In this document: positions 1 to 64,000 of the stretch, one piece after another | How positions within the stretch are numbered: position 1 is the first letter of the stretch | Layout of the letters: each line of letters starts with the position of its first letter | Assembly: GCF_002257665.1 (NCBI RefSeq) | Contig: NZ_MQWB01000010.1 | Location: 1-64,000, forward strand | DNA from: Rubricoccus marinus | Lineage (GTDB): Bacteria; Bacteroidota; Rhodothermia; Rhodothermales; Rubricoccaceae | Reading direction: 5' to 3' | DNA: 64,000 nucleotides | Notes under the pieces: generated by a model | Seen by the model: only the letters and a program-made list of their open reading frames with translations | The model's database searches: none | Told to the model about the DNA's origin: nothing | Position numbers and translations under genes: made by a program

Positions 1-200
1 AAAAAAAAGATGCGCAGACCGGGGCGATGTGTCGCCTGATAGGTGTGGCGCGCGTTTCGGCCCAAAGGGCCTGTCTTGGCCGGTTCGAGGGCGTCGACCT
101 CGCAGCCCGACACCCCTCGCACATAGGGGAGGTCCCGTGGTGCGCTTGACACGGAGCCGCCTGTCCGGGTTCTTCCGGCATCGTCACGCCAGAGGCTGGC

Positions 201-1367
201 ATGACGAACACTCCCCGTTCTCCAGCGTCCACGCTCGTGGCCTCATCCGCCCGCTCCACCGACTCAGGACCTCGACCTGGCCTCCTCCTGCCCGCTCCCG
301 GGCACGCCGAGACGACGGCGCGCACCCAGGCCCGGGCGGATGCCAGGCCGACCTCCCTGGCCGACGCCGTCGAGCTGTTCATCGCCCGGACCCGCCACAC
401 CCGGACCGGCAGCGCGCACACGGAGAGCGCCTACCGGACCGACCTCCGCGCCTTCGAGGCCTTCCTGAACAGCCGCCGCGTTCGCTACACCGATGTCGCG
501 CGACGGGACGCCGAACTGTTTCTGTCGCGGCTCGCGGGCGAGCTGGCGCCCCGCACCGTCCGACGCCGGATCTCGTGCGTCCGGTCGTTCTACCGCCACC
601 TCCGCGCCATCGAGCTCGTCGCGGCCAACCCCTTCGACGCCCTCGACCTCCCCGGCTTCGACCGCAAGAGTGAGACCCACAAGGTCCTCTCGGACGACGA
701 GTTCGAGCGTGTCCTGCACCTCCTCACCGCCGACACCACCGAGGCCAACGGGGCCTTCGTCGAAGCGGAGCGCGGCCAGCCCAGGCAGAGGGCCTTTGCC
801 GCCCTTTTCCACGCCGCCCGCCGTCGCGCCGCACTGACCCTCATGGGCATGGGCGGCCTCCGGACCGGCGAGGTCCGCGCCCTCGCCGCCGAGTCCATCG
901 TCGCCAAGCCCACCGGCTTCGCGCTCACCTTCTCGGGCAAGGGGTCCAAGATCCGGACCGTCCCCCTCGTCGGCGCCGCCTACCCCGCGCTCTCCGACTG
1001 GCTCGCCGTCCGCCGGGCCGTCCCCCGCGCCACCGACCGCGTCCTGCTGACCCTCTCCGGCCAGCCCGTCGGGCCCAAACAGATCCGCCTGGACTGCCTC
1101 GCCCTCGGGCGACGCGTCGGCACCCGCCACCGGCTCACGCCCCACGTGCTCCGCCGCACCTTCGCCACGCGCGCCCTCGCCACCTCGGGCGACCTCCGCG
1201 GCGTCCAGGACCTCCTCGGGCACGCGACGATCTCGACCACGGAGATCTACACCTACGTCGAGGAGGAAGGCCTGCGTGCCATCGTGGAGGGCGCAGGCTT
1301 CGGCACCGGCCGCCCCACCCCGCGCGCGTCTGCGCGCTCTACCGGCCGTTCGGCCCTGAGACAGTGA
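201..1367 (+). CDS. Tyrosine recombinase (XerC/D-like integrase)
   Basis: Site-specific recombinase that cuts and rejoins DNA through a phosphotyrosine intermediate. A disordered leader of about 45 residues precedes a SAM-like core-binding domain (roughly residues 55-145) and the catalytic domain. The full catalytic set is visible: Arg in GLRTGEVRAL (about 221), Lys in GKGSK (about 249), HVLRR (about 316), LLGH (about 341) and the nucleophile Tyr in EIYTYV (about 351). It lacks the insertion that marks integron integrases, unlike the second recombinase at 18365. The ATG was chosen as the first start; the stop TGA overlaps the GTG of the next gene. It could resolve replicon dimers or be the integrase of the element carrying the genes downstream; no att site was recognised, so this stays open. 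Confidence 0.9.
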   Translation: MTNTPRSPASTLVASSARSTDSGPRPGLLLPAPGHAETTARTQARADARPTSLADAVELFIARTRHTRTGSAHTESAYRTDLRAFEAFLNSRRVRYTDVARRDAELFLSRLAGELAPRTVRRRISCVRSFYRHLRAIELVAANPFDALDLPGFDRKSETHKVLSDDEFERVLHLLTADTTEANGAFVEAERGQPRQRAFAALFHAARRRAALTLMGMGGLRTGEVRALAAESIVAKPTGFALTFSGKGSKIRTVPLVGAAYPALSDWLAVRRAVPRATDRVLLTLSGQPVGPKQIRLDCLALGRRVGTRHRLTPHVLRRTFATRALATSGDLRGVQDLLGHATISTTEIYTYVEEEGLRAIVEGAGFGTGRPTPRASARSTGRSALRQ

Positions 1368-1795
1368 TCCGGCCCCTCCCACCCCACCGGGCCTCTGGCG
1401 CGGCGACGCTCCTCCTCGCGCTGGCCACGGCCGCGCTCGGCGCCTGCACGCCGCCCGTCGGCGTCACCGACTTCGTCATCGTCCAGGGCTACCGCGTCAG
1501 CCCCACGTTCAACGCCTTTACCCAGCCCTGCACCATCCAGTACAGCCTGGACGAGCCCGCCCTGGTGCAGATCCGCGTCGTGCGGGTCGACCCCGACGGC
1601 AACAAGGAGCTGGTGCGCCAGATCACCCAGGAGCGCCGCGAGACCGCCGGGCCACGCACGGCCGCTTGGCGCGGCGTCGGACCGAGCGGCCTTTTCGCCC
1701 CCCAGGGCGAATACCAGATCGAGCTCTACGCCCGCCTCGACGGCTCCGACCGCACCGAGGCGTGGACGCTCACCACCATCATGTTCCGCTCGTGA
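1364..1795 (+). CDS. Lipoprotein with FlgD-type Ig-like fold (putative)
   Basis: Small exported protein of 143 residues. Residues 10-27 form a hydrophobic signal ending in a lipobox, LGAC, so it should be lipidated and sit on the periplasmic side of a membrane. The rest reads like one FlgD/FlgD_ig-style beta sandwich: a bonding stretch (ALVQIRVVRVDPDGN), then a GRTAAW-like segment (GPRTAAWRGV) and a final GEYQIELYARL strand. This similarity is by eye, and no flagellar genes are nearby. The GTG start overlaps the stop of the recombinase (GTGA), which suggests translational coupling and membership in the block that follows. Confidence 0.7.
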   Translation: MIRPLPPHRASGAATLLLALATAALGACTPPVGVTDFVIVQGYRVSPTFNAFTQPCTIQYSLDEPALVQIRVVRVDPDGNKELVRQITQERRETAGPRTAAWRGVGPSGLFAPQGEYQIELYARLDGSDRTEAWTLTTIMFRS

Positions 1796-1798
1796 GCC

Positions 1799-2119
1799 AT
1801 GCCTGAGGATCCGACACGTAGCCGAGCGCGAGACACCGGAGTGACCCGCAAGGCCCGCTCCCCCCTCACCGTCCGCAGGTCCGCCACCGGCTACGTGCTC
1901 CACGACCCCGCCCTCGTCCGGCTGGCAGGCATCGAGGCCGTGCCTCTCCCCTTCACGCCAGAGGCCTCTGGCGCCGAGGTCCTCGCCCACCTCCGCCGCC
2001 TCAACCCCCACCGAGACGTCCGATTCGAGCACGACGCTCCTCATCCCTCATCCCCAGCGAGCGGAGCGAACCGGCAGGTCGGCGAAGCCAGCGACATCCC
2101 CCATCCCCCTTGCGCCTAG
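1799..2119 (+). CDS. Hypothetical protein, tail formed by a repeat
   Basis: Protein of 106 residues, not recognised. Residues 20-75 look like a normal folded sequence (a GYVLHDPALVRLAGIEAVPL stretch). The last ~28 residues are encoded by a C-rich interspersed repeat (2042-2109), so the native C-terminus was probably lost or extended when that repeat arrived. The start lies 4 bases after the preceding stop, and the end overlaps the TTG start of the next gene. Function unknown. Confidence 0.45.
   Translation: MPEDPTRSRARDTGVTRKARSPLTVRRSATGYVLHDPALVRLAGIEAVPLPFTPEASGAEVLAHLRRLNPHRDVRFEHDAPHPSSPASGANRQVGEASDIPHPPCA
2042..2109 (+). repeat. Interspersed C-rich spacer repeat, copy 1
   Basis: Runs of CATCCCTCATCCCC and CATCCCCCATCCCC flank a GC-rich core (AGCGAGCGGAGCGAACC). 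The segment ends directly before the TTG start at 2110. Related segments occur at 6499-6556 and 12712-12752. Confidence 0.5.
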
Positions 2120-3891
2120 GCACCCACATCACCGGCGGCGTGCTCGCCTACACCGTGAGCGCCACCTTTTTCCAGGTGCCGTGGACGCCCACGGGCATCG
2201 TCGTCGCCGCAGCCGCGTCCGCGGCGCCCGACGTCGACACGTTGGGCAGCACCGTCGGCCGGATGTGCGCGCCCGTCGCCCGGCGCATCGAGCGACGCTT
2301 CGGCCACCGCACCATCACCCACTGCTACGCGGCGCAGGTCGCCGTGGGCGTGCTGGCGCTCCCGTTCGTCTGGGCCGACCTGCCCCACCTCTACGCGGCC
2401 GTCCTGGCGGGCTACACCTCGCACTGCTTTCTCGACACCCTCACCGTCCAGGGCGTCCGCATCTTCTGGCCGTGGAGCGACGTGCGCGGGGTTTTCCCGT
2501 TCTATAACCGGCAGGAGACCGCCTACCGCACCACGACGGGGAGCCGCGCCGACACCTTTTTCGGCGTCGGCTTCCTGATCGTGACCATCCCCTTCGGGTT
2601 CGTCCAGGCCGACGGCTACCAGCGCCTCGTCCGCCGCGTCCAGGCCGACGCCTCCGCCGCCGTCCGCGACTTCCTCGATTGGAGCGCCGAGGGCTACATC
2701 GTCCACGTGGACGTCGAGGCGTCGGACCCCCAGCAGATGCGCCGCCTCTCGGGCCGCTTCGAGGCCATCGGCACGACGGGCGCCAACACGCTCCTCGTGC
2801 GCGACAGCACCGACGGGCTCGTGTTCTCCCTCGGGCCGGCCTACACCGCCAACTTCCAGCCCGACCGCGTCGTGGCGCACCAGGGCGAGCACGTCACCAT
2901 CTCGCGGCGGCAGATCAACATGGAGGGCCGCGTGCTGGCCGACCTCGAGAACCTCGTCCCGCGCACCGCCGACGGAACGCGCGTCCGCCACCTCCTCGAC
3001 GGCCAGGTCACCCTCACCGAGGCCGCGGGCGTCACGCCCGACGAGTTCCACTTCAACACCGTCACCGGCGCGGAGAAGAGGATCGCCTTCCGCTTCGCCA
3101 CGCTCCGCGACCTGGAGCGGCTGCAGCTTCTCGGCTCCATCGTCGAGGCGGGCGTCGTCAACGTCCGCGTCTACCTCCCCACCGGCCTGGCCGAATCCTA
3201 CGACCCGGAGGGCATGGGCTCGTCCGAGGTCCGCCGCGTGTCTTTCGCGCACAAGCCGTCCGAGCCGCCCCGGCTTCTCATCGACGAAGGCGACACCGTG
3301 GCGCTCGGCGACACCCTCGCCGCTCTCACGTCCGCGTCGCTGCTCACCGCGCAGCTCGACGTGGCCGAGGCTGCAGCCAACCTCGCCGCGGCCCAGGGCG
3401 ACCTCCCGCCTCTGGCGTCCAACAACGTCGCGCTCCGCCAGAGGCTCGCCGCTGCCGAGGCTGCCGAGGCCCGCGTCCAAGACCGCGCCGCCGAGGGCTT
3501 CGAGCCGCCGTCGGCCGTGGAGGCCGCCCGCGCCGAGGCCGCCGACCTCCGCGCCCAGCTCTCCGCCGCCGAAGCCGCGGCCTCCGCACGTCGGGCGGAG
3601 TGGCAGCGTGGCCGAGCCGAGCGCATCCGCACCGCCAGCGCCCGCCTCCGCCGCGCACGCATCCGGCAGCAGGCCGCCGTCCGCGACGGCTACGTGCTCT
3701 CCACCGGCGCAGGCACCGTGCGCCAGATCGAACGCCGCGAGGTCGGCCCCGACCGGACCGAGGTGCGTGTCGTGCTCGTCGCGCCGCGCACAACTGCGCC
3801 CGACCGCCTCCCTGCCCCTACTTCGTCTCGCGCTCCTGCCGGCGAGAGGGACGCCACCCACGCCCGCCGACCGGCGGCACGAACGCCCTAG
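2110..3891 (+). CDS. YdjM-type membrane hydrolase fused to HlyD-like adaptor
   Basis: Protein of 593 residues with an unusual build. Residues 1-130 match the YdjM/DUF457 family of membrane-bound putative metal-dependent hydrolases: the initial THITGG, APDVDTLGS, GHRTITHC, and GYTSHCFLDTLTVQGV supply the His/Asp ligands expected for a metal site. Another membrane segment lies near residues 155-165. The middle (about 190-390) is a soluble domain I do not recognise. The C-terminal third looks like an HlyD-type periplasmic adaptor: a half lipoyl motif (DEGDTVALGDTLAALTS), a long Ala/Glu/Arg coiled coil (about 420-525), then the second half (STGAGTVRQIERREVG). It starts with TTG. A TolC-like protein is encoded at 5627, so an envelope-spanning assembly is possible; that is inference. 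Confidence 0.7.
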   Translation: MRLGTHITGGVLAYTVSATFFQVPWTPTGIVVAAAASAAPDVDTLGSTVGRMCAPVARRIERRFGHRTITHCYAAQVAVGVLALPFVWADLPHLYAAVLAGYTSHCFLDTLTVQGVRIFWPWSDVRGVFPFYNRQETAYRTTTGSRADTFFGVGFLIVTIPFGFVQADGYQRLVRRVQADASAAVRDFLDWSAEGYIVHVDVEASDPQQMRRLSGRFEAIGTTGANTLLVRDSTDGLVFSLGPAYTANFQPDRVVAHQGEHVTISRRQINMEGRVLADLENLVPRTADGTRVRHLLDGQVTLTEAAGVTPDEFHFNTVTGAEKRIAFRFATLRDLERLQLLGSIVEAGVVNVRVYLPTGLAESYDPEGMGSSEVRRVSFAHKPSEPPRLLIDEGDTVALGDTLAALTSASLLTAQLDVAEAAANLAAAQGDLPPLASNNVALRQRLAAAEAAEARVQDRAAEGFEPPSAVEAARAEAADLRAQLSAAEAAASARRAEWQRGRAERIRTASARLRRARIRQQAAVRDGYVLSTGAGTVRQIERREVGPDRTEVRVVLVAPRTTAPDRLPAPTSSRAPAGERDATHARRPAARTP

Positions 3892-4098
3892 AGGGACCGG
3901 GTCCCGCAGTCGCCGGGCCTCTGGCGACCAGACCCAGCCCGACACACCTCACGCGGAGACGTGCCGCCCGGCTCTGCCAGGCGAGCCGCCCCGCATCCTC
4001 GGCTGATCCACCCCCTGGACGGCCTCACTCCGCCCACCGGCGCACCGGCGATCCCCATCGCCACTCCCCGCCGGGACGCACCCTCAACCCTCCCCGTC

Positions 4099-5010
4099 AT
4101 GATGCGACTCTCTCGCTTTCTCGCCGCCGCCCTTACGCTGGCCCTCACGCTCGCCGCCTGTGACACGGTCATCGAGACCCCCAGCCCCGTCGGACCGGAC
4201 CCGCTCGAACCGATCTCCGCCAACCAGCAGGCGCTCGTCACGGCCGCCTTCCAGGAGGTCGAAGACCTGTTCGACCTCGGCTTCAACGCGTCGTCTGCCG
4301 CCAAGGACGCCTCCCTCCCTCTGGCGATGGCCTCCATGAGCGCTCGGGTCGACACCACCACGTACACCGGCATCTACGACACCGGCAACGCCAAGGGCTA
4401 CCTGCTCACCCTGCAGTACCGCCAGCCCCAGGGCGTCGGCGTCTGGACCGCCCGCGTCCAGCACGCGCGCGGCGTGGACCACGACGCCGACGCCGCCACG
4501 GCGGACCTCGACGCCGTCGAGTCGGTCACGCTCACCTTCCTCACCTACGCGGACCTCGACGCCTTCGTGACCGCCCTCGGGGCCGGCACCAACGCCTACC
4601 TCACCGGCGCGAGCGACGACGCCGAGGCCAGCTTCGCCGCCTACGACACGTGGCGCGTCGCCCAGGTCTACTCGCCGGGCGTGGGCCTGGCCGTCGTCGG
4701 CTACGCCAACGCCGAGCTGCGCGAGGCGGTCACCGTCCGCGAGCCCGTCGTCACGCTCAACACCAACGGCACCGGCACGGTCCGGGACGGTGGCGCTGAC
4801 GGCGCGGTGCGGACGCGGTACTTCGGCGCGGACTTCGCCATCTCAGCCGACGGGTCCTTCACCGGCACGCTGCTCCGCACCCTCAGCTCGTCGGGCGACC
4901 TCGCCGACGGCTCGCTCGTCTCCCGCAACGACTACCCCGACACCAGCTTCCGCCAAACCAAACAGCGGGGCGGCGACGGCGTGGTGATCCGCGAGAACAC
5001 CGAGGGATAG
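4099..5010 (+). CDS. Lipoprotein of unknown function
   Basis: Exported protein of 303 residues starting at an ATGATG pair. The signal peptide ends in LTLAAC, a clear lipobox. The mature part is mostly beta-rich with long Asp/Ala/Thr stretches and no recognised domain. The region upstream (3892-4098) stays open in frame but looks like spacer, so the signal peptide decides the start. It is co-directional with the surrounding block and separated from the previous gene by about 200 bases. Confidence 0.65.
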   Translation: MMRLSRFLAAALTLALTLAACDTVIETPSPVGPDPLEPISANQQALVTAAFQEVEDLFDLGFNASSAAKDASLPLAMASMSARVDTTTYTGIYDTGNAKGYLLTLQYRQPQGVGVWTARVQHARGVDHDADAATADLDAVESVTLTFLTYADLDAFVTALGAGTNAYLTGASDDAEASFAAYDTWRVAQVYSPGVGLAVVGYANAELREAVTVREPVVTLNTNGTGTVRDGGADGAVRTRYFGADFAISADGSFTGTLLRTLSSSGDLADGSLVSRNDYPDTSFRQTKQRGGDGVVIRENTEG

Positions 5011-5128
5011 CGCTCGCGTCGCGTGCGGGCCAGTGGCCAGTCGGGATGGGCCCGTAGGGAACCCTCCGGCCGGACCCGCCACTGGCGACTGGCCCCTCCC
5101 CACTCCCGCGCCGCAGGCGCCCCCGCCC

Positions 5129-5242
5129 ATGCTCGACTGGCTTCTCGACTGGCTCTTCCCCCGCCCCCTGGACATCTGCACCGACTGCGGACTCGGCCTC
5201 GACCGCTGCCGCTGCATCGAGTGCTCCGGCAACCCCTGCTGA
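5129..5242 (+). CDS. Very small Cys-rich protein
   Basis: Only 37 residues: an amphipathic start (MLDWLLDWLFPRPLD) followed by CTDCGLGLDRCRCIEC, a spacing of cysteines that could bind one zinc. The upstream frame stays open to 5033, but that part is encoded by spacer repeat, so the internal ATG is preferred. The next gene begins 3 bases after its stop. Small size makes the call uncertain; the cysteine pattern and tight spacing argue for a real gene. Confidence 0.45.
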   Translation: MLDWLLDWLFPRPLDICTDCGLGLDRCRCIECSGNPC

Positions 5243-5245
5243 TCC

Positions 5246-5614
5246 ATGCTCGACGCCCTCGACCCCTTCCGCCGCCGCTCGGTCGCGCTCGCGCTCTACC
5301 GGATGCTGACCGGCCACCAGTACGACCTCTGCGTCGTCAACGAGGCCGTCCGCGCGGCCGGGCTCGACGTAGACCGGGGCGCCGTCGCAGCGCTCCGGCT
5401 TCACCACTGCCAGCGCTACTCCGCCATGCCCGAGGGCTTCCATGCCCAGCTCGCCAGCCAGACGCTCAGCCTCTTCGCTGGCCGCCCCGTGCTAGGCGAC
5501 GGCTTCCTCAAAGACCTGGCCACCACAGCCGGACTCCGTCCCGAGGACGCGCCCGCCATCGGGCTTCTCGTGCCCCTCCCCTCCTTGGAGGGGGAGGCCA
5601 CGGCCGAGGCCTAG
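5246..5614 (+). CDS. Hypothetical protein
   Basis: Protein of 122 residues, probably mostly helical and cytoplasmic, without a signal peptide or recognised motif. It begins 3 bases after the Cys-rich small gene and ends 12 bases before the TolC-like gene, so all three are probably transcribed together. The last residues (PLPSLEGEATAEA) look like low-complexity extension. Function unknown. Confidence 0.5.
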   Translation: MLDALDPFRRRSVALALYRMLTGHQYDLCVVNEAVRAAGLDVDRGAVAALRLHHCQRYSAMPEGFHAQLASQTLSLFAGRPVLGDGFLKDLATTAGLRPEDAPAIGLLVPLPSLEGEATAEA

Positions 5615-5626
5615 ACCCCACCTCCT

Positions 5627-6523
5627 ATGCGCCGACTCACCGACCCGCCCGGCGACGAACCGAACGCCAGAGGCTTGCTCCGGTCCGCCGCGGCGCTCTT
5701 CGCATTCGCAGCGCTCCTCATCCTCCCCTCGCGCGCGGCACTCGCCCAGGACTTCCCCGGCACCGGCCTGACGCAGGACGACCCGATCACGGCCCTTTCC
5801 CTCCTCGCCGACACGTCCGACGCCGGGCTCCGCGTCGAGCGCGCCCGTCTCGACCTCGCCCAGTCGGAGCTGCGCGCCGTCACAGGATGGCGCCGCTGGC
5901 GCCCCGCCGCCGACTTCTTCGTGAGCATGTCCACCCGTGGACTGGCCTTCCCGTCGATCTCCTCCCAGGGGTACGACCCCGCCTACGCCGCCATCGCCCG
6001 ATGGCCCGGCGACACCTGGGGCGTCACGCTCTCATGGTCCATCGACCAGGTCCTCGACCGCCGCCCCGTCGACCGCGCCCGCAACGCCGTCGCCGTCGCC
6101 GAGGCCCGCATCGACGCGTACCAGGCCCGCCGCGAGCAGCAGCAGGCGCGAGACCGCGAGCGTGTCCTCGCACGCGCCCAGCGCGAGGCCGACCGCCAGG
6201 AGCGCCAAGCCCAGGCCCAGCGCCGCGCCGACTTGGTGGCCGCCCAGCTCCGCATCGAAGCCGGCTTCCTCGCCCGCCACCTCAGCGCCCAGCGCGAACT
6301 CCTCCGCCTGGCCGAGATGAAGTACGAGCAGTCCGAAATCGACTACGAGGCCCTCGCCCGCTCCCGCCTCGCCGTGCTCTCGGCCGAGCACGCCTGCGCC
6401 ACGGTCGCCGCCCGCCTCGCCACCCTCTCGGCCTCTGGCGACCCCGCCCTCGCCCTCCAAGCCGGCGCACCGCCCGAGCACCACGCACCCGACAGCGGCA
6501 TCCCCCCCATCCCTCATCCCTAG
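5627..6523 (+). CDS. TolC-like outer membrane efflux family protein (short)
   Basis: Secreted protein of 298 residues. A signal peptide covers residues 15-41 (ending RAALAQ). The mature part shows the repeat style of outer membrane efflux proteins: RVERARLDLAQSELRA, a beta stretch (WGVTLSWSIDQVLDRR), then a long coiled coil (about 150-280). Canonical TolC proteins are 400-450 residues with two such halves; this one has about one and a half, so it may form a smaller or degenerate barrel. Its C-terminus (IPPIPHP) is encoded by a copy of the C-rich repeat. It could pair with the HlyD-like tail of the protein at 2110. Confidence 0.65.
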   Translation: MRRLTDPPGDEPNARGLLRSAAALFAFAALLILPSRAALAQDFPGTGLTQDDPITALSLLADTSDAGLRVERARLDLAQSELRAVTGWRRWRPAADFFVSMSTRGLAFPSISSQGYDPAYAAIARWPGDTWGVTLSWSIDQVLDRRPVDRARNAVAVAEARIDAYQARREQQQARDRERVLARAQREADRQERQAQAQRRADLVAAQLRIEAGFLARHLSAQRELLRLAEMKYEQSEIDYEALARSRLAVLSAEHACATVAARLATLSASGDPALALQAGAPPEHHAPDSGIPPIPHP

Positions 6524-6556
6524 CGCGCGCCGGCGCGCGGCATCCCCCATCCCCGC
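6499..6556 (+). repeat. Interspersed C-rich spacer repeat, copy 2
   Basis: GCATCCCCCCCATCCCTCATCCC, a self-complementary GCGCGCCGGCGCGC core, then CATCCCCCATCCCC. It forms the end of the TolC-like gene and the leader of the gene at 6573. Similar to 2042-2109 and 12712-12752. Confidence 0.5.
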
Positions 6557-6572
6557 GCCGAAGGCGCACCCC

Positions 6573-8207
6573 ATGCTGACCACAGCGACGCCCATCTTCC
6601 AACACGTCCCTGTCGCCTATGCCGACCCGGTGGGCCTCGCGGACCAGCAGGCCCAGGGCGTCGTCTCCCTCGTCGTCGTCCGCTACGAGCCCGGCGACGG
6701 ACAGCAGCACGACGCGCTCGGACCGTTCTACGACAGCTACGTCGCCGTCTCGGGACAACTCCTCGCCGTCGCCCGCACCACCGCGGACTACCGCTACCCC
6801 GTCACGCCCGCCGTCGCGCTGGCCCGCTTTATCGAGCACCGCGACGCCGGGCGCCCCGCCTTCGTGTCGGTCTACGAACTCAGCGAAGAGGACTGCGCCC
6901 GGTTCGTGGAGACCGTCTTTTTCAGCGAGTGCCTCAAGCTCCACGTCGACGGCGCCGACTCGGCGCCGCTCGTCGCCCAGCAGATCGTCTGCTGCGGATG
7001 CGGAGGCGGCATCCTGGAGGTCAACGATTTCTCCCAGCCCGGAGAGCCACGCATCCGCCTGCTCGACCTCGACGTGCTGGCCGGGTCCATCGGCACCGAC
7101 CCGCCTCTGGCGGGATCTGTCGCCACCGTCCCACTGCCGCCTCTGGCGGACGGAGGCGCCCGACCCCGCGTCGCGCCTGCCATCGCGCCCAGCGCGATCG
7201 ATCCGGTCGGGCTCGCGTCCATTCTGGCGGGCCCCCTCGACGGCGTGCGCGGACGCGTGCTCCTCTACGACCGGGCCAAAAACCGCGCGGCCCTCCCCCA
7301 CCGGGCGGGCAAGCCGTTCGACCTCGACGCCGCCATCGAGCAGGCCAACCGCCTCGCCGAAGCCCGGCGAGCGGTGGACCCGACCCAGGCCGCGCAGCAG
7401 GCGACCGTCATGGCGTCCCAGCTTCGCGCCGAGGCCCCACCGGACCAGGTGGAGGCCGTCGAGCACTACCTCCGCGACGCGGCCCAGAACCCGGGCGCCG
7501 TCGCGCCCACGCATCCCCACCACGTCGGCCTGGCGGCCATGGTGCGCGAGATGCAAGGCGGCGGCGGCGTCCAGCCCTTCGCGGGGCTGGGCGTCACCGC
7601 CAGTCCGATCAGCACCGAGCCGGTCGGGCTGCCTCTCCCCTGCAGCCCATCCGGAGACGGGCAGAGCGGGCTGGAGCCCGTCTCTCCTGACCAGGACGTG
7701 GCAGGCCCTCCGCTCCTACCCGCCGACGTGCCACTCGTGGCGCACACACCCCCGGAGCCGAGCACGCCGGACGCCCTCCCCGGCGGCACGCCCGAGGAAA
7801 CGCCGAGCGCCGCAGCGCCCGAGATCCGGACGCCCGCCTCGGCGCCCTCCCTCCCGGCCTCTGGCGGCGCCCGCCACGTCCTCGCCACCGAGCTCGACGT
7901 GCTCCGGGCCAGCGTCTACGCGCTCTTCGAGGACGCCATCGGCCGCGACAAAGCCGTCGCCCACGAGCAGCACGTCCTGACCGAGACCGGCATCGCCTCG
8001 CCCGTCTCGGCCGTCGACACCGTCGCCTACCTCCGGGCGCTCCTGTGCGACGACCCGCCCAAGCGCTGGCACGGCTACAAGCGCGCCCGGGGCAAGATCT
8101 ACGGCGACGTCTGCACCCAGCTCCTCACGTTCCACTCCGCCAACGCCCACGTGGACGACGTCGTGATCCACGAGGTCGGACAGCTCTGGGCGAGGCTCTG
8201 CCAGTGA
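6573..8207 (+). CDS. Large hypothetical protein
   Basis: Protein of 544 residues with no recognised domain and no signal peptide. The N-terminal ~165 residues look globular and contain CCGCGGG near residue 142. The middle (about 190-430) is rich in Pro, Ala and Ser and probably flexible. The final ~115 residues (from ATELDVLRASVYALFEDAIG onward) look like a separate helical domain. Its stop overlaps the ATG of the ATPase gene (TGATG), so the two products are probably made in step and may act together. Confidence 0.6.
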   Translation: MLTTATPIFQHVPVAYADPVGLADQQAQGVVSLVVVRYEPGDGQQHDALGPFYDSYVAVSGQLLAVARTTADYRYPVTPAVALARFIEHRDAGRPAFVSVYELSEEDCARFVETVFFSECLKLHVDGADSAPLVAQQIVCCGCGGGILEVNDFSQPGEPRIRLLDLDVLAGSIGTDPPLAGSVATVPLPPLADGGARPRVAPAIAPSAIDPVGLASILAGPLDGVRGRVLLYDRAKNRAALPHRAGKPFDLDAAIEQANRLAEARRAVDPTQAAQQATVMASQLRAEAPPDQVEAVEHYLRDAAQNPGAVAPTHPHHVGLAAMVREMQGGGGVQPFAGLGVTASPISTEPVGLPLPCSPSGDGQSGLEPVSPDQDVAGPPLLPADVPLVAHTPPEPSTPDALPGGTPEETPSAAAPEIRTPASAPSLPASGGARHVLATELDVLRASVYALFEDAIGRDKAVAHEQHVLTETGIASPVSAVDTVAYLRALLCDDPPKRWHGYKRARGKIYGDVCTQLLTFHSANAHVDDVVIHEVGQLWARLCQ

Positions 8208-9370
8208 TGCCGGCCACCACCGCCCCACGCACCCGCTCCATCGCGCGCTCGCCTCTGGCGGAGGGCGCCGCCGTCGGCTTCGGGCCGGGAGCGGCCCGGC
8301 TCCGCCCGCAGGGCGTGCCCGGCGCGCCCGACTGCACCGTCCTCACCGACCCGATCCGATTCGGTCACGGCGAACTCCTGGCCGAACTCGCCGAGCGCAC
8401 CAAGGTCGGCCGCCACACGCTGCTGATCGGCGCCGAGGGCATCGGCAAAACGCGCATCCTCGAAGACCTCGCGGCCGTCGTCGCAGGGCACAAGGTCCTC
8501 CTCGACCCGGCCGAGCAAAAGACCGTCCGCCGCAGATACGTCACGATGCCCCAGAAGCGAGGCGAGGCTTACACCCTCGTCTACGTCGCCGAGGCCGGGC
8601 CGCACGGGCGGCTCGTCGACTCCCTCGCCGAGGCCTTCCACGAGCTCGGCATCCTCGCGCTGCCCGGCATCCCGCTCCCCATGCGCGCCGCCGCCTGCGC
8701 CGAGTACGCCTGGGCCGAGGTCAAAAAGCTCCTCCGGACCGTCGCCGACCGGCAGGAAGCCGTCGTGGCGTCCCTCCACGACCTCGCCGGTGGGGGCCGC
8801 GCGCCGCGCCTCGTCGTCGTCATCGACGCGCTCGACCGCGCGACCCCCAGCCAGGGCCTCTTCCTCCGCGAGATCCAGCAACGCGCCACCATCGTCGGCG
8901 CCATCCGGAGCATCCCGCCGTCGCGCTCGATGCGGATGTTCTTCGCCACCTTCGGCCAGATCCGGGTGCGCCCGCTGGACCCCCGCCACATCGCGGCGCT
9001 CTTCGAGTACTTCCTCCAGCGCTACGGCATCACGTGCGCCGACGTGCACCACTACCGCCGCGAGGTCATCCGACGCGCCGAGGGCAACCCGGCCGCCATG
9101 CGCGCGATGATGCACGACGGCGCGCAGTCCAAGCTCGTGACGAGCCAGGACGTGCGCGACCTCCAAGCCCGGGACGACGCGCCCTTCTTCAACCTCGGCC
9201 TCATCTACGTCTTCTTCCTCATCGGCCTCGGCGCGCTCCGGGTGCTCATGATCGGCGTCCGCAACACCGACCTCTACATCATCCTCACGCTGCTCACCGT
9301 CCTGGGCTACCTGATTTTCCGCGTCTACCGGGTGTTCTTCATGTTCCAGCCCAAGCCCGAGGCGAAGTAG
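8207..9370 (+). CDS. Membrane-anchored P-loop ATPase (AAA/STAND-like)
   Basis: Protein of 387 residues. A P-loop (LLIGAEGIGKTRIL, about residues 75-88) and a Walker B strand (RLVVVIDALD, about 204-213) define an AAA/STAND-type ATPase domain. Its C-terminus carries two transmembrane helices (FNLGLIYVFFLIGLGALRV and IILTLLTVLGYLIFRVY), so the ATPase should hang from the inner membrane facing the cytoplasm. The ATG overlaps the previous stop; the in-frame sequence further upstream overlaps another gene and is not coding. It could energise the envelope proteins encoded around it. This resembles no specific named family I can point to. Confidence 0.75.
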   Translation: MPATTAPRTRSIARSPLAEGAAVGFGPGAARLRPQGVPGAPDCTVLTDPIRFGHGELLAELAERTKVGRHTLLIGAEGIGKTRILEDLAAVVAGHKVLLDPAEQKTVRRRYVTMPQKRGEAYTLVYVAEAGPHGRLVDSLAEAFHELGILALPGIPLPMRAAACAEYAWAEVKKLLRTVADRQEAVVASLHDLAGGGRAPRLVVVIDALDRATPSQGLFLREIQQRATIVGAIRSIPPSRSMRMFFATFGQIRVRPLDPRHIAALFEYFLQRYGITCADVHHYRREVIRRAEGNPAAMRAMMHDGAQSKLVTSQDVRDLQARDDAPFFNLGLIYVFFLIGLGALRVLMIGVRNTDLYIILTLLTVLGYLIFRVYRVFFMFQPKPEAK

Positions 9371-10068
9371 TGCCGCGCCTCGAAGCCACCCCGCACCTGG
9401 CCGGAAGGCCCTCAAGCGCCACCCTTGCGGCGGCGCCACCGCCGGGGCTCTCCCTCCAGTCCGCCTCTGGCGTGGCGCGCGTCGTCGCGCTCCTCACCGT
9501 TCTCCTGGCCGGATGCGCGCCGGGCGACGGCCGGGCCGCGACGACGGACAGAGCCCCCGGCGAGGCCTACACCGTCGAGCGCATCGTCGACGGCGACACG
9601 GTCGTGCTCACCGACGCCAGAGGCCGCGAGGAAAAGGTCCGCGTCCAGGGCATCGACACGCCCGAGACACACGCCTCCTCGAAGCTCGACCGCGACGTGG
9701 CCCGAGCCCAGGGCCAACGCAGCGCGCTCGACCGCGAAGCCATCCGTGCGCTAGGGGCTGGTGCCTCCAGTCATGCCGCCCGCCTCCTACCGCCCGGCGC
9801 GGCCGTCCGCGTGGTGACGGATGATGGGCGGGCACCCGCCCAACGCGACCGCTACGGCCGTCTCGTCGGCACCATCCACGCCACCGACGACTTCGGCCAG
9901 CCCTTCGATTTCGGCGCCCGCATGATCGCCGACGGCTACGCCCACGCCTATGACGGCGGCGGACGCTATCCGCACGAGCGGATGGGCTACTACCGCGCCC
10001 TCCAACGCGAGGCCCGCGCCTCTGGCGCCGGTCTCTGGGCCGACGGCCTGGACGCGCTCGATCCCTAA
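9370..10068 (+). CDS. Thermonuclease-family lipoprotein
   Basis: Secreted nuclease of the staphylococcal nuclease (SNase) fold, 232 residues. It starts with GTG, whose first base is the last base of the upstream stop codon. A signal sequence (VALLTVLLAGC) ends in a lipobox at about residue 50. The SNase domain follows: VERIVDGDTVVL, VRVQGIDTPE with the catalytic Arg and Glu, DRYGRLVG with the second catalytic Arg, and a closing EARASGAGLW. It should degrade DNA or RNA at the cell surface in a calcium-dependent way. It is followed 12 bases later by two more secreted nucleases. Confidence 0.85.
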   Translation: MPRLEATPHLAGRPSSATLAAAPPPGLSLQSASGVARVVALLTVLLAGCAPGDGRAATTDRAPGEAYTVERIVDGDTVVLTDARGREEKVRVQGIDTPETHASSKLDRDVARAQGQRSALDREAIRALGAGASSHAARLLPPGAAVRVVTDDGRAPAQRDRYGRLVGTIHATDDFGQPFDFGARMIADGYAHAYDGGGRYPHERMGYYRALQREARASGAGLWADGLDALDP

Positions 10069-10080
10069 CCCTCGCCGCCC

Positions 10081-12618
10081 ATGGCCGCCTCTCCCCTCTC
10101 GCTCTGCTCCCGGCTCGTGCCTCTGGCGTTCGCCCTGCTCGCGGTCCCCGTCACCGCGCAGACCTACACCGACGACGACCAGACCCTCGTGCTCTTCGAC
10201 GCGATGTGCTGCCAGGCAGGCGACACGCCCATCGACCAGCACGCGCCGGAGATCGGCGAGGCCTGGACGGTCGAGGGCACAGCGGACGACGCGCTCAAGC
10301 CCACCGTCACGTCCAGCCGACTCGCCTTTCAGCCCGGCTCTCCCGCCATCGCCGTGGGCCGGGGGCCGACCGGCGAGCGCACCCTCCGCGCCGTCGTGTG
10401 GGAGCCCCAGGGCCACACCGCCGACGTCACGCTCTACCTCATGGAGCGCTACCGGGACCCCCACAACTACGCCGCGCTCCGGCTCCGCTGGACGGCGACG
10501 GGCAGAACGGTCGCCGTCGATGCCGTCGCCGTCGCCTCTGGCGCCGCGGCGGCACCGGTCGCCCTCGGCACGCTCCCCGCCAGCGGCTACGCCCGGCGCG
10601 TCCCGGTCGTGATCACGAGCGCCCCGTCTTCCACCGGTCACACCTGGACCGTCCACGTAGACGGCGCGGCCCTGCCGACCGCCTCCGTCCCCGGACTCGT
10701 GGGCGCGCCCGCCTTCGGCCTCGCCGCCGACGCGCCCGCGCACCCCCACCCCGACGGTCACCACGCCGCGGTCGAAGACGTGATGGTCCTCGTACCGAGC
10801 GCCCCCGCCACCGTCGTCTGCGACGGGCTCCGAGGCTGGACCGCCGAGAGCTGCATCCGAGGCGCCTTCACCCCCCTCCGGACCTACAACTACGACGAGG
10901 CCCGCGACCACCTCTTCGAGACCGTCTGGGCCTCTGGCGCGGGCGGCGACGAACGCGACGTGGGCGGCCTCTACGGCGGCCTCGTCCGCACCTGGACCCC
11001 GCGCTCGCCGCTCTCGCCGCGCGAGCAGATGCAGGCCCAGGACTTCAACACCGAGCACGTCTGGCCCCGGTCGCGTGGCGCCCAGACCCACCCCTCCACC
11101 GACGGCGCCGCGCACAACGACCTCCACCACCTCGCCCCGGCCTACGGCCCCTTCAACTCCGCCCGCTCGAACCGCGCCTTTGGCGACGACTTCCCCGCGT
11201 CCGACACCCAAAAGTGGCTCCGAAACGCCACCAGCCGCTACAACTCGTCGGGGCCGCCGTCCGACCCGGAGACCTGGAGCCGTGTCGAGTACGATTTCCT
11301 CCGCCAGTCGGACAACGGCGACGGCTGGAAGGAGCTGGACGAGCTCGGCCGCTTCGACGTGCGCCACGCCCTGCGCGGCGACGTCGCGCGCATGGCCGCC
11401 TACTTCCTCACCACCTACCGCATCGAGGCCGAGATGGGCGACGAAGGCCGTGCCTTCATCGACGCCACACTCGATGTGCTTCTCGACTGGCACGAGGCCG
11501 ACCCCGTCGACGACGCCGAGCGCGAGCGGAACGAGCGCGTGTACCGCATCCAGGGCAACCGCAACCCCTTCGTGCTCGACCCGACGCTCATGCGCCGCAC
11601 GTTCTACCAGGGGGCCAACCAGCCGCGCCCACGCGACCTGTGGATCAACGAGGTCCACCACTCCAACAGCGGCGCCGACCAGAACGAGGGCGTAGAAATC
11701 GCAGGCCGCGCAGGGACGGACCTCTATGGCTACCGCGTCTGGGTCTACTCCGGCTACGGGTACGTCTACCAGGTTGACGGCGACGGCACCGACAACTCCC
11801 CTGCCATCGCCTTCCGGGGCACGATCGACGACGAAGGCGGCGGGCTCGGCGCCGTCTGGCAAGGCGCCGAAGGGCTCCGGGGCGGCTGCCAGGGACTCGC
11901 GCTCACCGACCCCGACGGCGCCCTCCTGCAGTTCCTCTCCTACGGCGGCTGCCGGTTCAACGCCACGAGCGGCCCCGTCCACGAGGCCGCCGAACGCCAC
12001 GCCTCTGGCGCGGGGTCGCCCGCGCACCCCGACTCGCTCGCGTGGAGCACCGCCATCCGCGGCCCGCGCCAGGCCGGCGGCACCCACCGCCGCGTCCAGC
12101 AGTGGAGCGAACTCCCACCCGGCCACACCCTCCAGCTCACCGGCGCGGGCTCCGCCTACGCCGACTTCGCCTGGACCGGGCCGCTCCCGCACTCGCGCGG
12201 CCGCCTCAACAGCTGGCAGGCGCCCGCATCCGCCGCCAATCCCGCGAGCGGGTGGGCCTCTGGCGACGCCGTCCCCCTCGGCCTCCTCGCACCCGCCGTC
12301 GACACCGGCCACGACGAAGACGCGCCCCACACACCGCTCGCGGCGCCTCTGGCGCCAGAGGCCGGGGAGTTGACGGTCTCTCGCCCCGCACCCAACCCGG
12401 CGCGCAGCGCGGCCCGCCTGACCGTCTCCGCACCGCCCGGCACCCGCGTCGTGGCGGCGGTCTACGACGCCCTCGGCCGCACCGTCCTGCGCCAGAGGCC
12501 CGTGGGGGCCGTGCTCGGCCTCGACGTGTCGCGCCTCGCCCCTGGCGTCTACACCGTCCGCGTCACAGCGGAGGGCGCCACGCAGGCCGTCACCCGCCTG
12601 CTCACCGTCGCCCGCTGA
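10081..12618 (+). CDS. Secreted endonuclease I-family protein, type IX sorted
   Basis: Multidomain exoprotein of 845 residues. A signal peptide (to about residue 26, ending VTAQ) leads to a beta-rich domain (30-240). An endonuclease I (EndA/NucM-like) domain follows at about 265-510, with the hallmark FNTEHVWPRS and DLHHLAP...FNSARSNRAFG motifs that hold the metal-bound catalytic His and Asn. A lamin-tail-like segment (LWINEVHHSNSG, about 520-620) comes next. The last ~80 residues (from about 765) are a type IX secretion sorting domain with PNPARSAARL, VYDALGRTV and LAPGVYTVRV. Predicted to be secreted and cell-surface attached. No type IX machinery is encoded in this window. Confidence 0.88.
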   Translation: MAASPLSLCSRLVPLAFALLAVPVTAQTYTDDDQTLVLFDAMCCQAGDTPIDQHAPEIGEAWTVEGTADDALKPTVTSSRLAFQPGSPAIAVGRGPTGERTLRAVVWEPQGHTADVTLYLMERYRDPHNYAALRLRWTATGRTVAVDAVAVASGAAAAPVALGTLPASGYARRVPVVITSAPSSTGHTWTVHVDGAALPTASVPGLVGAPAFGLAADAPAHPHPDGHHAAVEDVMVLVPSAPATVVCDGLRGWTAESCIRGAFTPLRTYNYDEARDHLFETVWASGAGGDERDVGGLYGGLVRTWTPRSPLSPREQMQAQDFNTEHVWPRSRGAQTHPSTDGAAHNDLHHLAPAYGPFNSARSNRAFGDDFPASDTQKWLRNATSRYNSSGPPSDPETWSRVEYDFLRQSDNGDGWKELDELGRFDVRHALRGDVARMAAYFLTTYRIEAEMGDEGRAFIDATLDVLLDWHEADPVDDAERERNERVYRIQGNRNPFVLDPTLMRRTFYQGANQPRPRDLWINEVHHSNSGADQNEGVEIAGRAGTDLYGYRVWVYSGYGYVYQVDGDGTDNSPAIAFRGTIDDEGGGLGAVWQGAEGLRGGCQGLALTDPDGALLQFLSYGGCRFNATSGPVHEAAERHASGAGSPAHPDSLAWSTAIRGPRQAGGTHRRVQQWSELPPGHTLQLTGAGSAYADFAWTGPLPHSRGRLNSWQAPASAANPASGWASGDAVPLGLLAPAVDTGHDEDAPHTPLAAPLAPEAGELTVSRPAPNPARSAARLTVSAPPGTRVVAAVYDALGRTVLRQRPVGAVLGLDVSRLAPGVYTVRVTAEGATQAVTRLLTVAR

Positions 12619-12623
12619 CCCCG

Positions 12624-14171
12624 ATGCGCCTCCCCCTGATCGCAGCCGCCGTCCTCACGTGGGTCCCGCACGCGGCCTCACAGCCCTCACCCCCGCGCGC
12701 CGTCGCGCGCGAGATCCCCAGCGAGCGCCGGCGAGCGGATCCCCCATCCCCCGCGAACTCAGCGAGCCTGATCTACCCCGGCCTCACCGGAGACGAGCTG
12801 ACGGCCGCGCTGGCCGCGACCTACGCGCCCGTCTCCACCTACCCCTACGACCGCGCCCGCGACACCCTCTTCGCCGCCGTCCACATGGAGCGCGATGCGG
12901 GTGGCACCTCGACCGACTCGCTCCGCGGCTTCTACAGCGGGCACGCCGTCTGGATCGACCCGGCGCTCGACCCGACGGCAGCGGCCTGGGCCTCCTCCCC
13001 TCGCTTCTCCACCGAGCACCTCTGGCCCGAGAACCGGGGCGCGAGCGAGGGCACCGACGCGCACCGCGACATGCACCACCTCGCGCCGGTCATGCAGTCG
13101 GTCAACTCGTCCCGCAGCGATCACCCGTTCGGCGAGATCGTTGACACAGACGCCGACCGCTGGTGGGGTCCCGACGGCACCACGCGGACCGCTCCGCCGC
13201 CACTTCGAGTCCGCGACCTCTACACCGAGAAGCGCAACGGGCCGAGCCCCGTCCTCGAACCGCGCGAGGACCGAGCGGGCGACGCCGCCCGCGCCATGTT
13301 CTACGTCTGGACCGTCTACGGCCCCTCGGGCGCGGACCACCTCGACGCCGCGTTCTGGACCGCGCAGCGAGACGTGCTCCTCGACTGGCACGAGCAGGAC
13401 CCGCCAGGCCAAACGGAGATCGAGCGGACGCTGACGATCGAGGCCCACCAGGGCACGGCCAACCCCTTCGTGCTCGACGCCACGCTCGCCTCGCGAGCCT
13501 TCGGCCCGCCGCCTGTCCTCGTCACACTCGCCTCCTTCACTGCCGAGCATACCACCTCTGGCGCCCGCATCGCGTGGAGCAAGTCGGCCGAGGCGGGCGT
13601 CGCCTCGTTCCGCATCGACGGCCGCGCCGACGTGTTCGGGTCGCCCTGGACGACGTGGGGCGCGGTCGACGCCAGAGGCCAGCCGTCGGCATACGGCCTG
13701 GACGTCGCTCGTGCGGCCTCTGGCGGCCCCCTCGCCGTCGGCGCGTACCGGGTTGGCCTGACCGCCATCGATACCACCGGCGACGAAACGCCGCTGGGCG
13801 ACGTCGGCCTCTCCATCGACGCCTCGACCGACAGCGAAAACGGTCCCGACGCCCAACCGTTCACCCTCGCGGCGCCCACCCCGAACCCGGCGGGCAGTCG
13901 CACCACGGCCACGCTCACGCTCGCCCGCCCTGCCCACGTGCGTGCCGCGGTCTACGACGCGCTCGGGCGCGAGGTGTCCGTCGTCTACGACCGGCTCGCT
14001 GGGCCGGGGACAGACCCCGGTGGCCGCGTGGACCTCCAGGTCGACACGAGCGGCCTGGCGGCGGGCGTCTACGCCCTTCGGGTGACCGTGAGCGGCCACG
14101 GTGCCGCCGTAGACGGCTCCGCCGTGGACAGCTCCGCTGCCCAGGCGCGGCTGTTCACCGTCTCCCGTTGA
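12624..14171 (+). CDS. Second secreted endonuclease I-family protein, type IX sorted
   Basis: Exoprotein of 515 residues starting 5 bases after the previous gene. A signal peptide (to about residue 20) is followed by a short Arg/Pro stretch encoded by a C-rich repeat, then the endonuclease I domain: FSTEHLWPENRG (about 128) and DMHHLAP...VNSSRSDHPFG. A linker fibronectin-like domain (from about 305) and a type IX sorting tail (TPNPAGSRTTATL, VYDALGREVS, LAAGVYALRV) complete it. It is a shortened relative of the preceding protein, probably from tandem duplication followed by divergence. Confidence 0.87.
   Translation: MRLPLIAAAVLTWVPHAASQPSPPRAVAREIPSERRRADPPSPANSASLIYPGLTGDELTAALAATYAPVSTYPYDRARDTLFAAVHMERDAGGTSTDSLRGFYSGHAVWIDPALDPTAAAWASSPRFSTEHLWPENRGASEGTDAHRDMHHLAPVMQSVNSSRSDHPFGEIVDTDADRWWGPDGTTRTAPPPLRVRDLYTEKRNGPSPVLEPREDRAGDAARAMFYVWTVYGPSGADHLDAAFWTAQRDVLLDWHEQDPPGQTEIERTLTIEAHQGTANPFVLDATLASRAFGPPPVLVTLASFTAEHTTSGARIAWSKSAEAGVASFRIDGRADVFGSPWTTWGAVDARGQPSAYGLDVARAASGGPLAVGAYRVGLTAIDTTGDETPLGDVGLSIDASTDSENGPDAQPFTLAAPTPNPAGSRTTATLTLARPAHVRAAVYDALGREVSVVYDRLAGPGTDPGGRVDLQVDTSGLAAGVYALRVTVSGHGAAVDGSAVDSSAAQARLFTVSR
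12712..12752 (+). repeat. Interspersed C-rich spacer repeat, copy 3
   Basis: A GCGAGCGCCGGCGAGCG core followed by GATCCCCCATCCCCC, related to 2042-2109 and 6499-6556. Here it sits in frame inside a gene, just behind the signal peptide of the second endonuclease I protein. Confidence 0.5.
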
Positions 14172-14297
14172 AACGGCGACCTCCGCGGTCACTCTCGGCG
14201 CACACCCGCCCGCCGTAAACGGTTTCAGCCCGGCCGGGACGACGCGGCGGATCCATCTCAACGGTCGCCCACGCGAGCGGCCGGCGCCGCTCCGGCA

Positions 14298-14873
14298 CTA
14301 CCCGCCGGAGCGCTCCTCGCCAGAGCGCTCCCCCCTCGCAACCCTCACCACGGTCTCCGCCGGGCTGCTGTAGCCGAGCGCACCGAGCGGCACGTCCGCC
14401 AGTCCATCCTCCACAGCGTCCAGGTCGAGCCGCTCGAACGCCCCAGCGGCCTCGGCATCGTAGCGAATCTGGACGGCCGCGTCGTTCATGGTTCCGAGCA
14501 CCCGGCGGTCTAGGGTCTCGGCGCCCGCACGCGCGATGTGGATGTCTGCCAGGTCCCTCGCTTTCGCTTCGGCCCACGCCTCCGGGAGCCCGAGTCGGTG
14601 CAAGAGGCGGGGCACGCGGTGCTGAAAAACGGGCAGCGTCGTCCCAAGCGACCGACCTGGAGCGACGACGCTCAGCATGGCGTCGGCGGCCATGAACAGC
14701 ACGACCGAACGGCCTGGGTAGGGCAGCGGGACGACGTTCGCGTACCACGTCCCGAGGGACCCGACCTCCGGCGGAGGACCGGGTGCGAGGCGGCCACGCA
14801 CGCTGGAGCTTCCACCGCCCCGCGCGCGGGCGGAGCGAGTCGAGAGCAGCCGACGGGTCGCACGCACCACCAT
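14298..14873 (-). CDS. DUF6933-like protein
   Basis: Protein of 191 residues. The region LGTWYANVVPLPYPGRSVVL followed by FMAADAMLSVV and, near the end, VLGTMNDAAVQIRY matches what I recall of the DUF6933 family (function unknown; conserved W-YAN and MND motifs). The ATG at 14873 lies 5 bases beyond the stop of the upstream gene, so the two minus-strand genes form an operon. They converge on the nuclease block. Neither has an attC-like site attached, so they do not look like integron cassettes although they adjoin the array. Confidence 0.65.
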   Translation of the reverse strand: MVVRATRRLLSTRSARARGGGSSSVRGRLAPGPPPEVGSLGTWYANVVPLPYPGRSVVLFMAADAMLSVVAPGRSLGTTLPVFQHRVPRLLHRLGLPEAWAEAKARDLADIHIARAGAETLDRRVLGTMNDAAVQIRYDAEAAGAFERLDLDAVEDGLADVPLGALGYSSPAETVVRVARGERSGEERSGG

Positions 14874-14877
14874 AGCG

Positions 14878-15237
14878 TCACCGCGTGCTGCGAGGGGCGT
14901 CCGGCGAGGCGTCGTCCCCGACAGCGTCGTCAGGAGCAGCGCCAGCAGGCGCCCCGCCCTCCCCTCTCGCGAACAGCCTGCCAAAGGCCGCCTCGGCCTG
15001 GGCGCGCCCCGTCGTGGTCAGCCATACCGATTTCGCCTTCGTCTTCGGGTCCCCGATCAGGCCCCCCGCATGCAGGCGGTCGAGCACAGCCCAGTCGATC
15101 CCCCTCCACGCGCGCCACACCTCCACGGCCGGCTCCCCCGGCCCCAACGCACCCTCGGGATAGGACGCCTCGCGCCACGCGGTCAGCCAGAGAAGCGCGA
15201 GCGCGGCCTCGTCCACTTTGTTCTCGTCGTAGTCCAT
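14878..15237 (-). CDS. DUF6429-like protein
   Basis: Protein of 119 residues beginning MDYDENKVDEAALALLWLT and containing RAWRGIDWAVLDRLHAGGLI and KAKSVWLTTTG, a pattern typical of the DUF6429 family. The fold looks like a small winged-helix domain, which suggests nucleic acid binding, but no function is known. The last ~25 residues are low complexity. First gene of a two-gene minus-strand unit. Confidence 0.7.
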   Translation of the reverse strand: MDYDENKVDEAALALLWLTAWREASYPEGALGPGEPAVEVWRAWRGIDWAVLDRLHAGGLIGDPKTKAKSVWLTTTGRAQAEAAFGRLFARGEGGAPAGAAPDDAVGDDASPDAPRSTR

Positions 15238-15401
15238 CGCAGTCAGGGGGGCAACCAGGTGTGGGTGCAGCCAGAGAGGTACACGATCAGGATACGTGGG
15301 CTCGGCCCCAAGCGGTCCACCGGGGTAGCGGTCTGCACTCGCTCACCGCCCGCACCTCTCCACGCTCTATCGACCGGAATCGCCGTCGCCCCTTGACTTC
15401 A

Positions 15402-15444
15402 GCCCAACAACAGCCGCGGCCTATACGGCTACGTGGAGTTGGGC
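15402..15444 (-). repeat. attC-like hairpin ending cassette 5 (very short)
   Basis: GCCCAAC and GTTGGGC bound the site, matching the RYYYAAC/GTTRRRY consensus better than the other sites. Inside, AGCCG pairs with CGGCT, with unequal spacers of 3 and 7 bases, as expected of R and L boxes. The total is only 43 bp, shorter than usual attC sites, and it overlaps the 3' end of the cassette gene. It may be a minimal attC, a truncated one, or a simple hairpin. Confidence 0.4.
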
Positions 15445-16017
15445 GCATTGCGGCGCTTCTAGCCGCTCTGAAAAGATGCGCCGGGCGTGCAGGTCAGCTA
15501 CGATCTCTTCATGGACCACCCCGACTGGCTGGCGGTTCTTCCGGCGGTACTGCTCTGCGTAGTGGCGGCCGAGCTCATGGGCGAGCACGGCGTAGAAGAA
15601 CCAGACCGTCATGAACCCGTCTTCCGGCCACCGAACCTCCAAGCCGCCTTCCACCTCTCGTACATCGGCATAAAAGCGGTGGAGGCTGTTGAGGAGCCAT
15701 GAGCCTGTACGGGGCAAGTGCCAGACCTCCGGCACGGAGTAGAGGAGAATCGCTTTCTCGTCGGGCAGATAGACTCCGAACGGACGACCGATGTCGCCCC
15801 CGCGTGCCCGTAACTCGATCCGGCTGAGGCCATAGAGGTACTTATCCGGGACGCGGCGAAGCACGCCACGGAGAATCCCCTTGTCGAGGGGGTGAACGTC
15901 ACCGGGATACGGCTTCCGCTCGATAAGTCGCGGCAGAGCGGCGAGTCCTGCGGCGTCGCGGGCGTGCCTCCGACCAGCTATTATCTCGGGAGGGTCGGTA
16001 TGGAAGCTCTTAGACAA
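15421..16017 (-). CDS. Cassette 5 protein, zincin-like with altered motif
   Basis: Protein of about 198 residues, assuming the TTG start at 16017, placed 18 bases from the core of attC4 as in the other cassettes; the frame is open further upstream into attC4. Near the C-terminus it reads FFYAVLAHELGRHYAEQYRR followed by HEEIVADLHA. Zinc peptidases commonly have HELGHHY here; in this copy the second zinc-binding His is Arg (CGC instead of CAC). The trailing E-x2-AD pattern resembles the third ligand. Either the protein has lost activity or the next His compensates. Function otherwise unknown. Confidence 0.6.
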   Translation of the reverse strand: MSKSFHTDPPEIIAGRRHARDAAGLAALPRLIERKPYPGDVHPLDKGILRGVLRRVPDKYLYGLSRIELRARGGDIGRPFGVYLPDEKAILLYSVPEVWHLPRTGSWLLNSLHRFYADVREVEGGLEVRWPEDGFMTVWFFYAVLAHELGRHYAEQYRRKNRQPVGVVHEEIVADLHARRIFSERLEAPQCAQLHVAV

Positions 16018-16034
16018 GGCGAGGCGGAGTAGCC

Positions 16035-16156
16035 GTGTAACGAGGGGTCGCCCAGCGGCACAGGGCAGACTTACGGCGGGGCGAGGCAATGTAGACGCCA
16101 GCGGGCGGACGGGGCAAAGCGGCCGAGCCCTGTGTCCGCTGGAGCGGCGGGTTAGC
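16035..16156 (-). repeat. attC4 recombination site
   Basis: Outer ends GTGTAAC and GTTAGC; inside, CCAGCGGCACAGGGC faces GCCCTGTGTCCGCTGG, giving a long imperfect stem with one extra base, as in attC sites. It separates cassettes 4 and 5. The stop codon of the cassette 4 gene lies in the GCTAAC core. Confidence 0.75.
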
Positions 16157-16511
16157 TGGCCGGGCTCGCATCCTCTGGACGCTCGTAGCCCAGCTCCTCG
16201 TACACCCACCGCTGGAAGTAAGCCTCCTGCGCGCTCGGATCGTCGGGCAGGAGCAACCACTCCCGAGCGGCGCGGCGGATGGCTTCATAAGCCTGCTCGG
16301 TCTCCTCCGGCCTCACTTCCACTCGGTCCGTGAGCGCTCCCCAGATGAGCCACGTCGGCCACATGATGTCCGGGTACTCTGCGGCGTGTCCGAACGCCTG
16401 GCCCCAGATCCGCCACCCGGCGTCGTAGGGGTCCACCTCGCCCGCAACGATGAGTCTCAAGTCATCCTCGATCCGTCGCTGTACGTCCGCTAGCGGGTCC
16501 TTCTGAGACAT
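16152..16511 (-). CDS. Cassette 4 hypothetical protein
   Basis: Acidic protein of 119 residues from MSQKDPLADVQ, with several Trp (DAGWRIWGQAF, WPTWLIWGAL) and a helical region RPEETEQAYEAIRRAAREWL. No family is recognised; it looks cytoplasmic. A GTG 9 bases upstream is a possible earlier start. Its TAA stop is embedded in the attC4 core. Confidence 0.65.
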   Translation of the reverse strand: MSQKDPLADVQRRIEDDLRLIVAGEVDPYDAGWRIWGQAFGHAAEYPDIMWPTWLIWGALTDRVEVRPEETEQAYEAIRRAAREWLLLPDDPSAQEAYFQRWVYEELGYERPEDASPAS

Positions 16512-16528
16512 TCGGTGCACGGAGGCCA

Positions 16529-16652
16529 GCTAACAGTTTGCCACTCAGCCGCACAACGCGGCAGAGCGGTTGGACGAGGCAACGTAGACGTTGGTAGTGG
16601 AACGAGGCAAGAGCGCTGAAGCGATGTGTCGGCCTGCAGTGGCGGGTTCTAC
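16529..16652 (-). repeat. attC3 recombination site
   Basis: Ends are GCTAAC and GTTCTAC. The left arm GCTAACAGTTTGCCACTC matches the complement of the right arm GCAGTGGCGGGTTCTAC through a shared GCCACT box, with unequal spacers. It separates cassettes 3 and 4. Confidence 0.75.
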
Positions 16653-16953
16653 GGCCCCGGCAGCAGGGAGACCTTGAGCGGCTCCCCTTTGGATTCTGGA
16701 TTCCACCCTGTGCTCAACCGAGACGGATAGCGGACTCGACGACCCGAGGAGTCACCGTCAGGGGCACCGAGGCAGCCCGCCTCGGCATGTCTAGCCACGG
16801 GTCCCGCCAACCGACATCTACCGCCAGCCGCTGGTTCTGGGTATCGGCGAGGTTGATCTCTACCAGTCCCGAGGACGTGTTCAGCCTCCATCGGTACTCG
16901 TTGCCGTCCACCGTGATAGGCCGAAAGCCCCTCTTGCCTTTGGGACGAGCCAT
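16649..16953 (-). pseudogene. Cassette 3 gene with a probable frameshift
   Basis: The open frame from the ATG at 16953 gives 79 residues (MARPKGKRGFRPITVDGNEY and onward) ending in SAIRLG and a stop at 16714. A one-base shift just before that stop continues as LSTGWNPESKGEPLKVSLLPG and ends with TAG at 16649, exactly inside the attC3 core, where the stops of the neighbouring cassettes also fall. The sense of the extended C-terminus and the stop position argue that one base was lost near 16718. The product resembles a small conserved protein of unknown function (beta-rich, W-P-E-S-K-G ending). A sequencing error is the alternative. Confidence 0.6.
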
Positions 16954-16969
16954 GAGTGTGGATGGGGCC

Positions 16970-17096
16970 GTAGAACAGTTTGCGATTCAGCCGCCGAGAG
17001 GTGACGGCGCGGCGGTGGGAAGAAGCTATGACTGACGGTGTGCTTGGACGCGCCGAGACGCTGACCCTCTCGGTCGGCCTGCAAGCGCGGGTTAGC
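16970..17096 (-). repeat. attC2 recombination site
   Basis: Ends are GTAGAAC and GTTAGC. The left arm GTAGAACAGTTTGCGATTC is nearly identical to attC3. Inner CCGAGAGG faces CCTCTCGG. It separates cassettes 2 and 3; the TAA of the cassette 2 gene is inside the GCTAAC core. Confidence 0.78.
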
Positions 17097-17538
17097 GCGC
17101 CCGGGCATTGTGGTTGAGTTTGGCCTGCTCATAATCGAACGTCCACTCGCCCGCCTCCGCGTACCGCATGAGGTCGTCAACAGTGACCGTGTACGGCCCA
17201 CTCCTCGCGCTACGACGAGATAACCAGCGGTAGCCTGCGACGAGACCGATAGCAGAAACGGGCACGGTCCACAGCGAGATAGAGCCCGCGACGACCACAG
17301 CGCCAAGGATGATGCCGACGAGCGGCGAACCCGCTTCTGGACCGAAGTGCGGATCGGACTGGAACCGGGTGATGTCTACCTCGAAGGCATCTGCGAACGA
17401 CTCGACGAACTCCCACCCGTCGGCCCCGGCCATGCCAAGGTCCTCCGTCAGTCGGGACGACGGCCAGATCTCGTGCTCGGGCACGCCTTGGCGCTCCGAA
17501 ATCAGGGCCTTCAACCGTTCCAGTCGAGCGGAGTCCAT
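17092..17538 (-). CDS. Cassette 2 protein, DUF1493-like (acyl-carrier-like)
   Basis: Protein of 148 residues. The first ~75 residues (LKALISERQGVPEHEIWPSS, RLTEDLGMAGADGWEF, DPHFGPEA) match the DUF1493 family, whose members look like acyl carrier proteins: the GMAGADG turn takes the place of the DSLD phosphopantetheine site, and Ser is absent. Two hydrophobic stretches (about 80-105) suggest membrane attachment. The C-terminus (YTVTVDDLMRYAEAGEW) is also typical. The ATG at 17538 is 10 bases from the cassette boundary; an upstream in-frame start lies within attC1 and is unlikely. Confidence 0.72.
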   Translation of the reverse strand: MDSARLERLKALISERQGVPEHEIWPSSRLTEDLGMAGADGWEFVESFADAFEVDITRFQSDPHFGPEAGSPLVGIILGAVVVAGSISLWTVPVSAIGLVAGYRWLSRRSARSGPYTVTVDDLMRYAEAGEWTFDYEQAKLNHNARAR

Positions 17539-17547
17539 TGGAGGCGC

Positions 17548-17684
17548 GCTAACAGAATGCGGCTCACCCGCGAAGGGCACCGACCGCCAGAGGTGAGTCA
17601 GAGCGGAGGATACGCCTCTGGCGCCAGAGGCCGCACGAAGTGAAAACGCCAGAGCCCTTCGTCGGAGTGCAGCCGTGGGTTAGC
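17548..17684 (-). repeat. attC1 recombination site
   Basis: Outer GCTAAC and GTTAGC, then CGGCT facing AGCCG with spacers of 6 and 3 bases. Further in, CGAAGGGC faces GCCCTTCG, and the loop carries CCTCTGGCGCCAGAGG, a palindromic pair of the nine-base word seen throughout the left half. It closes cassette 1; the gene stop lies 11 bases before it. Confidence 0.8.
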
Positions 17685-17694
17685 CCGCCCGGGC

Positions 17695-18204
17695 TCAGTT
17701 GCCGAACCAGAACACAGCCCGGACACCCTCGGGAGGACCTAACTCGCGCATAGCGGAGACGGTCGTACCTAGGAAGTGCTTACACCAATGCGAGAGAGGG
17801 CGCTCCTCGGTGACAGACTCTCCCGAAGGGCGGTGGTAGCTCCCAGTGAGTGGTTGCGACCAGTCGAAGGCCTCTAACTCTGCCAGTAGAAGCCACGACA
17901 TCCCGAAGAGGTCCGGCGGGTCGTTGTCGCAATCGAATGCCGCCCGCGTCTCCGCGCTGACGTCGTCTGGGAGCCCCCGGCTGTAGGGGAGTGACCTGCC
18001 CCCCGGACTGAGTTGCCAGATAGGCCCTTGGAGCAACCTGAAAAGGGTGCGGTTGCGGCCCTCGTATAGGGCCTCACGCTCCAAGCCTGGCACGGGGTAG
18101 GGAAAGTCGTCGTAGGGATACTGGATTGGGACAAGGGGCTCAGCCCGCTCCCAGAGTCCATTCGCGCCCCGCCTCTCCACGCACAAGCAAATGTCCATTC
18201 CCAT
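17695..18204 (-). CDS. Cassette 1 hypothetical protein
   Basis: Protein of 169 residues in the first cassette, so probably the most strongly expressed. It begins [12 protein letters not shown] and contains [39 protein letters not shown] and VRAVFWFGN. This order recalls an uncharacterised family found in phages and cassettes (C-D-I-H start, RNY-LFA, RGLP-D, FWFDN end). The function is not known to me. Starts at 18204 or two codons later are equally possible. Confidence 0.7.
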
Positions 18205-18217
18205 GGGTTCTCAGGCG

Positions 18218-18224
18218 GTAGAAC
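18218..18224 (-). other. attI-like core site
   Basis: GTTCTAC on the minus strand, the same heptamer that ends attC3. It lies between the integrase gene and the first cassette gene, 14 bases before the cassette 1 start, so insertion of new cassettes is expected at G/TTCTAC. The attI region probably extends to about 18280. Confidence 0.6.
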
Positions 18225-18283
18225 AAGTATTGGGCCGCGCCAGGCGTGATAAAAACGGAGGCGCCGCGCGGGATAACATGCGG

Positions 18284-18312
18284 AGTGTACCGCGCGCGCC
18301 CTTGCCCGTCAA
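18284..18312 (-). promoter_or_regulatory. Candidate cassette promoter Pc
   Basis: On the minus strand TTGACG (18312-18307) is followed after exactly 17 bases by TACACT (18289-18284), close to the bacterial sigma-70 consensus. Transcription would begin near 18277, cross the attI core and run into the cassette array. It lies outside the integrase coding region, which begins at 18365. Confidence 0.7.
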
Positions 18313-18364
18313 TAGCTTAGCCTACATCGCCTCGTTTTTATCCGGCCCCCCGCCCGGTATCGAC

Positions 18365-19435
18365 ATGCCCCTCCCCTCCCCTACCCCGCCAGAGGCCTCT
18401 GGCGACTCGGCTTCCGACACCCCGGCCTCTGGCGCCTCCGCCTCTGGCGGCCCGGTGCTGCTCGACGCCGTCCGCACCGCCTGCCGCCTCCGCCACTACT
18501 CCATCCGCACCGAGGCCGCCTACGCCTCTTGGGCCAAGCGCTTCTGCCTCTTCCACCGCGACACGGACGGCCGCCCCCGCCACCCCGAGACGATGGGCGA
18601 GGCCGAGGTCGTCGCCTTCCTCGCCCACCTCGCCGAGGAGCGGGACGTCGCCTCCAGCACGCAGAACCAGGCCCTCGCCGCGATCCTCTTCCTCTACGAC
18701 GCCGTGCTCGGCGCGCCTCTGGCGGACCTCGGCGCCTTCCCCCGCGCCAAGCGGCCCAAGCGGCTCCCCGTCGTGCTCACCCGCGCCGAGACCGAGGCCG
18801 TGCTCTCCCGCCTCGACGGCACGCCCCGCCTCGTCGCCAGCCTGCTCTACGGCTCCGGGCTCCGCCTCCTCGAAGCCCTCCGCCTCCGCGTCAAGGACGT
18901 CGGCCTCGCCGAGGGGCAGGTCACCGTCCGCGAGGGCAAGGGCGACCGCGACCGCGTGACCATGCTCCCGGTGGCGCTCGAGGAGCCGCTCCGCCTCCAG
19001 TTGGAAGTCGTCCGCGCGCTGCACGCCCGCGACCGCGCCGGGGGCTACGGCGCGGTCTACCTCCCGAGCGCGCTCGCGCACAAGTACCCGAACGCCGCCT
19101 ACGAGACCGGCTGGCAGTACGTCTTCCCCGCCGCGCGCCGTTCGGTCGACCCGCGCAGTCCTGAGGCGGGCGCCGTGCGGCGGCACCACCTCGGCGAGAG
19201 CGCGGTCCAGAAGGCCGTCCGCACAGCCGCGAAGGCCGCAGGCGTCGAGAAGCCCGTCAGCCCCCACGCCTTCCGGCACAGCTTCGCCACGCACATGCTC
19301 GAGCGCGGGGCCGACATCCGGACCGTGCAGGAGCTGCTCGGGCACAAGGACGTGCGCACGACCGAGGTCTACACCCACGTGCTCAACCGCGGCGTGCGCG
19401 GCGTCACCAGCCCGCTCGATGGGCTTACCGCCTGA
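18365..19435 (+). CDS. intI: Integron integrase
   Basis: Tyrosine recombinase that inserts and excises cassettes by joining attI with folded single-stranded attC sites. It has 356 residues; the catalytic set is present ([50 protein letters not shown]). The diagnostic IntI insertion is clear at about residues 225-285: [18 protein letters not shown], then [19 protein letters not shown] and [15 protein letters not shown]. The end [14 protein letters not shown] is also typical. The ATG at 18365 was chosen because upstream in-frame codons lie in attI and the first cassette. The first ~30 residues are Pro/Ser/Ala rich and encoded by several copies of the CCTCTGGCG repeat. Confidence 0.95.
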
Positions 19436-19470
19436 GCACACCGCCGGGGCCGCCGGCACGGCACACAGGC

Positions 19471-19824
19471 TTACCGGGCGCTCTGTCGCACCAACCGCGC
19501 CACGTACTCCGCCGGGCTCAGCCCCGCCGCCGCCGCCTGCACCTTTAGTGCCCGCTTGTCCTCCGGGTCCATCTTCAGCTGCAGCGACACCCGCCGCGCC
19601 CCGTCCGCACGCACGTACGACCCGTCGCTCTGCCGGACGTGCCCGCCCGGCTCGGCCTCTCCCCTACCCCGCTTCACGGACGGAGCCTCTGGCGCGCGAG
19701 GCGGCGCGGCCTCTGGCCTAGCAGCCTCTGGCGATGGTTCTTCTGGCGATGGTGCTCCTGTCGCCGCCCCTCCAGAGGCCTCCGCCAGCAGATCGGTCAA
19801 CGAACTCCGGTTACGCTTCGACAT
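19471..19824 (-). CDS. Small ParB-like partition protein (ribbon-helix-helix)
   Basis: Protein of 117 residues overlapping the end of parA by 14 bases. Residues 20-75 are a Pro/Ala/Glu-rich disordered segment, and the C-terminal ~42 residues (RRVSLQLKMDPEDKRALKVQ and onward) look like a ribbon-helix-helix DNA-binding domain. With the ParA just upstream it should act as the centromere-binding partner and may also repress the operon. Its likely targets are the palindromes between parA and rep. Confidence 0.75.
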   Translation of the reverse strand: MSKRNRSSLTDLLAEASGGAATGAPSPEEPSPEAARPEAAPPRAPEAPSVKRGRGEAEPGGHVRQSDGSYVRADGARRVSLQLKMDPEDKRALKVQAAAAGLSPAEYVARLVRQSAR

Positions 19825-20599
19825 GGTCCCGCTGGGGCAACTCGTTCAGAAAATGGGCGACGGCCGTGTAGTCCTCCGCGCCGCGCCCCCCGGGGTCGTA
19901 CTCGTAGATCGTCTGCCCCGCGCTCGGCGCCTCCGCCAGCCGCACCGTCGTCCGCACGCCGGGCGAGACCCGCCCCGGAAACGTCGCCTCCAGCGCCTCC
20001 GCCACCTCGCGCGTCACGCGGTTCCGGCTGTCCACCCGCGTCGGCACCACCGCGAAGACGGGCGGCATTACCCCCCGGGGCTCCAGCCGCCGCTGCGTCT
20101 TGAGCAGGTCCGAGAGCCCCACCACCGCCAGGGGCTCCGGCGTCACCGGCACCACCAGCCCGCCTCTGGCGCCACCCGAGATCAGGTCCGCCACCAGCGC
20201 CGAGGCCGCCAGCGTCAGCACGCCCAGCTCCGGCGGGCAGTCGATCACCAGCGCCCCGTACGCCCGAAACGCCTCCGCCTTGTCGGCCAGACGGTACACC
20301 CCGTCCGCCGGGGGCAACGCCGCCGCCACCTGCGCCACGTCACCCGATGACGCCACCAGGTCGAGGTGGGGCCGCGCCTCCACGGTCACGTCGCCCAACG
20401 CCGCCTCGTCACGCAGCAGCCGAGCCGTCGCCGACGGCACCTCGGGCGCGATGCCCAGGCACCGAGCCGTGTGCCCCTGCGGGTCGAGGTCGAGGAGCAC
20501 CGTCCGCACGCCGTCGGCGGCGTAGCGGGCGGCGAGGTGGACGGCCGTCGTCGTTTTGGCCGTCCCCCCTTTCTGATTCAAGACGCAGAGCGCGAGCAC
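19811..20599 (-). CDS. parA: ParA-type partition ATPase
   Basis: MinD/ParA family ATPase of 262 residues that segregates plasmids by forming nucleoid-bound gradients. The deviant Walker A motif NQKGGTAKTTTAVHLA lies at residues 8-23; LLDLDPQGH and LVIDCPPELGVL form Walker A' and B. There is no N-terminal helix-turn-helix, so it belongs to the short type Ib class, which pairs with small RHH partner proteins like the one downstream. The start is GTG. An ATTGC-rich palindromic segment lies 30-80 bases upstream. Confidence 0.92.
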   Translation of the reverse strand: MLALCVLNQKGGTAKTTTAVHLAARYAADGVRTVLLDLDPQGHTARCLGIAPEVPSATARLLRDEAALGDVTVEARPHLDLVASSGDVAQVAAALPPADGVYRLADKAEAFRAYGALVIDCPPELGVLTLAASALVADLISGGARGGLVVPVTPEPLAVVGLSDLLKTQRRLEPRGVMPPVFAVVPTRVDSRNRVTREVAEALEATFPGRVSPGVRTTVRLAEAPSAGQTIYEYDPGGRGAEDYTAVAHFLNELPQRDHVEA

Positions 20600-20630
20600 G
20601 AGGTCTGTAGTGGTGAGTCCCCAATCTCGC

Positions 20631-20680
20631 CATTGCCGGCAAGGGCAGCAACACCCAAATTGCCAGCATTGCTAGCAATG
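20631..20680. repeat. Cluster of ATTGC/GCAAT palindromes upstream of parA
   Basis: Three overlapping units: ATTGCCGGCAAG (20632), ATTGCCAGCATT (20659) and the perfect palindrome CATTGCTAGCAATG (20667-20680). It stands 30-80 bases upstream of parA, a place where a centromere or operator is often found. The perfect 14-mer recurs at 21999. Confidence 0.55.
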
Positions 20681-21750
20681 GAACAGCTATGATCCCCTTC
20701 GGATGTCGCGCCGAGGCCGTCCGGCACCACCGCTCTCCGGTTACGCCCGTTTCCGAAGCCGCCGCCTGCACCCGGACGCTGCGCGTCCCGCCTGACCCGC
20801 CTGGAGCCCGCCCTAACGCGCCCGGGCGTCTCGCCCGGCGCCCAGCCCGCCGGCAGCCCCCGCGAGCAGAGAGCGCCTCTGAGCGCGATGCCTCTTGGAG
20901 CCTCCATCACACCACGAGAGGGCACACCCATCTCGCCTCCGGCGCGAGGCCTCCTCCAGTCATGCAGGCATGACCAGCAATGTAGAAATGACCAGCAATG
21001 CTGGCATTGATAGTCCTCAGTTGTGACCCGCTAGAGTCCACCCATCCGGCACCGACCCCGTGACCGTCCCCCCTCCCCTCTCTCCCGACTCGCACCCGCT
21101 CACCGAGCGGACCATACAGGCCGTCGCAGGCCGCCCCCTCGGCCACGCCTCTCCCGAGACGCTCCTGCGGGAGCGCGCCGTCCTCGCCACCGTCCCCAAG
21201 GCCGCACACCTCGTCCACACCGGCGATCCCTCGCCGCCCAGTCCGAGCGCCTCACCGGCATCACCCTCCGCGATCCAAGATCCGCCGCCCTGGACTCCTA
21301 CCCGGCCGAACGCACCCAGCGCTAGCGGGAGGTCACACCGACCGACGCGAGCTACCCCAACTCGCGCCACCGGCCCGCCTGACGGCGGCCCCGCGTCCGC
21401 TCGGTAGAACTCCCACTCGACCGACACACCGCCGCGCCCGGCGCCGGACACGCCGCCACCCAGCGCAAACCTGGAGCGGTCCTCGCTACCGCCCCACCAA
21501 CGCGGGCGGGCTCAGTCGTGTCGGCCCTCGGCCCAGGGGCGACCGCGAGACGGGTCGGCCTCCACCCCGCGCGAGGAGCCCACAGGCCCCGCTCCACACC
21601 ATGAGGGATCGGTCCCGCTACCCCTTGCGCGCGGCTCCGTCCTCCCCAATACGGGGGGTACGCCCCCAGGGCCTGCCGTTTGGGCCCCCGTCCGTCACGT
21701 CTGGTGCCACCCTCCCCTCCCTCCTCGCCTTCGGCGCGCGCGAGCCGGGG
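20681..21750. other. Gene-poor stretch with a possible decayed ORF
   Basis: No convincing gene. Half-palindromes GACCAGCAATG occur twice at 20971-21000. From a GTG at 21060 a sensible protein-like reading (ERTIQAVAGRPLGHASPETL and LLRERAVLATVPKAAHLVHTG) runs to about 21230. It then seems to continue in a different frame (SLAAQSERLTGITLRDPRS) to a TAG at 21323, which would fit a frameshifted small gene. The rest looks non-coding. Confidence 0.4.
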
Positions 21751-21934
21751 GCGCCGTCGGCGTCCGTTGTCACCGGCTACGCATCCGGCATGTGCAGCAT
21801 TGCAAGCAATGCTGTAAACACTGCGCGCGTCGTCCACGCCCCCGCGTCCGGCTCTGGGCACGGTGCGCGCGGCCCGGTCCGCCGCCGTCGTCCGCGCCGT
21901 GGCCTCTGACGGCCCCTGGGGACTCAGCCAGCGG
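21751..21934 (+). pseudogene. Remnant of a SLOG-domain gene
   Basis: Reads ASVVTGYASGMCSIASNAVN, then TARVVHAPASGSGHGAR, and after a one-base shift AARSAAVVRAVASDGPWGL. This lines up without gaps to ASVVTGCMSGIDQVARGLAP, SALVFQASRFGRGRG and RRSTAVVRRVAAAGP of the intact SLOG gene at 28560. The N-terminus and the FGSGSW end are missing. A near-perfect ATTGC/GCAAT palindrome sits inside it. Confidence 0.5.
21795..21814. repeat. ATTGC/GCAAT palindrome inside the SLOG remnant
   Basis: CAGCATTGC-AA-GCAATGCTG, inverted arms of 9 bases around a 2-base centre; the same family as 20667 and 21999. Confidence 0.55.
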
Positions 21935-21998
21935 GGCTCAGCCAGCGGGCGCGTTTATCGTCGCCAGAGACTCGGTCGCGAATGGTCGACATTTCTGA

Positions 21999-22012
21999 CA
22001 TTGCTAGCAATG
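21999..22012. repeat. ATTGC/GCAAT palindrome near the origin
   Basis: CATTGCTAGCAATG, identical to 20667-20680, standing about 270 bases before the AT-rich repeats at 22282. Candidate binding site for the partition or replication protein. Confidence 0.5.
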
Positions 22013-22281
22013 GTACCCCTTGATCCATCCGAGCCACCCCGACAGGGGAACGGCGACCCCCGCTCTCGCGGATAGGCTGGCTCTCTGCACCGGCCCGAGC
22101 GGTGTGCTCCTGCTCACCGCGCCCGCCCGTCCCGATTCCCTCTCTGGCAAGGCCACCCCCGTCCTACCTCCAACCGAAAAGGGCTCAGGCCGTGAGGGTC
22201 CATTCGTGTACCCCAGCCCCGTGCGCGCTGACAGCGCTCTCTTCCATCCCACCCTTTTTCAACGCGACGCGCCCCGTACGC

Positions 22282-22321
22282 GTTTAATAAGGTTTAAGAA
22301 CGTTTAATACCGTTTAGGGGG
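22282..22321 (+). repeat. Four phased GTTTA repeats (AT-rich origin segment)
   Basis: GTTTAATAAG, GTTTAAGAAC, GTTTAATACC and GTTTAGGGGG follow each other at an exact 10-bp period. In a window of about 70% GC this AT-rich block stands out. It lies 38 bases before the first iteron, so it could be the DNA unwinding element of the origin or a set of same-face binding sites. Confidence 0.6.
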
Positions 22322-22358
22322 GGCGATCTCGTTGCGCCCCAAAGAGATGCAGTCGCAA

Positions 22359-22788
22359 AGGTGGTCGCCTATGGGATGACAGGTGGTCACCTATGGGACG
22401 TGAGGTGGTCGTCTATGGGACGAAAGGTGGTCGTTTGTGGGATCGCGACCTCGACAGGTGGTCGTTTATGGGACGGCTCCCGAAAGTCTTGTCCTCCAAC
22501 GCGTTACCCACGCTGTCAGGGACGCAATTGCACGGAGGTGGTCGCCTATGGGATGACAGGTGGTCGTTTGTGGGATCGCGCTCGCTTCAGGTGGTCGTCT
22601 ATGGGACGCATAGCGCCAGAGGCGGCGCGCGACCGGCCTTCAGGGAGGCCCAGAGAGGGCCCGGCGGGCGTCTCCCCGTCCAAAGGTGGTCACCTATGGG
22701 ATAGGCCGCCCCGTTCCTTGCGGGCCGTTCTGAGCAGCCGTACCCTGACCGGGCGGCTCGCCCCCGCCGCTCCCACAAACGACCACCT
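22359..22788. repeat. Iteron array of a plasmid replication origin
   Basis: Ten 18-bp copies of AGGTGGTCGYYTATGGGA (variants CAC, TTTGTG). Direct copies start at 22359, 22381, 22403, 22425, 22456, 22536, 22558, 22589 and 22684; an inverted copy occupies 22771-22788. The first four are spaced exactly 22 bp apart, two helical turns. This is the usual layout of an iteron-controlled origin; the inverted copy next to the initiator gene would be the autoregulatory operator. Confidence 0.9.
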
Positions 22789-22897
22789 AAAGGTCGGGCG
22801 GGCGGATCCGCGGCCCGTCTCCCCTCCGCGCGCTCCCCCTCGACCCATCCAGACCTCGCTCCTCCTCGGCCTCGACGACCCCGCCCGGCCCGGCGCC

Positions 22898-24244
22898 GTG
22901 GAGGTCAAGAAGCACGTCGGCGCGGTCCACTCCAAGGCGCCCCTCTCGCTCCTCCAGCGCAAGGTCGCCAACGTGCTCCTCCTCAACGCCTTCGAGGAGC
23001 TGGCCGACGACCGCGTCGAGCGCCACGAGATCGCCCTCCGCGACCTCGCCCGCATCTGCGGCTTCGACTCCAACAACTGGGAGTACCTCCAGGACGCCCT
23101 CCGCGCCCTCACCGACGTCCGCATCGAGTGGAACGTCCTGGACAAGGACGGCAAGAAGCGGTGGGGGAGAAGCGCCTACCTCGCCGAGGTCGAGATGGTC
23201 GAGCGCTCCGGCACGGCCTCCTACGTCTACCCGCCCACGCTCCGCCGCCAGCTCGCCAACCCCGCCGTCTACGCCCGGATCAACCTCGCCATCCAGGCCC
23301 GCTTCGGCTCCGGCTACGCCCTCGCGCTCTACGAGAACTGCGTCCGCTTCCGCAAGGTCGGCACCACCGGCTTCCTCCCGCTCGACACCTGGCGCGGCCT
23401 CCTCGGCGTCGAGGAGGGGCAGTACCCCGAGTACAAGTACCTCAACAAGCAGGTCCTCAAGCGCGCCGCCGACGAGGTCAACCGCTACTCGGACATCCGC
23501 GTCGAGATGGAGACCAAGAAGGAGGGCCGCTCCGTCGCCGCCCTCCGCTTCACCGTCGCCGAGGCGGGCGACGAAGCGGTCCAGGCCTCTGGCGCCGTCG
23601 GCCCCGCCATCCGCCAAGCCCTCGGCGCCGTCCCCGACCCCCGCTCGCTCGCCCCCGAGCCCGCCGAGGTCATCGCCGACCACCCCCTCGCCGACCTCCA
23701 GCGCCGCCTGCTCACCTTCGGCCTCTCCGAGGCGCAGGCCCTCGACCTCTCCACCGAGTTCGACCCCGCGCGCGTCGCCACCAACCTCGACCACGTCGAA
23801 GCCGAGATCGACAAGGGCGAGGTCAAGAACGTCGCCGCCTTCACCGTCGCGGCCGTCCGGGGCGACTACGCCGCGAGCGCCGGGCCGCCCGCGGTCGTCC
23901 GCCAGGCCGAGGAGAAAAAAGCCGACGCCAAGCGCGCCCGCGATGCCCAACAGCGTCAGCGCGAGGAGCGCAAGGCGCAAGCGGCGCAGTCCGAGCGCGA
24001 GAGGGGAGAGGCCCGCGACCGCGCGCTCGACGAAGCGTTCGCCGCCCTCCCTCAGGCCGAACAGGACGCCCTCACCGACGAGGCCGTCGCCCGCATGAGA
24101 GCGGATGCGCCCCCCATCCACGCCTGGTACCGCGAGGCCGCCGAGGCGGGCACGCCAGAGGCCGACATGCGCCCCGCCGTGCTGTCCACCCTCCGCGCCT
24201 TCCGGCGGGACCTCGTCGCCGCGATCTCGTCGCCGAGCAGCTAG
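22898..24244 (+). CDS. Plasmid replication initiator, Rep_3/RepB type
   Basis: Initiator that binds the iterons just upstream and opens the origin. The N-terminal winged-helix region is typical of Rep_3 proteins: KKHVGAVHSKAPLSLLQRKV, ALRDLARICGF, DALRALTDVRIEWN and FGSGYALALYENCVRFRKVG. The second winged helix includes FLPLDTWRGLLGVEEGQYPE, LNKQVLKRAADEVNRYSD and an E-M-E-T-K-K-E-G-R segment. The last ~190 residues (from about 240) are a Glu/Ala/Arg-rich helical extension, making it longer (448 residues) than usual initiators. The frame is open through the iterons, so the start is uncertain: GTG 22898 gives the family's usual N-terminus, and TTG 22718 is possible. Confidence 0.85.
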   Translation: MEVKKHVGAVHSKAPLSLLQRKVANVLLLNAFEELADDRVERHEIALRDLARICGFDSNNWEYLQDALRALTDVRIEWNVLDKDGKKRWGRSAYLAEVEMVERSGTASYVYPPTLRRQLANPAVYARINLAIQARFGSGYALALYENCVRFRKVGTTGFLPLDTWRGLLGVEEGQYPEYKYLNKQVLKRAADEVNRYSDIRVEMETKKEGRSVAALRFTVAEAGDEAVQASGAVGPAIRQALGAVPDPRSLAPEPAEVIADHPLADLQRRLLTFGLSEAQALDLSTEFDPARVATNLDHVEAEIDKGEVKNVAAFTVAAVRGDYAASAGPPAVVRQAEEKKADAKRARDAQQRQREERKAQAAQSERERGEARDRALDEAFAALPQAEQDALTDEAVARMRADAPPIHAWYREAAEAGTPEADMRPAVLSTLRAFRRDLVAAISSPSS

Positions 24245-24369
24245 GCCGCTGGCGGAGGAGGTCCGGCCCGTGCGCTGGATAGCGTCGCCAGCGCGCTTGG
24301 TATCCCGAGCGTTCCGCTTAGACCCCAGCGCCAGCCCGTAGCCGTCGTCTCCTCGGCTTGAGTGACAGG

Positions 24370-25941
24370 CTACGCTCGGACAACCGCCACCTCCTCCCAC
24401 CGCGTCGTGTACCGCGGGCTCATCCGCTCCCGACGCATCTCCCACGCCGGCGCGCCAGAGGCCTCCCGCGCCCGCCGGAGCGCCTCTGGCGCCCCCTGGC
24501 TCGCCACCACGACCGCCCGCTTCCCGTACTTCCGGTTCGCCGCGTCCAGCGCCTCCATCAGCGCCTGACGCCTCTGGCGGCCCGCCGCCGTGTCGCCGTC
24601 CGTGATCGCGCGCCGGCCGCCAGAGGCCGGCCGGCCGCCAGGGGCCGGGAACAGCCCCCGCTGCTCCGTCCCCACCGGCCGGATCTCCGCCAGCATCACG
24701 CCCGCTTTCCGGTAGCGGTAGGGCACGCCTCTGGCGTCGCACCCGGCATGCGCCCGCTCCAGACACCGCCTTGCCGCCCCGACCAGCGCCGCCGAGTCCG
24801 CCGTCGCCTCGGCCAGCACCTCGTCCCCGCTGCCCGACCGATGCGGCCCCGCCCCGAACCGCTTCGTCGTCACGAACGCCGAGATCCGACCCGCGACGAG
24901 CCCCTCCGCCCGCAGCTTCTCCGCCGCCCGCGCCGCGTGCGTCGCCACGGCCTGGGAGATCGCCGCCAAGTCGCCCGTCGGCTCGCCAAAGCTGCGCGAT
25001 TTGACAAGCGTCTGCCGCGCCACCGGCGCGTCCTCCAAGGGCAGACACGACACGCCCCTGAGCTCCATCGCTGTCCGGAGTAGCACCACGTTGAACCGGC
25101 TCCGCAAGAGGCCGTCGGGCAGCGCCGCGAGCCCCAGCGCTGTCGTCGCGCCCAGCGCCTCCAGGCTCAAAGCCCACCGGCGCCCCACGCCCCACACGTC
25201 GCCGACCGGCATCGACCGCAACCAGCGCTCGCGCTCCGGGTGCCCCCACAGGCACACGCACGGCTCCTCGCCTCTGGCGAGCCGCACCTTCGCCCACTCG
25301 CTCGCCGCCTTGGCGAGCGTCTTCGTCTCCGCCCACGAGACCCGCACCGGGATCCCCGTCCACCGCAGCACCCGCGCCCGGATCTCGCGCGCCCGCCGCT
25401 CCATCTCCGCGCAGACCGCCTCTGGCGTCCCGTCGAGAGCCTGTCCCGGACCCCGACCCGGGATCGGCACGCTCAGAAATGCCTCGTCCACGCTGTACAC
25501 CTCCACGTCCGGCGTGAACGTCTCCAGGCACGCCATCACCCGGCGGCTCATGTCGCCGTACAAGGTGTAGTTGGACGAGAACACCCGCACGCCCTGCGTC
25601 GCCAGCTCGCGCCTGTGCTTGAAAAACGGCGCGCCCATCGGGATGCCGAGGTCCTTCACCTCCTGCGAGCGTGCGATGATGCAGCCGTCGTTGTTGGAGA
25701 GCACGGCCACGGGCACGCCCTCCAGCGACGGGTCGAAGACCCGCTCGCACGAGCAGTAGAACGCCGAGCAGTCCACGAGCGCGAACAGCCGCCGCGGCCG
25801 CCCCTCGCCAGAGGCCCGGACGCCAGAGGCCCGGACGCCAGAGGCCCCTGGCGCTCGCGCAGCCTCGTCCGAGCCCAGAGGGCAGGGGAGGGGCGCCCCT
25901 TCTGCTACTGGCCACTCCCCACTCCCCACTGGCCCGCTCAC
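24370..25941 (-). CDS. umuC: Error-prone DNA polymerase V catalytic subunit
   Basis: Y-family polymerase for translesion synthesis, working with processed UmuD. It has about 523 residues: LFALVDCSAFYCSCERVFDP (palm start), LSNNDGCIIARSQEVKDLG, YGDMSRRVM, the catalytic VEVYSVDEAFLSV, GIPVRVSWAETKTLAKAASE, and the C-terminal UmuC tail ending SPRYTTRWEEVAVVRA. The GTG at 25941 overlaps the umuD stop (GTGA) and is chosen as start. It adds ~55 residues before the conserved Phe-Ala-Leu, partly coded by a 15-bp tandem repeat (25806-25844); usual UmuC is about 420 residues. umuDC are often plasmid-borne. Confidence 0.93.
   Translation of the reverse strand: MSGPVGSGEWPVAEGAPLPCPLGSDEAARAPGASGVRASGVRASGEGRPRRLFALVDCSAFYCSCERVFDPSLEGVPVAVLSNNDGCIIARSQEVKDLGIPMGAPFFKHRRELATQGVRVFSSNYTLYGDMSRRVMACLETFTPDVEVYSVDEAFLSVPIPGRGPGQALDGTPEAVCAEMERRAREIRARVLRWTGIPVRVSWAETKTLAKAASEWAKVRLARGEEPCVCLWGHPERERWLRSMPVGDVWGVGRRWALSLEALGATTALGLAALPDGLLRSRFNVVLLRTAMELRGVSCLPLEDAPVARQTLVKSRSFGEPTGDLAAISQAVATHAARAAEKLRAEGLVAGRISAFVTTKRFGAGPHRSGSGDEVLAEATADSAALVGAARRCLERAHAGCDARGVPYRYRKAGVMLAEIRPVGTEQRGLFPAPGGRPASGGRRAITDGDTAAGRQRRQALMEALDAANRKYGKRAVVVASQGAPEALRRAREASGAPAWEMRRERMSPRYTTRWEEVAVVRA
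25806..25850 (-). repeat. Three tandem copies of CGCCAGAGG-type word
   Basis: CGCCAGAGGCCCGGA repeated at a 15-bp period (25806, 25821, 25836) within the N-terminal extension of umuC, encoding ASGVRASGVRASG. Most concentrated example of the nine-base word scattered across the left half. Confidence 0.7.
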
Positions 25942-26471
25942 CGGCCCCGCCGCGCGTCGTGCAGCACGTACGTCACCACGCCCCACACCACCAGGTCCTG
26001 CCCCTCGCGCAGCTCGATCGACGGGTACGCCGGGTTCGCCGCGAGCAGCGCCGTCCGCTTCCCCTGCCGCAGGAACCGCTTGACGGTCAGCTCCCCGTCG
26101 ACGGCCGCCACGACGACATCGCCAGAGGCCGGCTCGACCGCCCGGTCCACCAGCAGCAGGTCGCCCGAGAGGATCCCCGCGCCCGTCATCGACTCCCCAT
26201 CGGCCCGCATCCAGTAGCACGACGGCGAGAGCGCGCCGGTCAGTTCGTGGAGGTCCAAGTGCCCCTCCACGTAGTCGTCGGCAGGGGAGGGGAAGCCCGC
26301 CGAGACGCGCGAGAGCACGAGCGGCAACGGCGGTCCCGGCCCGACCTCGCTCGCCGGGACGTAGGCCGTGATCACCAGCTCGCCGGGCGTCGCGATCGGC
26401 GCCGACGCGCCGTCGCCAGAGATGCCGGAAGCGGCGCCGTCGCCCGAGGATGTGTCGAAGTGGAAGGGCAT
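25938..26471 (-). CDS. umuD: UmuD, self-cleaving subunit of polymerase V
   Basis: LexA-like protein of 177 residues. The autocleavage site (RVSAGFPSPADDY, Ala-Gly) is at about residues 64-76. The Ser-Lys dyad is in DGESMTGAG and DGELTVKRF. After RecA-stimulated cleavage it activates UmuC. Chosen start is MPFHFDTSSG; about 40 residues longer than the classic protein because of an Ala/Gly-rich insert. It overlaps umuC by 4 bases. No convincing LexA operator was found upstream. Confidence 0.92.
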   Translation of the reverse strand: MPFHFDTSSGDGAASGISGDGASAPIATPGELVITAYVPASEVGPGPPLPLVLSRVSAGFPSPADDYVEGHLDLHELTGALSPSCYWMRADGESMTGAGILSGDLLLVDRAVEPASGDVVVAAVDGELTVKRFLRQGKRTALLAANPAYPSIELREGQDLVVWGVVTYVLHDARRGR

Positions 26472-26957
26472 GAGGCGAGAGGGGAGAGGCACCCAACGCT
26501 CGCGCGTCCCCCGTGCCACATCACGTGTCACGGCCCCTCTGGCGCGCCCACGGCCGCCTCTGTCGCGCGCCGCCGCTCGGCGCGATGCCCATGCCTGACC
26601 CCGAGTCCCGGACCCTCTGAGGGCCTCCCAGGGCGCGAGAGGTCGCTGCACATATGACAGACATGAGCCACGGCGCGCGGGTCTCCACACCCGGCACCTG
26701 CGCCGCGGAGGTCGTAGGGAAGGGGAGGGGGCGGCGGCGCTCGTGGCAAGCAACGCACCGTGCTCGGCCCGTCAAGGCCGTCGGGCGGCAGGCCGCCCTC
26801 GCACGCGCCCACCGCGCGTTGCACGCGCGCCAGGCGGCCTTGACCGTCCTGCGCGCGGCGCGGGCGCGGGGGCGTGCGCCGTCGGCGCTCCGGTCCAAAC
26901 CCTGCGCGCGTGTTCGCGCGCACTCTGGGTCGCTCGTGTCCCGTCCCGTGTCTCACC
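26472..26957. other. Non-coding stretch upstream of umuD
   Basis: No gene is supported here. It should hold the umuDC promoter (minus) and that of the small gene at 26958 (plus). CTGCACATATGACAG at 26646 is one base short of a CTG-N10-CAG operator and is not called. Confidence 0.4.
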
Positions 26958-27179
26958 ATGTTCCGCTCGTTCCTCTCCTCTCCTGCGTTCCGGCGCTTCC
27001 TCGGGGCTCCGGCTCCGGTCCTCATCTACGGCGTCCTGGCGCTGCTCTTCGCCTGGGGCGCGGTCCACGTCGGCTGGCAGTCCGCGGGCTGCGCCGTGTG
27101 CGGCTTCGTCTCGCTGTTCTTCATCGGCGTCGTGGCCGGTGAACTCCGCTACTTCCGCACCGCGCGTCACCGCTACTAG
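26958..27179 (+). CDS. Small two-helix membrane protein
   Basis: 73 residues with two hydrophobic helices (VLIYGVLALLFAWGAVHVG and CAVCGFVSLFFIGVVAGEL) and basic ends (FRTARHRY). The ATG after CTCACC is the first start that leaves a normal membrane protein. No family is recognised. Located between umuDC and other plasmid-type hypothetical genes. Confidence 0.55.
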   Translation: MFRSFLSSPAFRRFLGAPAPVLIYGVLALLFAWGAVHVGWQSAGCAVCGFVSLFFIGVVAGELRYFRTARHRY

Positions 27180-27359
27180 CGCCACTCCCCCGCGTCCCCC
27201 TTGGAGACTCCAGGGGGGCTTCGCGGAGGCGACCGGGTGGCAGCGAGGCAAAAAGTTGACAGCAAGCTCAAGCGCCGTTACGTTTTGCCCGCCCCCACCA
27301 CGGGCCATGACACGCCTCCGAGCGCGCCCACGCGGAGCATTCGGTACACCCGCATGCTC

Positions 27360-27917
27360 ATGAGCACCCCCCCGTTCACCGTGGGCAGGCCCGTCCTCCT
27401 CGACGGCCCGCCTCCGCCCCTGGAAGGCGCGCGCCTTCTCCTCGACGGGCCCGTCCCCCGGCTCCTCGTCGTCTACCACGAGCCCACGCCCGAGGAGATC
27501 GCCGCCGTCCAGCTCGGCCGCGCCGACCTCGGCCTCTACCACCGCGACGGCGTCGCGGCCCTCGCCGCCCGCTTCGGCGAGCCCACCGATCCCGCCCGCG
27601 TCGAGGTCCTGGCCCCGCTCGTGCTCTTCGGCCGCTCCGTCGACCCCGGCCCCCCGGCGCTCCGTACGGCGCAGGTCGCGCTGTGCGACGCCGCGCGCCT
27701 GCTCGTCCGCTCCCTCCGGTCCGTCTCCCTCCCGGCCGCGTTCCTCCACGCGGCGCGGTGCGCGTCCAGGGTGCAAACGGCCCGGTTCGCGAGCGCCGCC
27801 GCAGCCGTCCGCGCGCACGAAGCGGCTCTGCGCGCGCTCACCGTTCCGGACGCGCTCCGCTGCGCCGTCGCACGTGCCCACCTCCGCGGACCCCGCACGG
27901 CGTTGGCGAATGGCTAG
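27360..27917 (+). CDS. Hypothetical plasmid protein
   Basis: 185 residues starting MSTPPFTVGRPVLLDGPP (an ATG two codons earlier is also possible). The N-terminal half (LLVVYHEPTPEEIAAVQLGR, ADLGLYHRDGV) looks like a compact alpha/beta domain; the rest is helical and Arg/Ala-rich. Not recognised. In-frame sequence upstream of 27354 looks like leader, not protein. Confidence 0.5.
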   Translation: MSTPPFTVGRPVLLDGPPPPLEGARLLLDGPVPRLLVVYHEPTPEEIAAVQLGRADLGLYHRDGVAALAARFGEPTDPARVEVLAPLVLFGRSVDPGPPALRTAQVALCDAARLLVRSLRSVSLPAAFLHAARCASRVQTARFASAAAAVRAHEAALRALTVPDALRCAVARAHLRGPRTALANG

Positions 27918-28559
27918 CGGCTGCCAGGCTTTGCTTGGTGAGTCGGAACGAAGCCGAGCGCGAGCGGCTGGCGCCGCCGCAAGGCGCTCGACGCAGTCGT
28001 AGTCGCGCACCTCGCTGCGCCCAGCGCCGACATCACGTCGCCGGAGATCGCCATGAGCTACGCCCTCCAGGTCGGCCAGCCCGCCGCCACGTCCGCGAGG
28101 CGTCGCTCCGCGTTCTCTACGGCGAGACCGTCCCCGGCCTCCTCGCCCGAGGCGAGCGGAGCGTGTGCGCGTAGGCCTCGTCGGGACGAGCAGAAACGAG
28201 CGGAGCGAACGAGACACTGACGGGGCGATAGGGCCGCGAAACACAGGCACGGGCGGTCGCCTGCACGGGCGAAGGGGCGAAGGGAGCACCCGAGTGGGGG
28301 CTGTACACGCTCGGGCACGCCTCAGGCCTGGCAAGGGACGCTTCGCCCGCTCCCCTCCCTCGGGAGGGGAGGCGCGGGCTCCGGCTCCGTCCTCGCCATG
28401 CTCACTCGGGCCGCCGACGGCCCGGCTGCGCGTGGCTCCGGGCGGCCCCGCGGATAGGCGACGTGCCGTCGCCTGGGATCCGCTTTGCCATCCCCTCTGG
28501 CGCGCCTCGGTGAGTGGTGACGCCCCCAGCACGGGGCGCTCCTCCCGCTCCCCCTCGCC
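27918..28559. other. Stretch without a supported gene
   Basis: Short readable fragments (ITSPEIAMSYALQVGQPAAT at about 28030, VREASLRVLYGETVPGLLARG in another frame just after) suggest a decayed gene, but no continuous frame exists. Otherwise repeat-like GAGCGGAGCGAACGAG segments. Confidence 0.35.
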
Positions 28560-29096
28560 ATGCCCGCCTCCGTCTCCGCTCTCGCACGTCGTCTCCGTTC
28601 CGCCTCTGCCGTCGGCGTCTCCGGCAGCCGCTCGGCCTCTCCGGGCTGCGCCCGGGCCGTCGCGTGGGCGCTCCGCCAGCTAGCCCCGGGTGCCTCCGTC
28701 GTTACCGGCTGCATGTCCGGCATTGATCAGGTGGCTCGTGGGCTCGCGCCGTCGGCGCTCGTGTTCCAGGCGTCCCGCTTCGGGCGGGGGCGGGGCCGCT
28801 TCGCGCGGCGCTCTACCGCTGTTGTCCGGCGCGTCGCTGCAGCAGGGCCTCTGGCGCTCTGGGTGTCCGCTCCGGGCCGTGCGTGCCCGCGGGGCTTGGT
28901 GCCGTCTGCGTCCTCGTCGGCCTGCTTCGCCGGCTTCGGCTCCGGGTCGTGGGCCTCGCTGGCGCTGGCGCTCGGCCTGGGCATGCGCGCCCTGGTGTGG
29001 CTCCCGGTCGGCGTCACGCCGCCCCCATCCTGGGGGTTAGGGCTCGTGTGTGCCGGGCAGGCGGGCGCCTGGTGGGGCACGCCAGATCTGGCGTGA
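28560..29096 (+). CDS. SLOG-domain (DprA-like Rossmann) protein
   Basis: 178 residues. The pattern AVGVSGSRSASP, then ASVVTGCMSGIDQVARGLAP, FGRGRGRFARRS, ALWVSAPGRACPRGLVPS and FAGFGSGSWASLALALGLG is that of SLOG-superfamily Rossmann proteins (relatives of DprA and LOG) often found on plasmids and phages. They bind nucleotides, and some act as sensors in defence or in DNA processing; the role here is unknown. The C-terminus is short with Trp/Gly. A damaged paralogue lies at 21751. Confidence 0.7.
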   Translation: MPASVSALARRLRSASAVGVSGSRSASPGCARAVAWALRQLAPGASVVTGCMSGIDQVARGLAPSALVFQASRFGRGRGRFARRSTAVVRRVAAAGPLALWVSAPGRACPRGLVPSASSSACFAGFGSGSWASLALALGLGMRALVWLPVGVTPPPSWGLGLVCAGQAGAWWGTPDLA

Positions 29097-29207
29097 GGAC
29101 CCCTGGGGAGTGACACCGCGCTGCGCAGGACCGCGCTGCGCAGGACCGCGGACGCTGTGTGACCGGGGCGGCCTCTGGCGACGCCCCGTTCACACACCCC
29201 CGCGACC

Positions 29208-30194
29208 ATGACACCGATTCTGAACGCCGACGCTAGCCAGGCTCTCGCACGCGTGGTCGAGCACGCCATCGCAGCATCCCGGCGCCTCACAGCGACGGAC
29301 CTGTTCGCCGTCGCGGCCGAGGCCTACGGCGGCACGCTCGCCCAGGGCGCGTTCACGCCCCGCGACGCCTACGACGCCGCCGAACTCGGCCTCCACCTCC
29401 ACCTGCTCCGCACCGTTGGACACCTTCCGCCAGAGGCCTCTGGCGCTCGCGACGCCCTCGCCGAGGTCGAGCGCCTCTCGGCGCTCTTGTCCAGCCAGAC
29501 GCGCCGGACGGCGGAGCAGAACGACTACCAGCAGTTCTCGACGCCGGCCGCCTACGCGGGCCTCTGCGCCTGGATCAGCGGGGTTGGGAAGGGGAGCCGC
29601 GTCCTCGAACCCTCCGCGGGCACCGGCGCACTCTGCGCGTTCGCGCTCGCCGCTGGCGCCACGGTCCACGCCAACGAGCTCTCCGGCCGCCGGGCCGACC
29701 TGCTGGCGGTGCTGCTCGACGAGTCGGGCCAGGACCCGTCCCAGACTCTCACGCGCGAGAACGCCGACCACCTCGACGCCATCCTTCCGGCGTCCGTCCG
29801 GGCCGACGTGGTCGTGATGAACCCCCCGTTCTCGATGACCGCAGGACGGCTCGGGACCCGCCGCGTCCCGACGGTCGGCACCGACCACGTGCTCCAGGCG
29901 CTCCGCCGCCTCGACGCGGGCGGACGGCTCGTCGCCGTCCTCAGCGCCGCCGTCCGGCGCGGGAAGCCGACTCACCAGGCGTTCTTCGAGGCCATCGACG
30001 CCGACCCGTTTCGGCTCTGCGCCGACGTCGAGGTCGCCGGGGCCGTCTACTGCCCCTACGGGACCTCGGTGCGCACGCGGCTCCTCGTCGTGGACCGGGC
30101 GTTGGAAACCTCGTCGGCGCACGACGCGAGGCACGTGGAGGCCGTCGTCGAGACGGTGAGCCAAGCCCTCGACGTGCTCGCGCCCCTCCGCTAG
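29208..30194 (+). CDS. N6-adenine DNA methyltransferase, plasmid type
   Basis: 328 residues. A helical N-terminal region (1-110) leads to an SAM-binding Rossmann fold: EQNDYQQFSTPAAYAGL, SRVLEPSAGTGALCAFAL (motif I), HANELSGRR, and the catalytic VVMNPPFSM (about residue 205), typical of N6-adenine and glutamine methyltransferases. Such proteins are frequent in plasmids and conjugative elements, often as the first part of a methyltransferase-helicase. No restriction enzyme is adjacent, so it could be a solitary methylase or protect against host restriction. Confidence 0.82.
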   Translation: MTPILNADASQALARVVEHAIAASRRLTATDLFAVAAEAYGGTLAQGAFTPRDAYDAAELGLHLHLLRTVGHLPPEASGARDALAEVERLSALLSSQTRRTAEQNDYQQFSTPAAYAGLCAWISGVGKGSRVLEPSAGTGALCAFALAAGATVHANELSGRRADLLAVLLDESGQDPSQTLTRENADHLDAILPASVRADVVVMNPPFSMTAGRLGTRRVPTVGTDHVLQALRRLDAGGRLVAVLSAAVRRGKPTHQAFFEAIDADPFRLCADVEVAGAVYCPYGTSVRTRLLVVDRALETSSAHDARHVEAVVETVSQALDVLAPLR

Positions 30195-30206
30195 CGACGG
30201 GGCTGA

Positions 30207-30402
30207 CTACGAGGCTTCCCAGAGACGGCGGATCAGGACTGTCCAGAGCCGGCCGTCGAACGTGCGGGAGGCGCCGACGGCGGCGTCACCGACTCCGTGA
30301 GCGAGCATGGTCTTGCCGCACTGGCGCGGCCCGTGGACGAGCACGACCGGCGTGTCGGCGAGGGGCTCCCCCAGGCGCGACCGAACCAGGCGGAGGTGGT
30401 GG
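30207..30402 (-). pseudogene. Remnant of an AAA (AAA_14/DUF4143-type) ATPase
   Basis: On the minus strand the reading runs HHLRLVRSRLGEPLADTPVV, then LVHGPRQCGKTMLAHGVGDA, a P-loop typical of DUF4143-type ATPases. It jumps to TFDGRLWTVLIRRLWEAS and a stop at 30207. Only the start and the very end of a ~400-residue protein remain, and no start codon is clear. It lies at the edge between the plasmid-like part and the sulfur genes. Confidence 0.6.
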
Positions 30403-30554
30403 GGGCAAAGCCAGAGGCTACATCTCGCTTCGGCTCGTCGAAAGAGCAGCCCCCGCAGATTGAAAGATCTGACGCCGCTATCTGAAGGCCGCCGGGAGGG
30501 GCGTGGCCGGTCCAGGATCTACGTCGTGCCGCCCGCGCAACCGTTGGGGCTCGC

Positions 30555-30857
30555 CTAGGCTCGCTCGCGCAGCGCCCCGCACACGAGCAGGCACAGCCCC
30601 GGTACGCTCGCGTCCGTGACGCGGTAGAGCGAGAGAACCCCCTCGCGGCGGCTCCCCACCAGCCCGCCGTCGGCCAGCTTGCGGAGGTGCTTCGACGTGT
30701 TCTGGTGGCTCTGGCCCGTCGCCGCGGCGAGGTCCTGCACCGCCATCTCGCCGCGCTCCATGAGCACGTTGAGCAGGTGCAACCGCACGGGGTCCCCGAG
30801 CAGGCGAAAGCGCCCGGCGGCGGCGGCGAGGAGGGTAGGGGGGACGGGCGCGTCCAT
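30555..30857 (-). CDS. ArsR-family transcriptional regulator
   Basis: Winged-helix repressor of 100 residues: FRLLGDPVRLHLLNVLMERG, MAVQDLAAATGQSHQNTSKH (recognition helix) and LADGGLVGSRREGVLSLYRV. The C-terminus has two cysteines (LCLLVCG), but the central Cys used by sulfide-sensing BigR/SqrR is absent, so the signal is unclear. It is divergent from the sulfur transporter operon and probably controls it and itself. Start chosen at ATG 30857; a GTATAC element lies 6 bases upstream. Confidence 0.88.
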   Translation of the reverse strand: MDAPVPPTLLAAAAGRFRLLGDPVRLHLLNVLMERGEMAVQDLAAATGQSHQNTSKHLRKLADGGLVGSRREGVLSLYRVTDASVPGLCLLVCGALRERA

Positions 30858-30862
30858 GCGAG

Positions 30863-31018
30863 GAGTATACAACTGGAAAGGTGCGGGCCGTCGTGTCGAA
30901 GGCGCCCTGAAGGGAGTCTGGAGAGCGAGCGCGGGCGTGTTCACCGTTCCTTTGTCATGTAGGGGTGGAACCCGACAACCGAAGAGTTGTATTGTGATCG
31001 TCGCAACACGTCATAACA
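30863..31018. promoter_or_regulatory. Divergent control region, arsR and sulfur operon
   Basis: Contains GAGTATACAAC (30863-30873) in front of the arsR start and, in front of the transporter gene, GTTGTATTGTGATCG (30987-31001) plus GTCATAACA (31010-31018). The latter two recur before the oxidase operon (40440-40466), and GTCATAACA with GTATACTC before the MBL-rhodanese gene. Confidence 0.5.
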
Positions 31019-31021
31019 ACC

Positions 31022-31594
31022 ATGCCTGTAGTTCAAGACCCCTGGCCCTGGTACGTCGCCGGCCCCCTCATCGGGCTCCTCGTCCCCGCCCTCCTCGTCT
31101 TCGGCGGCAAGGCGTTCGGCCTCTCGGCCAACCTCCGCCACGCCTGCGCCGCGCTCCCGGTCCCCGAGCGGTCCAAGCCCGGCTTCCTCCGCTACGACTG
31201 GCGCTCGGCCGGTACGTGGAACCTCGTCTTCGCCCTCGGGATCGCCGTCGGCGGCTTCGTCGGCATCCGCCTCCTCTCCGACCCGACGGCCCCGCTCGCG
31301 ATCTCGGCCTCGACCGTCGCGGCGCTCGCCGACCTCGGCGTGACCGACCTCGCCGGGTTCGTCCCCGCGCAGCTCGTCTCGTGGGCCGCGCTCGCCACGC
31401 CCGTCGGCGCGCTCATGGTGCTCGGCGGCGGCTTCCTCGTCGGCTTTGGCGCCCGCTGGGCCGGCGGCTGCACGTCGGGCCACGCCATCTCCGGCCTGGC
31501 CGCCCTCCAGATCCCGTCGCTCGTCGCCGTCGTCGGCTTCTTCGTGGGCGGCCTCGCCGTGACCCACCTCGTCCTCCCGCTCCTGCTCGGATAG
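31022..31594 (+). CDS. YeeE/YedE-family sulfur transporter subunit A
   Basis: Inner membrane protein of 190 residues with four to five helices. The family motif GARWAGGCTSGHAISGL carries the conserved Cys that relays thiosulfate or sulfane sulfur through the membrane. Such proteins (YeeE/TsuA, PmpA) import thiosulfate-type sulfur. It is shorter than the one-piece TsuA because the second half is a separate gene downstream. Confidence 0.88.
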   Translation: MPVVQDPWPWYVAGPLIGLLVPALLVFGGKAFGLSANLRHACAALPVPERSKPGFLRYDWRSAGTWNLVFALGIAVGGFVGIRLLSDPTAPLAISASTVAALADLGVTDLAGFVPAQLVSWAALATPVGALMVLGGGFLVGFGARWAGGCTSGHAISGLAALQIPSLVAVVGFFVGGLAVTHLVLPLLLG

Positions 31595-31605
31595 CCCCCG
31601 CCGCC

Positions 31606-32238
31606 ATGCAGACCCCGACCCCCCTCTATCGCCAGGCCGACGCCGACGGCGCCGCCCCGCCCGCCGACTGCGTCGACACGCCTCAGGTGGCCGTTGCGGA
31701 GCCTCTGGCCCCGTCCGCGCCCCACGTCGACCTCCCCCCAGAGTGCGCCGACGTCGAGCAGGTCCCCGAGGACCTCCGCGACCGCGCCCTCGCCGAGGGC
31801 AACGCGCCGCTCGCGCTCGCCGTCTACGGGCTCCTCGGCGCCGGCCTCGGCCTGGTGTTCACCAAGAGCCAGGTGATCTCGTGGTTCCGGATCTACGAGA
31901 TGTTCCGGTTCGAGAGCTTCCACATGTACGGCATCATCGGCTCGGCCGTCGCCACGGCGGCCCTCTCGGTCTGGGTGATCCAGAAGCTGAAGCTCACGAC
32001 CGTCCACGGCGAGCCCATCGAGCTCGCGCCGAAGGCGTGGGGCGACTCCCGCGTGCCCGGCGCCCGCTACTGGATGGGCGGGATCACGTTCGGCCTCGGC
32101 TGGGCGCTGCTCGGCGCCTGCCCCGGTCCGCTCGTCGCGCTCCTCGGCGGCGGCGTCTCCGTCATGGCCGCGGCTCTCGTCGCCGCGCTCGGCGGGACGT
32201 GGACCTACGCGCTCCTCCGCGACCGACTCCCGCACTAG
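31606..32238 (+). CDS. YeeE/YedE-family sulfur transporter subunit B
   Basis: Second half of the transporter, 210 residues. After a soluble N-terminus with PECADVEQVPEDLRDRAL come membrane helices and the family motif FGLGWALLGACPGPLVALLG with its conserved Cys. It starts 11 bases after subunit A. The pair corresponds to PmpA/PmpB-type proteins, which occur beside persulfide-handling genes as here. Confidence 0.87.
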   Translation: MQTPTPLYRQADADGAAPPADCVDTPQVAVAEPLAPSAPHVDLPPECADVEQVPEDLRDRALAEGNAPLALAVYGLLGAGLGLVFTKSQVISWFRIYEMFRFESFHMYGIIGSAVATAALSVWVIQKLKLTTVHGEPIELAPKAWGDSRVPGARYWMGGITFGLGWALLGACPGPLVALLGGGVSVMAAALVAALGGTWTYALLRDRLPH

Positions 32239-32307
32239 CCCCCTTCGCGCCCCCGCACGACGGGTAGAGAATGCCCTGCACGCTGCGGGCCGGGCCGGAA
32301 TCAACTT

Positions 32308-32326
32308 GTCATAACATCGTATACTC
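32308..32326 (+). promoter_or_regulatory. Repeated regulatory element before the MBL-rhodanese gene
   Basis: GTCATAACA directly followed by TCGTATACTC. The first part recurs at 31010 and 40458, the second near the arsR start. About 40 bases before the ATG at 32364. Confidence 0.45.
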
Positions 32327-32363
32327 AGTCGCTTCCAGCGACGCCCTCTAGCCCCCTTTCGCC

Positions 32364-33827
32364 ATGCTGTTCCGCCAGTACAACGACCCCAAGCTCGCCC
32401 AGTACGCCTACCTCGTGGGCTGCCAGAAGACCGGCGAAGCGCTCCTCATCGACCCGCTCCGCGACATCGACCAGTACGTCGCCGCCGCCGAGCGCGAGGG
32501 GCTGACCATCACGGCGGTCGCCGAGACCCACATCCACGCCGACTTCCTCTCGGGCGCGCGCGAGTTCGCCGACCGCCACGGCGCCAAGCTCTACCTCTCC
32601 GCCGAAGGCGAGGACGAGGGCTGGCCGTCGGCCTGGGCCAAGGGCTCGGACTACGACGTGACCTTCCTCCGCGACGGCGACACGTTCGCCATCGGCAACA
32701 TCGACATCACGGCCGTCCATACGCCGGGCCACACGCCCGAGCACCTCAGCTATGTCGTCGTCGACCGCGGCTCGGGCGCCACGACGCCCATCGGCATCGC
32801 GACGGGCGACTTCGTGTTCGTGGGCGACCTCGGCCGGCCGGACCTGCTGGAGCAGGCGGCCGGGATGCACGGCGTCCAGGAGGACTCGGCGCGCACGCTC
32901 TTCCAGTCGCTGCCCAAGTTCCGCGAGCTCCAGGACTACCTCCAGGTGTGGCCCGCCCACGGCGCGGGCTCCACGTGCGGCAAGGCGCTCGGCGCCGTCC
33001 CCACCACGACCGTCGGCTACGAGAAGCTCTACAACGCGTCTCTCGCCGCCGCCGACGGGGGAGAGGAGACGTTCGTGGACGCCATCCTGGACGGGCAGCC
33101 GGAGCCGCAGATGTATTTCGCGCGGATGAAGCGCGACAACCGCGACGGCGTCCCGCTCCTGGGCACGCTCCCCACGCCGCCCGCGCTCACCGCGAAGGAG
33201 CTGGCCGCGAAGGCCGACGCCGGCGAGACGCTGGTCGTCGATACCCGGCTCGACCGCTCGGGCTTCATGGCCAAGCACATCCCCGGCGCGCTCTACGCGC
33301 CGATGAATAAGAGCTTCAACACGGTCGTGGGCTCGCTCGTGGTCGACGAGACGACGCCGATCGTGCTCGTGATCGAGGCGGGCCACGTCGAGGAGGCCGT
33401 CCGCGACCTGGTCCGCATCGGCTACGACAACGTGGTCGGCTACGCGACGCCCGACACGCTCGAGCGCTACGTCGAGGACGGCGGCGAGACGGCGTCCATC
33501 CCCGAGATCACGTTCGAGGACCTGGCGCGGCGGAAGGACGAGGACGGCACGGCGGTCGTGGACGTCCGGTTCGCGAGCGAGTACGCCGGGGGCCACGTCC
33601 CGGGCGCGGTCAACGCCTCGTACACGCGCCTGCCGGACTACGAGACCGACCGGATCCCCAGCGGCAAGACGCTGCTTGTCCACTGCGCCTCGGGCGCCCG
33701 CTCGGCCGCCGCGAGCGCCTTCCTCGCCCGCGAGGGCTACGACGTGGCCTACGTCAACGGCGCCTTCGGCGACTATGCCGAGGACCACGAGGTCGCGACC
33801 GGCTCGCGCGAGACGGTCGAGGCCTGA
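32364..33827 (+). CDS. MBL-fold hydrolase with two rhodanese domains
   Basis: 487 residues. The MBL domain (1-250) holds ETHIHADFLSG and HTPGHTPEH, FVGDLGRPDL and the later PAHGAGS; this composition is found in persulfide dioxygenase-like (ETHE1/BlaI-type) enzymes that oxidise or hydrolyse glutathione persulfide. Rhodanese domain 1 (about 270-360) lacks the catalytic Cys (VLVIEAGHVEEA). Domain 2 (about 380-475) keeps it in LLVHCASGARS (Cys about 440), so only the last can carry sulfur. Cytoplasmic. It should dispose of the sulfane sulfur imported by the transporters upstream. Confidence 0.9.
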   Translation: MLFRQYNDPKLAQYAYLVGCQKTGEALLIDPLRDIDQYVAAAEREGLTITAVAETHIHADFLSGAREFADRHGAKLYLSAEGEDEGWPSAWAKGSDYDVTFLRDGDTFAIGNIDITAVHTPGHTPEHLSYVVVDRGSGATTPIGIATGDFVFVGDLGRPDLLEQAAGMHGVQEDSARTLFQSLPKFRELQDYLQVWPAHGAGSTCGKALGAVPTTTVGYEKLYNASLAAADGGEETFVDAILDGQPEPQMYFARMKRDNRDGVPLLGTLPTPPALTAKELAAKADAGETLVVDTRLDRSGFMAKHIPGALYAPMNKSFNTVVGSLVVDETTPIVLVIEAGHVEEAVRDLVRIGYDNVVGYATPDTLERYVEDGGETASIPEITFEDLARRKDEDGTAVVDVRFASEYAGGHVPGAVNASYTRLPDYETDRIPSGKTLLVHCASGARSAAASAFLAREGYDVAYVNGAFGDYAEDHEVATGSRETVEA

Positions 33828-33834
33828 CATCCCG

Positions 33835-33866
33835 CCCGCCAGCGGCCACCGCGCGCCGCTGGCGGG
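33835..33866 (+). terminator. Stem-loop after the MBL-rhodanese gene
   Basis: CCCGCCAGCGGC and GCCGCTGGCGGG form a perfect 12-bp stem around an 8-base loop, 8 bases after the stop codon. No clear U-tract follows (TTCTCC), so it may attenuate or protect the transcript instead of ending it. Confidence 0.5.
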
Positions 33867-33884
33867 CGCCCGTTCTCCATCTCT

Positions 33885-34127
33885 ATGACCGCCCCCTCCT
33901 TCGTCCGCTTCATGGTCTCGCCCTCGGGCCGCGCGCTCCGCGTGGTCGCCGGGCTCGGCCTCTTCACGTGGGGCCTCTCCCGCCGCGAGACGCCCGGCGG
34001 CAAGGCCACAGCCGCGCTCTCGCTCGTCCCCCTCGCCGCGGGCTCGTTCGACGTGTGCGTGCTCGGCCCCCTCCTGGGCGCCCCCCTCGACGGGGACGCC
34101 GCCCGCGCCGCCGTCGGCACCGCCTAG
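33885..34127 (+). CDS. DUF2892-type small membrane protein
   Basis: 80 residues. SPSGRALRVVAGLGLFTWGL and LSLVPLAAGSFDVCVLGPLL resemble the YgaP transmembrane domain (DUF2892), which accompanies rhodaneses and may pass sulfide or thiocyanate across the inner membrane. Here it is a free-standing subunit between an MBL-rhodanese and a TauE-rhodanese gene. Confidence 0.75.
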   Translation: MTAPSFVRFMVSPSGRALRVVAGLGLFTWGLSRRETPGGKATAALSLVPLAAGSFDVCVLGPLLGAPLDGDAARAAVGTA

Positions 34128-34149
34128 CCCCGGGCTCCGCCCGCACCCC

Positions 34150-35295
34150 ATGATCTACGCCCTCCTCGGCGCCGTCGCCATCGGCCTCGTCCTCGGCCTC
34201 CTCGGCTCCGGCGGCTCCATCCTGACGGTCCCCGTCCTGGTCTACCTCGCCGGCCACGGCGAGAAGGTCGCCATCGCCGAGAGCCTCGCGATCGTCGGCG
34301 CCATCGCCGCCGTCGGCGCGTTCCCCTACGCCCGCCAGAAGCTCGTCGATTGGCACTCCGTCCTCTACTTCGGCGTGCCCGGCATCGTCGGGACCTACGG
34401 CGGTGCAGCGCTCGCCAAGTGGATCCCTGGCGCCGTCCAACTGGCGCTGTTCGCCGTCGTGATGATCCTGGCCGCCGGGCTCATGTTCCGCGGCCGGAAG
34501 GAGGTGCCGGAGGGCGAGGTGCGCGAGCGCCAGCCGCTGTGGCTGATCGGCATCGAGGGCTTGCTCGTCGGCGTGCTGACGGGGCTCGTGGGCGTCGGCG
34601 GCGGGTTCCTGATCGTCCCAGCCCTCGTCCTCCTGGGGGGCTTGTCGATGCGGCTCGCCGTCGGGACGAGCCTGCTCATCATCGCGGCCAAGAGCGCGGC
34701 CGGGTTCTTCAAGTACGTCGACGTGCTCGCCGAGACGGGCCAGCAGGTCGACTGGCAGCTCATCGGCATCTTCGCCGTGATCGGCATCGCCGGGTCGTTC
34801 GTGGGCAACGCGCTCAGCCAGCGCGTGCCGCAGGCCCAGCTCAAAAAGGGCTTCGCCGTCTTCCTGGTCGTCATGGGCGTCTTCATCCTCGGCAAGGAGG
34901 GTCCGGCGGCGCTCGGCATGGACGCCCAGGCGGCCACCCCGGCGACGGCGGTCGAGACGGCCGCGCCTGCCACGGCCGTACCCGCCACGCTCTCGGCCGA
35001 CGAGGCCGTCGCCTACCTCGCCGCTACGCCCGACGCCCAGCTCGTCGACGTCCGCACGGCCCCGGAGATCGCCGCGACGGGCACGCTCGAGGGCGCTCTC
35101 GCCCTCGCCTACGCGCCCGGCTTCACCGGCCGAGCCGCCGACGCGCTCGATCCGGCCCGGCCCGTCGTCCTCTTCTGCGGCTCGGGCGCCCGCTCGGCCC
35201 GCGCCGCGAGCGACCTCGCCGGGGCGGGCTTCGCCGAGGTCGCCAACGCCGGGGCCTTCCGCACCCTCGCCGCCGCAGGCCTCCCCACCGACTGA
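34150..35295 (+). CDS. TauE/SafE sulfite exporter fused to rhodanese
   Basis: 381 residues. The first ~265 form a TauE/SafE permease with eight helices (LGSGGSILTVPVLVYLAG and GLVGVGGGFLIVPALVLLGG are the two signature segments). An Ala/Thr linker leads to a rhodanese domain (about 285-378) with catalytic Cys in VVLFCGSGARSARAA. The topology probably places the rhodanese in the periplasm or cytoplasm next to the permease, coupling sulfur transfer to sulfite or thiosulfate export. Confidence 0.88.
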   Translation: MIYALLGAVAIGLVLGLLGSGGSILTVPVLVYLAGHGEKVAIAESLAIVGAIAAVGAFPYARQKLVDWHSVLYFGVPGIVGTYGGAALAKWIPGAVQLALFAVVMILAAGLMFRGRKEVPEGEVRERQPLWLIGIEGLLVGVLTGLVGVGGGFLIVPALVLLGGLSMRLAVGTSLLIIAAKSAAGFFKYVDVLAETGQQVDWQLIGIFAVIGIAGSFVGNALSQRVPQAQLKKGFAVFLVVMGVFILGKEGPAALGMDAQAATPATAVETAAPATAVPATLSADEAVAYLAATPDAQLVDVRTAPEIAATGTLEGALALAYAPGFTGRAADALDPARPVVLFCGSGARSARAASDLAGAGFAEVANAGAFRTLAAAGLPTD

Positions 35296-35298
35296 CCC

Positions 35299-36195
35299 AT
35301 GCGCGTTCTCCTCGCCCTCGCTCTCGTCGCCCTCGGCGGCTGCGCCGCCACCGCGCCCCGCCCGGCCGCCTCGCCCGACCTCGTCGTCTCCGCTGCCGAA
35401 CTGGCGGACGGGATCGAGGGGGCCGTCGTCGTCCACGTCGCCCGCGAGCGGGCCGACTACGACGCGGGCCACGTCCCCGGCGCCCGCTTCCTCCCGCTCT
35501 CGGCCGTCGCCGCCGAGCGGGGCGGCGTGCCCAACATGCTCCCACCGCTGGCGGAGGTGCGCGCCGCCTTCCAAGCCGTCGGCGTCTCCGACGGCTCCCG
35601 CGTCGTCCTCTACGGCGACCTCGGCGGGCTCTCGGCCGCGCGCGCGCTCTACGCGCTCGACGCCATCGGCCACCCCGGCGGGGCCGTCCTCGACGGCGGA
35701 CTCGCGGCGTGGCAGCGCGCCGGACAGCCGGTCTCTACGGACGCCGCCCCGCCCGCGCGCGCGGGCTCCATCACGACGGCACCGGACCCGCGCGTGACCG
35801 CGACCGCGTCCGACGTCCGCGCGCTCCTGGACGACGCCGCTGCCGGTCGCGCCGCGCTCGTGGACGCCCGACCGTTCGAGCAGTACACGGGCGCCACGCC
35901 GGGCGGCGGCGTCACCCGCCCCGGCCACGTCCCCGGCGCGGCCTCGCTCTTCTGGGAAGAGGACCTCCGGCCCGACGGCACGCTCCGCTCCCTCGACGAG
36001 CTCCGGGCGCGCTACGCCGAGGCGGGCGCCGTCCCCGGCGAGCCCGTCGTGACCTACTGCCGGACCGGGGTCCAGGCGTCGCACGCCTACCTCGTCGCCC
36101 GGCTCCTCGGCCTCCAGCCCCGGCTCTACGACGGCTCGTTCTTCGAGTGGAGCACGCAGACCGACTACCCCGTCCAGCCCGGACCCCAGCCGTGA
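35299..36195 (+). CDS. Lipoprotein thiosulfate sulfurtransferase (two rhodanese domains)
   Basis: 298 residues. The signal (LLALALVALGGC) ends in a lipobox, so the enzyme is periplasmic and membrane-anchored. The N-terminal rhodanese domain is inactive (VVLYGDLGGLSAA in place of the Cys loop); the C-terminal one has the active loop VVTYCRTGVQAS (Cys about 255). This is the SseA/TST architecture. It starts 3 bases after the TauE-rhodanese gene. It would move sulfur between thiosulfate and an acceptor such as cyanide or a thiol in the periplasm. Confidence 0.87.
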   Translation: MRVLLALALVALGGCAATAPRPAASPDLVVSAAELADGIEGAVVVHVARERADYDAGHVPGARFLPLSAVAAERGGVPNMLPPLAEVRAAFQAVGVSDGSRVVLYGDLGGLSAARALYALDAIGHPGGAVLDGGLAAWQRAGQPVSTDAAPPARAGSITTAPDPRVTATASDVRALLDDAAAGRAALVDARPFEQYTGATPGGGVTRPGHVPGAASLFWEEDLRPDGTLRSLDELRARYAEAGAVPGEPVVTYCRTGVQASHAYLVARLLGLQPRLYDGSFFEWSTQTDYPVQPGPQP

Positions 36196-36386
36196 CCGAC
36201 CGCCCCGCCTCCGAGCGTCTCGACCTGCCGACCGAGGACTACGACGCGCTCGCCCTCGCTATCGCGAGCGATCAGAGCCCCGTCGGCATCGACGCCAAGA
36301 AAACCCACGTCGTCATCCTCCACCTCTTGCTCGACCTCCAGGACCGCCTCGCGCGGCTGGAGGCCCGCCTCGACGCCCATGACTAG
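36192..36386 (+). CDS. Small hypothetical protein
   Basis: 64 residues (ALAIASDQSPVGIDAKKTHV, then a helix HLLLDLQDRLARLEARL). The GTG start overlaps the previous stop (GTGA), and the end overlaps the next gene by 8 bases, so it is translated in a chain with its neighbours. No family is recognised; possibly a small helical adaptor. Confidence 0.6.
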   Translation: MTDRPASERLDLPTEDYDALALAIASDQSPVGIDAKKTHVVILHLLLDLQDRLARLEARLDAHD

Positions 36387-36909
36387 CCGCCTCGCCGTCC
36401 TCGCTCTCGCCACGCTCGTGGCGCTCCCCGCGGCCGCCCAGCCCCACACGCCCCCGGCCTCGCTCTCGCAGGACGAGATGCACGGGCTCATGATGGGGCA
36501 GGGGATGGGCCTCGCCCGCGCCGCCGAGATGCAGGGCTTCCCCGGCCCCAAGCACGTCCTCGAACTCGCCGACTCCCTCGCCCTCTCGGACGACCAGCGG
36601 CGAACGGCCGAGGCCCTCATGGCCCGGGTCCAGGCCGAGGCCCGCGCCCTCGGCGCCCGCATCGTCGGCGTCGAGGCCCACCTCTCGGAGATGTTCGAGG
36701 CCGACGAGGTCGACCGCCACCACGTCGAGGGCGCCGCCCACGAATCCGCCCGGCTCCACGCCCGGCTCCGGCTCGTCCACCTCGCGGCCCATCTCGACAT
36801 GCGCCAGGCGCTGACGGCTGAGCAGGCCGCCCGCTACCACGCGCTCCGCCACGGCCCCGACGCGTCGTCGGGCGGCGGGCCTGGTGGTCGCCACGGCGAC
36901 GGTCACTGA
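36379..36909 (+). CDS. Spy/CpxP-like periplasmic protein
   Basis: 176 residues with a signal peptide (LALATLVALPAAAQ). The mature protein is helical and rich in Met and His (DEMHGLMMGQGMGLARAAEM, VDRHHVEGAAHESARLH, final GGRHGDGH), with an LALSDDQR and ALTAEQAARYHAL pattern like the LTxxQ motifs of Spy/CpxP and heavy-metal sensor proteins. It may bind metals or act as a periplasmic chaperone. Confidence 0.7.
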   Translation: MTSRLAVLALATLVALPAAAQPHTPPASLSQDEMHGLMMGQGMGLARAAEMQGFPGPKHVLELADSLALSDDQRRTAEALMARVQAEARALGARIVGVEAHLSEMFEADEVDRHHVEGAAHESARLHARLRLVHLAAHLDMRQALTAEQAARYHALRHGPDASSGGGPGGRHGDGH

Positions 36910-36938
36910 GTCATCCTCTCCTCCATCCCCCTGCCTCC

Positions 36939-37262
36939 ATGTCCACCACCCGCCGCCAGTTCCTCTCTCGTGCCGCCGTCGCAGGCGTCGCCCTCGGCGC
37001 CCCCTCGCTCCTCGCTGCCTGCGGCAGCGGCGACCCTCGCTCGGCCTCGGGCTGCGACGGCTACAGCGCGCTCACGCCCCAGGAGCTCCAGGCCCGCCAG
37101 GGGCTGAACTACGTCGACGCCTCGCCCAAGCCCGCCCAGCTCTGCTCCAACTGCATGCACTACACCGCTCCCGCCGAGGGCGCCTGCGGCGGGTGCAAGC
37201 TCTTCGCCGGGCCCGTCCTCGCGGGCGGCTACTGCACCGCCTGGGCCGCCCAGGCCAGCTAG
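36939..37262 (+). CDS. High-potential iron-sulfur protein (HiPIP)
   Basis: 107 residues. A Tat signal (RRQFLSRAAVAGVALG) exports the folded protein. The mature part has LCSNCMHYTAP, GACGGCKLF and GGYCTAW, the Cys pattern that holds one 4Fe-4S cluster in HiPIPs. It would ferry electrons in the periplasm, probably from sulfur or quinol oxidation to the cytochrome oxidase encoded further right. Confidence 0.9.
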   Translation: MSTTRRQFLSRAAVAGVALGAPSLLAACGSGDPRSASGCDGYSALTPQELQARQGLNYVDASPKPAQLCSNCMHYTAPAEGACGGCKLFAGPVLAGGYCTAWAAQAS

Positions 37263-37264
37263 AC

Positions 37265-37585
37265 GTGAGCGACCGCTTCCAAACCGACGTGCTCGACAAA
37301 AGCCACGAGAAGCCCGTCCTCGTCGACTTCTGGGCGCCGTGGTGCGGCCCCTGCCGCGTGCTCGGTCCCACCCTCGAGCGCCTGGCGAAGGAGAGCCAGG
37401 GCCGCTGGCGGCTCGTGAAGGTCAACTCCGACCATCACCCCGACCTCGCGCGCCGCTACGGCGTCCGCGGCATCCCCGCCGTCAAGCTGTTCGTCGACGG
37501 GACCGTCGAGGCCGAGTTCACCGGCGCGATCCCCGAGCCCGCCCTCCGCAGATGGCTCGACGAGCACGTCCCCACTCCGTCGTGA
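37265..37585 (+). CDS. Thioredoxin
   Basis: 106 residues, cytoplasmic: VLVDFWAPWCGPCRVLGPTL with the active WCGPC (about residue 28), VNSDHHPDLARRYGVRGIPA with the conserved cis-Pro, and a closing helix. Starts with GTG. In this place it may reduce persulfides on the rhodaneses. The stop overlaps the GTG of the next gene. Confidence 0.92.
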   Translation: MSDRFQTDVLDKSHEKPVLVDFWAPWCGPCRVLGPTLERLAKESQGRWRLVKVNSDHHPDLARRYGVRGIPAVKLFVDGTVEAEFTGAIPEPALRRWLDEHVPTPS

Positions 37586-38145
37586 CCGCCCGCGCTGCCC
37601 TCGTCCTCCTCGTCCTCGCGGGCTGCGCCTCCGAGCCCTCGTCGCCCGCGGACGGGCCGCCTCCGACGGAGGCCCAGACGCCCGAAGAGGCCCGCGTCGA
37701 GGCGGCCGTCGCCGCCATCGACTCGATGCGCGCGGCGCGCGCGGCGTCCATCTCGCCGGACGAGACCGTCGACGCCGAGACGTTCGCTCGCGTGTGCAAG
37801 CCTGTCGGCATGCGCGCGCGCGCCCTCGCCGACTCCACCGGCTGGACCGTCCGCCAGGCCGCGATTCGTTTCCGCAACCCCGCCAACGCCGCCACGCCCG
37901 CCGAGGCCGCGCTCCACGAGCGGTTCGAGGCCGACCCCGCGCTCGCGCACGTCTGGGCCGACGCCCCCGGCGGGCGCCTCTACGCCCGCCGGATCACCGT
38001 CACGGCCGGGTGCGCCGCCTGCCATGGGCCCCGCGACGACCGCCCCGCCTTCGTTGCCGAGCGCTACCCCGACGACCGCGCCTACGGCTTCCAGCCCGGC
38101 GACCTGCGCGGCGTCTACGCCGTCTTCGTCCCCGCCCAGCCGTGA
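37582..38145 (+). CDS. DUF3365 (Tll0287-like) heme lipoprotein
   Basis: 187 residues with a lipobox (LVLLVLAGC) and one heme c motif, GCAACHGP, near residue 147, followed by YPDDRAYGFQPGDLRGVYAV, the usual end of the Tll0287-like heme-binding domain (DUF3365). An RFRNPANAATPAE segment is also typical. Periplasmic redox or sensor protein, here probably part of electron transfer. Confidence 0.85.
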   Translation: MTARAALVLLVLAGCASEPSSPADGPPPTEAQTPEEARVEAAVAAIDSMRAARAASISPDETVDAETFARVCKPVGMRARALADSTGWTVRQAAIRFRNPANAATPAEAALHERFEADPALAHVWADAPGGRLYARRITVTAGCAACHGPRDDRPAFVAERYPDDRAYGFQPGDLRGVYAVFVPAQP

Positions 38146-39197
38146 CGCGCCGCCTCGTCCTGCTCGCCGCACTCGCGGCCGCTGCCCTGACTCCCGCCCA
38201 GGCCCAGGATCGTCCCCAGCCCTCCCCCGTCGAGGCCGCCCGCGCGGCCGACCCCTACGACGTCCCGCCCCACGTCGGCTACCTCCTCCAGGCCGACGCC
38301 CTCTCCGGCCCCGAGGTGGACCCCGACGGGTTCCTCCTCCGCACCGCCCGCCTCCGCTTCGCGGGCGAGGCCAGCGCGACGGCCCGCTACTTCGTCCAGG
38401 CCGAGCTCGCCCGCGGCCCCGCCGTTCTCGACGCCCGCCTCGCCGTCCGCCTCGGCGGCCCGGTCGAGCTCGTCGCGGGGCTCTACAAGACGCCCTTCAG
38501 CCGCGAGCTCCTCACGTTCCGCGGCGCCCTGCCCGCCGCCGAGCGCGCCCGCGCCGTCCGCGCCCTCGCGCCCGGCCGCCAGGTCGGGGCGAACCTGCGG
38601 GTCACAGGCGAGAGGGGAGGGGACACGTTCCGCGCCGAGGCCGGTCTCTTCAACGGCAACGGCGGCCGCACGTTCGCCAACGACGGCGACGGGCTCCTCG
38701 CCGTCGGGCGCGCCGAGGCCGCGCTCGCCGTCCCCGTCGGGACCCTCCGCCTCGGTGCGAGCGCGGCCCGCGGGCGCGACGACGCCGCGCCGATCCCCAC
38801 GCTCGACCCGGCCTTCGAGGGCACGCGCACCGTCGTCGGCGCCGACCTCGACCTGACCACGCCCCGCGTGTACGTCCTCGCCGAGGCCCTCGCCGGCCGC
38901 CTGGACGGCCCTGGGGGCGACCGCCGCCCCTGGGGCGGCGCCCTCACCGCGACGGTCGAGGCCTTCCACCACGTCCGCCTCGTCGGGCGGCTCGACCACT
39001 TCGACCCCGACGCGCCCGAGGCCCCCCACGAGAGGCCCGGGGCCGTGGACGAGCCCCACGAGGCGCCCAACCGCGTCGCCCTCGGCCTCGACCTCGAGCC
39101 ACAGCCCCACGTCCGCGCCCTCGTCGACTACGGGTTCCCCACCGACGACCCCGCCCACGGCGAGGTCCGCCTCCGCCTCCAGCTCGCGCTCCGCTAA
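38142..39197 (+). CDS. OprO/OprP-type porin
   Basis: 351 residues with a signal peptide (to about residue 22) and repeated amphipathic beta strands: RFAGEASATARYFVQAELAR, VELVAGLYKTPFSRELL, FRAEAGLFNGNGGRTF. The GLYKTPFSRE segment is characteristic of phosphate-selective porin-like proteins. It probably admits anions such as thiosulfate or sulfate through the outer membrane. GTG start overlapping the previous stop. Confidence 0.82.
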   Translation: MTRRLVLLAALAAAALTPAQAQDRPQPSPVEAARAADPYDVPPHVGYLLQADALSGPEVDPDGFLLRTARLRFAGEASATARYFVQAELARGPAVLDARLAVRLGGPVELVAGLYKTPFSRELLTFRGALPAAERARAVRALAPGRQVGANLRVTGERGGDTFRAEAGLFNGNGGRTFANDGDGLLAVGRAEAALAVPVGTLRLGASAARGRDDAAPIPTLDPAFEGTRTVVGADLDLTTPRVYVLAEALAGRLDGPGGDRRPWGGALTATVEAFHHVRLVGRLDHFDPDAPEAPHERPGAVDEPHEAPNRVALGLDLEPQPHVRALVDYGFPTDDPAHGEVRLRLQLALR

Positions 39198-39203
39198 ACC
39201 CCC

Positions 39204-39548
39204 ATGTCCTTCTTCTCCCGACTCATGAACCGCTCCGACGACACCCTCGCCCCCGCCGACTTCGTCGCCCAGCGCGACCCCGAGGCGCCCGTCCTCGACG
39301 TCCGCACGCCCGACGAGTTCGCCTCCGGCCACCTCGCCGGCGCCACGAACGTTGACGTGATGGCGCCCGACTTCCAGAGCCGGGTCGCCGCCCTCGACCT
39401 CCCCACCGACACACCGGTCTACCTCTACTGCCGCTCCGGCAACCGGTCCGGCCAGGCCACCAAGGCCCTCCGGCAGATGGGCCACACCGGCGCCGTCAAC
39501 GTCGGCGGGTTCGACGCGCTCGCGAAGGCCGGCGCCGAGACGGCGTAG
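39204..39548 (+). CDS. Single-domain rhodanese
   Basis: 114 residues: LDVRTPDEFASGHLAGATNV and the active loop VYLYCRSGNRSGQA with catalytic Cys at about 77. No signal peptide, so a cytoplasmic sulfur carrier. It ends the sulfur operon. Confidence 0.9.
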   Translation: MSFFSRLMNRSDDTLAPADFVAQRDPEAPVLDVRTPDEFASGHLAGATNVDVMAPDFQSRVAALDLPTDTPVYLYCRSGNRSGQATKALRQMGHTGAVNVGGFDALAKAGAETA

Positions 39549-39551
39549 CCC

Positions 39552-40370
39552 GTGGCCACGCTCCTCGACCTTCTCCACACCACCCAGGTCGGCGCCGCGC
39601 TCGCCGGCCTGGTCGTGCTTCTCCTTTTGGAGGGCGCGCACCCGTTCTTCGAGTTCTTCCGCGAGCGGAAGGAGCGGGGCCGCCACCTCGCGCGCAACCT
39701 CGTCCTGGGTGCGGTGAACAGCGCCGTCGTGGCCGTCGTCTTTGCCGGGCTCTGGGTGGCCGCCGCGGCGTGGGCGGCGGCGAACGGCTGGGGCCTCTTG
39801 CGTCTGGTCGCGCTGCCGGGCTGGCTCCACGCCATGGGGGCGGTCCTGCTCCTCGACGCGTGGACCTACGCCTGGCACCGGATGAACCACCGGATCCCGT
39901 TCCTGTGGCGCTTCCACCGCGTCCACCACTCGGACGCGCAGATGGACGTGACGACGGCGAGCCGCTTCCACACGGGCGAGATCGTGCTGTCGTCGGCGCT
40001 CCGCGTCCCGCTCATCGTGGCGCTCGGCGTGACCGCGTGGCAGCTCGTGCTCTACGAGACGCTGATGTTCGCCGTCGTCCAGTTCCACCACGCCAACATC
40101 GCGCTCCCGGAACGCGTCGAGGCCGTCGTGAACAAGCTCATCGTGACGCCGGCGATGCACAAGGTCCACCACAGCCGGTGGCAGCCCGAGACGGACTCCA
40201 ACTACTCGGCGATGCTCTCCGTCTGGGACCGCCTCTTCCGCTCGTTCCGCCGCCGTGAGGCGCTCCACGAGGTGGAGCTAGGGCTGGCGGAGTTCGATGA
40301 CGACCGCCACCAGTCGGTCGCCGGGATGCTCCGGACGCCGCTCGCATCCATCCAGAAACTCGACGCGTGA
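39552..40370 (+). CDS. Sterol desaturase/fatty acid hydroxylase family protein
   Basis: 272 residues, membrane-bound di-iron enzyme. Four or more helices and the His clusters WHRMNHRIP, WRFHRVHHSD and MHKVHHSRW are present. The GTG start lies 3 bases after the rhodanese, so it is co-transcribed. It may hydroxylate a lipid or a carotenoid; why it lies with sulfur genes is unclear. Confidence 0.88.
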   Translation: MATLLDLLHTTQVGAALAGLVVLLLLEGAHPFFEFFRERKERGRHLARNLVLGAVNSAVVAVVFAGLWVAAAAWAAANGWGLLRLVALPGWLHAMGAVLLLDAWTYAWHRMNHRIPFLWRFHRVHHSDAQMDVTTASRFHTGEIVLSSALRVPLIVALGVTAWQLVLYETLMFAVVQFHHANIALPERVEAVVNKLIVTPAMHKVHHSRWQPETDSNYSAMLSVWDRLFRSFRRREALHEVELGLAEFDDDRHQSVAGMLRTPLASIQKLDA

Positions 40371-40439
40371 TCCGCCGCCCGTTCTCGCCTGCGAAGGGGG
40401 AGAGAAGCCGGTGGAGCCCTGCAACGGGGGTCTCCTCTG

Positions 40440-40466
40440 TTCGTATTGTATCGACGTGTCATAACA
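40440..40466 (+). promoter_or_regulatory. Candidate promoter/operator of the cbb3 operon
   Basis: GTTCGTATTGTATCG-ACGT-GTCATAACA, 6 bases before the first ATG of the operon. Nearly the same two-part layout stands before the sulfur transporter gene (30987-31018). CATAAC could serve as a -10 element of a short-leader or leaderless transcript. Confidence 0.5.
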
Positions 40467-40472
40467 GGCGTC

Positions 40473-40694
40473 ATGGCTGAACCCGCTGCTCCCGAAAGCC
40501 CCAAACCCGGCGTCGAACGGTCGACGGCGGGCCTCGTCGTCGCGCTCTACCTCGGGGCGACGCTCTTGCTCGCCTACATCACCTACCGGGTCATCATGGA
40601 GAGCCGGGACCGCCTCGCGCCGCCGGACCCCGACCCGGCTGCGCTCGCGGCCCCGCCGCCCGCGCCCCTCGTCGCCACCCGCCTCCCGCTGTGA
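40473..40694 (+). CDS. Small single-helix protein of the cbb3 operon
   Basis: 73 residues with one transmembrane helix (GLVVALYLGATLLLAYITYR) and a Pro/Ala-rich tail. It is the first gene of the oxidase operon and its end overlaps ccoS. It may play the part of CcoQ or another small stabilising subunit, but sequence similarity to CcoQ is not evident. Confidence 0.6.
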   Translation: MAEPAAPESPKPGVERSTAGLVVALYLGATLLLAYITYRVIMESRDRLAPPDPDPAALAAPPPAPLVATRLPL

Positions 40695-40897
40695 GCTACC
40701 TCCCGCTCCTGACCCTGCTCCTCGTCCTCGTCGTCGGCGGGGCCACGACGCTGCTGATCCTGTTCCGTGCCGACCGCGCGGGCCACTTCCGTGGCCTCGC
40801 GGCCGGTGCCACGGTCCTCTTCGACGAGGACGAGCCGCTCGGCGTCCCCCAGGACCAACTCTACGCGCCCGACGCCTCACTTCCCGACCATGAGTAA
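40691..40897 (+). CDS. ccoS: cbb3 oxidase maturation protein CcoS
   Basis: 68 residues: an N-terminal helix (LTLLLVLVVGGATTLLILF), then RADRAGHFRGL and VLFDEDEPLG, the usual CcoS end with its acidic box. It helps load cofactors into the oxidase. It starts with GTG overlapping the preceding stop and overlaps ccoN by 8 bases (ATGAGTAA). Confidence 0.82.
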   Translation: MSYLPLLTLLLVLVVGGATTLLILFRADRAGHFRGLAAGATVLFDEDEPLGVPQDQLYAPDASLPDHE

Positions 40898-42479
40898 GCG
40901 ATCCGAGCGCCGCGCGCGCAAGCAGGCCGCCCGCCTCGACCAGCGCCGCGACACCTACGCGACGGGCATCGACCCCGTCCACGGCGTCTGGCGCGACGGC
41001 GTCGCACCGACCAACGTCGCCACCTGGCGCCGCGACGTCGACCGCCACGTCCGCACGCCCGTCGTGGCGTTCACGCTCACGGCCGTCTTCTGGCTCCTCG
41101 TCGGCACGACGTTCGCGCTTATCGCCTCGTTCAAGTTTCAGTACCCCGACTGGATGGGGGAGACGGCCGCGATGACGTTCGGGCGCGTCCGCCCCGCCCA
41201 CCTCAACACGATGATCTGGGGCTGGATCTCACCCGCGGGCGTCGCCATCGCGGTCTGGCTCTGGGGGCGCCTGCTCAAGACCGAGGTCCGCCACGTCTGG
41301 GCGCTCAACGTGAGCTGGGTCCTGTGGAACATCGGCGTCACCGTCGGCACCGTCGGCATCCTGGCGGGCTACTCGCAGGGCATTGAGTGGGTCGAGATGC
41401 CGCTCGCGGCCTTCGTCTTCCTGGTCCCGGCGCTCCTGCTCGTCGCCTACTCGCTGCTCTCGACGCTGCGCCACCGGCGCGTGGCCCACCTCTACATCTC
41501 GGTCTGGTACATCGGCGCGTCGCTCTTGTGGACGCCGGTCCTGATCGTCGCCATCCTCCTGCCGATCTACTCCGGCGTGCCGCACGCGACGGCGAACTGG
41601 TGGTTCGCCCACAACATCCTGGGGTTGTGGCTCACGCCCATCGGGCTGGGCGCGGCCTACTACCTCATCCCCAAGGTCGTCGGGCGGCCGATCTACTCGT
41701 ACCACCTCTCGTACCTCGGCTTCTGGACGCTGGCGCTGTTCTACAACTGGGCGGGCGTCCACCACTTGGTCGGCGGGCCGCCGCCGCAGTGGGTGGTCAC
41801 GGTGTCGATCGTGTTCTCGGTCATGATGATCATCCCGGTCATCATCGTGGGGCTCAACCACCACATGACGGCTTTCCCGCGCATCAAGCGCGTGATCTGG
41901 AGCCCCACGCTCCGCTTCGTGGTCTTCGGCGCGGTGAGCTACACCGTGGTCTCGCTCCAGGGCGCGATGCAGGCGCTCCGGTTCTGGCAGGAGGTGACGC
42001 ACTTCACGCACTACACCATCGCGCACTCGCACATCGGCGTCTACGCCTTCGTGACGATGATCGCCTACGGCGCGCTCTACTACCTCCTGCCGCGCGTGAC
42101 GGGCTGGGAGTGGAAGAGCAAGCGGCTCATCTCGCTCCACTTCTGGACGACCGCCGTCGGCATCTCGCTCTACATCGTCGGGCTGACCGCCGGTGGCGTG
42201 CTCCAGGGCTTCCTGATGAACAACCCCGACGTGCCGTTCATGGAGATCGTCGAGACGATGAAGCCGTTCCTGTGGAGCCGCTCCATCGCGGGCGTGCTCA
42301 TGACCGTCGGCCACCTCGCGTTCGCCTACCTCGTCTGGGAGATCGTCCGCAAAAAGGGCGAGCGCCCCCCAGGCCCGGTCTTTTTCCGCCAGCCGCCCGC
42401 GGGCGTCTACCGCATGATGACGGGCGCCGACCCCGACACGGGCGACGGGTCGGCCGCGCACCCCGTCCCCGCCCCCTAG
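40890..42479 (+). CDS. ccoN: cbb3-type cytochrome c oxidase subunit I
   Basis: 529 residues with about 12 helices. Heme and copper ligands are visible in RPAHLNTMIWGW, WWFAHNILGLWLTPIGLG, NWAGVHHLVGG and FTHYTIAHSHIGVYAF. This catalytic subunit reduces oxygen to water with high affinity and pumps protons. The soluble N-terminus (~55 residues, Arg-rich) is longer than usual. The start was set at MSKRSERRARK, overlapping ccoS. Confidence 0.95.
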   Translation: MSKRSERRARKQAARLDQRRDTYATGIDPVHGVWRDGVAPTNVATWRRDVDRHVRTPVVAFTLTAVFWLLVGTTFALIASFKFQYPDWMGETAAMTFGRVRPAHLNTMIWGWISPAGVAIAVWLWGRLLKTEVRHVWALNVSWVLWNIGVTVGTVGILAGYSQGIEWVEMPLAAFVFLVPALLLVAYSLLSTLRHRRVAHLYISVWYIGASLLWTPVLIVAILLPIYSGVPHATANWWFAHNILGLWLTPIGLGAAYYLIPKVVGRPIYSYHLSYLGFWTLALFYNWAGVHHLVGGPPPQWVVTVSIVFSVMMIIPVIIVGLNHHMTAFPRIKRVIWSPTLRFVVFGAVSYTVVSLQGAMQALRFWQEVTHFTHYTIAHSHIGVYAFVTMIAYGALYYLLPRVTGWEWKSKRLISLHFWTTAVGISLYIVGLTAGGVLQGFLMNNPDVPFMEIVETMKPFLWSRSIAGVLMTVGHLAFAYLVWEIVRKKGERPPGPVFFRQPPAGVYRMMTGADPDTGDGSAAHPVPAP

Positions 42480-42483
42480 CGCC

Positions 42484-43098
42484 ATGATCACCCGAGCCTC
42501 CCTCATCTTCCTCGGCGCCCTGGCGGCCATCCTGATGAGCTTCACGGCGCTCGCCGTGCTGCCCGCCGCCCAACTCGCCACCATCGAGCCCACGCCGGGC
42601 ACGGAGGAGTACTACGGTCCGACCCGCCGGGGCCGCGAGGTCTACGTCCGCGAGGGCTGCGTCTACTGCCACAGCCAGCAGGTCCGCCCGCCAGACTTCG
42701 GCGCCGACATCGAGCGCGGGTGGGGACAGCGCGGCTCGCTCCCGGGCGACTACGTCTACGACTACCCGCACGTGATGGGCACGATGCGGACCGGCCCCGA
42801 CCTCCACGACATCGCGAGCCGCCAGCCGTCGGCCGACTGGCACCACGCCCACCTCTACAACCCGCGCTCGGTCAGCCCCGGATCGGTCATGGCGCCCTAC
42901 CCGTGGCTCTACCGCGTCGTCGAGGTCCGCGGCGACGGCCCCGATAACGCCGTCCCGCTGCCGCCCGAGTACGCGCCCGGCGAGGGGTTCGCCGTGATCC
43001 CGACCGAGGAGGCTGAGGACCTCTTCGCCTACCTCATGACGCTCAAGCTGGAGGCCGTCGACACGCCCGCGTCCGACGCCGCCGGCGCCACCGAGTAA
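42484..43098 (+). CDS. ccoO: cbb3 oxidase subunit II, mono-heme cytochrome c
   Basis: 204 residues with an N-terminal membrane anchor and one heme c site, REGCVYCHSQQVRPPDFGAD (about residues 57-76), the CcoO signature; HVMGTMRTGPDLHDI and SVMAPYPWL supply the distal Met and other conserved parts. It passes electrons to the catalytic subunit. It begins 4 bases after ccoN. Confidence 0.95.
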   Translation: MITRASLIFLGALAAILMSFTALAVLPAAQLATIEPTPGTEEYYGPTRRGREVYVREGCVYCHSQQVRPPDFGADIERGWGQRGSLPGDYVYDYPHVMGTMRTGPDLHDIASRQPSADWHHAHLYNPRSVSPGSVMAPYPWLYRVVEVRGDGPDNAVPLPPEYAPGEGFAVIPTEEAEDLFAYLMTLKLEAVDTPASDAAGATE

Positions 43099-43128
43099 TC
43101 CGACCGAGTAATCCGACCGCGTAATCCC
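43090..43128 (+). repeat. Three tandem 13-bp repeats between ccoO and ccoP
   Basis: ACCGAGTAATCCG, ACCGAGTAATCCG, ACCGCGTAATCCC fill exactly the space from the end of ccoO, whose TAA is in the first copy, to the ATG of ccoP. Confidence 0.85.
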
Positions 43129-43959
43129 ATGGCCGACTCCACCCTTCCCGGCGACGCCGACGCCCCGCGCCCCGAGGACGCCGCCGTGCCTACCTCGGAC
43201 GAGGCCCAGGCCCGCGCGGCCCAGGCCGGAGCCGCCCAGCCCGCGCTCGCGCCTGCGGGCGCCGCGCAGCAGACCGAGCAGGCCGAGCCGCTCGACTTGC
43301 TGAGCCCGTACTACCGCGAGCAGAACCTCGCCGCTGAGGGCGCCGAGGCGCCCCCGTTCGCGCTCTGGGTCACCATCTTCGGCGTCGTGCTGTTCTCGGT
43401 GTTCTACCTCGGCGCCAACGTCGGCGACTTCTCGACCTACCCGTGGCTCCAGCAGCCACAGGCCGCCGGCGTCGCCGCCGCCGCGGCGCCCGTCGCCGTC
43501 GACGGCGCCCAGCTCTACACCTCGCGGTGCGCCAACTGCCACCAGGCCGACGGCACCGGCGTCGCGAATGTCAACCCGCCGCTGGCGGGCTCGTCCTGGG
43601 TGACAGGCGACAAGGGCGTGCTCATCCGCATCCTGCTCCACGGCATGAACGGGCCGGTCGAGGTGCTCGGCGCCACCTACAACGGCAACATGCCCGCCTG
43701 GGCCATCCTGTCCGACGAGGAGATCGCCGCCGTGACGACGCACGAGCGGACGAGCTGGGGGAACGCGGCCGAGCCCATCACGGCCGCAGAGGTCGCGGCC
43801 ATCCGCGAGCTGACCGCCTCGCGGTCCCAGCCCTGGACCGCCGCCGAGCTCCAGGACCCCGCCAACCAGGGCGTCCCGGCCGGGGCCGCCCCCGAGGCGG
43901 ACGCGCCAGAGGCCTCGGGCGACGACGCGCCCCCGGACTCCGCCGCCGCGGACGCATGA
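43129..43959 (+). CDS. ccoP: cbb3 oxidase subunit III, mono-heme cytochrome c
   Basis: 276 residues. After an acidic, Ala/Gln-rich start come the CcoP N-terminal motif LLSPYYREQNLAAEGAEAPP, one membrane helix (FALWVTIFGVVLFSVFYLG) and one heme c site (SRCANCHQADGTG, about residue 134). Proteobacterial CcoP has two hemes, so this is the shorter Bacteroidota-like form. The C-terminal ~40 residues are Ala/Pro/Asp-rich. It relays electrons from soluble donors such as HiPIP or cytochrome c. Confidence 0.92.
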   Translation: MADSTLPGDADAPRPEDAAVPTSDEAQARAAQAGAAQPALAPAGAAQQTEQAEPLDLLSPYYREQNLAAEGAEAPPFALWVTIFGVVLFSVFYLGANVGDFSTYPWLQQPQAAGVAAAAAPVAVDGAQLYTSRCANCHQADGTGVANVNPPLAGSSWVTGDKGVLIRILLHGMNGPVEVLGATYNGNMPAWAILSDEEIAAVTTHERTSWGNAAEPITAAEVAAIRELTASRSQPWTAAELQDPANQGVPAGAAPEADAPEASGDDAPPDSAAADA

Positions 43960-46085
43960 CGCGCTGCGCCCACTGCGACCTCCCCGTGCTGGGGACTGGC
44001 GCCACGGGCGATTCTGACGGACCCCTCGCCGGGGCCGTCTACTGCTGCACCGGCTGCCTGATGGTCGCCGACCTCCTGGGCGACGATCCCGACGAGCGCA
44101 CGCCCGAGCAGCGCGCGCTCCTCTACCGCCTGTTTGTCGGCGTCCTCGCGGCCGGATTCACGATGACAGTCTCGGTCGCCATCGCGTCGGGCTACGGGTT
44201 CGGCGCGCTCCGCACGCTCGACACGGGCTGGGACGCGGCCCACTGGGCGCTCCTGGCCGCCGCGCTCCCGGCGCTGGCGCTCTTGGGCCCGCCCGTCTGG
44301 GGTGCCGCCTGGCAGAGCCTCCGCGCGCGTCGCCTGTCGCTGGAGGTTTTGTTCGCGCTCGGCACGCTCGCCGCCGTCGCCGCGAGCGCCGTGTCCTACG
44401 CCCGCGGCTCCGGCCCGGTCTACCTCGAGACGGCCGCGATGCTGCTCGCGCTCTACACGCTCGGCCGCTACCTCGACGCCCGCACGCGCGGCCAGACGAC
44501 GCGCGTGCTCCGCCGCCTGCTCGACGTGCCCACGGCCGACGTCGAGCGGCTCACGGACAGCGGCGCCGAGTCCGTGTCGCCCCAGACCCTCGCCGTCGGT
44601 GACCGCGTGCGCTTGCGCGCGGGCGACGTGGTGCCCGTCGACGGCGTGGTCGAGGACGGCCGCGCGCTCGCCGACACCGCCGCGCTCACGGGTGAGGCTG
44701 GGCCGTCGCCTCTGGCGCCCGGCGACTCGGTGCTTGCGGGCACGCTGCTCCTCGACGCCCCGCTCGTCGTTCGCGTCACGGCGACGGGCGAGGAGCGGCA
44801 CCTGGCTCGCGTCGAGCGCTTGATGCACCGGGCGATGGCCCAGCCCACGCGCGTCGCCGACGCGACCGACCGCGCGCTGCGCTGGCTCATCCCAGCGGTC
44901 GTCGTCCTCGCGCTCGCGACGTTTGCTGGGTGGACGTGGGCGGCGGGCTTCGAGCGCGGCCTCTACGCCGGGCTCTCGGTCGTCCTCATCGCGTGCCCGT
45001 GCGCGCTCGGGCTGGCGGTCCCGCTCGCGCTCCACGTCGCGCTCGGCGAGGCCACGCGGCGCGGCGTCCTGGTCCGCTCCGGCCAGTCCCTCCTGGACCT
45101 CGCGGGCGTCCGTGCCGCCGTGCTCGACAAAACGGGCACGCTCGCCCAGCCCGGCCGCGTCGTCTCGGTCGGTATTCCCGCCGCCCGGCTCACGCCTGGC
45201 CAGGGCGACGGCCACGCCGGATCGCCGCCGCTGCCCGCCGACACCTGGCTTGCGGCGGCGGCGGCCGTCGAGGGCGGCGTCGACCACCCGCTCGCGCGCG
45301 CCGTCCGCGCCGAGGCCCAGGCCCGCGCCCTGGCGCTCCCCGCCGTCTCCGACGCCCGGTCGCTCCCCGGCCTGGGCGTCGAGGCCACCGTCGCCTTGCC
45401 CGGCGGCCCGGCCCGCGTGGCCGTCGGCCACCCGAGCCTCCTGGCTCTCGGGCACCCCGCGCGTGTCGTCGCCGACCGGCTGGGGCAGGGGGGAGGCCGC
45501 GCCCTCGTCGTCACCGCCGACCGCCAGCCCGTCGCGCTCCTCTCCGTCGAAGAAGCCCCGGTCGAGGGCGCGACCCAGGCCGTCGAGGCGCTCCGTGCCG
45601 CCGGGCTCCACGTCGAGGTCCTCTCCGGCGACCGAGACGCGGCCGTCCAGGCATTTACCGCCCCGCTCGGCGTCGAGGGGCGGGGCGCCGCGACGCCCGA
45701 GGCCAAGCTCGACCGCGTGCGCCACCTTCAGGCCACGGTCGGCCCCACGCTCGTGCTCGGCGACGGCACGAACGACGCCGCCGCGCTCGCCGCCGCCGAC
45801 GTCGGGGTTGCGCTCGCGCGCGGGACGGCACTCGCCGTCGAGGCGGCCGACGTCACGCTCTACGGACGTGACCTCTCGGCGCTTCCCTGGCTGCTCGACC
45901 TCGCGCGCCGCACGCGGCGCACGGTCCGCCTCAACCTCGTCTGGACCTTCGGCTACAACGCCGTCGGGCTCGCGCTCGCCGTCGCGGGCCTGCTCCACCC
46001 GCTCGTCGCCGTCGTCGTGATGGTGCTCTCGAGCGCGTTCGTGACCGCGACCGCGCTCCGCCTCCGCCAGCCCGACGCGCCGTGA
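43956..46085 (+). CDS. ccoI: Copper P-type ATPase for oxidase assembly (CcoI type)
   Basis: 709 residues. The N-terminus MTRCAHCDLPV with YCCTGCLMVADLLG is characteristic of CcoI/FixI. The transport core has DTAALTGEAGPS, IACPCALGLAVPLAL (metal-binding CPC), AVLDKTGTLA (phosphorylated Asp) and GDGTNDAAALAAADV. The HMA domain usually found after the Cys motifs is missing, so it is shorter at the N-terminus. It exports copper to the periplasmic side for the oxidase copper centre. Overlaps ccoP by 4 bases. Confidence 0.92.
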   Translation: MTRCAHCDLPVLGTGATGDSDGPLAGAVYCCTGCLMVADLLGDDPDERTPEQRALLYRLFVGVLAAGFTMTVSVAIASGYGFGALRTLDTGWDAAHWALLAAALPALALLGPPVWGAAWQSLRARRLSLEVLFALGTLAAVAASAVSYARGSGPVYLETAAMLLALYTLGRYLDARTRGQTTRVLRRLLDVPTADVERLTDSGAESVSPQTLAVGDRVRLRAGDVVPVDGVVEDGRALADTAALTGEAGPSPLAPGDSVLAGTLLLDAPLVVRVTATGEERHLARVERLMHRAMAQPTRVADATDRALRWLIPAVVVLALATFAGWTWAAGFERGLYAGLSVVLIACPCALGLAVPLALHVALGEATRRGVLVRSGQSLLDLAGVRAAVLDKTGTLAQPGRVVSVGIPAARLTPGQGDGHAGSPPLPADTWLAAAAAVEGGVDHPLARAVRAEAQARALALPAVSDARSLPGLGVEATVALPGGPARVAVGHPSLLALGHPARVVADRLGQGGGRALVVTADRQPVALLSVEEAPVEGATQAVEALRAAGLHVEVLSGDRDAAVQAFTAPLGVEGRGAATPEAKLDRVRHLQATVGPTLVLGDGTNDAAALAAADVGVALARGTALAVEAADVTLYGRDLSALPWLLDLARRTRRTVRLNLVWTFGYNAVGLALAVAGLLHPLVAVVVMVLSSAFVTATALRLRQPDAP

Positions 46086-46780
46086 CCGCCGCCGCCCTCG
46101 CGTCCGCGTTCCTGTTCGGCTTGCTCGGCAGCGGCCACTGCGCCGGGATGTGCGGCCCGCTCGTGCTCGCCGCCGCCCAGCGACACCGGACGGCCGCCGA
46201 GCTCCAGGTCCACCAGGCGCTCTACCACCTCGGCAAGACGCTCGCCTATGCCGCGCTCGGCGCCGCCGCCGGCGTGCTGGCGGGGCTCGCGGGCGACGGG
46301 CTGGCGGCGGTCGCCCAGTCCGGGCAGCGCGTCCTGAGCGTCGCGCTGGGGCTGGGACTCGTCGCGCTCGGCGTCGCGCTCCTGCTCGGCAAGCGACTCC
46401 CGGAAGGGAGCGCCTGGGCGTTCCGCCTGCCCCTCTTCGGCGCCGTGTTCAGGGCGCTCGTCCGCGAGCGCTCGCTGCGCGCCAGCGTCGGCCTGGGGTT
46501 CCTCAATGGGCTCCTGCCCTGCGGGCTCGTCTACGCCGGGCTCGGCGTGGCCGCCACGACCGGCTCGGCGCTCGGGGGCGCGCTCTCGATGGCCGCCTTC
46601 GGGCTCGGCACCGCGCCCGCGCTCGTCGCCGTGGGCACGCTGGGCTACGCCGCGCGGCCCGCCTGGCGCTCCCGGATGCAGCGGGCCGCGGGCGCGCTCC
46701 TCGTCCTCGCCGGGCTCCCCACAATCCTTCGCGCCACCCCGCTGTGGGGCGCGATCATGCACGCCATGATGGGCCACTGA
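46082..46780 (+). CDS. SafE/DsbD_2-like membrane protein of cbb3 operon
   Basis: 232 residues with six helices: LGSGHCAGMCGPLVLAAAQR and GFLNGLLPCGLVYAGLGVAA are the paired Cys/Pro motifs of the UreH/DsbD_2 (often called sulfite exporter TauE/SafE) group. Members directly after ccoI are thought to help copper delivery. The GTG start overlaps the ccoI stop. No CcoG or CcoH gene follows. Confidence 0.85.
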   Translation: MTAAALASAFLFGLLGSGHCAGMCGPLVLAAAQRHRTAAELQVHQALYHLGKTLAYAALGAAAGVLAGLAGDGLAAVAQSGQRVLSVALGLGLVALGVALLLGKRLPEGSAWAFRLPLFGAVFRALVRERSLRASVGLGFLNGLLPCGLVYAGLGVAATTGSALGGALSMAAFGLGTAPALVAVGTLGYAARPAWRSRMQRAAGALLVLAGLPTILRATPLWGAIMHAMMGH

Positions 46781-46851
46781 GAATGATGACCCCCCACGAC
46801 TCCGCTCCCCGGCTCAACGGCGCGCGGGTGTGTACGGCCGTCGTGTACTGG

Positions 46852-46868
46852 ACCTTCCGTGGGAAGGT
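46852..46868. promoter_or_regulatory. Perfect operator-like palindrome
   Basis: ACCTTCC-GTG-GGAAGGT, 7-base arms around a 3-base centre, 24 bases before the thioredoxin-like gene. The arms equal those of copper-responsive CueR sites, but the spacer is 3 instead of 7 bases. Confidence 0.5.
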
Positions 46869-46892
46869 GACGCTGGACGAGTTCTCGTACTG

Positions 46893-47450
46893 ATGGGCGA
46901 GCCCCTCGACGGGTGGAGACGCCAGTGGGAGTCGCCAGCGGGCCGGCGTGCCCGCCGCATCGCGTACTGGCTCGTACTCGCCGCGCTGGCGGTCGTCGTC
47001 GTCCGCCGCTACCTCCCGGACTACGACCTCGCCGACCTCGGCCCGGCGCCGCCTCTGGCGTACGCCGACCTCGACGGCGAGACGGTCCGACTCGACGCCT
47101 TCGCGGGCCGGGTCGTCGTCGTCAACGTCTGGGCGACGTGGTGCCCGCCGTGCGTGGTCGAGACGCCGGGCTTCGTGGATCTCGCGGCCGAGTTCGAGGA
47201 CGACGTCCAGTTCCTGGGCGTCTCCGCCGACCAGGACACAAGCCTCGTGCGACCGTTCGGCGAGCGCTACAGCGTGACCTACCCGCTCCTCGTCGGTCCC
47301 AACCTCGCCGGACCGCCACTCGCCGCCCCAGTCCTCCCGACGACCTATGTCGTCGACCGGCGCGGCCGCATCCGGATGCGGCACGAGGGGCTGCTGCTGG
47401 AGCCCGCCCTCCGCCCGGTCCTCCGGGAGCTCGCCCGCGAGCAGCCGTAG
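46893..47450 (+). CDS. Membrane-anchored TlpA/ResA-like thioredoxin
   Basis: 185 residues. A membrane anchor (IAYWLVLAALAVVVVRRYL) is followed by a periplasmic thioredoxin fold: VVVVNVWATWCPPCVVETPG with the WCPPC active site (about residue 92), VSADQDTSLVRPF and PTTYVVDRRGRI. Such proteins reduce heme-binding cysteines of apocytochromes c or the copper site of oxidases, fitting the operon upstream. ATG start at MGEPLDGW. Confidence 0.9.
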   Translation: MGEPLDGWRRQWESPAGRRARRIAYWLVLAALAVVVVRRYLPDYDLADLGPAPPLAYADLDGETVRLDAFAGRVVVVNVWATWCPPCVVETPGFVDLAAEFEDDVQFLGVSADQDTSLVRPFGERYSVTYPLLVGPNLAGPPLAAPVLPTTYVVDRRGRIRMRHEGLLLEPALRPVLRELAREQP

Positions 47451-47531
47451 ACGCCCCCCTGCACGGTCGCCCGCCGCCGCCTACGCCACGCTCGTAGAAG
47501 GCGCGGACGGGCGTCCGGGGTGCAGGCATGG

Positions 47532-47566
47532 GGAGCGACCGGCCCCGCTTGGGGGGCCGGCGCTCC
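47532..47566. terminator. Bidirectional stem-loop between convergent genes
   Basis: GGAGCG-A-CCGGCCCC and GGGGCCGGCGCTCC form a 14-bp stem with one bulge and a 6-base loop, between the thioredoxin-like gene and the M1 peptidase. No T-tract, but position and strength suggest termination in both directions. Confidence 0.55.
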
Positions 47567-47580
47567 GGTGCCCGAGAGGT

Positions 47581-49581
47581 CTAGAGGTCACGGGCGTCGT
47601 TCGCCCGGTCGACGTCGGGCGCCAGCGCGTCGGGGTCGAGCCGCGCTGAGACCACGGTCCGGCCTGCCAGGTCGATGACGGCCCGCGCCTCGTCCTCGCT
47701 GAAGAAGGCCTCGACGGGGATCTCCACGCGCTCCGTCGTCCCGTCGGCGAACGCGAATTCGACCGTCGCGGGCATCACCAGGTCCGTCTCGTGCGTCACC
47801 GTCGCGACCGCGATGCCGTCGCCCAGACCCAAGCGGACGAGCGCGGCGTCGTAGGGCGCCAGCGAGTCGAACCAGCCGCGCCAGAACCAGTCGAGGTCCT
47901 CGCCGGAGACGTCCTCGACCGTCCGGAAAAAGTCGGCGGGCTGGGGGTGCTTGTAGGCCCACCGCCGCGTGTACTCGCGGAGCGCCTCGTCGAAGACGCC
48001 GTCGTCCAGCACGACCGTCCGGAGCAGGCGCAGGCCCATCCCCGGCTTGAAGTAGGCGTTCCAGCCGACGCCCGCGCCCGAGAGGTGGTCGGGGTAGGTC
48101 AGGACGGGGTCGTCCACCGACGCGAAGCGGCCGCTCAGGCGCGCGTAGACGTCGGGGTCGAGCAGCATCACGCCCTGCGCCCGCTCGGCCTCGCCGTAGC
48201 CCGCGATCGTCGGGTCGTCGTTCTCGTCGTAGAAGCGCCGCGCCGAGAGCTCGTTGACGAACGTGTTGAACCCCTCGTCCATCCAGGCGTGGCGGCGCTC
48301 GTCGGAGCCCACGATCATCGGGTACCAGACGTGGGCCAGCTCGTGGTCGATGACGCCGAAGAGCGCGAAGTGGCGGCTCTCGACCGACGAGAAGTGGATC
48401 ATCGGGTACTCCATCCCGCCGACGTGGCTGGCGACCGAGATCGCGACCGGATAGGGGTAGGGCAGCCAGGTCGAGTTGTTCAGGATCGAGGCGCGGCCGT
48501 AGCGCGTGGCCTCCTCCCAGCCCGGCTCCTCGGGCGTGCCGATCCCCTCGTGCGGATAGGCGCTCAGCACGAGCACGTCGTTCGTGGTCCCGTCCTCCTG
48601 GGGGACCGGGGCGGCGGCGCCGTCGAGCACGAACGCGGCCGAGGCCGCCCAGGACACGTCGCGGACCGTTTCGGCCCGGTAGCGCCACGTCGTCGTGCCG
48701 GTCCGCCTCGGGGTCGCGGCGGCCGTCCCCACCTCATCGGGGCCGACGACGTAGACGCGATCCGACGACCGGCGCGCCTCGGCCAGCCGCTGGCGCTGGG
48801 CCTCGGTGTAGACCTCGTCCGGGTTGAGCAGCTCGCCCGTCCCGACGACCGTCATCGTGCTCGGCACCGTCAGCGCCATCTCGACGTCGCCGTAGCCGAG
48901 GTAGAACTCGCCCGCGCCGAGGTACGGCATCGCGTTCCAGCCGTTGACGTCGTCGAACACGGCCACGCGCGGGAACCACTGGGCCACCGAGTAGACGGTC
49001 CCGCGCGCGGTCTCCATCCGGCCCATCCGGGGCGTGTCGGGGCCGGGCACGACGAACGTGTAGGGCACGACGACCTCGACGCGGCCCCCGCCCGGCGCCA
49101 GCGGCTCGGGCAGCGGCACGCGCATCCGGGTGTCCGTGATGCGGGGCGTCACGGGCTGCCCGTCGACCGTGACCGTCCCGAGCCGGTAGCCGTTCTCGGG
49201 GCGGCCCGTCACGCCCCGGTCGAGCTGCGCCCGGTCCCCGCGCGAGCCCTCGCGGAACAGGTTCTGCTCCAGGTGGAACCACAGATGGTCCAGGGCCTCG
49301 GGGCTCTCGTTCGTGTACGTCAGCCGGACGGTCCCGGAGAGCGTGTGCGTCGTCGTGTCGAGCGCGGCCTCGATGCGGTAGTCGTTCCGGTTCTGCCAGT
49401 ACGCCGGGCCGGGCCGCCCGCTCGCCGAGCGGTACTCGTTCGGCGTGGGGAGGGCGTAGGGCTCGAAGACGGCGTTCGTGCTGTGGCCGACCGAGTCGGC
49501 AACAGGCTGAGCGTGGGGGACACCGGCCAGCCCGAGGGCCAGCAGTGCGGTGGTCGCGAGGAGGGTGAGGGGCCGAGTCAT
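47581..49581 (-). CDS. M1-family metallopeptidase, secreted
   Basis: 666 residues with a signal peptide (LLALGLAGVPHA). The N-terminal beta domain is followed by the gluzincin catalytic region: GGMEYP (substrate-binding), VIDHELAHVWYPMIVGSDER (zinc-binding HELAH at about 413-417) and WMDEGFNTF (third ligand Glu). Bacteroidota-type M1 peptidases of this size are periplasmic or surface aminopeptidases. It seems unrelated in function to the neighbours and is probably transcribed alone. Confidence 0.93.
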   Translation of the reverse strand: MTRPLTLLATTALLALGLAGVPHAQPVADSVGHSTNAVFEPYALPTPNEYRSASGRPGPAYWQNRNDYRIEAALDTTTHTLSGTVRLTYTNESPEALDHLWFHLEQNLFREGSRGDRAQLDRGVTGRPENGYRLGTVTVDGQPVTPRITDTRMRVPLPEPLAPGGGRVEVVVPYTFVVPGPDTPRMGRMETARGTVYSVAQWFPRVAVFDDVNGWNAMPYLGAGEFYLGYGDVEMALTVPSTMTVVGTGELLNPDEVYTEAQRQRLAEARRSSDRVYVVGPDEVGTAAATPRRTGTTTWRYRAETVRDVSWAASAAFVLDGAAAPVPQEDGTTNDVLVLSAYPHEGIGTPEEPGWEEATRYGRASILNNSTWLPYPYPVAISVASHVGGMEYPMIHFSSVESRHFALFGVIDHELAHVWYPMIVGSDERRHAWMDEGFNTFVNELSARRFYDENDDPTIAGYGEAERAQGVMLLDPDVYARLSGRFASVDDPVLTYPDHLSGAGVGWNAYFKPGMGLRLLRTVVLDDGVFDEALREYTRRWAYKHPQPADFFRTVEDVSGEDLDWFWRGWFDSLAPYDAALVRLGLGDGIAVATVTHETDLVMPATVEFAFADGTTERVEIPVEAFFSEDEARAVIDLAGRTVVSARLDPDALAPDVDRANDARDL

Positions 49582-49609
49582 GGGGGAAGGGGGGAGGAAA
49601 AGAGGGAGG

Positions 49610-51883
49610 TCACCGGGACGTCGCGCGCAGCAACCGGAGGCCGTTGAGGCTCACCAGGACGGTGCTCCCCTCGTGGCCGACGACGGCGAGCGGCAGCGCC
49701 AGCCCGGCGCCGAGGATCGTGGCGACCATCACGACGATGGCGCCCAGCGAGATCGCGATGTTGACCGCCAGCGTCCGGCGCGTGCGGCGGCTGAGCCGCA
49801 GGAGGTAGGGGATCTTGCCCAGGTCGTCCGCCATCAGGACCACGTCGGCGGTCTCCAGCGCCACGTCGGTGCCGGCCCCGCCCATCGCGATGCCGAGCGT
49901 GGCCGCCGCCAGCGCGGGGGCGTCGTTGACGCCGTCGCCCACCATCGCCACGCCGCCGTACCTCGCTTCGAGCTCGCGGACGAGCGCCACCTTGGCCTCG
50001 GGCAGCAGGTCGGCGTAGACCGCGTCCACGCCCGCCTCGGCGCCCATCGCCTCGCCGACCGCGGACGTGTCGCCGGTCAGCATCGCCACGTGCTCGACGC
50101 CCAAGGCATGAAGCTGAGCCACGACCTCACGCGCGCTCGGGCGGAGCACGTCGGCGAACGCCATCACGCCGACGGCCCGCTCGCCGCTGGCGGTGGTTTC
50201 GGTCACCACGACGGCCGTGCGTGCCTGGCCTCGGAGCCGCTCGACCTCGGCGAGGGCCGCGTCCAGGTTCTCCACGCGGCGTCCAGCCGAGTGCGCCGGG
50301 TTGCCGATCCGCACGAGCGCGCCGCCCACGGCCGCCTCGACGCCCCGCCCGGCGACCGCCGCGAAGCCCTCGGCCGCGCCCACCGTCAGGCCGCGCGCGG
50401 CGGCCTCGCGGACCGTCGCCCGCGCCAGGTGGTGCTCGCTCCGCGCCTGGACGGCCGCCGCGAGCGCGACGAGCTCGTCCTCGCCCAGCGTGCCGAGCGC
50501 GACGACGTCGGTCAGGCGCGTCTCGCCGGCCGTCAGCGTCCCCGTCTTGTCGAAGGCGACCGCGCGAACCTTCGCGGCCTCCTCGACCGTCACGCCGCCC
50601 TTGAAGAGCACGCCGGACTTCGCCGCCGCCGCGATCGCGCTCAGGACCGCCGCCGGCGTCGAGATCACGAGCGCGCACGGGCTCGCGGCCACCATCAGCG
50701 TCATGGCCCGGTAGAACGCGGGCTCGAACGCTTCGCCCCAGCCCAGGATGGGCAGGGCGATGGCGACGGCCGTCATCGCGATCACGCCAAGGGCGTAGGG
50801 CTGCTCGAACCGGTCGATCAGCCGCTGCGTCTCGGCCTTCTGGCTCTGCGCGTCCTCCACCATCGCGATCATCCGCGCGATCGCGCTCTCGTCGGCCGTC
50901 TTCGTCACGCGCACGTCGAGCGCGCCGCCGCCGACGGTCGTCCCGCCGAAGACCTCGTCGCCCACGCTCTTTGTGACCGGCACGCTCTCGCCCGTGATCG
51001 AGGCCTGGTCGACCTCGCTCCGGCCGCTCGTGACGACGCCGTCGAGCGGCATCCGGGCGCCCGGCCCCACGCGGAACACGTCGCCCACGCGCACCTCGCC
51101 GACCGAGACCTCGACCCACGCGCCGTTCCGCTCGATCACGGCCGCGTCGGGCCGGAGCTCCATCAGCGCCTCGATGGCGCGGCGGCTCCGCCCGATCGCG
51201 ACGTGCTGCAACGTGTTCGAGAGCGAGAACAGGAACAGCAGCATCGCCCCCTCGAAGGGCGCCCCGATGGCGAGCGCGCCGAGCGCGGCCAGGATCATCA
51301 GCAGGTCGATGTCGACCGTCCGGTGGCGCAGCGAGTCCAGCCCGGCGCGGGCGCCGTACCACCCGCCGAACCCGTACGACACGGCGTAGAGCGCCCAACT
51401 CACGGCGGTCCAGCCCTGCCACTCGGCCACGAGGCCGCCGACGAGCCCGACGAACGCCACGACCACGAAGGAGGCCTCCCGGCGCCACGACGCGCCGTCG
51501 GCCGCGGCGTCGGGCTCGTCGTCTCGCGTCGGCACGCCGAGCCGGCGGACGGTCGTGGCGAGGTGCTCGGGGCTCGTCTCGCCCTCGCGGTAGTCCACGC
51601 GGAGCACGCCGCTGTGGAACGAGGCGCGGGCATCGGTCACGCCGGGCTCGGCCCGCATCCGAGCGGCGAAGCGCTCGGCGCACGATCCGCAGCTCCGGCC
51701 CCCAGACCGCTCGACGCGCACGAGGCACGCGCACGTCCCATCGGCCTCGATGGCGCCCGCGAGCCGGGCCGCCCGGGCGTCGGCCTCCCGGGCCGTCATC
51801 CCTGCCTCGTCGTAGGTCAACGCCAGCTCGCCCGTCTGAGGGTCGAGGTCGGCGTGGAGAGGGCTCGGGGCGCTCGGGGTCAT
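49610..51883 (-). CDS. P1B-4-type heavy metal ATPase
   Basis: 757 residues. The N-terminal HMA-like region has a CGSC motif (about residue 65). The core contains DQASITGESVPVTKS, AASPCALVISTPAAVLSAIA (SPC in place of CPC), VAFDKTGTLTAGE and MVGDGVNDAPALAAA. The final membrane helix carries GHEGSTVLVSLNGLRLL, the HEGST signature of P1B-4 pumps that export cobalt, iron(II) or similar divalent metals. Its ATG overlaps the cupin stop, so it is the last gene of a four-gene metal operon. Confidence 0.9.
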   Translation of the reverse strand: MTPSAPSPLHADLDPQTGELALTYDEAGMTAREADARAARLAGAIEADGTCACLVRVERSGGRSCGSCAERFAARMRAEPGVTDARASFHSGVLRVDYREGETSPEHLATTVRRLGVPTRDDEPDAAADGASWRREASFVVVAFVGLVGGLVAEWQGWTAVSWALYAVSYGFGGWYGARAGLDSLRHRTVDIDLLMILAALGALAIGAPFEGAMLLFLFSLSNTLQHVAIGRSRRAIEALMELRPDAAVIERNGAWVEVSVGEVRVGDVFRVGPGARMPLDGVVTSGRSEVDQASITGESVPVTKSVGDEVFGGTTVGGGALDVRVTKTADESAIARMIAMVEDAQSQKAETQRLIDRFEQPYALGVIAMTAVAIALPILGWGEAFEPAFYRAMTLMVAASPCALVISTPAAVLSAIAAAAKSGVLFKGGVTVEEAAKVRAVAFDKTGTLTAGETRLTDVVALGTLGEDELVALAAAVQARSEHHLARATVREAAARGLTVGAAEGFAAVAGRGVEAAVGGALVRIGNPAHSAGRRVENLDAALAEVERLRGQARTAVVVTETTASGERAVGVMAFADVLRPSAREVVAQLHALGVEHVAMLTGDTSAVGEAMGAEAGVDAVYADLLPEAKVALVRELEARYGGVAMVGDGVNDAPALAAATLGIAMGGAGTDVALETADVVLMADDLGKIPYLLRLSRRTRRTLAVNIAISLGAIVVMVATILGAGLALPLAVVGHEGSTVLVSLNGLRLLRATSR

Positions 51884-52167
51884 GCGCGGGATCGGATCAG
51901 GACGAGCCGGGCGTCGGTCGGCGCGTCGACGGCGTGAGGCACCTCCGCGGGCAGGACGATCCCGTCCCCCGGCCCCAGCGTGTGCAGAGTGCCGTCTACC
52001 GTCACCCCGGCCGATCCTTCGGTGACGAGCAGGAACGCCTCGTCCGGGACCGTGTGCGTTTTGAGTCCCTGGCCTGCGCGGAAGGCGAACCCGGTCACCC
52101 GCGCCGCTCCGGCGTAGAGCGGCGCCGAGGCGAACCGGGCGTCGTCGAAGTCGGGGAGGGACGGCAT
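51880..52167 (-). CDS. Small cupin protein
   Basis: 95 residues forming one cupin barrel: TVPDEAFLLVTEGSAGVTVD and LGPGDGIVLPAEVPHAV with His and Glu that could bind a metal. Start at MPSLPDFDDARF; its last base pair group overlaps the start of the ATPase gene and its start overlaps the stop of the lipoprotein gene. Probably a metal-linked enzyme or sensor; substrate unknown. Confidence 0.82.
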   Translation of the reverse strand: MPSLPDFDDARFASAPLYAGAARVTGFAFRAGQGLKTHTVPDEAFLLVTEGSAGVTVDGTLHTLGPGDGIVLPAEVPHAVDAPTDARLVLIRSRA

Positions 52168-52790
52168 CAGTAGCCCTCGGGGAGCGGGGTCGGCTCGTGG
52201 GCGCGGTCCATCCCGCGGTCCACGAACTCGCTCACCGCGCGGTGGGCGTGCTGCTGGATCAGGCGCACGACGTACGGGTCGTTCGACGTCTCCACCACGC
52301 GGACCCCCCGCTCGGTGTCCTCGATCTCCATCGTGATCGCGTCGGCGTGCTCGAAGATCTCGGCGAAGAGCGGGTCCCAGCGGCGGATCGGGCGGCCGTC
52401 CTCCAGCCGCGCGTCCATCTGGCGGACGTGCTCGCGGATGCGGGCGGCCACCTCGGGATCGTCGGACTCGGTCCACGTCTCGACGCCGTCCGAGCGGTCG
52501 ACCACGCGGCGCTCGATGGCCTGGTGGTCGGCGAGCAGGGCGTGGATCGTGTCCATGTCCTCGCCCATGCCGCCTCGCATCCCGCGGCCCCCCTGGCCCA
52601 TCCGGCCCTGGTGTTGCCCCCCTCCGCCCTCGGCATGACGCCCCATGCCGGGCCCGTGACGCCCCTCTGTCGTGGCATTGGCGATCTCAGGGGAAGGGTT
52701 GGAAGAGGGCTCGGCCGTGCGGCTGGAGCCGCAGCCGGGCGCGAGGGCGAGCACCAGCGCGAGGGCGGGCGTGAGGATCAGGAGGCGCAT
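52167..52790 (-). CDS. Met/His/Gly-rich lipoprotein
   Basis: 207 residues. The lipobox is LALAPGCGSS. A segment rich in Gly, Met, His and Gln (GPGMGRHAEGGGGQHQGRMG and GGRGMRGGMGEDM, residues 45-80) looks suited to binding soft metals. A helical C-terminal domain contains DTIHALLADHQAIERRV and RRWDPLFAEIFEHADAI. Co-transcribed with DUF2202 and the metal pump. The role in metal sequestration is inferred from composition. Confidence 0.75.
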   Translation of the reverse strand: MRLLILTPALALVLALAPGCGSSRTAEPSSNPSPEIANATTEGRHGPGMGRHAEGGGGQHQGRMGQGGRGMRGGMGEDMDTIHALLADHQAIERRVVDRSDGVETWTESDDPEVAARIREHVRQMDARLEDGRPIRRWDPLFAEIFEHADAITMEIEDTERGVRVVETSNDPYVVRLIQQHAHRAVSEFVDRGMDRAHEPTPLPEGY

Positions 52791-53254
52791 CGTTGGAAGG
52801 CGGGGAGGTGGTTGTCGAGGGAGGCGTCGCGGTTGGACGTGAGCACGCGGCGCACGTCGTCGGGCATCGCGAGCCCGAGGTAGCGGTCGTAGAGGGCGGC
52901 GTTGTCGACCTCCGCCTCGACGCCCGCCGCGCAGGCCGCCCCGACGGAGGGGTAGCCGTCGACCGTAGCCGCGGCGTAGGGGTTGGCGGGGCGGTCGAGG
53001 CCGTACCGGGCGAAGAGCCCTTCGAGGGCCTGGGCGTGGGTCTGCTCCGCGCCGATGATGTTCGCGAACGGGCGCACGTCCCCGAAGTCGAGCAGCACGC
53101 GGGCGTAGATCGCCTCGGCGCGGTGCTCGTCGAGGAGCACGGCGTCGAGCGCGTCCGTGACCTCGGCCGAGAGGGCCGACGGATCCGTGCCCCCCGACGT
53201 GTCGCACGCGCTGAGAACGAGGAGGGCGAGGACGAAAAGGGGTAGTCGCGACAT
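52778..53254 (-). CDS. DUF2202 ferritin-like lipoprotein
   Basis: 158 residues with a lipobox (LALLVLSACD). The four-helix ferritin-like DUF2202 domain shows LDEHRAEAIYARVLLDFGDV and GAEQTHAQALEGLFARYG, supplying carboxylate and His ligands for a di-metal site. First gene of the metal operon; a TGAGAG-N5-TGAGAG site lies 50 bases upstream. Confidence 0.85.
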   Translation of the reverse strand: MSRLPLFVLALLVLSACDTSGGTDPSALSAEVTDALDAVLLDEHRAEAIYARVLLDFGDVRPFANIIGAEQTHAQALEGLFARYGLDRPANPYAAATVDGYPSVGAACAAGVEAEVDNAALYDRYLGLAMPDDVRRVLTSNRDASLDNHLPAFQRCAS

Positions 53255-53304
53255 GACATTACAGGCAGCTCGGTCCAGTCTACACCTCGCGCCCTCGGCG
53301 GTTG

Positions 53305-53321
53305 TGAGAGACCGATGAGAG
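53305..53321. promoter_or_regulatory. Response-regulator-type direct repeat C
   Basis: TGAGAG-ACCGA-TGAGAG in front of the DUF2202/P-type ATPase operon, the same pattern as the two sites between czcB and the response regulator gene. Confidence 0.65.
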
Positions 53322-53328
53322 TTCGGCC

Positions 53329-54162
53329 TCACGGCCGGATCACGAGCCCCTCGCGGGCCACGCGCACCCGCGTTCCGGGACGCACGTGGGCCATGCGACC
53401 GGCGGCGTCGTGGCCGACCGCGTCCAGTTCGTCGTCGGTCCGGTCGGGGTCGTGGTGGAACAGCACCAGCTCGCCCACGCCCGCCGCGGCGGCCAGCGCC
53501 ACGGCCTCCCCGACGCTGCTGTGGCCCCAGCCGCGCCGCGCCTCGATCTCGCTGTCGAGGTACTGCGCGTCGTGGATGAGAAGGTCGGCGCCGGAGGCGA
53601 ACGCGGTCACGGCCTCGCGCGCCGCGGCCTCCGCGCCGAGCTCGTTGTCGGGTACGAACACCACCGAACGACCTCCGACCTCCAGGCGGTACCCCGCCGT
53701 CACGCCGGGGTGGGCCACGCGGACGGCCGAGACAGACAGCCCGTACCCCGCCAACACGTCGGCCGCGGAGTCGGTGACGTAGTCGCACGGCGAGGCCAGG
53801 CGGTCCCTCGCGACGGGGAAGTGGCGCGGCTCGAAGAGGTCGTCGAGCGGGCGGGGGTGCTCGCCCAATCCGATGGGGAACAGCCGGATCGTCCGGCCGG
53901 CCTCGTAGAGCGGCTCGAAAAACGGGTACCCCACCACGTGGTCCCAATGGACGTGCGTCACGAACAGCAGCACGTCGCGCTCGTCGCTGCGCAGCGCCTG
54001 CCCGAGCGGGCGGATCCCGGTCCCGGCGTCGAACACGACCACCGGACCGCCGGGCACGTCGACCGAGGCGCACGTCGTGTGGCCGCCGTAGCGCACCGTC
54101 GAGGGGCCGGGGGAGGGGATCGACCCCCGGACGCCCCAGAACCGGACCGTCGGGCTAGTCAT
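53329..54162 (-). CDS. MBL-fold metallohydrolase
   Basis: 277 residues: VRFWGVRGSIPSPGPSTVRY, VVVFDAGTGIRPLG, VTHVHWDHVVGYPFF (zinc-binding HxHxDH), VSAVRVAHPGVTAGY and LIHDAQYLDSE. This set is typical of MBL hydrolases related to PhnP and cyclic nucleotide phosphodiesterases. Cytoplasmic; substrate unknown. It overlaps the membrane protein upstream by 8 bases. Confidence 0.88.
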   Translation of the reverse strand: MTSPTVRFWGVRGSIPSPGPSTVRYGGHTTCASVDVPGGPVVVFDAGTGIRPLGQALRSDERDVLLFVTHVHWDHVVGYPFFEPLYEAGRTIRLFPIGLGEHPRPLDDLFEPRHFPVARDRLASPCDYVTDSAADVLAGYGLSVSAVRVAHPGVTAGYRLEVGGRSVVFVPDNELGAEAAAREAVTAFASGADLLIHDAQYLDSEIEARRGWGHSSVGEAVALAAAAGVGELVLFHHDPDRTDDELDAVGHDAAGRMAHVRPGTRVRVAREGLVIRP

Positions 54163-54649
54163 GGTCCACCTCGTCGGCGTCCACGGCGGGGCCTCGCACC
54201 TCGGCCGTACCGTCTCGGATCTCGGTGTGCCGGATCTGCCCGCCCAGGTTGCCAGCCCGCGCCATCAGCCCGAACACGAGCGCCGCGCCGACGAGCACTA
54301 CCACCGAGGGCGCACGACCGATGTCCGTCTCGCGTCGGCGCCAGACGAGCACGCCAAGCGCGAGGACGGCCAGCGCGATGGCCCCGTAGTTCGCGACCTC
54401 GGCGGCCTCCTCGTGCTCGTGGATGATCCGCTCCGAGACACCGGGCAGGTGCTCCACGGTCTCCTCGGCCCCCTCGCCCGAGCGGGTCGCCACGACCGAG
54501 GCGACACCGACGACGACGAGCGCCATCAGCGCCATCCGGACCACGTCGGGCTGGCGGCGCGCTGCTCCGTAGACCCCGAGAATCAGGGCGAAGAGCGTCC
54601 CGAGGATCGGGACGTGGTTGACGATGAGGTGGAGGTGCGTGGCGTCCAT
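54155..54649 (-). CDS. DUF2231-like membrane protein
   Basis: 164 residues with four helices. The start MDATHLHLIVNHVPILGTLF with conserved His, and HEHEEAAEVANYGAIALAVL, recall DUF2231-type proteins of heme or metal systems. Lies between czcC and the MBL gene on the same strand, so likely in the czc transcript. Confidence 0.7.
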   Translation of the reverse strand: MDATHLHLIVNHVPILGTLFALILGVYGAARRQPDVVRMALMALVVVGVASVVATRSGEGAEETVEHLPGVSERIIHEHEEAAEVANYGAIALAVLALGVLVWRRRETDIGRAPSVVVLVGAALVFGLMARAGNLGGQIRHTEIRDGTAEVRGPAVDADEVDHD

Positions 54650-54660
54650 GTCCGTGGGGG

Positions 54661-55863
54661 TCAGTCGGTGAAGAGCACGCGCTCGCCCGAGACGCGCTCC
54701 CAGGCCACGACGGCGAGGAGCGCGTCGCGGAAGGCGTCGAGCCCGACCTCGCGGGCATCGAGGAGGGCCTGGCGCGCGCCGAGGAGCATGGGCTGGGTGA
54801 CCTCGCCGAGCTGGTAGCCCCGGAGCGCGAGCGCCAGCAGGGCCTCGGCGCGCTCGACCGGCGCGCCCCGGGCGGCCTCTAGGGTCACACGGGCGCTCCG
54901 GACGCGGGCCTCGGCGGCGGCCACCGACGCCCGACGCTCCGCCGCGAGCCCGTCGCGCTCGGCCTCGGCCGACTGGCGGGCGGCCTCGGCAGCACGCACG
55001 CGCGAGGCCACGATCCGGCCCTGCCCGAGCGGCAGGCGCACGCCGACCTGGAAGCCTGCCCCGAACGTGTCGCCGCCGAAGTGCTGGGGGAACACCTCGG
55101 CGCTCCACACCGGACGGCGCGACGCCCGGGCCGCGTCCGCGCTCGCCTGAGCGGCCTCGACGCGGGCCCCGGCCGCGGCGACGAGGGGCGCGGTGGCACC
55201 GGTTGGAGGGAGGACGTCGGGGAGCGTGAGCGTCGGGGCGGCGGCGGCCCCGTCGACCGGAAGCCCGAGCGACGCCACGGCCGCGGCCCGTGCAGCCTCT
55301 CGCTGTCCCACGGCGGCGGCGAGCGTGGCGCGAGCCCGCTCTGCCTCCAACTCGGCGCGGAGCGTTTCGAGCCCGGCGCCCTCGCCCGCCTCCTCGCGGA
55401 GCCGCGCGACGCGGACGAGCGAGTCGGCGAGCGCGACGGCCTCCAGGCGGAGCCCCACCCGCGACTCGGCGACCCCGAGGTCGACGTAGGCGGCCACGAC
55501 GCGGGCGCGGAGCGCACGGCGGGTCGCGTCGGCGTCGAACCCGTAGGCTCGGGCCTCGGCGGCCAGCCGTTGGCGCTCGGCGCGAGCGAGCGATGCCGGG
55601 CCGACCTCGACGCCCGCTACGATCCGCTGCTCGAACCCGCCGCTCGCGCCCACGCCCTCGACGGCGTAGCCGAGCGTCGGCGCGGCCCAGGCGGTGACGC
55701 CGCCGACGGCCGCCTCGCGCGACGTGGCGAGCGCCTCGGAGGCCCGGACGAGCGGGTGCGCCCGCTCGACGAGCGACAGCGCCTCGAAGACCGTCAGCGA
55801 GTCCGGCGCCTGGGCCGAAGCGGGCACCGCCAACAGAAGGAGGGGCAGGAGGAGCGCGCGCAT
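54661..55863 (-). CDS. czcC: Outer membrane efflux protein of CzcC type
   Basis: 400 residues. A signal peptide (LLLPLLLLAVPASAQ) is followed by two TolC-like repeats: LSLVERAHPLVRASEALATS, AAYVDLGVAESRVGLRLEAV, GFQVGVRLPLGQGRIVASRV and RGYQLGEVTQPMLLGARQAL. Forms the outer membrane channel of the RND pump encoded just upstream. Overlaps the czcA stop by one base. Confidence 0.9.
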   Translation of the reverse strand: MRALLLPLLLLAVPASAQAPDSLTVFEALSLVERAHPLVRASEALATSREAAVGGVTAWAAPTLGYAVEGVGASGGFEQRIVAGVEVGPASLARAERQRLAAEARAYGFDADATRRALRARVVAAYVDLGVAESRVGLRLEAVALADSLVRVARLREEAGEGAGLETLRAELEAERARATLAAAVGQREAARAAAVASLGLPVDGAAAAPTLTLPDVLPPTGATAPLVAAAGARVEAAQASADAARASRRPVWSAEVFPQHFGGDTFGAGFQVGVRLPLGQGRIVASRVRAAEAARQSAEAERDGLAAERRASVAAAEARVRSARVTLEAARGAPVERAEALLALALRGYQLGEVTQPMLLGARQALLDAREVGLDAFRDALLAVVAWERVSGERVLFTD

Positions 55864-58800
55864 CAGACCGTGGCCTCGGCCGGTTGAGGGAGAGCACCGG
55901 CCTGGCCGTCGCCCGCGAACGCGTCGGCGTGTGGGTCGGCGGGGGACCGGTCGTCGCGCTCCATCCACGCGTAGACGACCGGCAGCACCAGGAGCGTCAG
56001 CAGCGTGGCCGTCACCAGCCCGCCGATCACGACGGTCGCGAGCGGCCGCTGCACCTCCGAGCCCGGACCCGTGTTGAACGCCATCGGCACGAAGCCGAGG
56101 CTCGCGACCAAAGCGGTCATCAGGACCGGCCGCAAGCGGTCGGCGGAGCCCTGGAGGACGGCCTCGCGGACGGAGTGCCCCTCGCGACGCAGCTCGTTGA
56201 GGTGCTCCACGAGCACGATCCCGTTCAGGACCGCCACGCCGAAGAGCGCCACGAACCCGATGCTCGCGCTCACCGACAGGTACAGCCCCCGCGCCCACAA
56301 GAGCAGCACCCCGCCCGACAACGCCAGCGGCAGGTTCAGGAAGACGAGCGCCGCGTAGCGGACCTCGCCGAACATGAGGTACAGGAGCCCGAAGATGATG
56401 CCCAGCGCGAGCGGCACCACGAGCAGCAGGTGCCGCGTGGCCCGCTGCTGGTCCTCGAACGCCCCGCCGTACTCGATGAACACGCCCTCGGGCACGTCCA
56501 CCCGCGCGTCGATGGCGTCCTGGAGGCTCGCCACGTAGGTCCCGATGTCGATCCCGTCGAGGTTGACGCCGACGATGGCGCGGCGCCACCCGTTCTCGCG
56601 CGCCACCTCGCGCGGTCCCTCCTCGGCCGTAATCGTCGCGAGCTGTCCCAGCGGGACGGTCCCGCCGCCGGGTAGGCTGACCGGCGTCGCCTCGATGGCG
56701 GCGAAGCTGTTGCGCTCCGCCTCGGGGTAGCGGACCACAACGTCGAAGCGGCGCTGGCCCTCGTAGACCTCGCTCACCGCCTGCCCTCCAATCCCCGCCT
56801 CGACGGCCTGCTGCACGTCGGCCACGTTGAGGCCCGCCGCGGCGACGGCGCCGCGGTCGACCTCGACCGTCACGTAGGGCTGCCCGACCGTCTGCTCGAC
56901 GAAGAAGTTGCCCGTCCCCTCCAGCGACGGCAGGATCGCGCTCACCTGCTCGGCGACCGCGCCCAGCGCGTCGAGGTCCTCGCCCAGGATCTTGACCGCG
57001 AGGTCGCTTTTGACGCCGCTCGTCAGCTCGTCCACGCGCATCGCGATGGGCTGGGTGAAGTTGTACGAGAGCCCGGGCTCGGTCTGCAGAAGCGGCTCGA
57101 TGGCGTCCTGGATGTCCGCCTTGTCCATGCCGGGGCGCCACGTGTCGGGGTCCTCGAGCAGCACCCAGACGTCGGTCTGGTGGACGCCCATCCAGTCGTT
57201 GGCGAGGTCGGAGCGGCCCGTCTTGGGCACGACGGCCGCCACCTCGGGCACGCGCGCCAGGATCTCGCCCGCCAGCCAGTTCGCGTTCTCGACCGACTCC
57301 TCCAGCGTCACGCTGGGCATCCGCACCTGCTCCACCAGGATCGAGCCCTCGTCCAACTCGGGCAGGAACTCGGTCCCCATCGTGAGCAGGACCACGAGGG
57401 AGACGGCGAACAGACCACCCGCCAGCCCCAGGATCTGGACCCGACTGTGGAGGTGCCGCTCCAGCCGGGAGCGGTAGCGCGGCCGGAGCCACTCCATCAC
57501 GCGGTTGCGCCGCACGCGCACGCCCTTGCGGAACACGATCGACGCCACCGCCGGGACATAGACGAGCGCCAGCAAGAGCGACCCGAACACGGCCGTCGCG
57601 ACCGTGATCGCCATCGGGCGGAACAGCAGCCCCTCGACACCCCGGAACGTGGCGATCGGGACGTAGACCATCAGGATGATGAGCACGCCGAAGAAGATGG
57701 GCCGCCCCACCTCGCGCGCCGCCTCGCGGATGACGAGCCGCCGGTCGCGCCGCTCCTCTTCCGGGCGGTCCTCCTCCTGGCGGAGCCGCCGGACCATGTT
57801 CTCGACCATCACGACCGCCCCGTCGACGACCATCCCGAAGTCGATCGCACCCAGGCTCATCAGGTTCGCCGCCAGCCCGAACTCTCGCATCCCTATAAAG
57901 GCGAACAGCATCGAGATTGGGATCACGCTCGCCACGATCAGCGCACCGCGGATCTCGCCGAGCAGCAGGAGCAAGACGGCGATCACCAAGAAGCCGCCCA
58001 CCAACAGGTTCTCCTCGATCGTCGCCGTCGTCCGCTCGATGAGCGACGACTGGTCGTAGAACACCTCCACGGCCACGCCCTCGGGGAGCCCGCGGCCCAC
58101 CTCGTCCAGCTTCTCGCGGACGCCCTCGATGACGTCGCGGCCGTTGCCGCCGCGCAGCATCATCACGATGCCGGTCACGACCTCGCCCCGGCCGTCCTTG
58201 GTGACCGCGCCCTGGCGCAGCGCCTGCCCCACGCCGACCGTCGCCACGTCGCGCAAAAAAACGGGCCGTCCGCCGGGCCGCGCGACCACGATGTCGCCCA
58301 GGTCCTCGACCGAGCGCACCAGCCCGAAGCCGCGCACGATGTACTGCTCGCGGTTGTGCTCGAGGTAGTTGCCGCCCGACACGCCGTTGTTGGCCGGGAT
58401 CGCTGCCATCACGTCGCCCAGCCCGACGCCCGCCTGCCGCATCCGCGCCGGGTCCGGCTGCACCTCGAACTGCTTGACGAAGCCTCCGAAGCTCGTGATC
58501 TCGGTCACGCCCGGGACGGTCTTGAGCTGGGGCGCGACCAACCAGTCGTGGATCGTCCGCAGCTCGGTCAGGCTCCGCCCCTCGCCCTCGACCGTGTACT
58601 GCACGATCTCGCCCAGCGCCGTCGAGATCGGCCCGAGTTGGGGCGCGTCGACGCCGTCGGGCAGCTCGCCCGCGACGGACTGCACGCGCTGGGCGACGAG
58701 CTGGCGGGCGAAGTAGATGTCCGTCCCCTCCGCGAACTCGACCGTGACTGCGCTCAGCCCGAACTGGCTGATCGAGCGCACCTCGGCCACGTCGGGCAGG

Positions 58801-59027
58801 CCGTTCATGACGGTCTCGACGGGGAAGCTCACGAGCCGCTCGACGTCGTAGGGCGAGTACCGCCCGGCCTTGGTGATGACGAGCACCTGGACCGGCGTCA
58901 CGTCGGGCAGCGAGTTGATGGGCAGGCCCGAGAGCGAGAACACGCCGCCCACGGCGACGAGCGCCGTCAGCGCGAGCGCGACGAAGCGGCGCCGCAGGCC
59001 GAAGTCGATCAAGGCGTGCAGCATCAC
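55863..59027 (-). CDS. czcA: Heavy-metal RND efflux pump, CzcA type
   Basis: 1054 residues with 12 helices and two large periplasmic loops. RFVALALTALVAVGGVFSLS is helix 1; LGAIDFGMVVDGAVVMVENM carries the proton-relay Asp of heavy-metal exporters; GTEFLPELDEGSILVEQ and MTALVASLGFVPMAFNTGPG are conserved HME-RND segments. It expels divalent or monovalent metals such as cobalt, zinc, cadmium or copper from the periplasm. Metal choice cannot be fixed from sequence by eye. Confidence 0.95.
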   Translation of the reverse strand: MMLHALIDFGLRRRFVALALTALVAVGGVFSLSGLPINSLPDVTPVQVLVITKAGRYSPYDVERLVSFPVETVMNGLPDVAEVRSISQFGLSAVTVEFAEGTDIYFARQLVAQRVQSVAGELPDGVDAPQLGPISTALGEIVQYTVEGEGRSLTELRTIHDWLVAPQLKTVPGVTEITSFGGFVKQFEVQPDPARMRQAGVGLGDVMAAIPANNGVSGGNYLEHNREQYIVRGFGLVRSVEDLGDIVVARPGGRPVFLRDVATVGVGQALRQGAVTKDGRGEVVTGIVMMLRGGNGRDVIEGVREKLDEVGRGLPEGVAVEVFYDQSSLIERTTATIEENLLVGGFLVIAVLLLLLGEIRGALIVASVIPISMLFAFIGMREFGLAANLMSLGAIDFGMVVDGAVVMVENMVRRLRQEEDRPEEERRDRRLVIREAAREVGRPIFFGVLIILMVYVPIATFRGVEGLLFRPMAITVATAVFGSLLLALVYVPAVASIVFRKGVRVRRNRVMEWLRPRYRSRLERHLHSRVQILGLAGGLFAVSLVVLLTMGTEFLPELDEGSILVEQVRMPSVTLEESVENANWLAGEILARVPEVAAVVPKTGRSDLANDWMGVHQTDVWVLLEDPDTWRPGMDKADIQDAIEPLLQTEPGLSYNFTQPIAMRVDELTSGVKSDLAVKILGEDLDALGAVAEQVSAILPSLEGTGNFFVEQTVGQPYVTVEVDRGAVAAAGLNVADVQQAVEAGIGGQAVSEVYEGQRRFDVVVRYPEAERNSFAAIEATPVSLPGGGTVPLGQLATITAEEGPREVARENGWRRAIVGVNLDGIDIGTYVASLQDAIDARVDVPEGVFIEYGGAFEDQQRATRHLLLVVPLALGIIFGLLYLMFGEVRYAALVFLNLPLALSGGVLLLWARGLYLSVSASIGFVALFGVAVLNGIVLVEHLNELRREGHSVREAVLQGSADRLRPVLMTALVASLGFVPMAFNTGPGSEVQRPLATVVIGGLVTATLLTLLVLPVVYAWMERDDRSPADPHADAFAGDGQAGALPQPAEATV

Positions 59028-60265
59028 TCCTCCCCGTAGGCCTCGAAGCGCGCGAGCGCCTTGAGGTCGAACACGTTCGTCACCGCCACGCGGTCGCCGA
59101 CGGCGAGCCCGCTCAGGACCGGGACGGCCTCCTCGCCCGGCGCACCCAGCTCCACCGGCCGCTGCTCGAACGCGCGCGGCCCCGTCTGCACGAAGACCGT
59201 CGCCCGGTCGCCGTCGTACGACACGGCCGCCAGCGGGACGGAGACCCCGCCCGCCTCGGCGCGGGCGACGACGCTCAGGCGGACGCTCTGGCCCGGCCGG
59301 ATGCCGCGCCCGGCGGGCACCCTGACGTAAACGGCCACGGATCGGTCGCTCGACGAGGCGGCCGGGGCGACGCTCGCGACCCTGGAGGCCACCGCGACGC
59401 CCGGGTCGCTCGCGGAGCGGACCGAGACGCCGTCGCCGGCTCGGACGCGTGCCGCCTGGTCCGGCGTGGCCTGCCCGCGCACCATCACCTCGCCCTGGCC
59501 CACGATCGTCATCATCTCGTCGTACGCCATCACCGAGCCGCCGAGGTCGACGGTGTGGCGGTCGATGACCCCGCCCCGCGGGGCCACGACGGCGACGGTC
59601 CCGCCGCGACCGCCCCCGCCCGCCGCCGCGAGCTGGTCGCGCGACCCGGTCACGCGGGCCTGCGCCGCGGCCACCGCGGCCTGCGCGGCTCGGAGCTGCG
59701 CCTGGGCGCGCCCGAGGTCAGCACGGGCCTGGTCGAGACGCATCCGGGGGCTGATCCGCTCGGCGACGAGTTGGGTGTAGCGCTCCACCTGCTGGCGCTG
59801 GAGCGCCACCTCGGCCTGGGCCTGGGCCACGCCCGCCTCGGCCTGGGCCGCCTCGGCCGACGCCTGCCTCGCCGAGGCGGAGAGCGACGCCGTCTCCATG
59901 CTCTGGAGGACCGCGACGGTCTGCCCGCGGCGCACGGCCTCGCCCTCGTGCGCCAGCACGCGCACCACGCGGCCGGAGACGGGCGCGCTCACGGCCGCGA
60001 AGTCGTCCGGCGACGGCTCGGCCACGCCTGGCATCCCGACCTCGACGGTCGCGCCCGAGGCCTGGACCTCGGCGGTCTCGACCGACAGCTCGGCCGCCTG
60101 CACGTCGGACAGCGTGACGACGGCCGGGCCCGACGCGCGCTGGAGAGACGGCGGTTGCCCCACCGGGTCGGCGTCGGTCTCTGGCGGCGCGCCGTCGCCG
60201 CACCCGGCCACGAGGAGCCCGGCGGCAAGCGCCAGCGCAGGGAGGGAAAGTGGGAGTCGGCGCAC
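59024..60265 (-). CDS. czcB: Periplasmic adaptor of the metal RND pump, CzcB type
   Basis: 413 residues with a lipobox (LALAAGLLVAGC). The lipoyl halves (SAPVSGRVVRVLAHEGEAVR and VVAPRGGVIDRHTVDLGGSV) enclose a coiled coil (about 145-235). Beta-barrel and membrane-proximal domains follow. Links CzcA to CzcC. First gene of the operon; overlaps czcA by 4 bases and diverges from the response regulator gene. Confidence 0.93.
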   Translation of the reverse strand: MRRLPLSLPALALAAGLLVAGCGDGAPPETDADPVGQPPSLQRASGPAVVTLSDVQAAELSVETAEVQASGATVEVGMPGVAEPSPDDFAAVSAPVSGRVVRVLAHEGEAVRRGQTVAVLQSMETASLSASARQASAEAAQAEAGVAQAQAEVALQRQQVERYTQLVAERISPRMRLDQARADLGRAQAQLRAAQAAVAAAQARVTGSRDQLAAAGGGGRGGTVAVVAPRGGVIDRHTVDLGGSVMAYDEMMTIVGQGEVMVRGQATPDQAARVRAGDGVSVRSASDPGVAVASRVASVAPAASSSDRSVAVYVRVPAGRGIRPGQSVRLSVVARAEAGGVSVPLAAVSYDGDRATVFVQTGPRAFEQRPVELGAPGEEAVPVLSGLAVGDRVAVTNVFDLKALARFEAYGEE

Positions 60266-60323
60266 GGATCGAGGTGGCGGGGGCAGGGATGGAGGAGCCT
60301 AGGGCGCGAGCCCCCCGCGTTCC

Positions 60324-60371
60324 TGAGAGGACGATGAGAGCCCGGCCCGCTCGATGAGAAGGCGGTGAGAG
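60324..60371. promoter_or_regulatory. Response-regulator-type direct repeats A and B
   Basis: TGAGAG-GACGA-TGAGAG (60324-60340) and TGAGAA-GGCGG-TGAGAG (60355-60371), 31 bp apart, three helical turns, in the gap between czcB and the response regulator. Direct half-sites at 11-bp period are what OmpR/PhoB-type regulators bind. Confidence 0.7.
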
Positions 60372-60410
60372 CCCTCGTCCCCGCCCGGTCCGGTGCGGTA
60401 CCATGCCCCC

Positions 60411-61097
60411 ATGCGCCGCCTCCTCCTCGTCGAAGACGACCCCCACGTGGCCTCGTTCGTCCGCCAGGGCCTGAGCGAGGAGGGCTACGTCGTCGAGTGG
60501 GCCGCGACCGGGCGCGAGGGCCAGCGCCGCGCGCTCGCCGAGGCGTTCGACGCGGTCGTCCTCGACGTCCGCCTGCCCGACCTCTCCGGCGTCGAGGTCT
60601 GCCGCGAGGTCCGCCGCCACGACGCCGCCGTGCCCGTCCTCATGCTGACGGCGCTCGACGCCGTCGAGGACCGCGTGGCCGGACTCCGAGCCGGCGCCGA
60701 CGACTACCTCCCCAAGCCGTTCGCCTTCGACGAGCTCCTTGCCCGGCTCGACGCGCTCCTCCGCCGCGCGGCCGTCGAGCCCCCCGACCGCGCCCAGGCC
60801 GACGGGCCGCTCCGCCTCGACCCCGCCACGCGCGACGCCCGGTGCGACGGGGCCCCGTTCGATCTCACGGCGACCGAGTTCGACCTGCTCGCCTACTTCC
60901 TCGCGCGGCGCGGCCAGGCCCTCTCCCGCGACGAGATCCACCAGGGCGTCTGGGGCCACGACTTCGACCGCGGCACCAACCTCATCGACGTCTACGTGGG
61001 CTACCTCCGCCGCAAGCTCGCCGAGGCCGGGTGTGACGCCCGCATCGAGGCCGTCCGCGGCGTCGGCTACCGCTACGTCTCCGCCGCCGATGGCTGA
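60411..61097 (+). CDS. OmpR-type response regulator
   Basis: 228 residues. Receiver domain: LLLVEDDPHVASFVRQGLSE, VVLDVRLPDLSG with the phosphorylated Asp (about 53), LMLTALD and DDYLPKPFAF with the conserved Lys. Winged-helix effector: LTATEFDLLAYFLARRGQAL, NLIDVYVGYLRRKL and RGVGYRYV. Similar to CusR/CopR-type regulators of metal efflux, and next to czc. ATG at 60411 is preferred over a GTG 6 codons earlier. Overlaps the kinase gene by 8 bases. Confidence 0.94.
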   Translation: MRRLLLVEDDPHVASFVRQGLSEEGYVVEWAATGREGQRRALAEAFDAVVLDVRLPDLSGVEVCREVRRHDAAVPVLMLTALDAVEDRVAGLRAGADDYLPKPFAFDELLARLDALLRRAAVEPPDRAQADGPLRLDPATRDARCDGAPFDLTATEFDLLAYFLARRGQALSRDEIHQGVWGHDFDRGTNLIDVYVGYLRRKLAEAGCDARIEAVRGVGYRYVSAADG

Positions 61098-62502
61098 ACG
61101 CCCCCCGTTCCGCCGTCGCCTCCTCGTCCGCCTCGGCGCCGCGCTGGCCATCGCCCTCACCGTGCTCGGGGGAGCCGTGTGGTGCGGGGCCGCCGTGTGG
61201 TCCGCGACCGAGGCCCGCCGCGCGCTCCGCCTCGAGGCCGCGGCCGTCCAGGCCGACGTCGTGGCCCCGGACGGCCGTCTCGTCCCCGAGGCCTACTACT
61301 GGGACGAGCCCCACCACCGGTTCGACGCCGAGCGCATCGACCCGTTCTTCCTCCAGGTGTTCGGCCCCGACGGCCGCCTCCTCCGCGCCTCCGACAACGT
61401 GGCCCTCTTCGACGCCTTCCCCGACCGGGTGCTGGCGCCGACCACGGACGAGGCCCTGCTCGCGCCGCTCTCGACGTTCCGCCTGGGCCGCCGCGACCTC
61501 TACCACGTCACCGAGCCGCTCCTCGACGCACGCGGCGCCGCCGTCGGGACCGTCCAGGTCGCCCGCTATATCCCGCCGCTCCAGGCCGGTCTCGGGCGGC
61601 TCGCCGCCGGGCTGGCGCTCGGGCTGGGGCTCTCGCTCGCGGCGCTGCTCGCGCTCGTCTGGGCCGTCGGCGGCCGCGTCGTCCGGCCGCTCCAGGCCAT
61701 CACGGCCCACGCAGCGGGCCTGTCGGCGGCCACGCTCGGCGAGCGCGTCCCCGTCCCGACCGGCGCGGACCGCGAGACGGCCGCGCTCGCGGCGGCGCTC
61801 AACGGCTCGCTCGAACGGCTCGATGGGGCGTTCGCCGAGATGAAGCGGTTCACCGCGAACGCGGCCCACGAGCTCCAAACGCCGCTGACCGTCTTGCGGG
61901 GCCACGTCGAGGTCGCCCTCCGCCGCGAGCGCTCGCCCGATGCCTACCGCGAGACGCTCCGGCTCCTCGACGGCGAGGTCGACGGCATGGTCCGGACGGT
62001 CCGGGGCCTGCTCGCGCTCGCCCGGCTCGACGCCAGCGTAGAGCCTCTCGCGGCCGAGCCCGTCGACCTCGCTCGGATCGCCCGTGAGGAGGCCGAGGCC
62101 GCCCGCCCGCTCGCCGTCGCGCGGGGGCTCGCGCTCGGCGTCCACGCCGACGGCCCCGCCCCGTCCCGCGGCCACCCCGACCTCCTCCGCGAGGCCGTGC
62201 GCACGCTCCTCGACAACGCGCTCAAATACACGCCCCGCGGCCATGTCGCCGTCGCCGCAGGCACGCGCGACGGCCACGCCTGGGTCGCCGTCGAGGACTC
62301 TGGCCCCGGCATCGCGCCGGAGCACCGCGCCCACGCGACCGACCGGTTCTGGCGGGCCCCCGACGTCCAGCACGTGCCTGGCAGCGGCCTCGGCCTCGCC
62401 CTCGCCGACCGCGTCGCCCGGTCCCACGGCGGTCGCCTCGACCTGGCCTCGGCGGACCCCCACGGCCTCCGCGTCGTCCTCTCCATCCCCACGACCCTGT
62501 GA
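61090..62502 (+). CDS. Sensor histidine kinase
   Basis: 470 residues. Two membrane helices (about 15-40 and 160-195) flank a periplasmic sensing domain; a HAMP region follows, then the H-box FTANAAHELQTPLTVLRGHV (His about 260), N-box LLDNALKYTPRGHV, and G boxes VEDSGPGIAPEH and GSGLGLALADRV. CusS-like partner of the response regulator; the periplasmic domain has several His and Asp/Glu that could sense metal. Confidence 0.93.
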   Translation: MAERPPFRRRLLVRLGAALAIALTVLGGAVWCGAAVWSATEARRALRLEAAAVQADVVAPDGRLVPEAYYWDEPHHRFDAERIDPFFLQVFGPDGRLLRASDNVALFDAFPDRVLAPTTDEALLAPLSTFRLGRRDLYHVTEPLLDARGAAVGTVQVARYIPPLQAGLGRLAAGLALGLGLSLAALLALVWAVGGRVVRPLQAITAHAAGLSAATLGERVPVPTGADRETAALAAALNGSLERLDGAFAEMKRFTANAAHELQTPLTVLRGHVEVALRRERSPDAYRETLRLLDGEVDGMVRTVRGLLALARLDASVEPLAAEPVDLARIAREEAEAARPLAVARGLALGVHADGPAPSRGHPDLLREAVRTLLDNALKYTPRGHVAVAAGTRDGHAWVAVEDSGPGIAPEHRAHATDRFWRAPDVQHVPGSGLGLALADRVARSHGGRLDLASADPHGLRVVLSIPTTL

Positions 62503-62512
62503 CGTTCGCCTC

Positions 62513-63175
62513 GTGACCGCCGCGCTCGACCCCGCCCTGTTCCCCTTTGCCGCCCGGCTCGGCGACGACGCCCGCGCGTCGATCGAGGCCGAGCTCCGCC
62601 CGGTCCGGCTCGAACCCGGCGCGCCGATCTGCCTCGAGGGCGACCGGTGTCCGGCGCTCCCGTTCGTCGTCTCGGGCGAGGCCCGCGTCTACCGCACGAG
62701 CGCCGCGGGCCGCGCGCTCACGCTCTACCGGATCGACCCCGGCGAGAGCTGCATCCTGACGGCCTCGTGCCTGCTCAGCGACCGCCCATTCCCGGCCTTC
62801 GCCGAGGCGGAGACGCCCGTCGAGGCGCTCCTCCTCCCGGCCGACCTGTTCGTCCGCCTCTTCGCCCAGGCCGCCCCCCTCCGCGAGCACGTGTTCTCGC
62901 TCCTGGCCCGCCGCCTCGGCGACGTCATCGAGCTCGTCGACGCCGTCGCGTTCCAGCGGGTCGACGAGCGGCTCGCGCGGCACCTCCTCGACCAGGCCGG
63001 CGCCGGCGGCAGCGTCGCGCGGACCCACGAGGCGCTCGCGGAGGCCCTCGGCACGTCCCGCGAGGTCGTCAGCCGCACGCTCAAGGAGTTCGAGCGGGGT
63101 GGGCTCGTCGCCCTCGCCCGCGGCACGGTCTCCGTCCTCGACGCCCCCGGCCTCCGCGCCTACGGCGCTGTGTGA
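62513..63175 (+). CDS. Crp/Fnr-family transcriptional regulator
   Basis: 220 residues. A cyclic-nucleotide-type sensor barrel (SGEARVYRTSAAGRALTLYR, IDPGESCILTASCLLSDRPF) and a helix-turn-helix (RTHEALAEALGTSREVVSRT). Cys pairs at GESC and TASC, and at about residue 45, are present, but the Fnr iron-sulfur cluster motif at the N-terminus is not. The TASCLLS motif is typical of a sub-group found near sulfur and rhodanese genes. GTG start, 10 bases after the kinase. Confidence 0.88.
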   Translation: MTAALDPALFPFAARLGDDARASIEAELRPVRLEPGAPICLEGDRCPALPFVVSGEARVYRTSAAGRALTLYRIDPGESCILTASCLLSDRPFPAFAEAETPVEALLLPADLFVRLFAQAAPLREHVFSLLARRLGDVIELVDAVAFQRVDERLARHLLDQAGAGGSVARTHEALAEALGTSREVVSRTLKEFERGGLVALARGTVSVLDAPGLRAYGAV

Positions 63176-63240
63176 CCAGGGTCACGGACGGGGGACCTGC
63201 GCCGTCCCGATCCTACAGGCGCACCTCATCCCCCTCCGTC

Positions 63241-63444
63241 ATGAAGAAGAACATGGGCTCCATCGACCGCGGCCTACGCGCGGCCCTCGCCGTGCTCGTC
63301 GCCGTCCTGTATTTCACCGGCGTCATCAACGGCACGGCCGCCATCGTCTTGGGCGTCCTCGCGGTCGTTTTCCTGGCGACGAGCTTCGTCGGGACGTGCC
63401 CGCTCTACCTCCCGTTCGGGCTCTCGACGGTCCGTCGGAGCTAG
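63241..63444 (+). CDS. DUF2892 (YgaP transmembrane-type) protein
   Basis: 67 residues: MGSIDRGLRAALAVLVAVLY, GTAAIVLGVLAVVFLATSFV and GTCPLYLPFGLST, the typical short DUF2892 form with GxCPLY. Two helices in the inner membrane. Often regulated by the Crp/Fnr protein next door and linked with persulfide handling, so it ties this end to the sulfur genes. Confidence 0.9.
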   Translation: MKKNMGSIDRGLRAALAVLVAVLYFTGVINGTAAIVLGVLAVVFLATSFVGTCPLYLPFGLSTVRRS

Positions 63445-64000
63445 CCGCTGGCGGGGCGCTCCCACACCAGCCGCACCACAGCCGACGCTCCGACGTGGTA
63501 GCGGCCCTCGGCGAGCTCGACGTCGACCTCCTACAGCAGCACCACGCCCGCCTCGGGGAAGTGCTCCGCCAGTTCGGCGGCCGTGACCATCGCGGCGGCC
63601 ACGGGCGGGCCGCCGTGCAGGCCCCGCTCGCGGTGCTCGGGGCGGTACCACTCGGCCACGACCACGCCGCCCGGCCGCACGACCCGCTGCAGGAGCGCGT
63701 AGAGCGCCGGCCGCTGACCCGGCGGGAGGTGCAAGAACGTCGCGACGGCGCCGTCCCACTGTCGGTCGGGTTCCCACGCCGTCACGTCGGCTTGGACCGC
63801 GTCCACGGCGTCGCCTCCCGGCAACCGCGCGGCCTTCGCAAGGCCCTCCGAGGACGAGTCCACGGCGGTCACCCGGCACCCCCTGCGGGCCAGGAACGCC
63901 GCGTTGCGCCCCTCGCCGGAGCCCAGTTCCACGACCGAGGACCCCGCCGGAAAGCGGTCGGCCTGCGAGGCCACGAAGGCGTTGGGCGCCTCGCCGTAGG
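63441..64000 (-). pseudogene. Class I SAM methyltransferase with internal stop, partial
   Basis: Runs off the right edge. On the minus strand YGEAPNAFVASQADRF, VVELGSGEGRNAAFLARRGC (motif I), RVTAVDSSSEGLAKA, DGAVATFLHLPP and GGVVVAEWYRPEH define a small tellurite-resistance/TehB-like methyltransferase. At 63531-63533 an in-frame TAG interrupts the gene after GVVLL; the same frame continues sensibly (EVDVELAEGRYHVGASAVVR) to a second TAG at 63441. A CAG (Gln) to TAG change would explain this. The product may still fold without the last strand pair. It overlaps the end of the DUF2892 gene by 4 bases. Confidence 0.75.

Follow-up and report, generated by a model that had tools for sequence, protein, structure and literature searches.

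A complete, functional-looking integron on a circular Rep3/ParA plasmid of Rubricoccus marinus

The stretch of DNA analysed here, referred to as the window, comprises 64,000 nucleotides (positions 1 to 64,000, forward strand) of contig NZ_MQWB01000010.1 of Rubricoccus marinus SG-29T, whose genome assembly consists of 15 contigs and 4,430,441 bases. A preliminary description of this DNA had proposed a complete integron lying beside plasmid maintenance genes in a Rhodothermota-like genome, and the guess about the host was right. The window contains five short minus-strand genes, an integrase gene that points away from them, as had been described, and partition and replication genes:

15411..15428, minus strand: truncated attC remnant of cassette 5 at the array end, about 18 bp; the homology to the cassette in genome G226 stops here, within the G226 attC
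15421..16017, minus strand: cassette 5 gene, 198 aa, TTG start, HELGRH motif; 87% identical protein in the G226 lone cassette
16035..16157, minus strand: attC4, R'' AGCTAAC, R' GTTACAC
16152..16511, minus strand: cassette 4 gene, 119 aa, without match to a known family
16528..16652, minus strand: attC3, R'' GTAGAAC, R' GTTAGCT
16714..16953, minus strand: cassette 3 gene, 79 aa, without match to a known family
16970..17097, minus strand: attC2, R'' CGCTAAC, R' GTTCTAC
17092..17538, minus strand: cassette 2 gene, 148 aa; acyl-carrier-protein-like/DUF1493-like N-terminus and hydrophobic segment (weak, sub-cut-off matches)
17547..17685, minus strand: attC1, R'' GGCTAAC, R' GTTAGCG; contains the host-specific motif CCTCTGGCG
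17695..18204, minus strand: cassette 1 gene, 169 aa; homologue in a chromosomal cassette and in phrog_10141
18218..18224, minus strand: attI core GTTCTAC, final block of the leader conserved in five loci; predicted crossover between G and TT
18218..18340, minus strand: attI/Pc leader; 70-80% identical copies ahead of arrays in G238, G235, G236 and the R. marinus chromosome
18284..18312, minus strand: Pc-like promoter TTGACG-17-TACACT reading toward the array, predicted from consensus match
18365..19435, plus strand: intI, integron integrase, 356 aa; conserved domain from 18458
19471..19824, minus strand: ribbon-helix-helix (RHH) protein, likely ParA partner (weak RHH matches; homologue beside parA in G234)
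19811..20599, minus strand: parA, plasmid partition ATPase, 88% identical in the congener G234
22354..22710, plus strand: iterons, at least 7 copies of AGGTGGTCGYCTATGGGA
22781..24244, plus strand: rep, Rep3 replication initiator; start codon unsure, an ORF from 22361 running through the iterons

The intI open reading frame spans positions 18191-19435 on the plus strand, and its likeliest start is the ATG at 18365. The product scored 432 bits against the TIGR02249 profile (cut-off 265) and 290 bits against Vibrio cholerae IntI4 (PDB 2A3V), to which it aligned over the full length with the IntI-specific insertion included, and all six catalytic residues (R167, K192, H301, R304, H327 and Y336) are intact. 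The protein is thus a tyrosine recombinase with the IntI-specific extra domain and the catalytic residues that characterize integrons; the profile, the alignment and the residues bear out the insertion that the preliminary description had recognized (KYPNA...WQYVFPA), and the domain whose absence had been named as evidence against an integron is present. The plasmid IntI is 78-83% identical to integrases of the same bacterial family and clusters with three of them (79-84% identity over the domain) in the IntI tree with a support of 97, so the platform is taken to be native to the family. In the search of plasmid records, IntI3 was the best mobile-class match among the matches listed, at 54% identity, far from near-identity to any class 1-5 integrase, and every one of the best 5000 records was less than 60% identical to the R. 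marinus protein. The nearest named match outside the family was a Diaphorobacter integrase at 62%. A search for an SOS-type operator common to the upstream regions of intI and umuD gave nothing convincing.

Between intI and the first cassette lies a leader that ends in a GTT core and recurs at five loci, which at the sequence level identifies it as a putative attI; the attI-like core that the preliminary description had placed next to intI corresponds to GTTCTAC at 18218-18224 on the minus strand, preceded by this conserved leader. Further repeats resembling IntI sites occur inside the leader (GTTATCC at 18271-18277 and TTTTTATCA at 18247-18255), and the leader stands before intI in G238, G235 and G236. 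The Pc-like match was the sole promoter-like site within 15300-18500, and its position is kept across the five aligned leaders, with a weaker -35 in G235.

Folding of the bottom strand of the intergenic segments gave the attC form four times. Each of these folds has cores of 7 bases, a stretch without pairing and a stem, one arm of which bears single unpaired bases at almost regular intervals. In a comparison of seven sites, four from the window and three chromosomal, 97.1% of the stem cells were paired and double compensatory changes were found in 12 of 20 pairs, a result reached by none of 500 shuffles. A first covariance model, R1, drew in part on the sites of the window themselves; the test was therefore run with a second model, R2, constructed only from attC sites in other genomes. 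R2 called exactly four attC sites on the plasmid (E values from 5e-28 to 6e-17; next match, E = 0.07), so the outcome that had been named in advance as a refutation, a failure of covariance models to call any attC, did not occur with a model built on independent data. A scan of Rfam gave no match, which carries no weight against attC. The array therefore holds more than the minimum of two attC sites with R''/R' cores, a foldable bottom strand and extrahelical bases; of the earlier statement that each of the five genes is followed by an attC-type repeat, four sites stand and the fifth gene has only a truncated remnant. Taken together, intI, the putative attI, the predicted Pc and attC support a complete integron.

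The plasmid attC sites belong to one family that is common to the plasmid and the R. marinus chromosome, is present in 9 of 9 sampled genomes of the bacterial family and also occurs across the order. Their similarity to chromosomal attC (0.59) was as high as that among themselves (0.56), so they lack the mixed origin seen in mobile classes 1-5, and in type they agree with attC from chromosomes of the family and not with those of Proteobacteria.

According to the proposed mechanism, IntI would bind both attI and attC hairpins folded from the bottom strand, cleaving the GTT core after its G; circular cassettes would be inserted or excised, and Pc in the leader would drive the first cassettes. 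When a cassette is inserted at GTT, the first TTNNNN derives from its own circle, so R'' is expected to agree more closely with the junction at the 5' end of the cassette than with the R' at the 3' end. R'' matched the circle form of R' at 7 of 7 positions in 15 of 18 cassettes (mean 6.8, against 4.8 for the in-place site), and no random pairing equalled this match in 100,000 trials. Cassettes 2-4 of the window match perfectly. For cassette 1, R'' (GGCTAAC) disagrees with the TTCTAC on the attI side, which implies a less than simple history of insertion. As read from the sequence, this junction pattern is the footprint left by cassette-by-cassette recombination. Over 633 bp, cassette 5 shares 87.7% identity with the lone cassette of G226, which belongs to the same order but to a different family, and the similarity begins at core G 16041, which is the predicted cut point, and ends inside attC; the G226 cassette keeps its attC and the plasmid cassette 5 has lost most of its own. 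These boundaries, together with the circle match, mark the cassettes as discrete units of movement, and cassette 5 has clearly passed between lineages. Neither intI nor a second attC was found in the 16 kb around the G226 cassette, as expected for insertion at a non-classical site (attG, cf. PMC12901181).

A host-specific nine-base motif, CCTCTGGCG, provides an independent marker that the cassette genes are newcomers. The R. marinus genome has 15,555 copies of it, compared with 188 for the reversed control, and each of eight relatives has only about 30-160. The cassette bodies contain 1 copy in 11.6 kb where 40.8 would be expected at the genome mean, and the window cassette genes have a GC content of 63-66% compared with 72-74% for intI, parA and rep. 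Both the near-absence of the motif and the lower GC indicate that the cassette genes are recent arrivals. The motif density is 4.2/kb in attC sites and 0.09/kb in cassette bodies, which might suggest a longer residence for the attC sites than for the genes, an idea weakened by the fact that the motif is 3.6 times denser in non-coding than in coding DNA of the chromosome and that part of the attC count sits in degenerate edge sites.

The cassette genes themselves are poorly matched. Searches of defence and phage libraries returned phrog_10141 for cassette 1 and otherwise weak matches only; cassettes 2 and 5 gave no match to plasmid sequences, and cassette 1 gave weak matches in Deinococcus and Streptomyces plasmids and none in phages. 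A single-sequence AlphaFold model of the cassette 5 protein (mean pLDDT 42) was set aside. Homologues of genes 1 and 5 were sought through the order and those of genes 2-4 against fetched related loci. The search of 114 genomes of the order for cassette 1 yielded nothing beyond a relative at 44% identity, which lies in the chromosomal cluster of R. marinus itself. G235 and G224 carry counterparts of other R. marinus cassettes, and arrays thus differ between relatives. No cassette was found in identical form on plasmid and chromosome. The content of the plasmid array is unlike every related array seen, and a fixed order of the five genes in related genomes, which would have spoken against cassette exchange, was not observed in these searches.

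The contig is 139,488 bp long, and its end is an exact 232-bp copy of its beginning that occurs nowhere else on it, so it closes into a circle of 139,256 bp, as judged from end overlap in a draft mate-pair assembly. The circular contig with its Rep3 gene places the integron off the chromosome, unlike a sedentary chromosomal integron. The parA, iterons and rep that had been reported beside the integron were all confirmed. In the congener G234, a single contig carries parA (88% identity), RHH (60%), rep (59%), an integron integrase (67%) and attC sites, and a contig of G238 has intI and a Rep3-type rep at one end and attC sites at the other; it therefore seems that integrons on plasmids are a recurrent feature of the family. 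The plasmid location suggested in the preliminary description is thus backed by closure, Rep3 and the same parA and RHH on the congener's intI contig. Its ability to spread was not borne out, as a non-exhaustive scan of about 25 plasmid proteins detected no relaxase or conjugation gene. Tn3-type transposases were present elsewhere on the plasmid, at 121-136 kb.

A second complete integron, L038, lies on the chromosome; it has four cassettes, and its intI is 53% identical to the plasmid intI. In this chromosomal IntI, glycine takes the place of the conserved glutamate of the LRxxE motif. Model R1 called about 20 further chromosomal attC sites, in roughly six clusters lacking intI and in isolated positions. 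One cluster, beside mscL, has two cassettes, no integrase and a leader that is 74% identical over 156 bp to the plasmid attI/Pc leader (C1:234753-234908). We considered that this orphan leader could be the scar of an intI that left for the plasmid, and rejected the idea; no integron or such array was found near the mscL locus in five relatives, which makes a lineage-specific insertion more likely.

We consider it very probable that the locus is a functional-looking complete integron on a circular 139-kb Rep3/ParA plasmid. In another reading the parts are real, recombination has ceased and the array is a relic carried on the plasmid. The small array with its four attC sites, the truncated last attC and the mismatched boundary of cassette 1 would agree with this, but the IntI frame is open with intact catalytic residues and is 78-83% identical to its relatives, the attI leader is conserved, the cassette bodies are so poor in CCTCTGGCG that their arrival was recent on the time scale of the motif, and the array is unlike every related one seen; we regard a relic as improbable. 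That the contig is instead a chromosomal island or a mis-assembly could be argued from the draft mate-pair data and from the near-chromosomal density of the motif over its first 30 kb (positions 1-30 kb). It is contradicted by the unique and exact end overlap, by Rep3, iterons and parA, and by the occurrence of intI with Rep3, parA and RHH on the congener's contig and beside Rep3 in another relative, and is in our view very unlikely. Hardly credible is a recent import of a proteobacterial mobile integron of class 1-5 or a relative of it, to which only the Diaphorobacter match lends some colour; the integrase nests among the same-family integrases that it resembles at 78-83%, is only 54% identical to IntI3, and is accompanied by attC of the family's chromosomal type. 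An integrase lineage native to the family and found on both chromosomes and plasmids makes the locus look like an old, family-level plasmid-borne integron fed by the family's own cassette pool, not a recent proteobacterial import. The plasmid integron would probably still recombine, its Pc is probably active, and the common attC type suggests that cassettes may pass between it and both the second integron and the attC clusters on the chromosome of its host cell.

The integron is ordinary in kind, and integrons have already been reported in the phylum. A complete integron was published for Salinibacter ruber M1 and an integron on a Gemmatirosa replicon (PMC9024848; IntegronFinder 2.0), Bacteroidota are among the phyla listed with integrons (PMC8618304), and the paper on the R. 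marinus genome gives a count of two 'integrons' genes but leaves the arrays undescribed (PMC5609423). In our sample, 58 of 198 genomes of the phylum had IntI above the curated cut-off. The statement that few integrons are described outside Proteobacteria was therefore an understatement, given this count, S. ruber M1 and the R. marinus paper. Our literature search found no paper combining 'integron' and 'Rhodothermota'.

Like the integron of S. ruber M1 and sedentary chromosomal integrons, the present one has IntI, attI and attC arrays, a related phylum and one attC family per lineage, but it lies on a 139-kb plasmid with five genes and has a second, chromosomal integron beside it in the cell. 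With mobile classes 1-3 it shares the plasmid location, the short array and, as predicted from sequence, the intI-attI-Pc layout; it differs from them in an IntI whose best class match among the matches listed, IntI3, reaches about 54% identity, in attC of one host-type family in place of mixed origins, in having no resistance genes found in it and in having no class-defining transposon module seen beside it. The integron on the 1.1-Mb plasmid of Gemmatirosa kalamazoonensis and the integrase on Kovacikia minuta pB are likewise plasmid IntI outside Proteobacteria, but they belong to other IntI branches and have other attC (at most two weak matches). The chromosomal attC clusters without intI and the G226 lone cassette resemble CALIN and attG lone cassettes (PMC9024848, PMC12901181), yet one R. 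marinus cluster retains an attI/Pc leader homologous to that of the plasmid, which falls outside the usual description of CALIN. Two features stand out: host-type attC in an integron located on a plasmid, and a chromosomal platform that lacks an integrase.

The accepted view derives mobile resistance integrons from chromosomal ancestors that were transferred to plasmids. The R. marinus case offers a natural plasmid-borne integron outside Proteobacteria, with no resistance genes found in it, with attC of its own host lineage and with a chromosomal pool in the same cell. It is conceivable, if somewhat doubtful, that the plasmid IntI serves in trans the leader-keeping, integrase-less platform as well as the chromosomal integron and the attC clusters; in such a three-tier network the plasmid would carry the recombinase for chromosomal landing sites and shuttle family-type cassettes between cells. 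R. marinus SG-29T is a culturable type strain, in which cassette exchange between plasmid and chromosome is directly testable.

Across the whole R. marinus genome (4.43 Mb), a nine-base motif, CCTCTGGCG, was found in 15,555 copies, roughly 80-fold the count of its reversed control, with the palindrome GCCTCTGGCGCCAGAGGC as a frequent form. The eight relatives contained only about 30–160 copies each (157 in the congener), and the motif is thus essentially restricted to R. marinus among the genomes compared. In the chromosomal stretches read, its density was 11/kb in non-coding versus 3/kb in coding DNA. In its behavior the motif is similar to cyanobacterial HIP1. Examples from the plasmid integron are:

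window 18390–18450, motif copies
window 17585–17630, motif copies within attC1

The plasmid was not uniform in this respect. Its first 30 kb, surrounding the integron, carried CCTCTGGCG at close to chromosomal density, whereas the motif was almost absent over most of the remainder (window 30000–64000 and on to 139 kb; 0.2/kb coding). This difference in density gives the plasmid a mosaic appearance, with older segments beside newer ones. A further contrast was seen within the cassette arrays: the R. marinus attC sites held 14 copies in 3.3 kb, part of them within degenerate edge sites, versus a single copy in 11.6 kb of cassette bodies, a hint that attC and cassette gene may have different histories. 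The attC sites concerned are:

window 17547–17685, attC1 of the plasmid integron
L038 12085–12209, attC at the second complete integron, on the chromosome
L136 9998–10136, attC at a chromosomal locus
L140 4149–4278, attC at a further locus
L141 2834–2972, attC at a further locus

An integrase-less unit was located on the chromosome:

L136 1754–2760 (C1:234753–235759), attI/Pc leader with two cassettes, adjoining mscL

Copies of GCCTCTGGCGCCAGAGGC lie on both flanks of this unit, and no such mscL-side unit was present in the five relatives compared there. In the chromosomal IntI (L038 9700–10713), the conserved glutamate of GLRLxE is replaced by glycine; this position is occupied by E in 58 and by G in 3 of 62 IntI sequences; judged by this residue, the enzyme is possibly impaired.

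The plasmid also has umuC and umuD (pol V; window 24370–26600). In the relative G235, umuC and umuD directly follow the related intI on a 4.7-Mb contig. Adjoining the integron, at window 9034–14171, translations gave the impression of two secreted-nuclease-like genes in tandem, with sorting-like tails at the C-terminus, as well as of a staphylococcal-nuclease-like ORF; another relative carries a homologue of both (G238:C15). Beyond the window, a Piwi-domain protein is encoded at plasmid 105276–107657 (L041 1276–3657), and the translations of nearby genes looked SEFIR/TIR-like and nucleotidyltransferase-like. From its predicted gene content, this neighborhood is possibly a defense island. A second replication initiator (RepA_C) is encoded elsewhere on the plasmid, in L218 1375–15527 and 16802–18208, together with several Tn3-type transposase genes, resolvases and a tyrosine recombinase.
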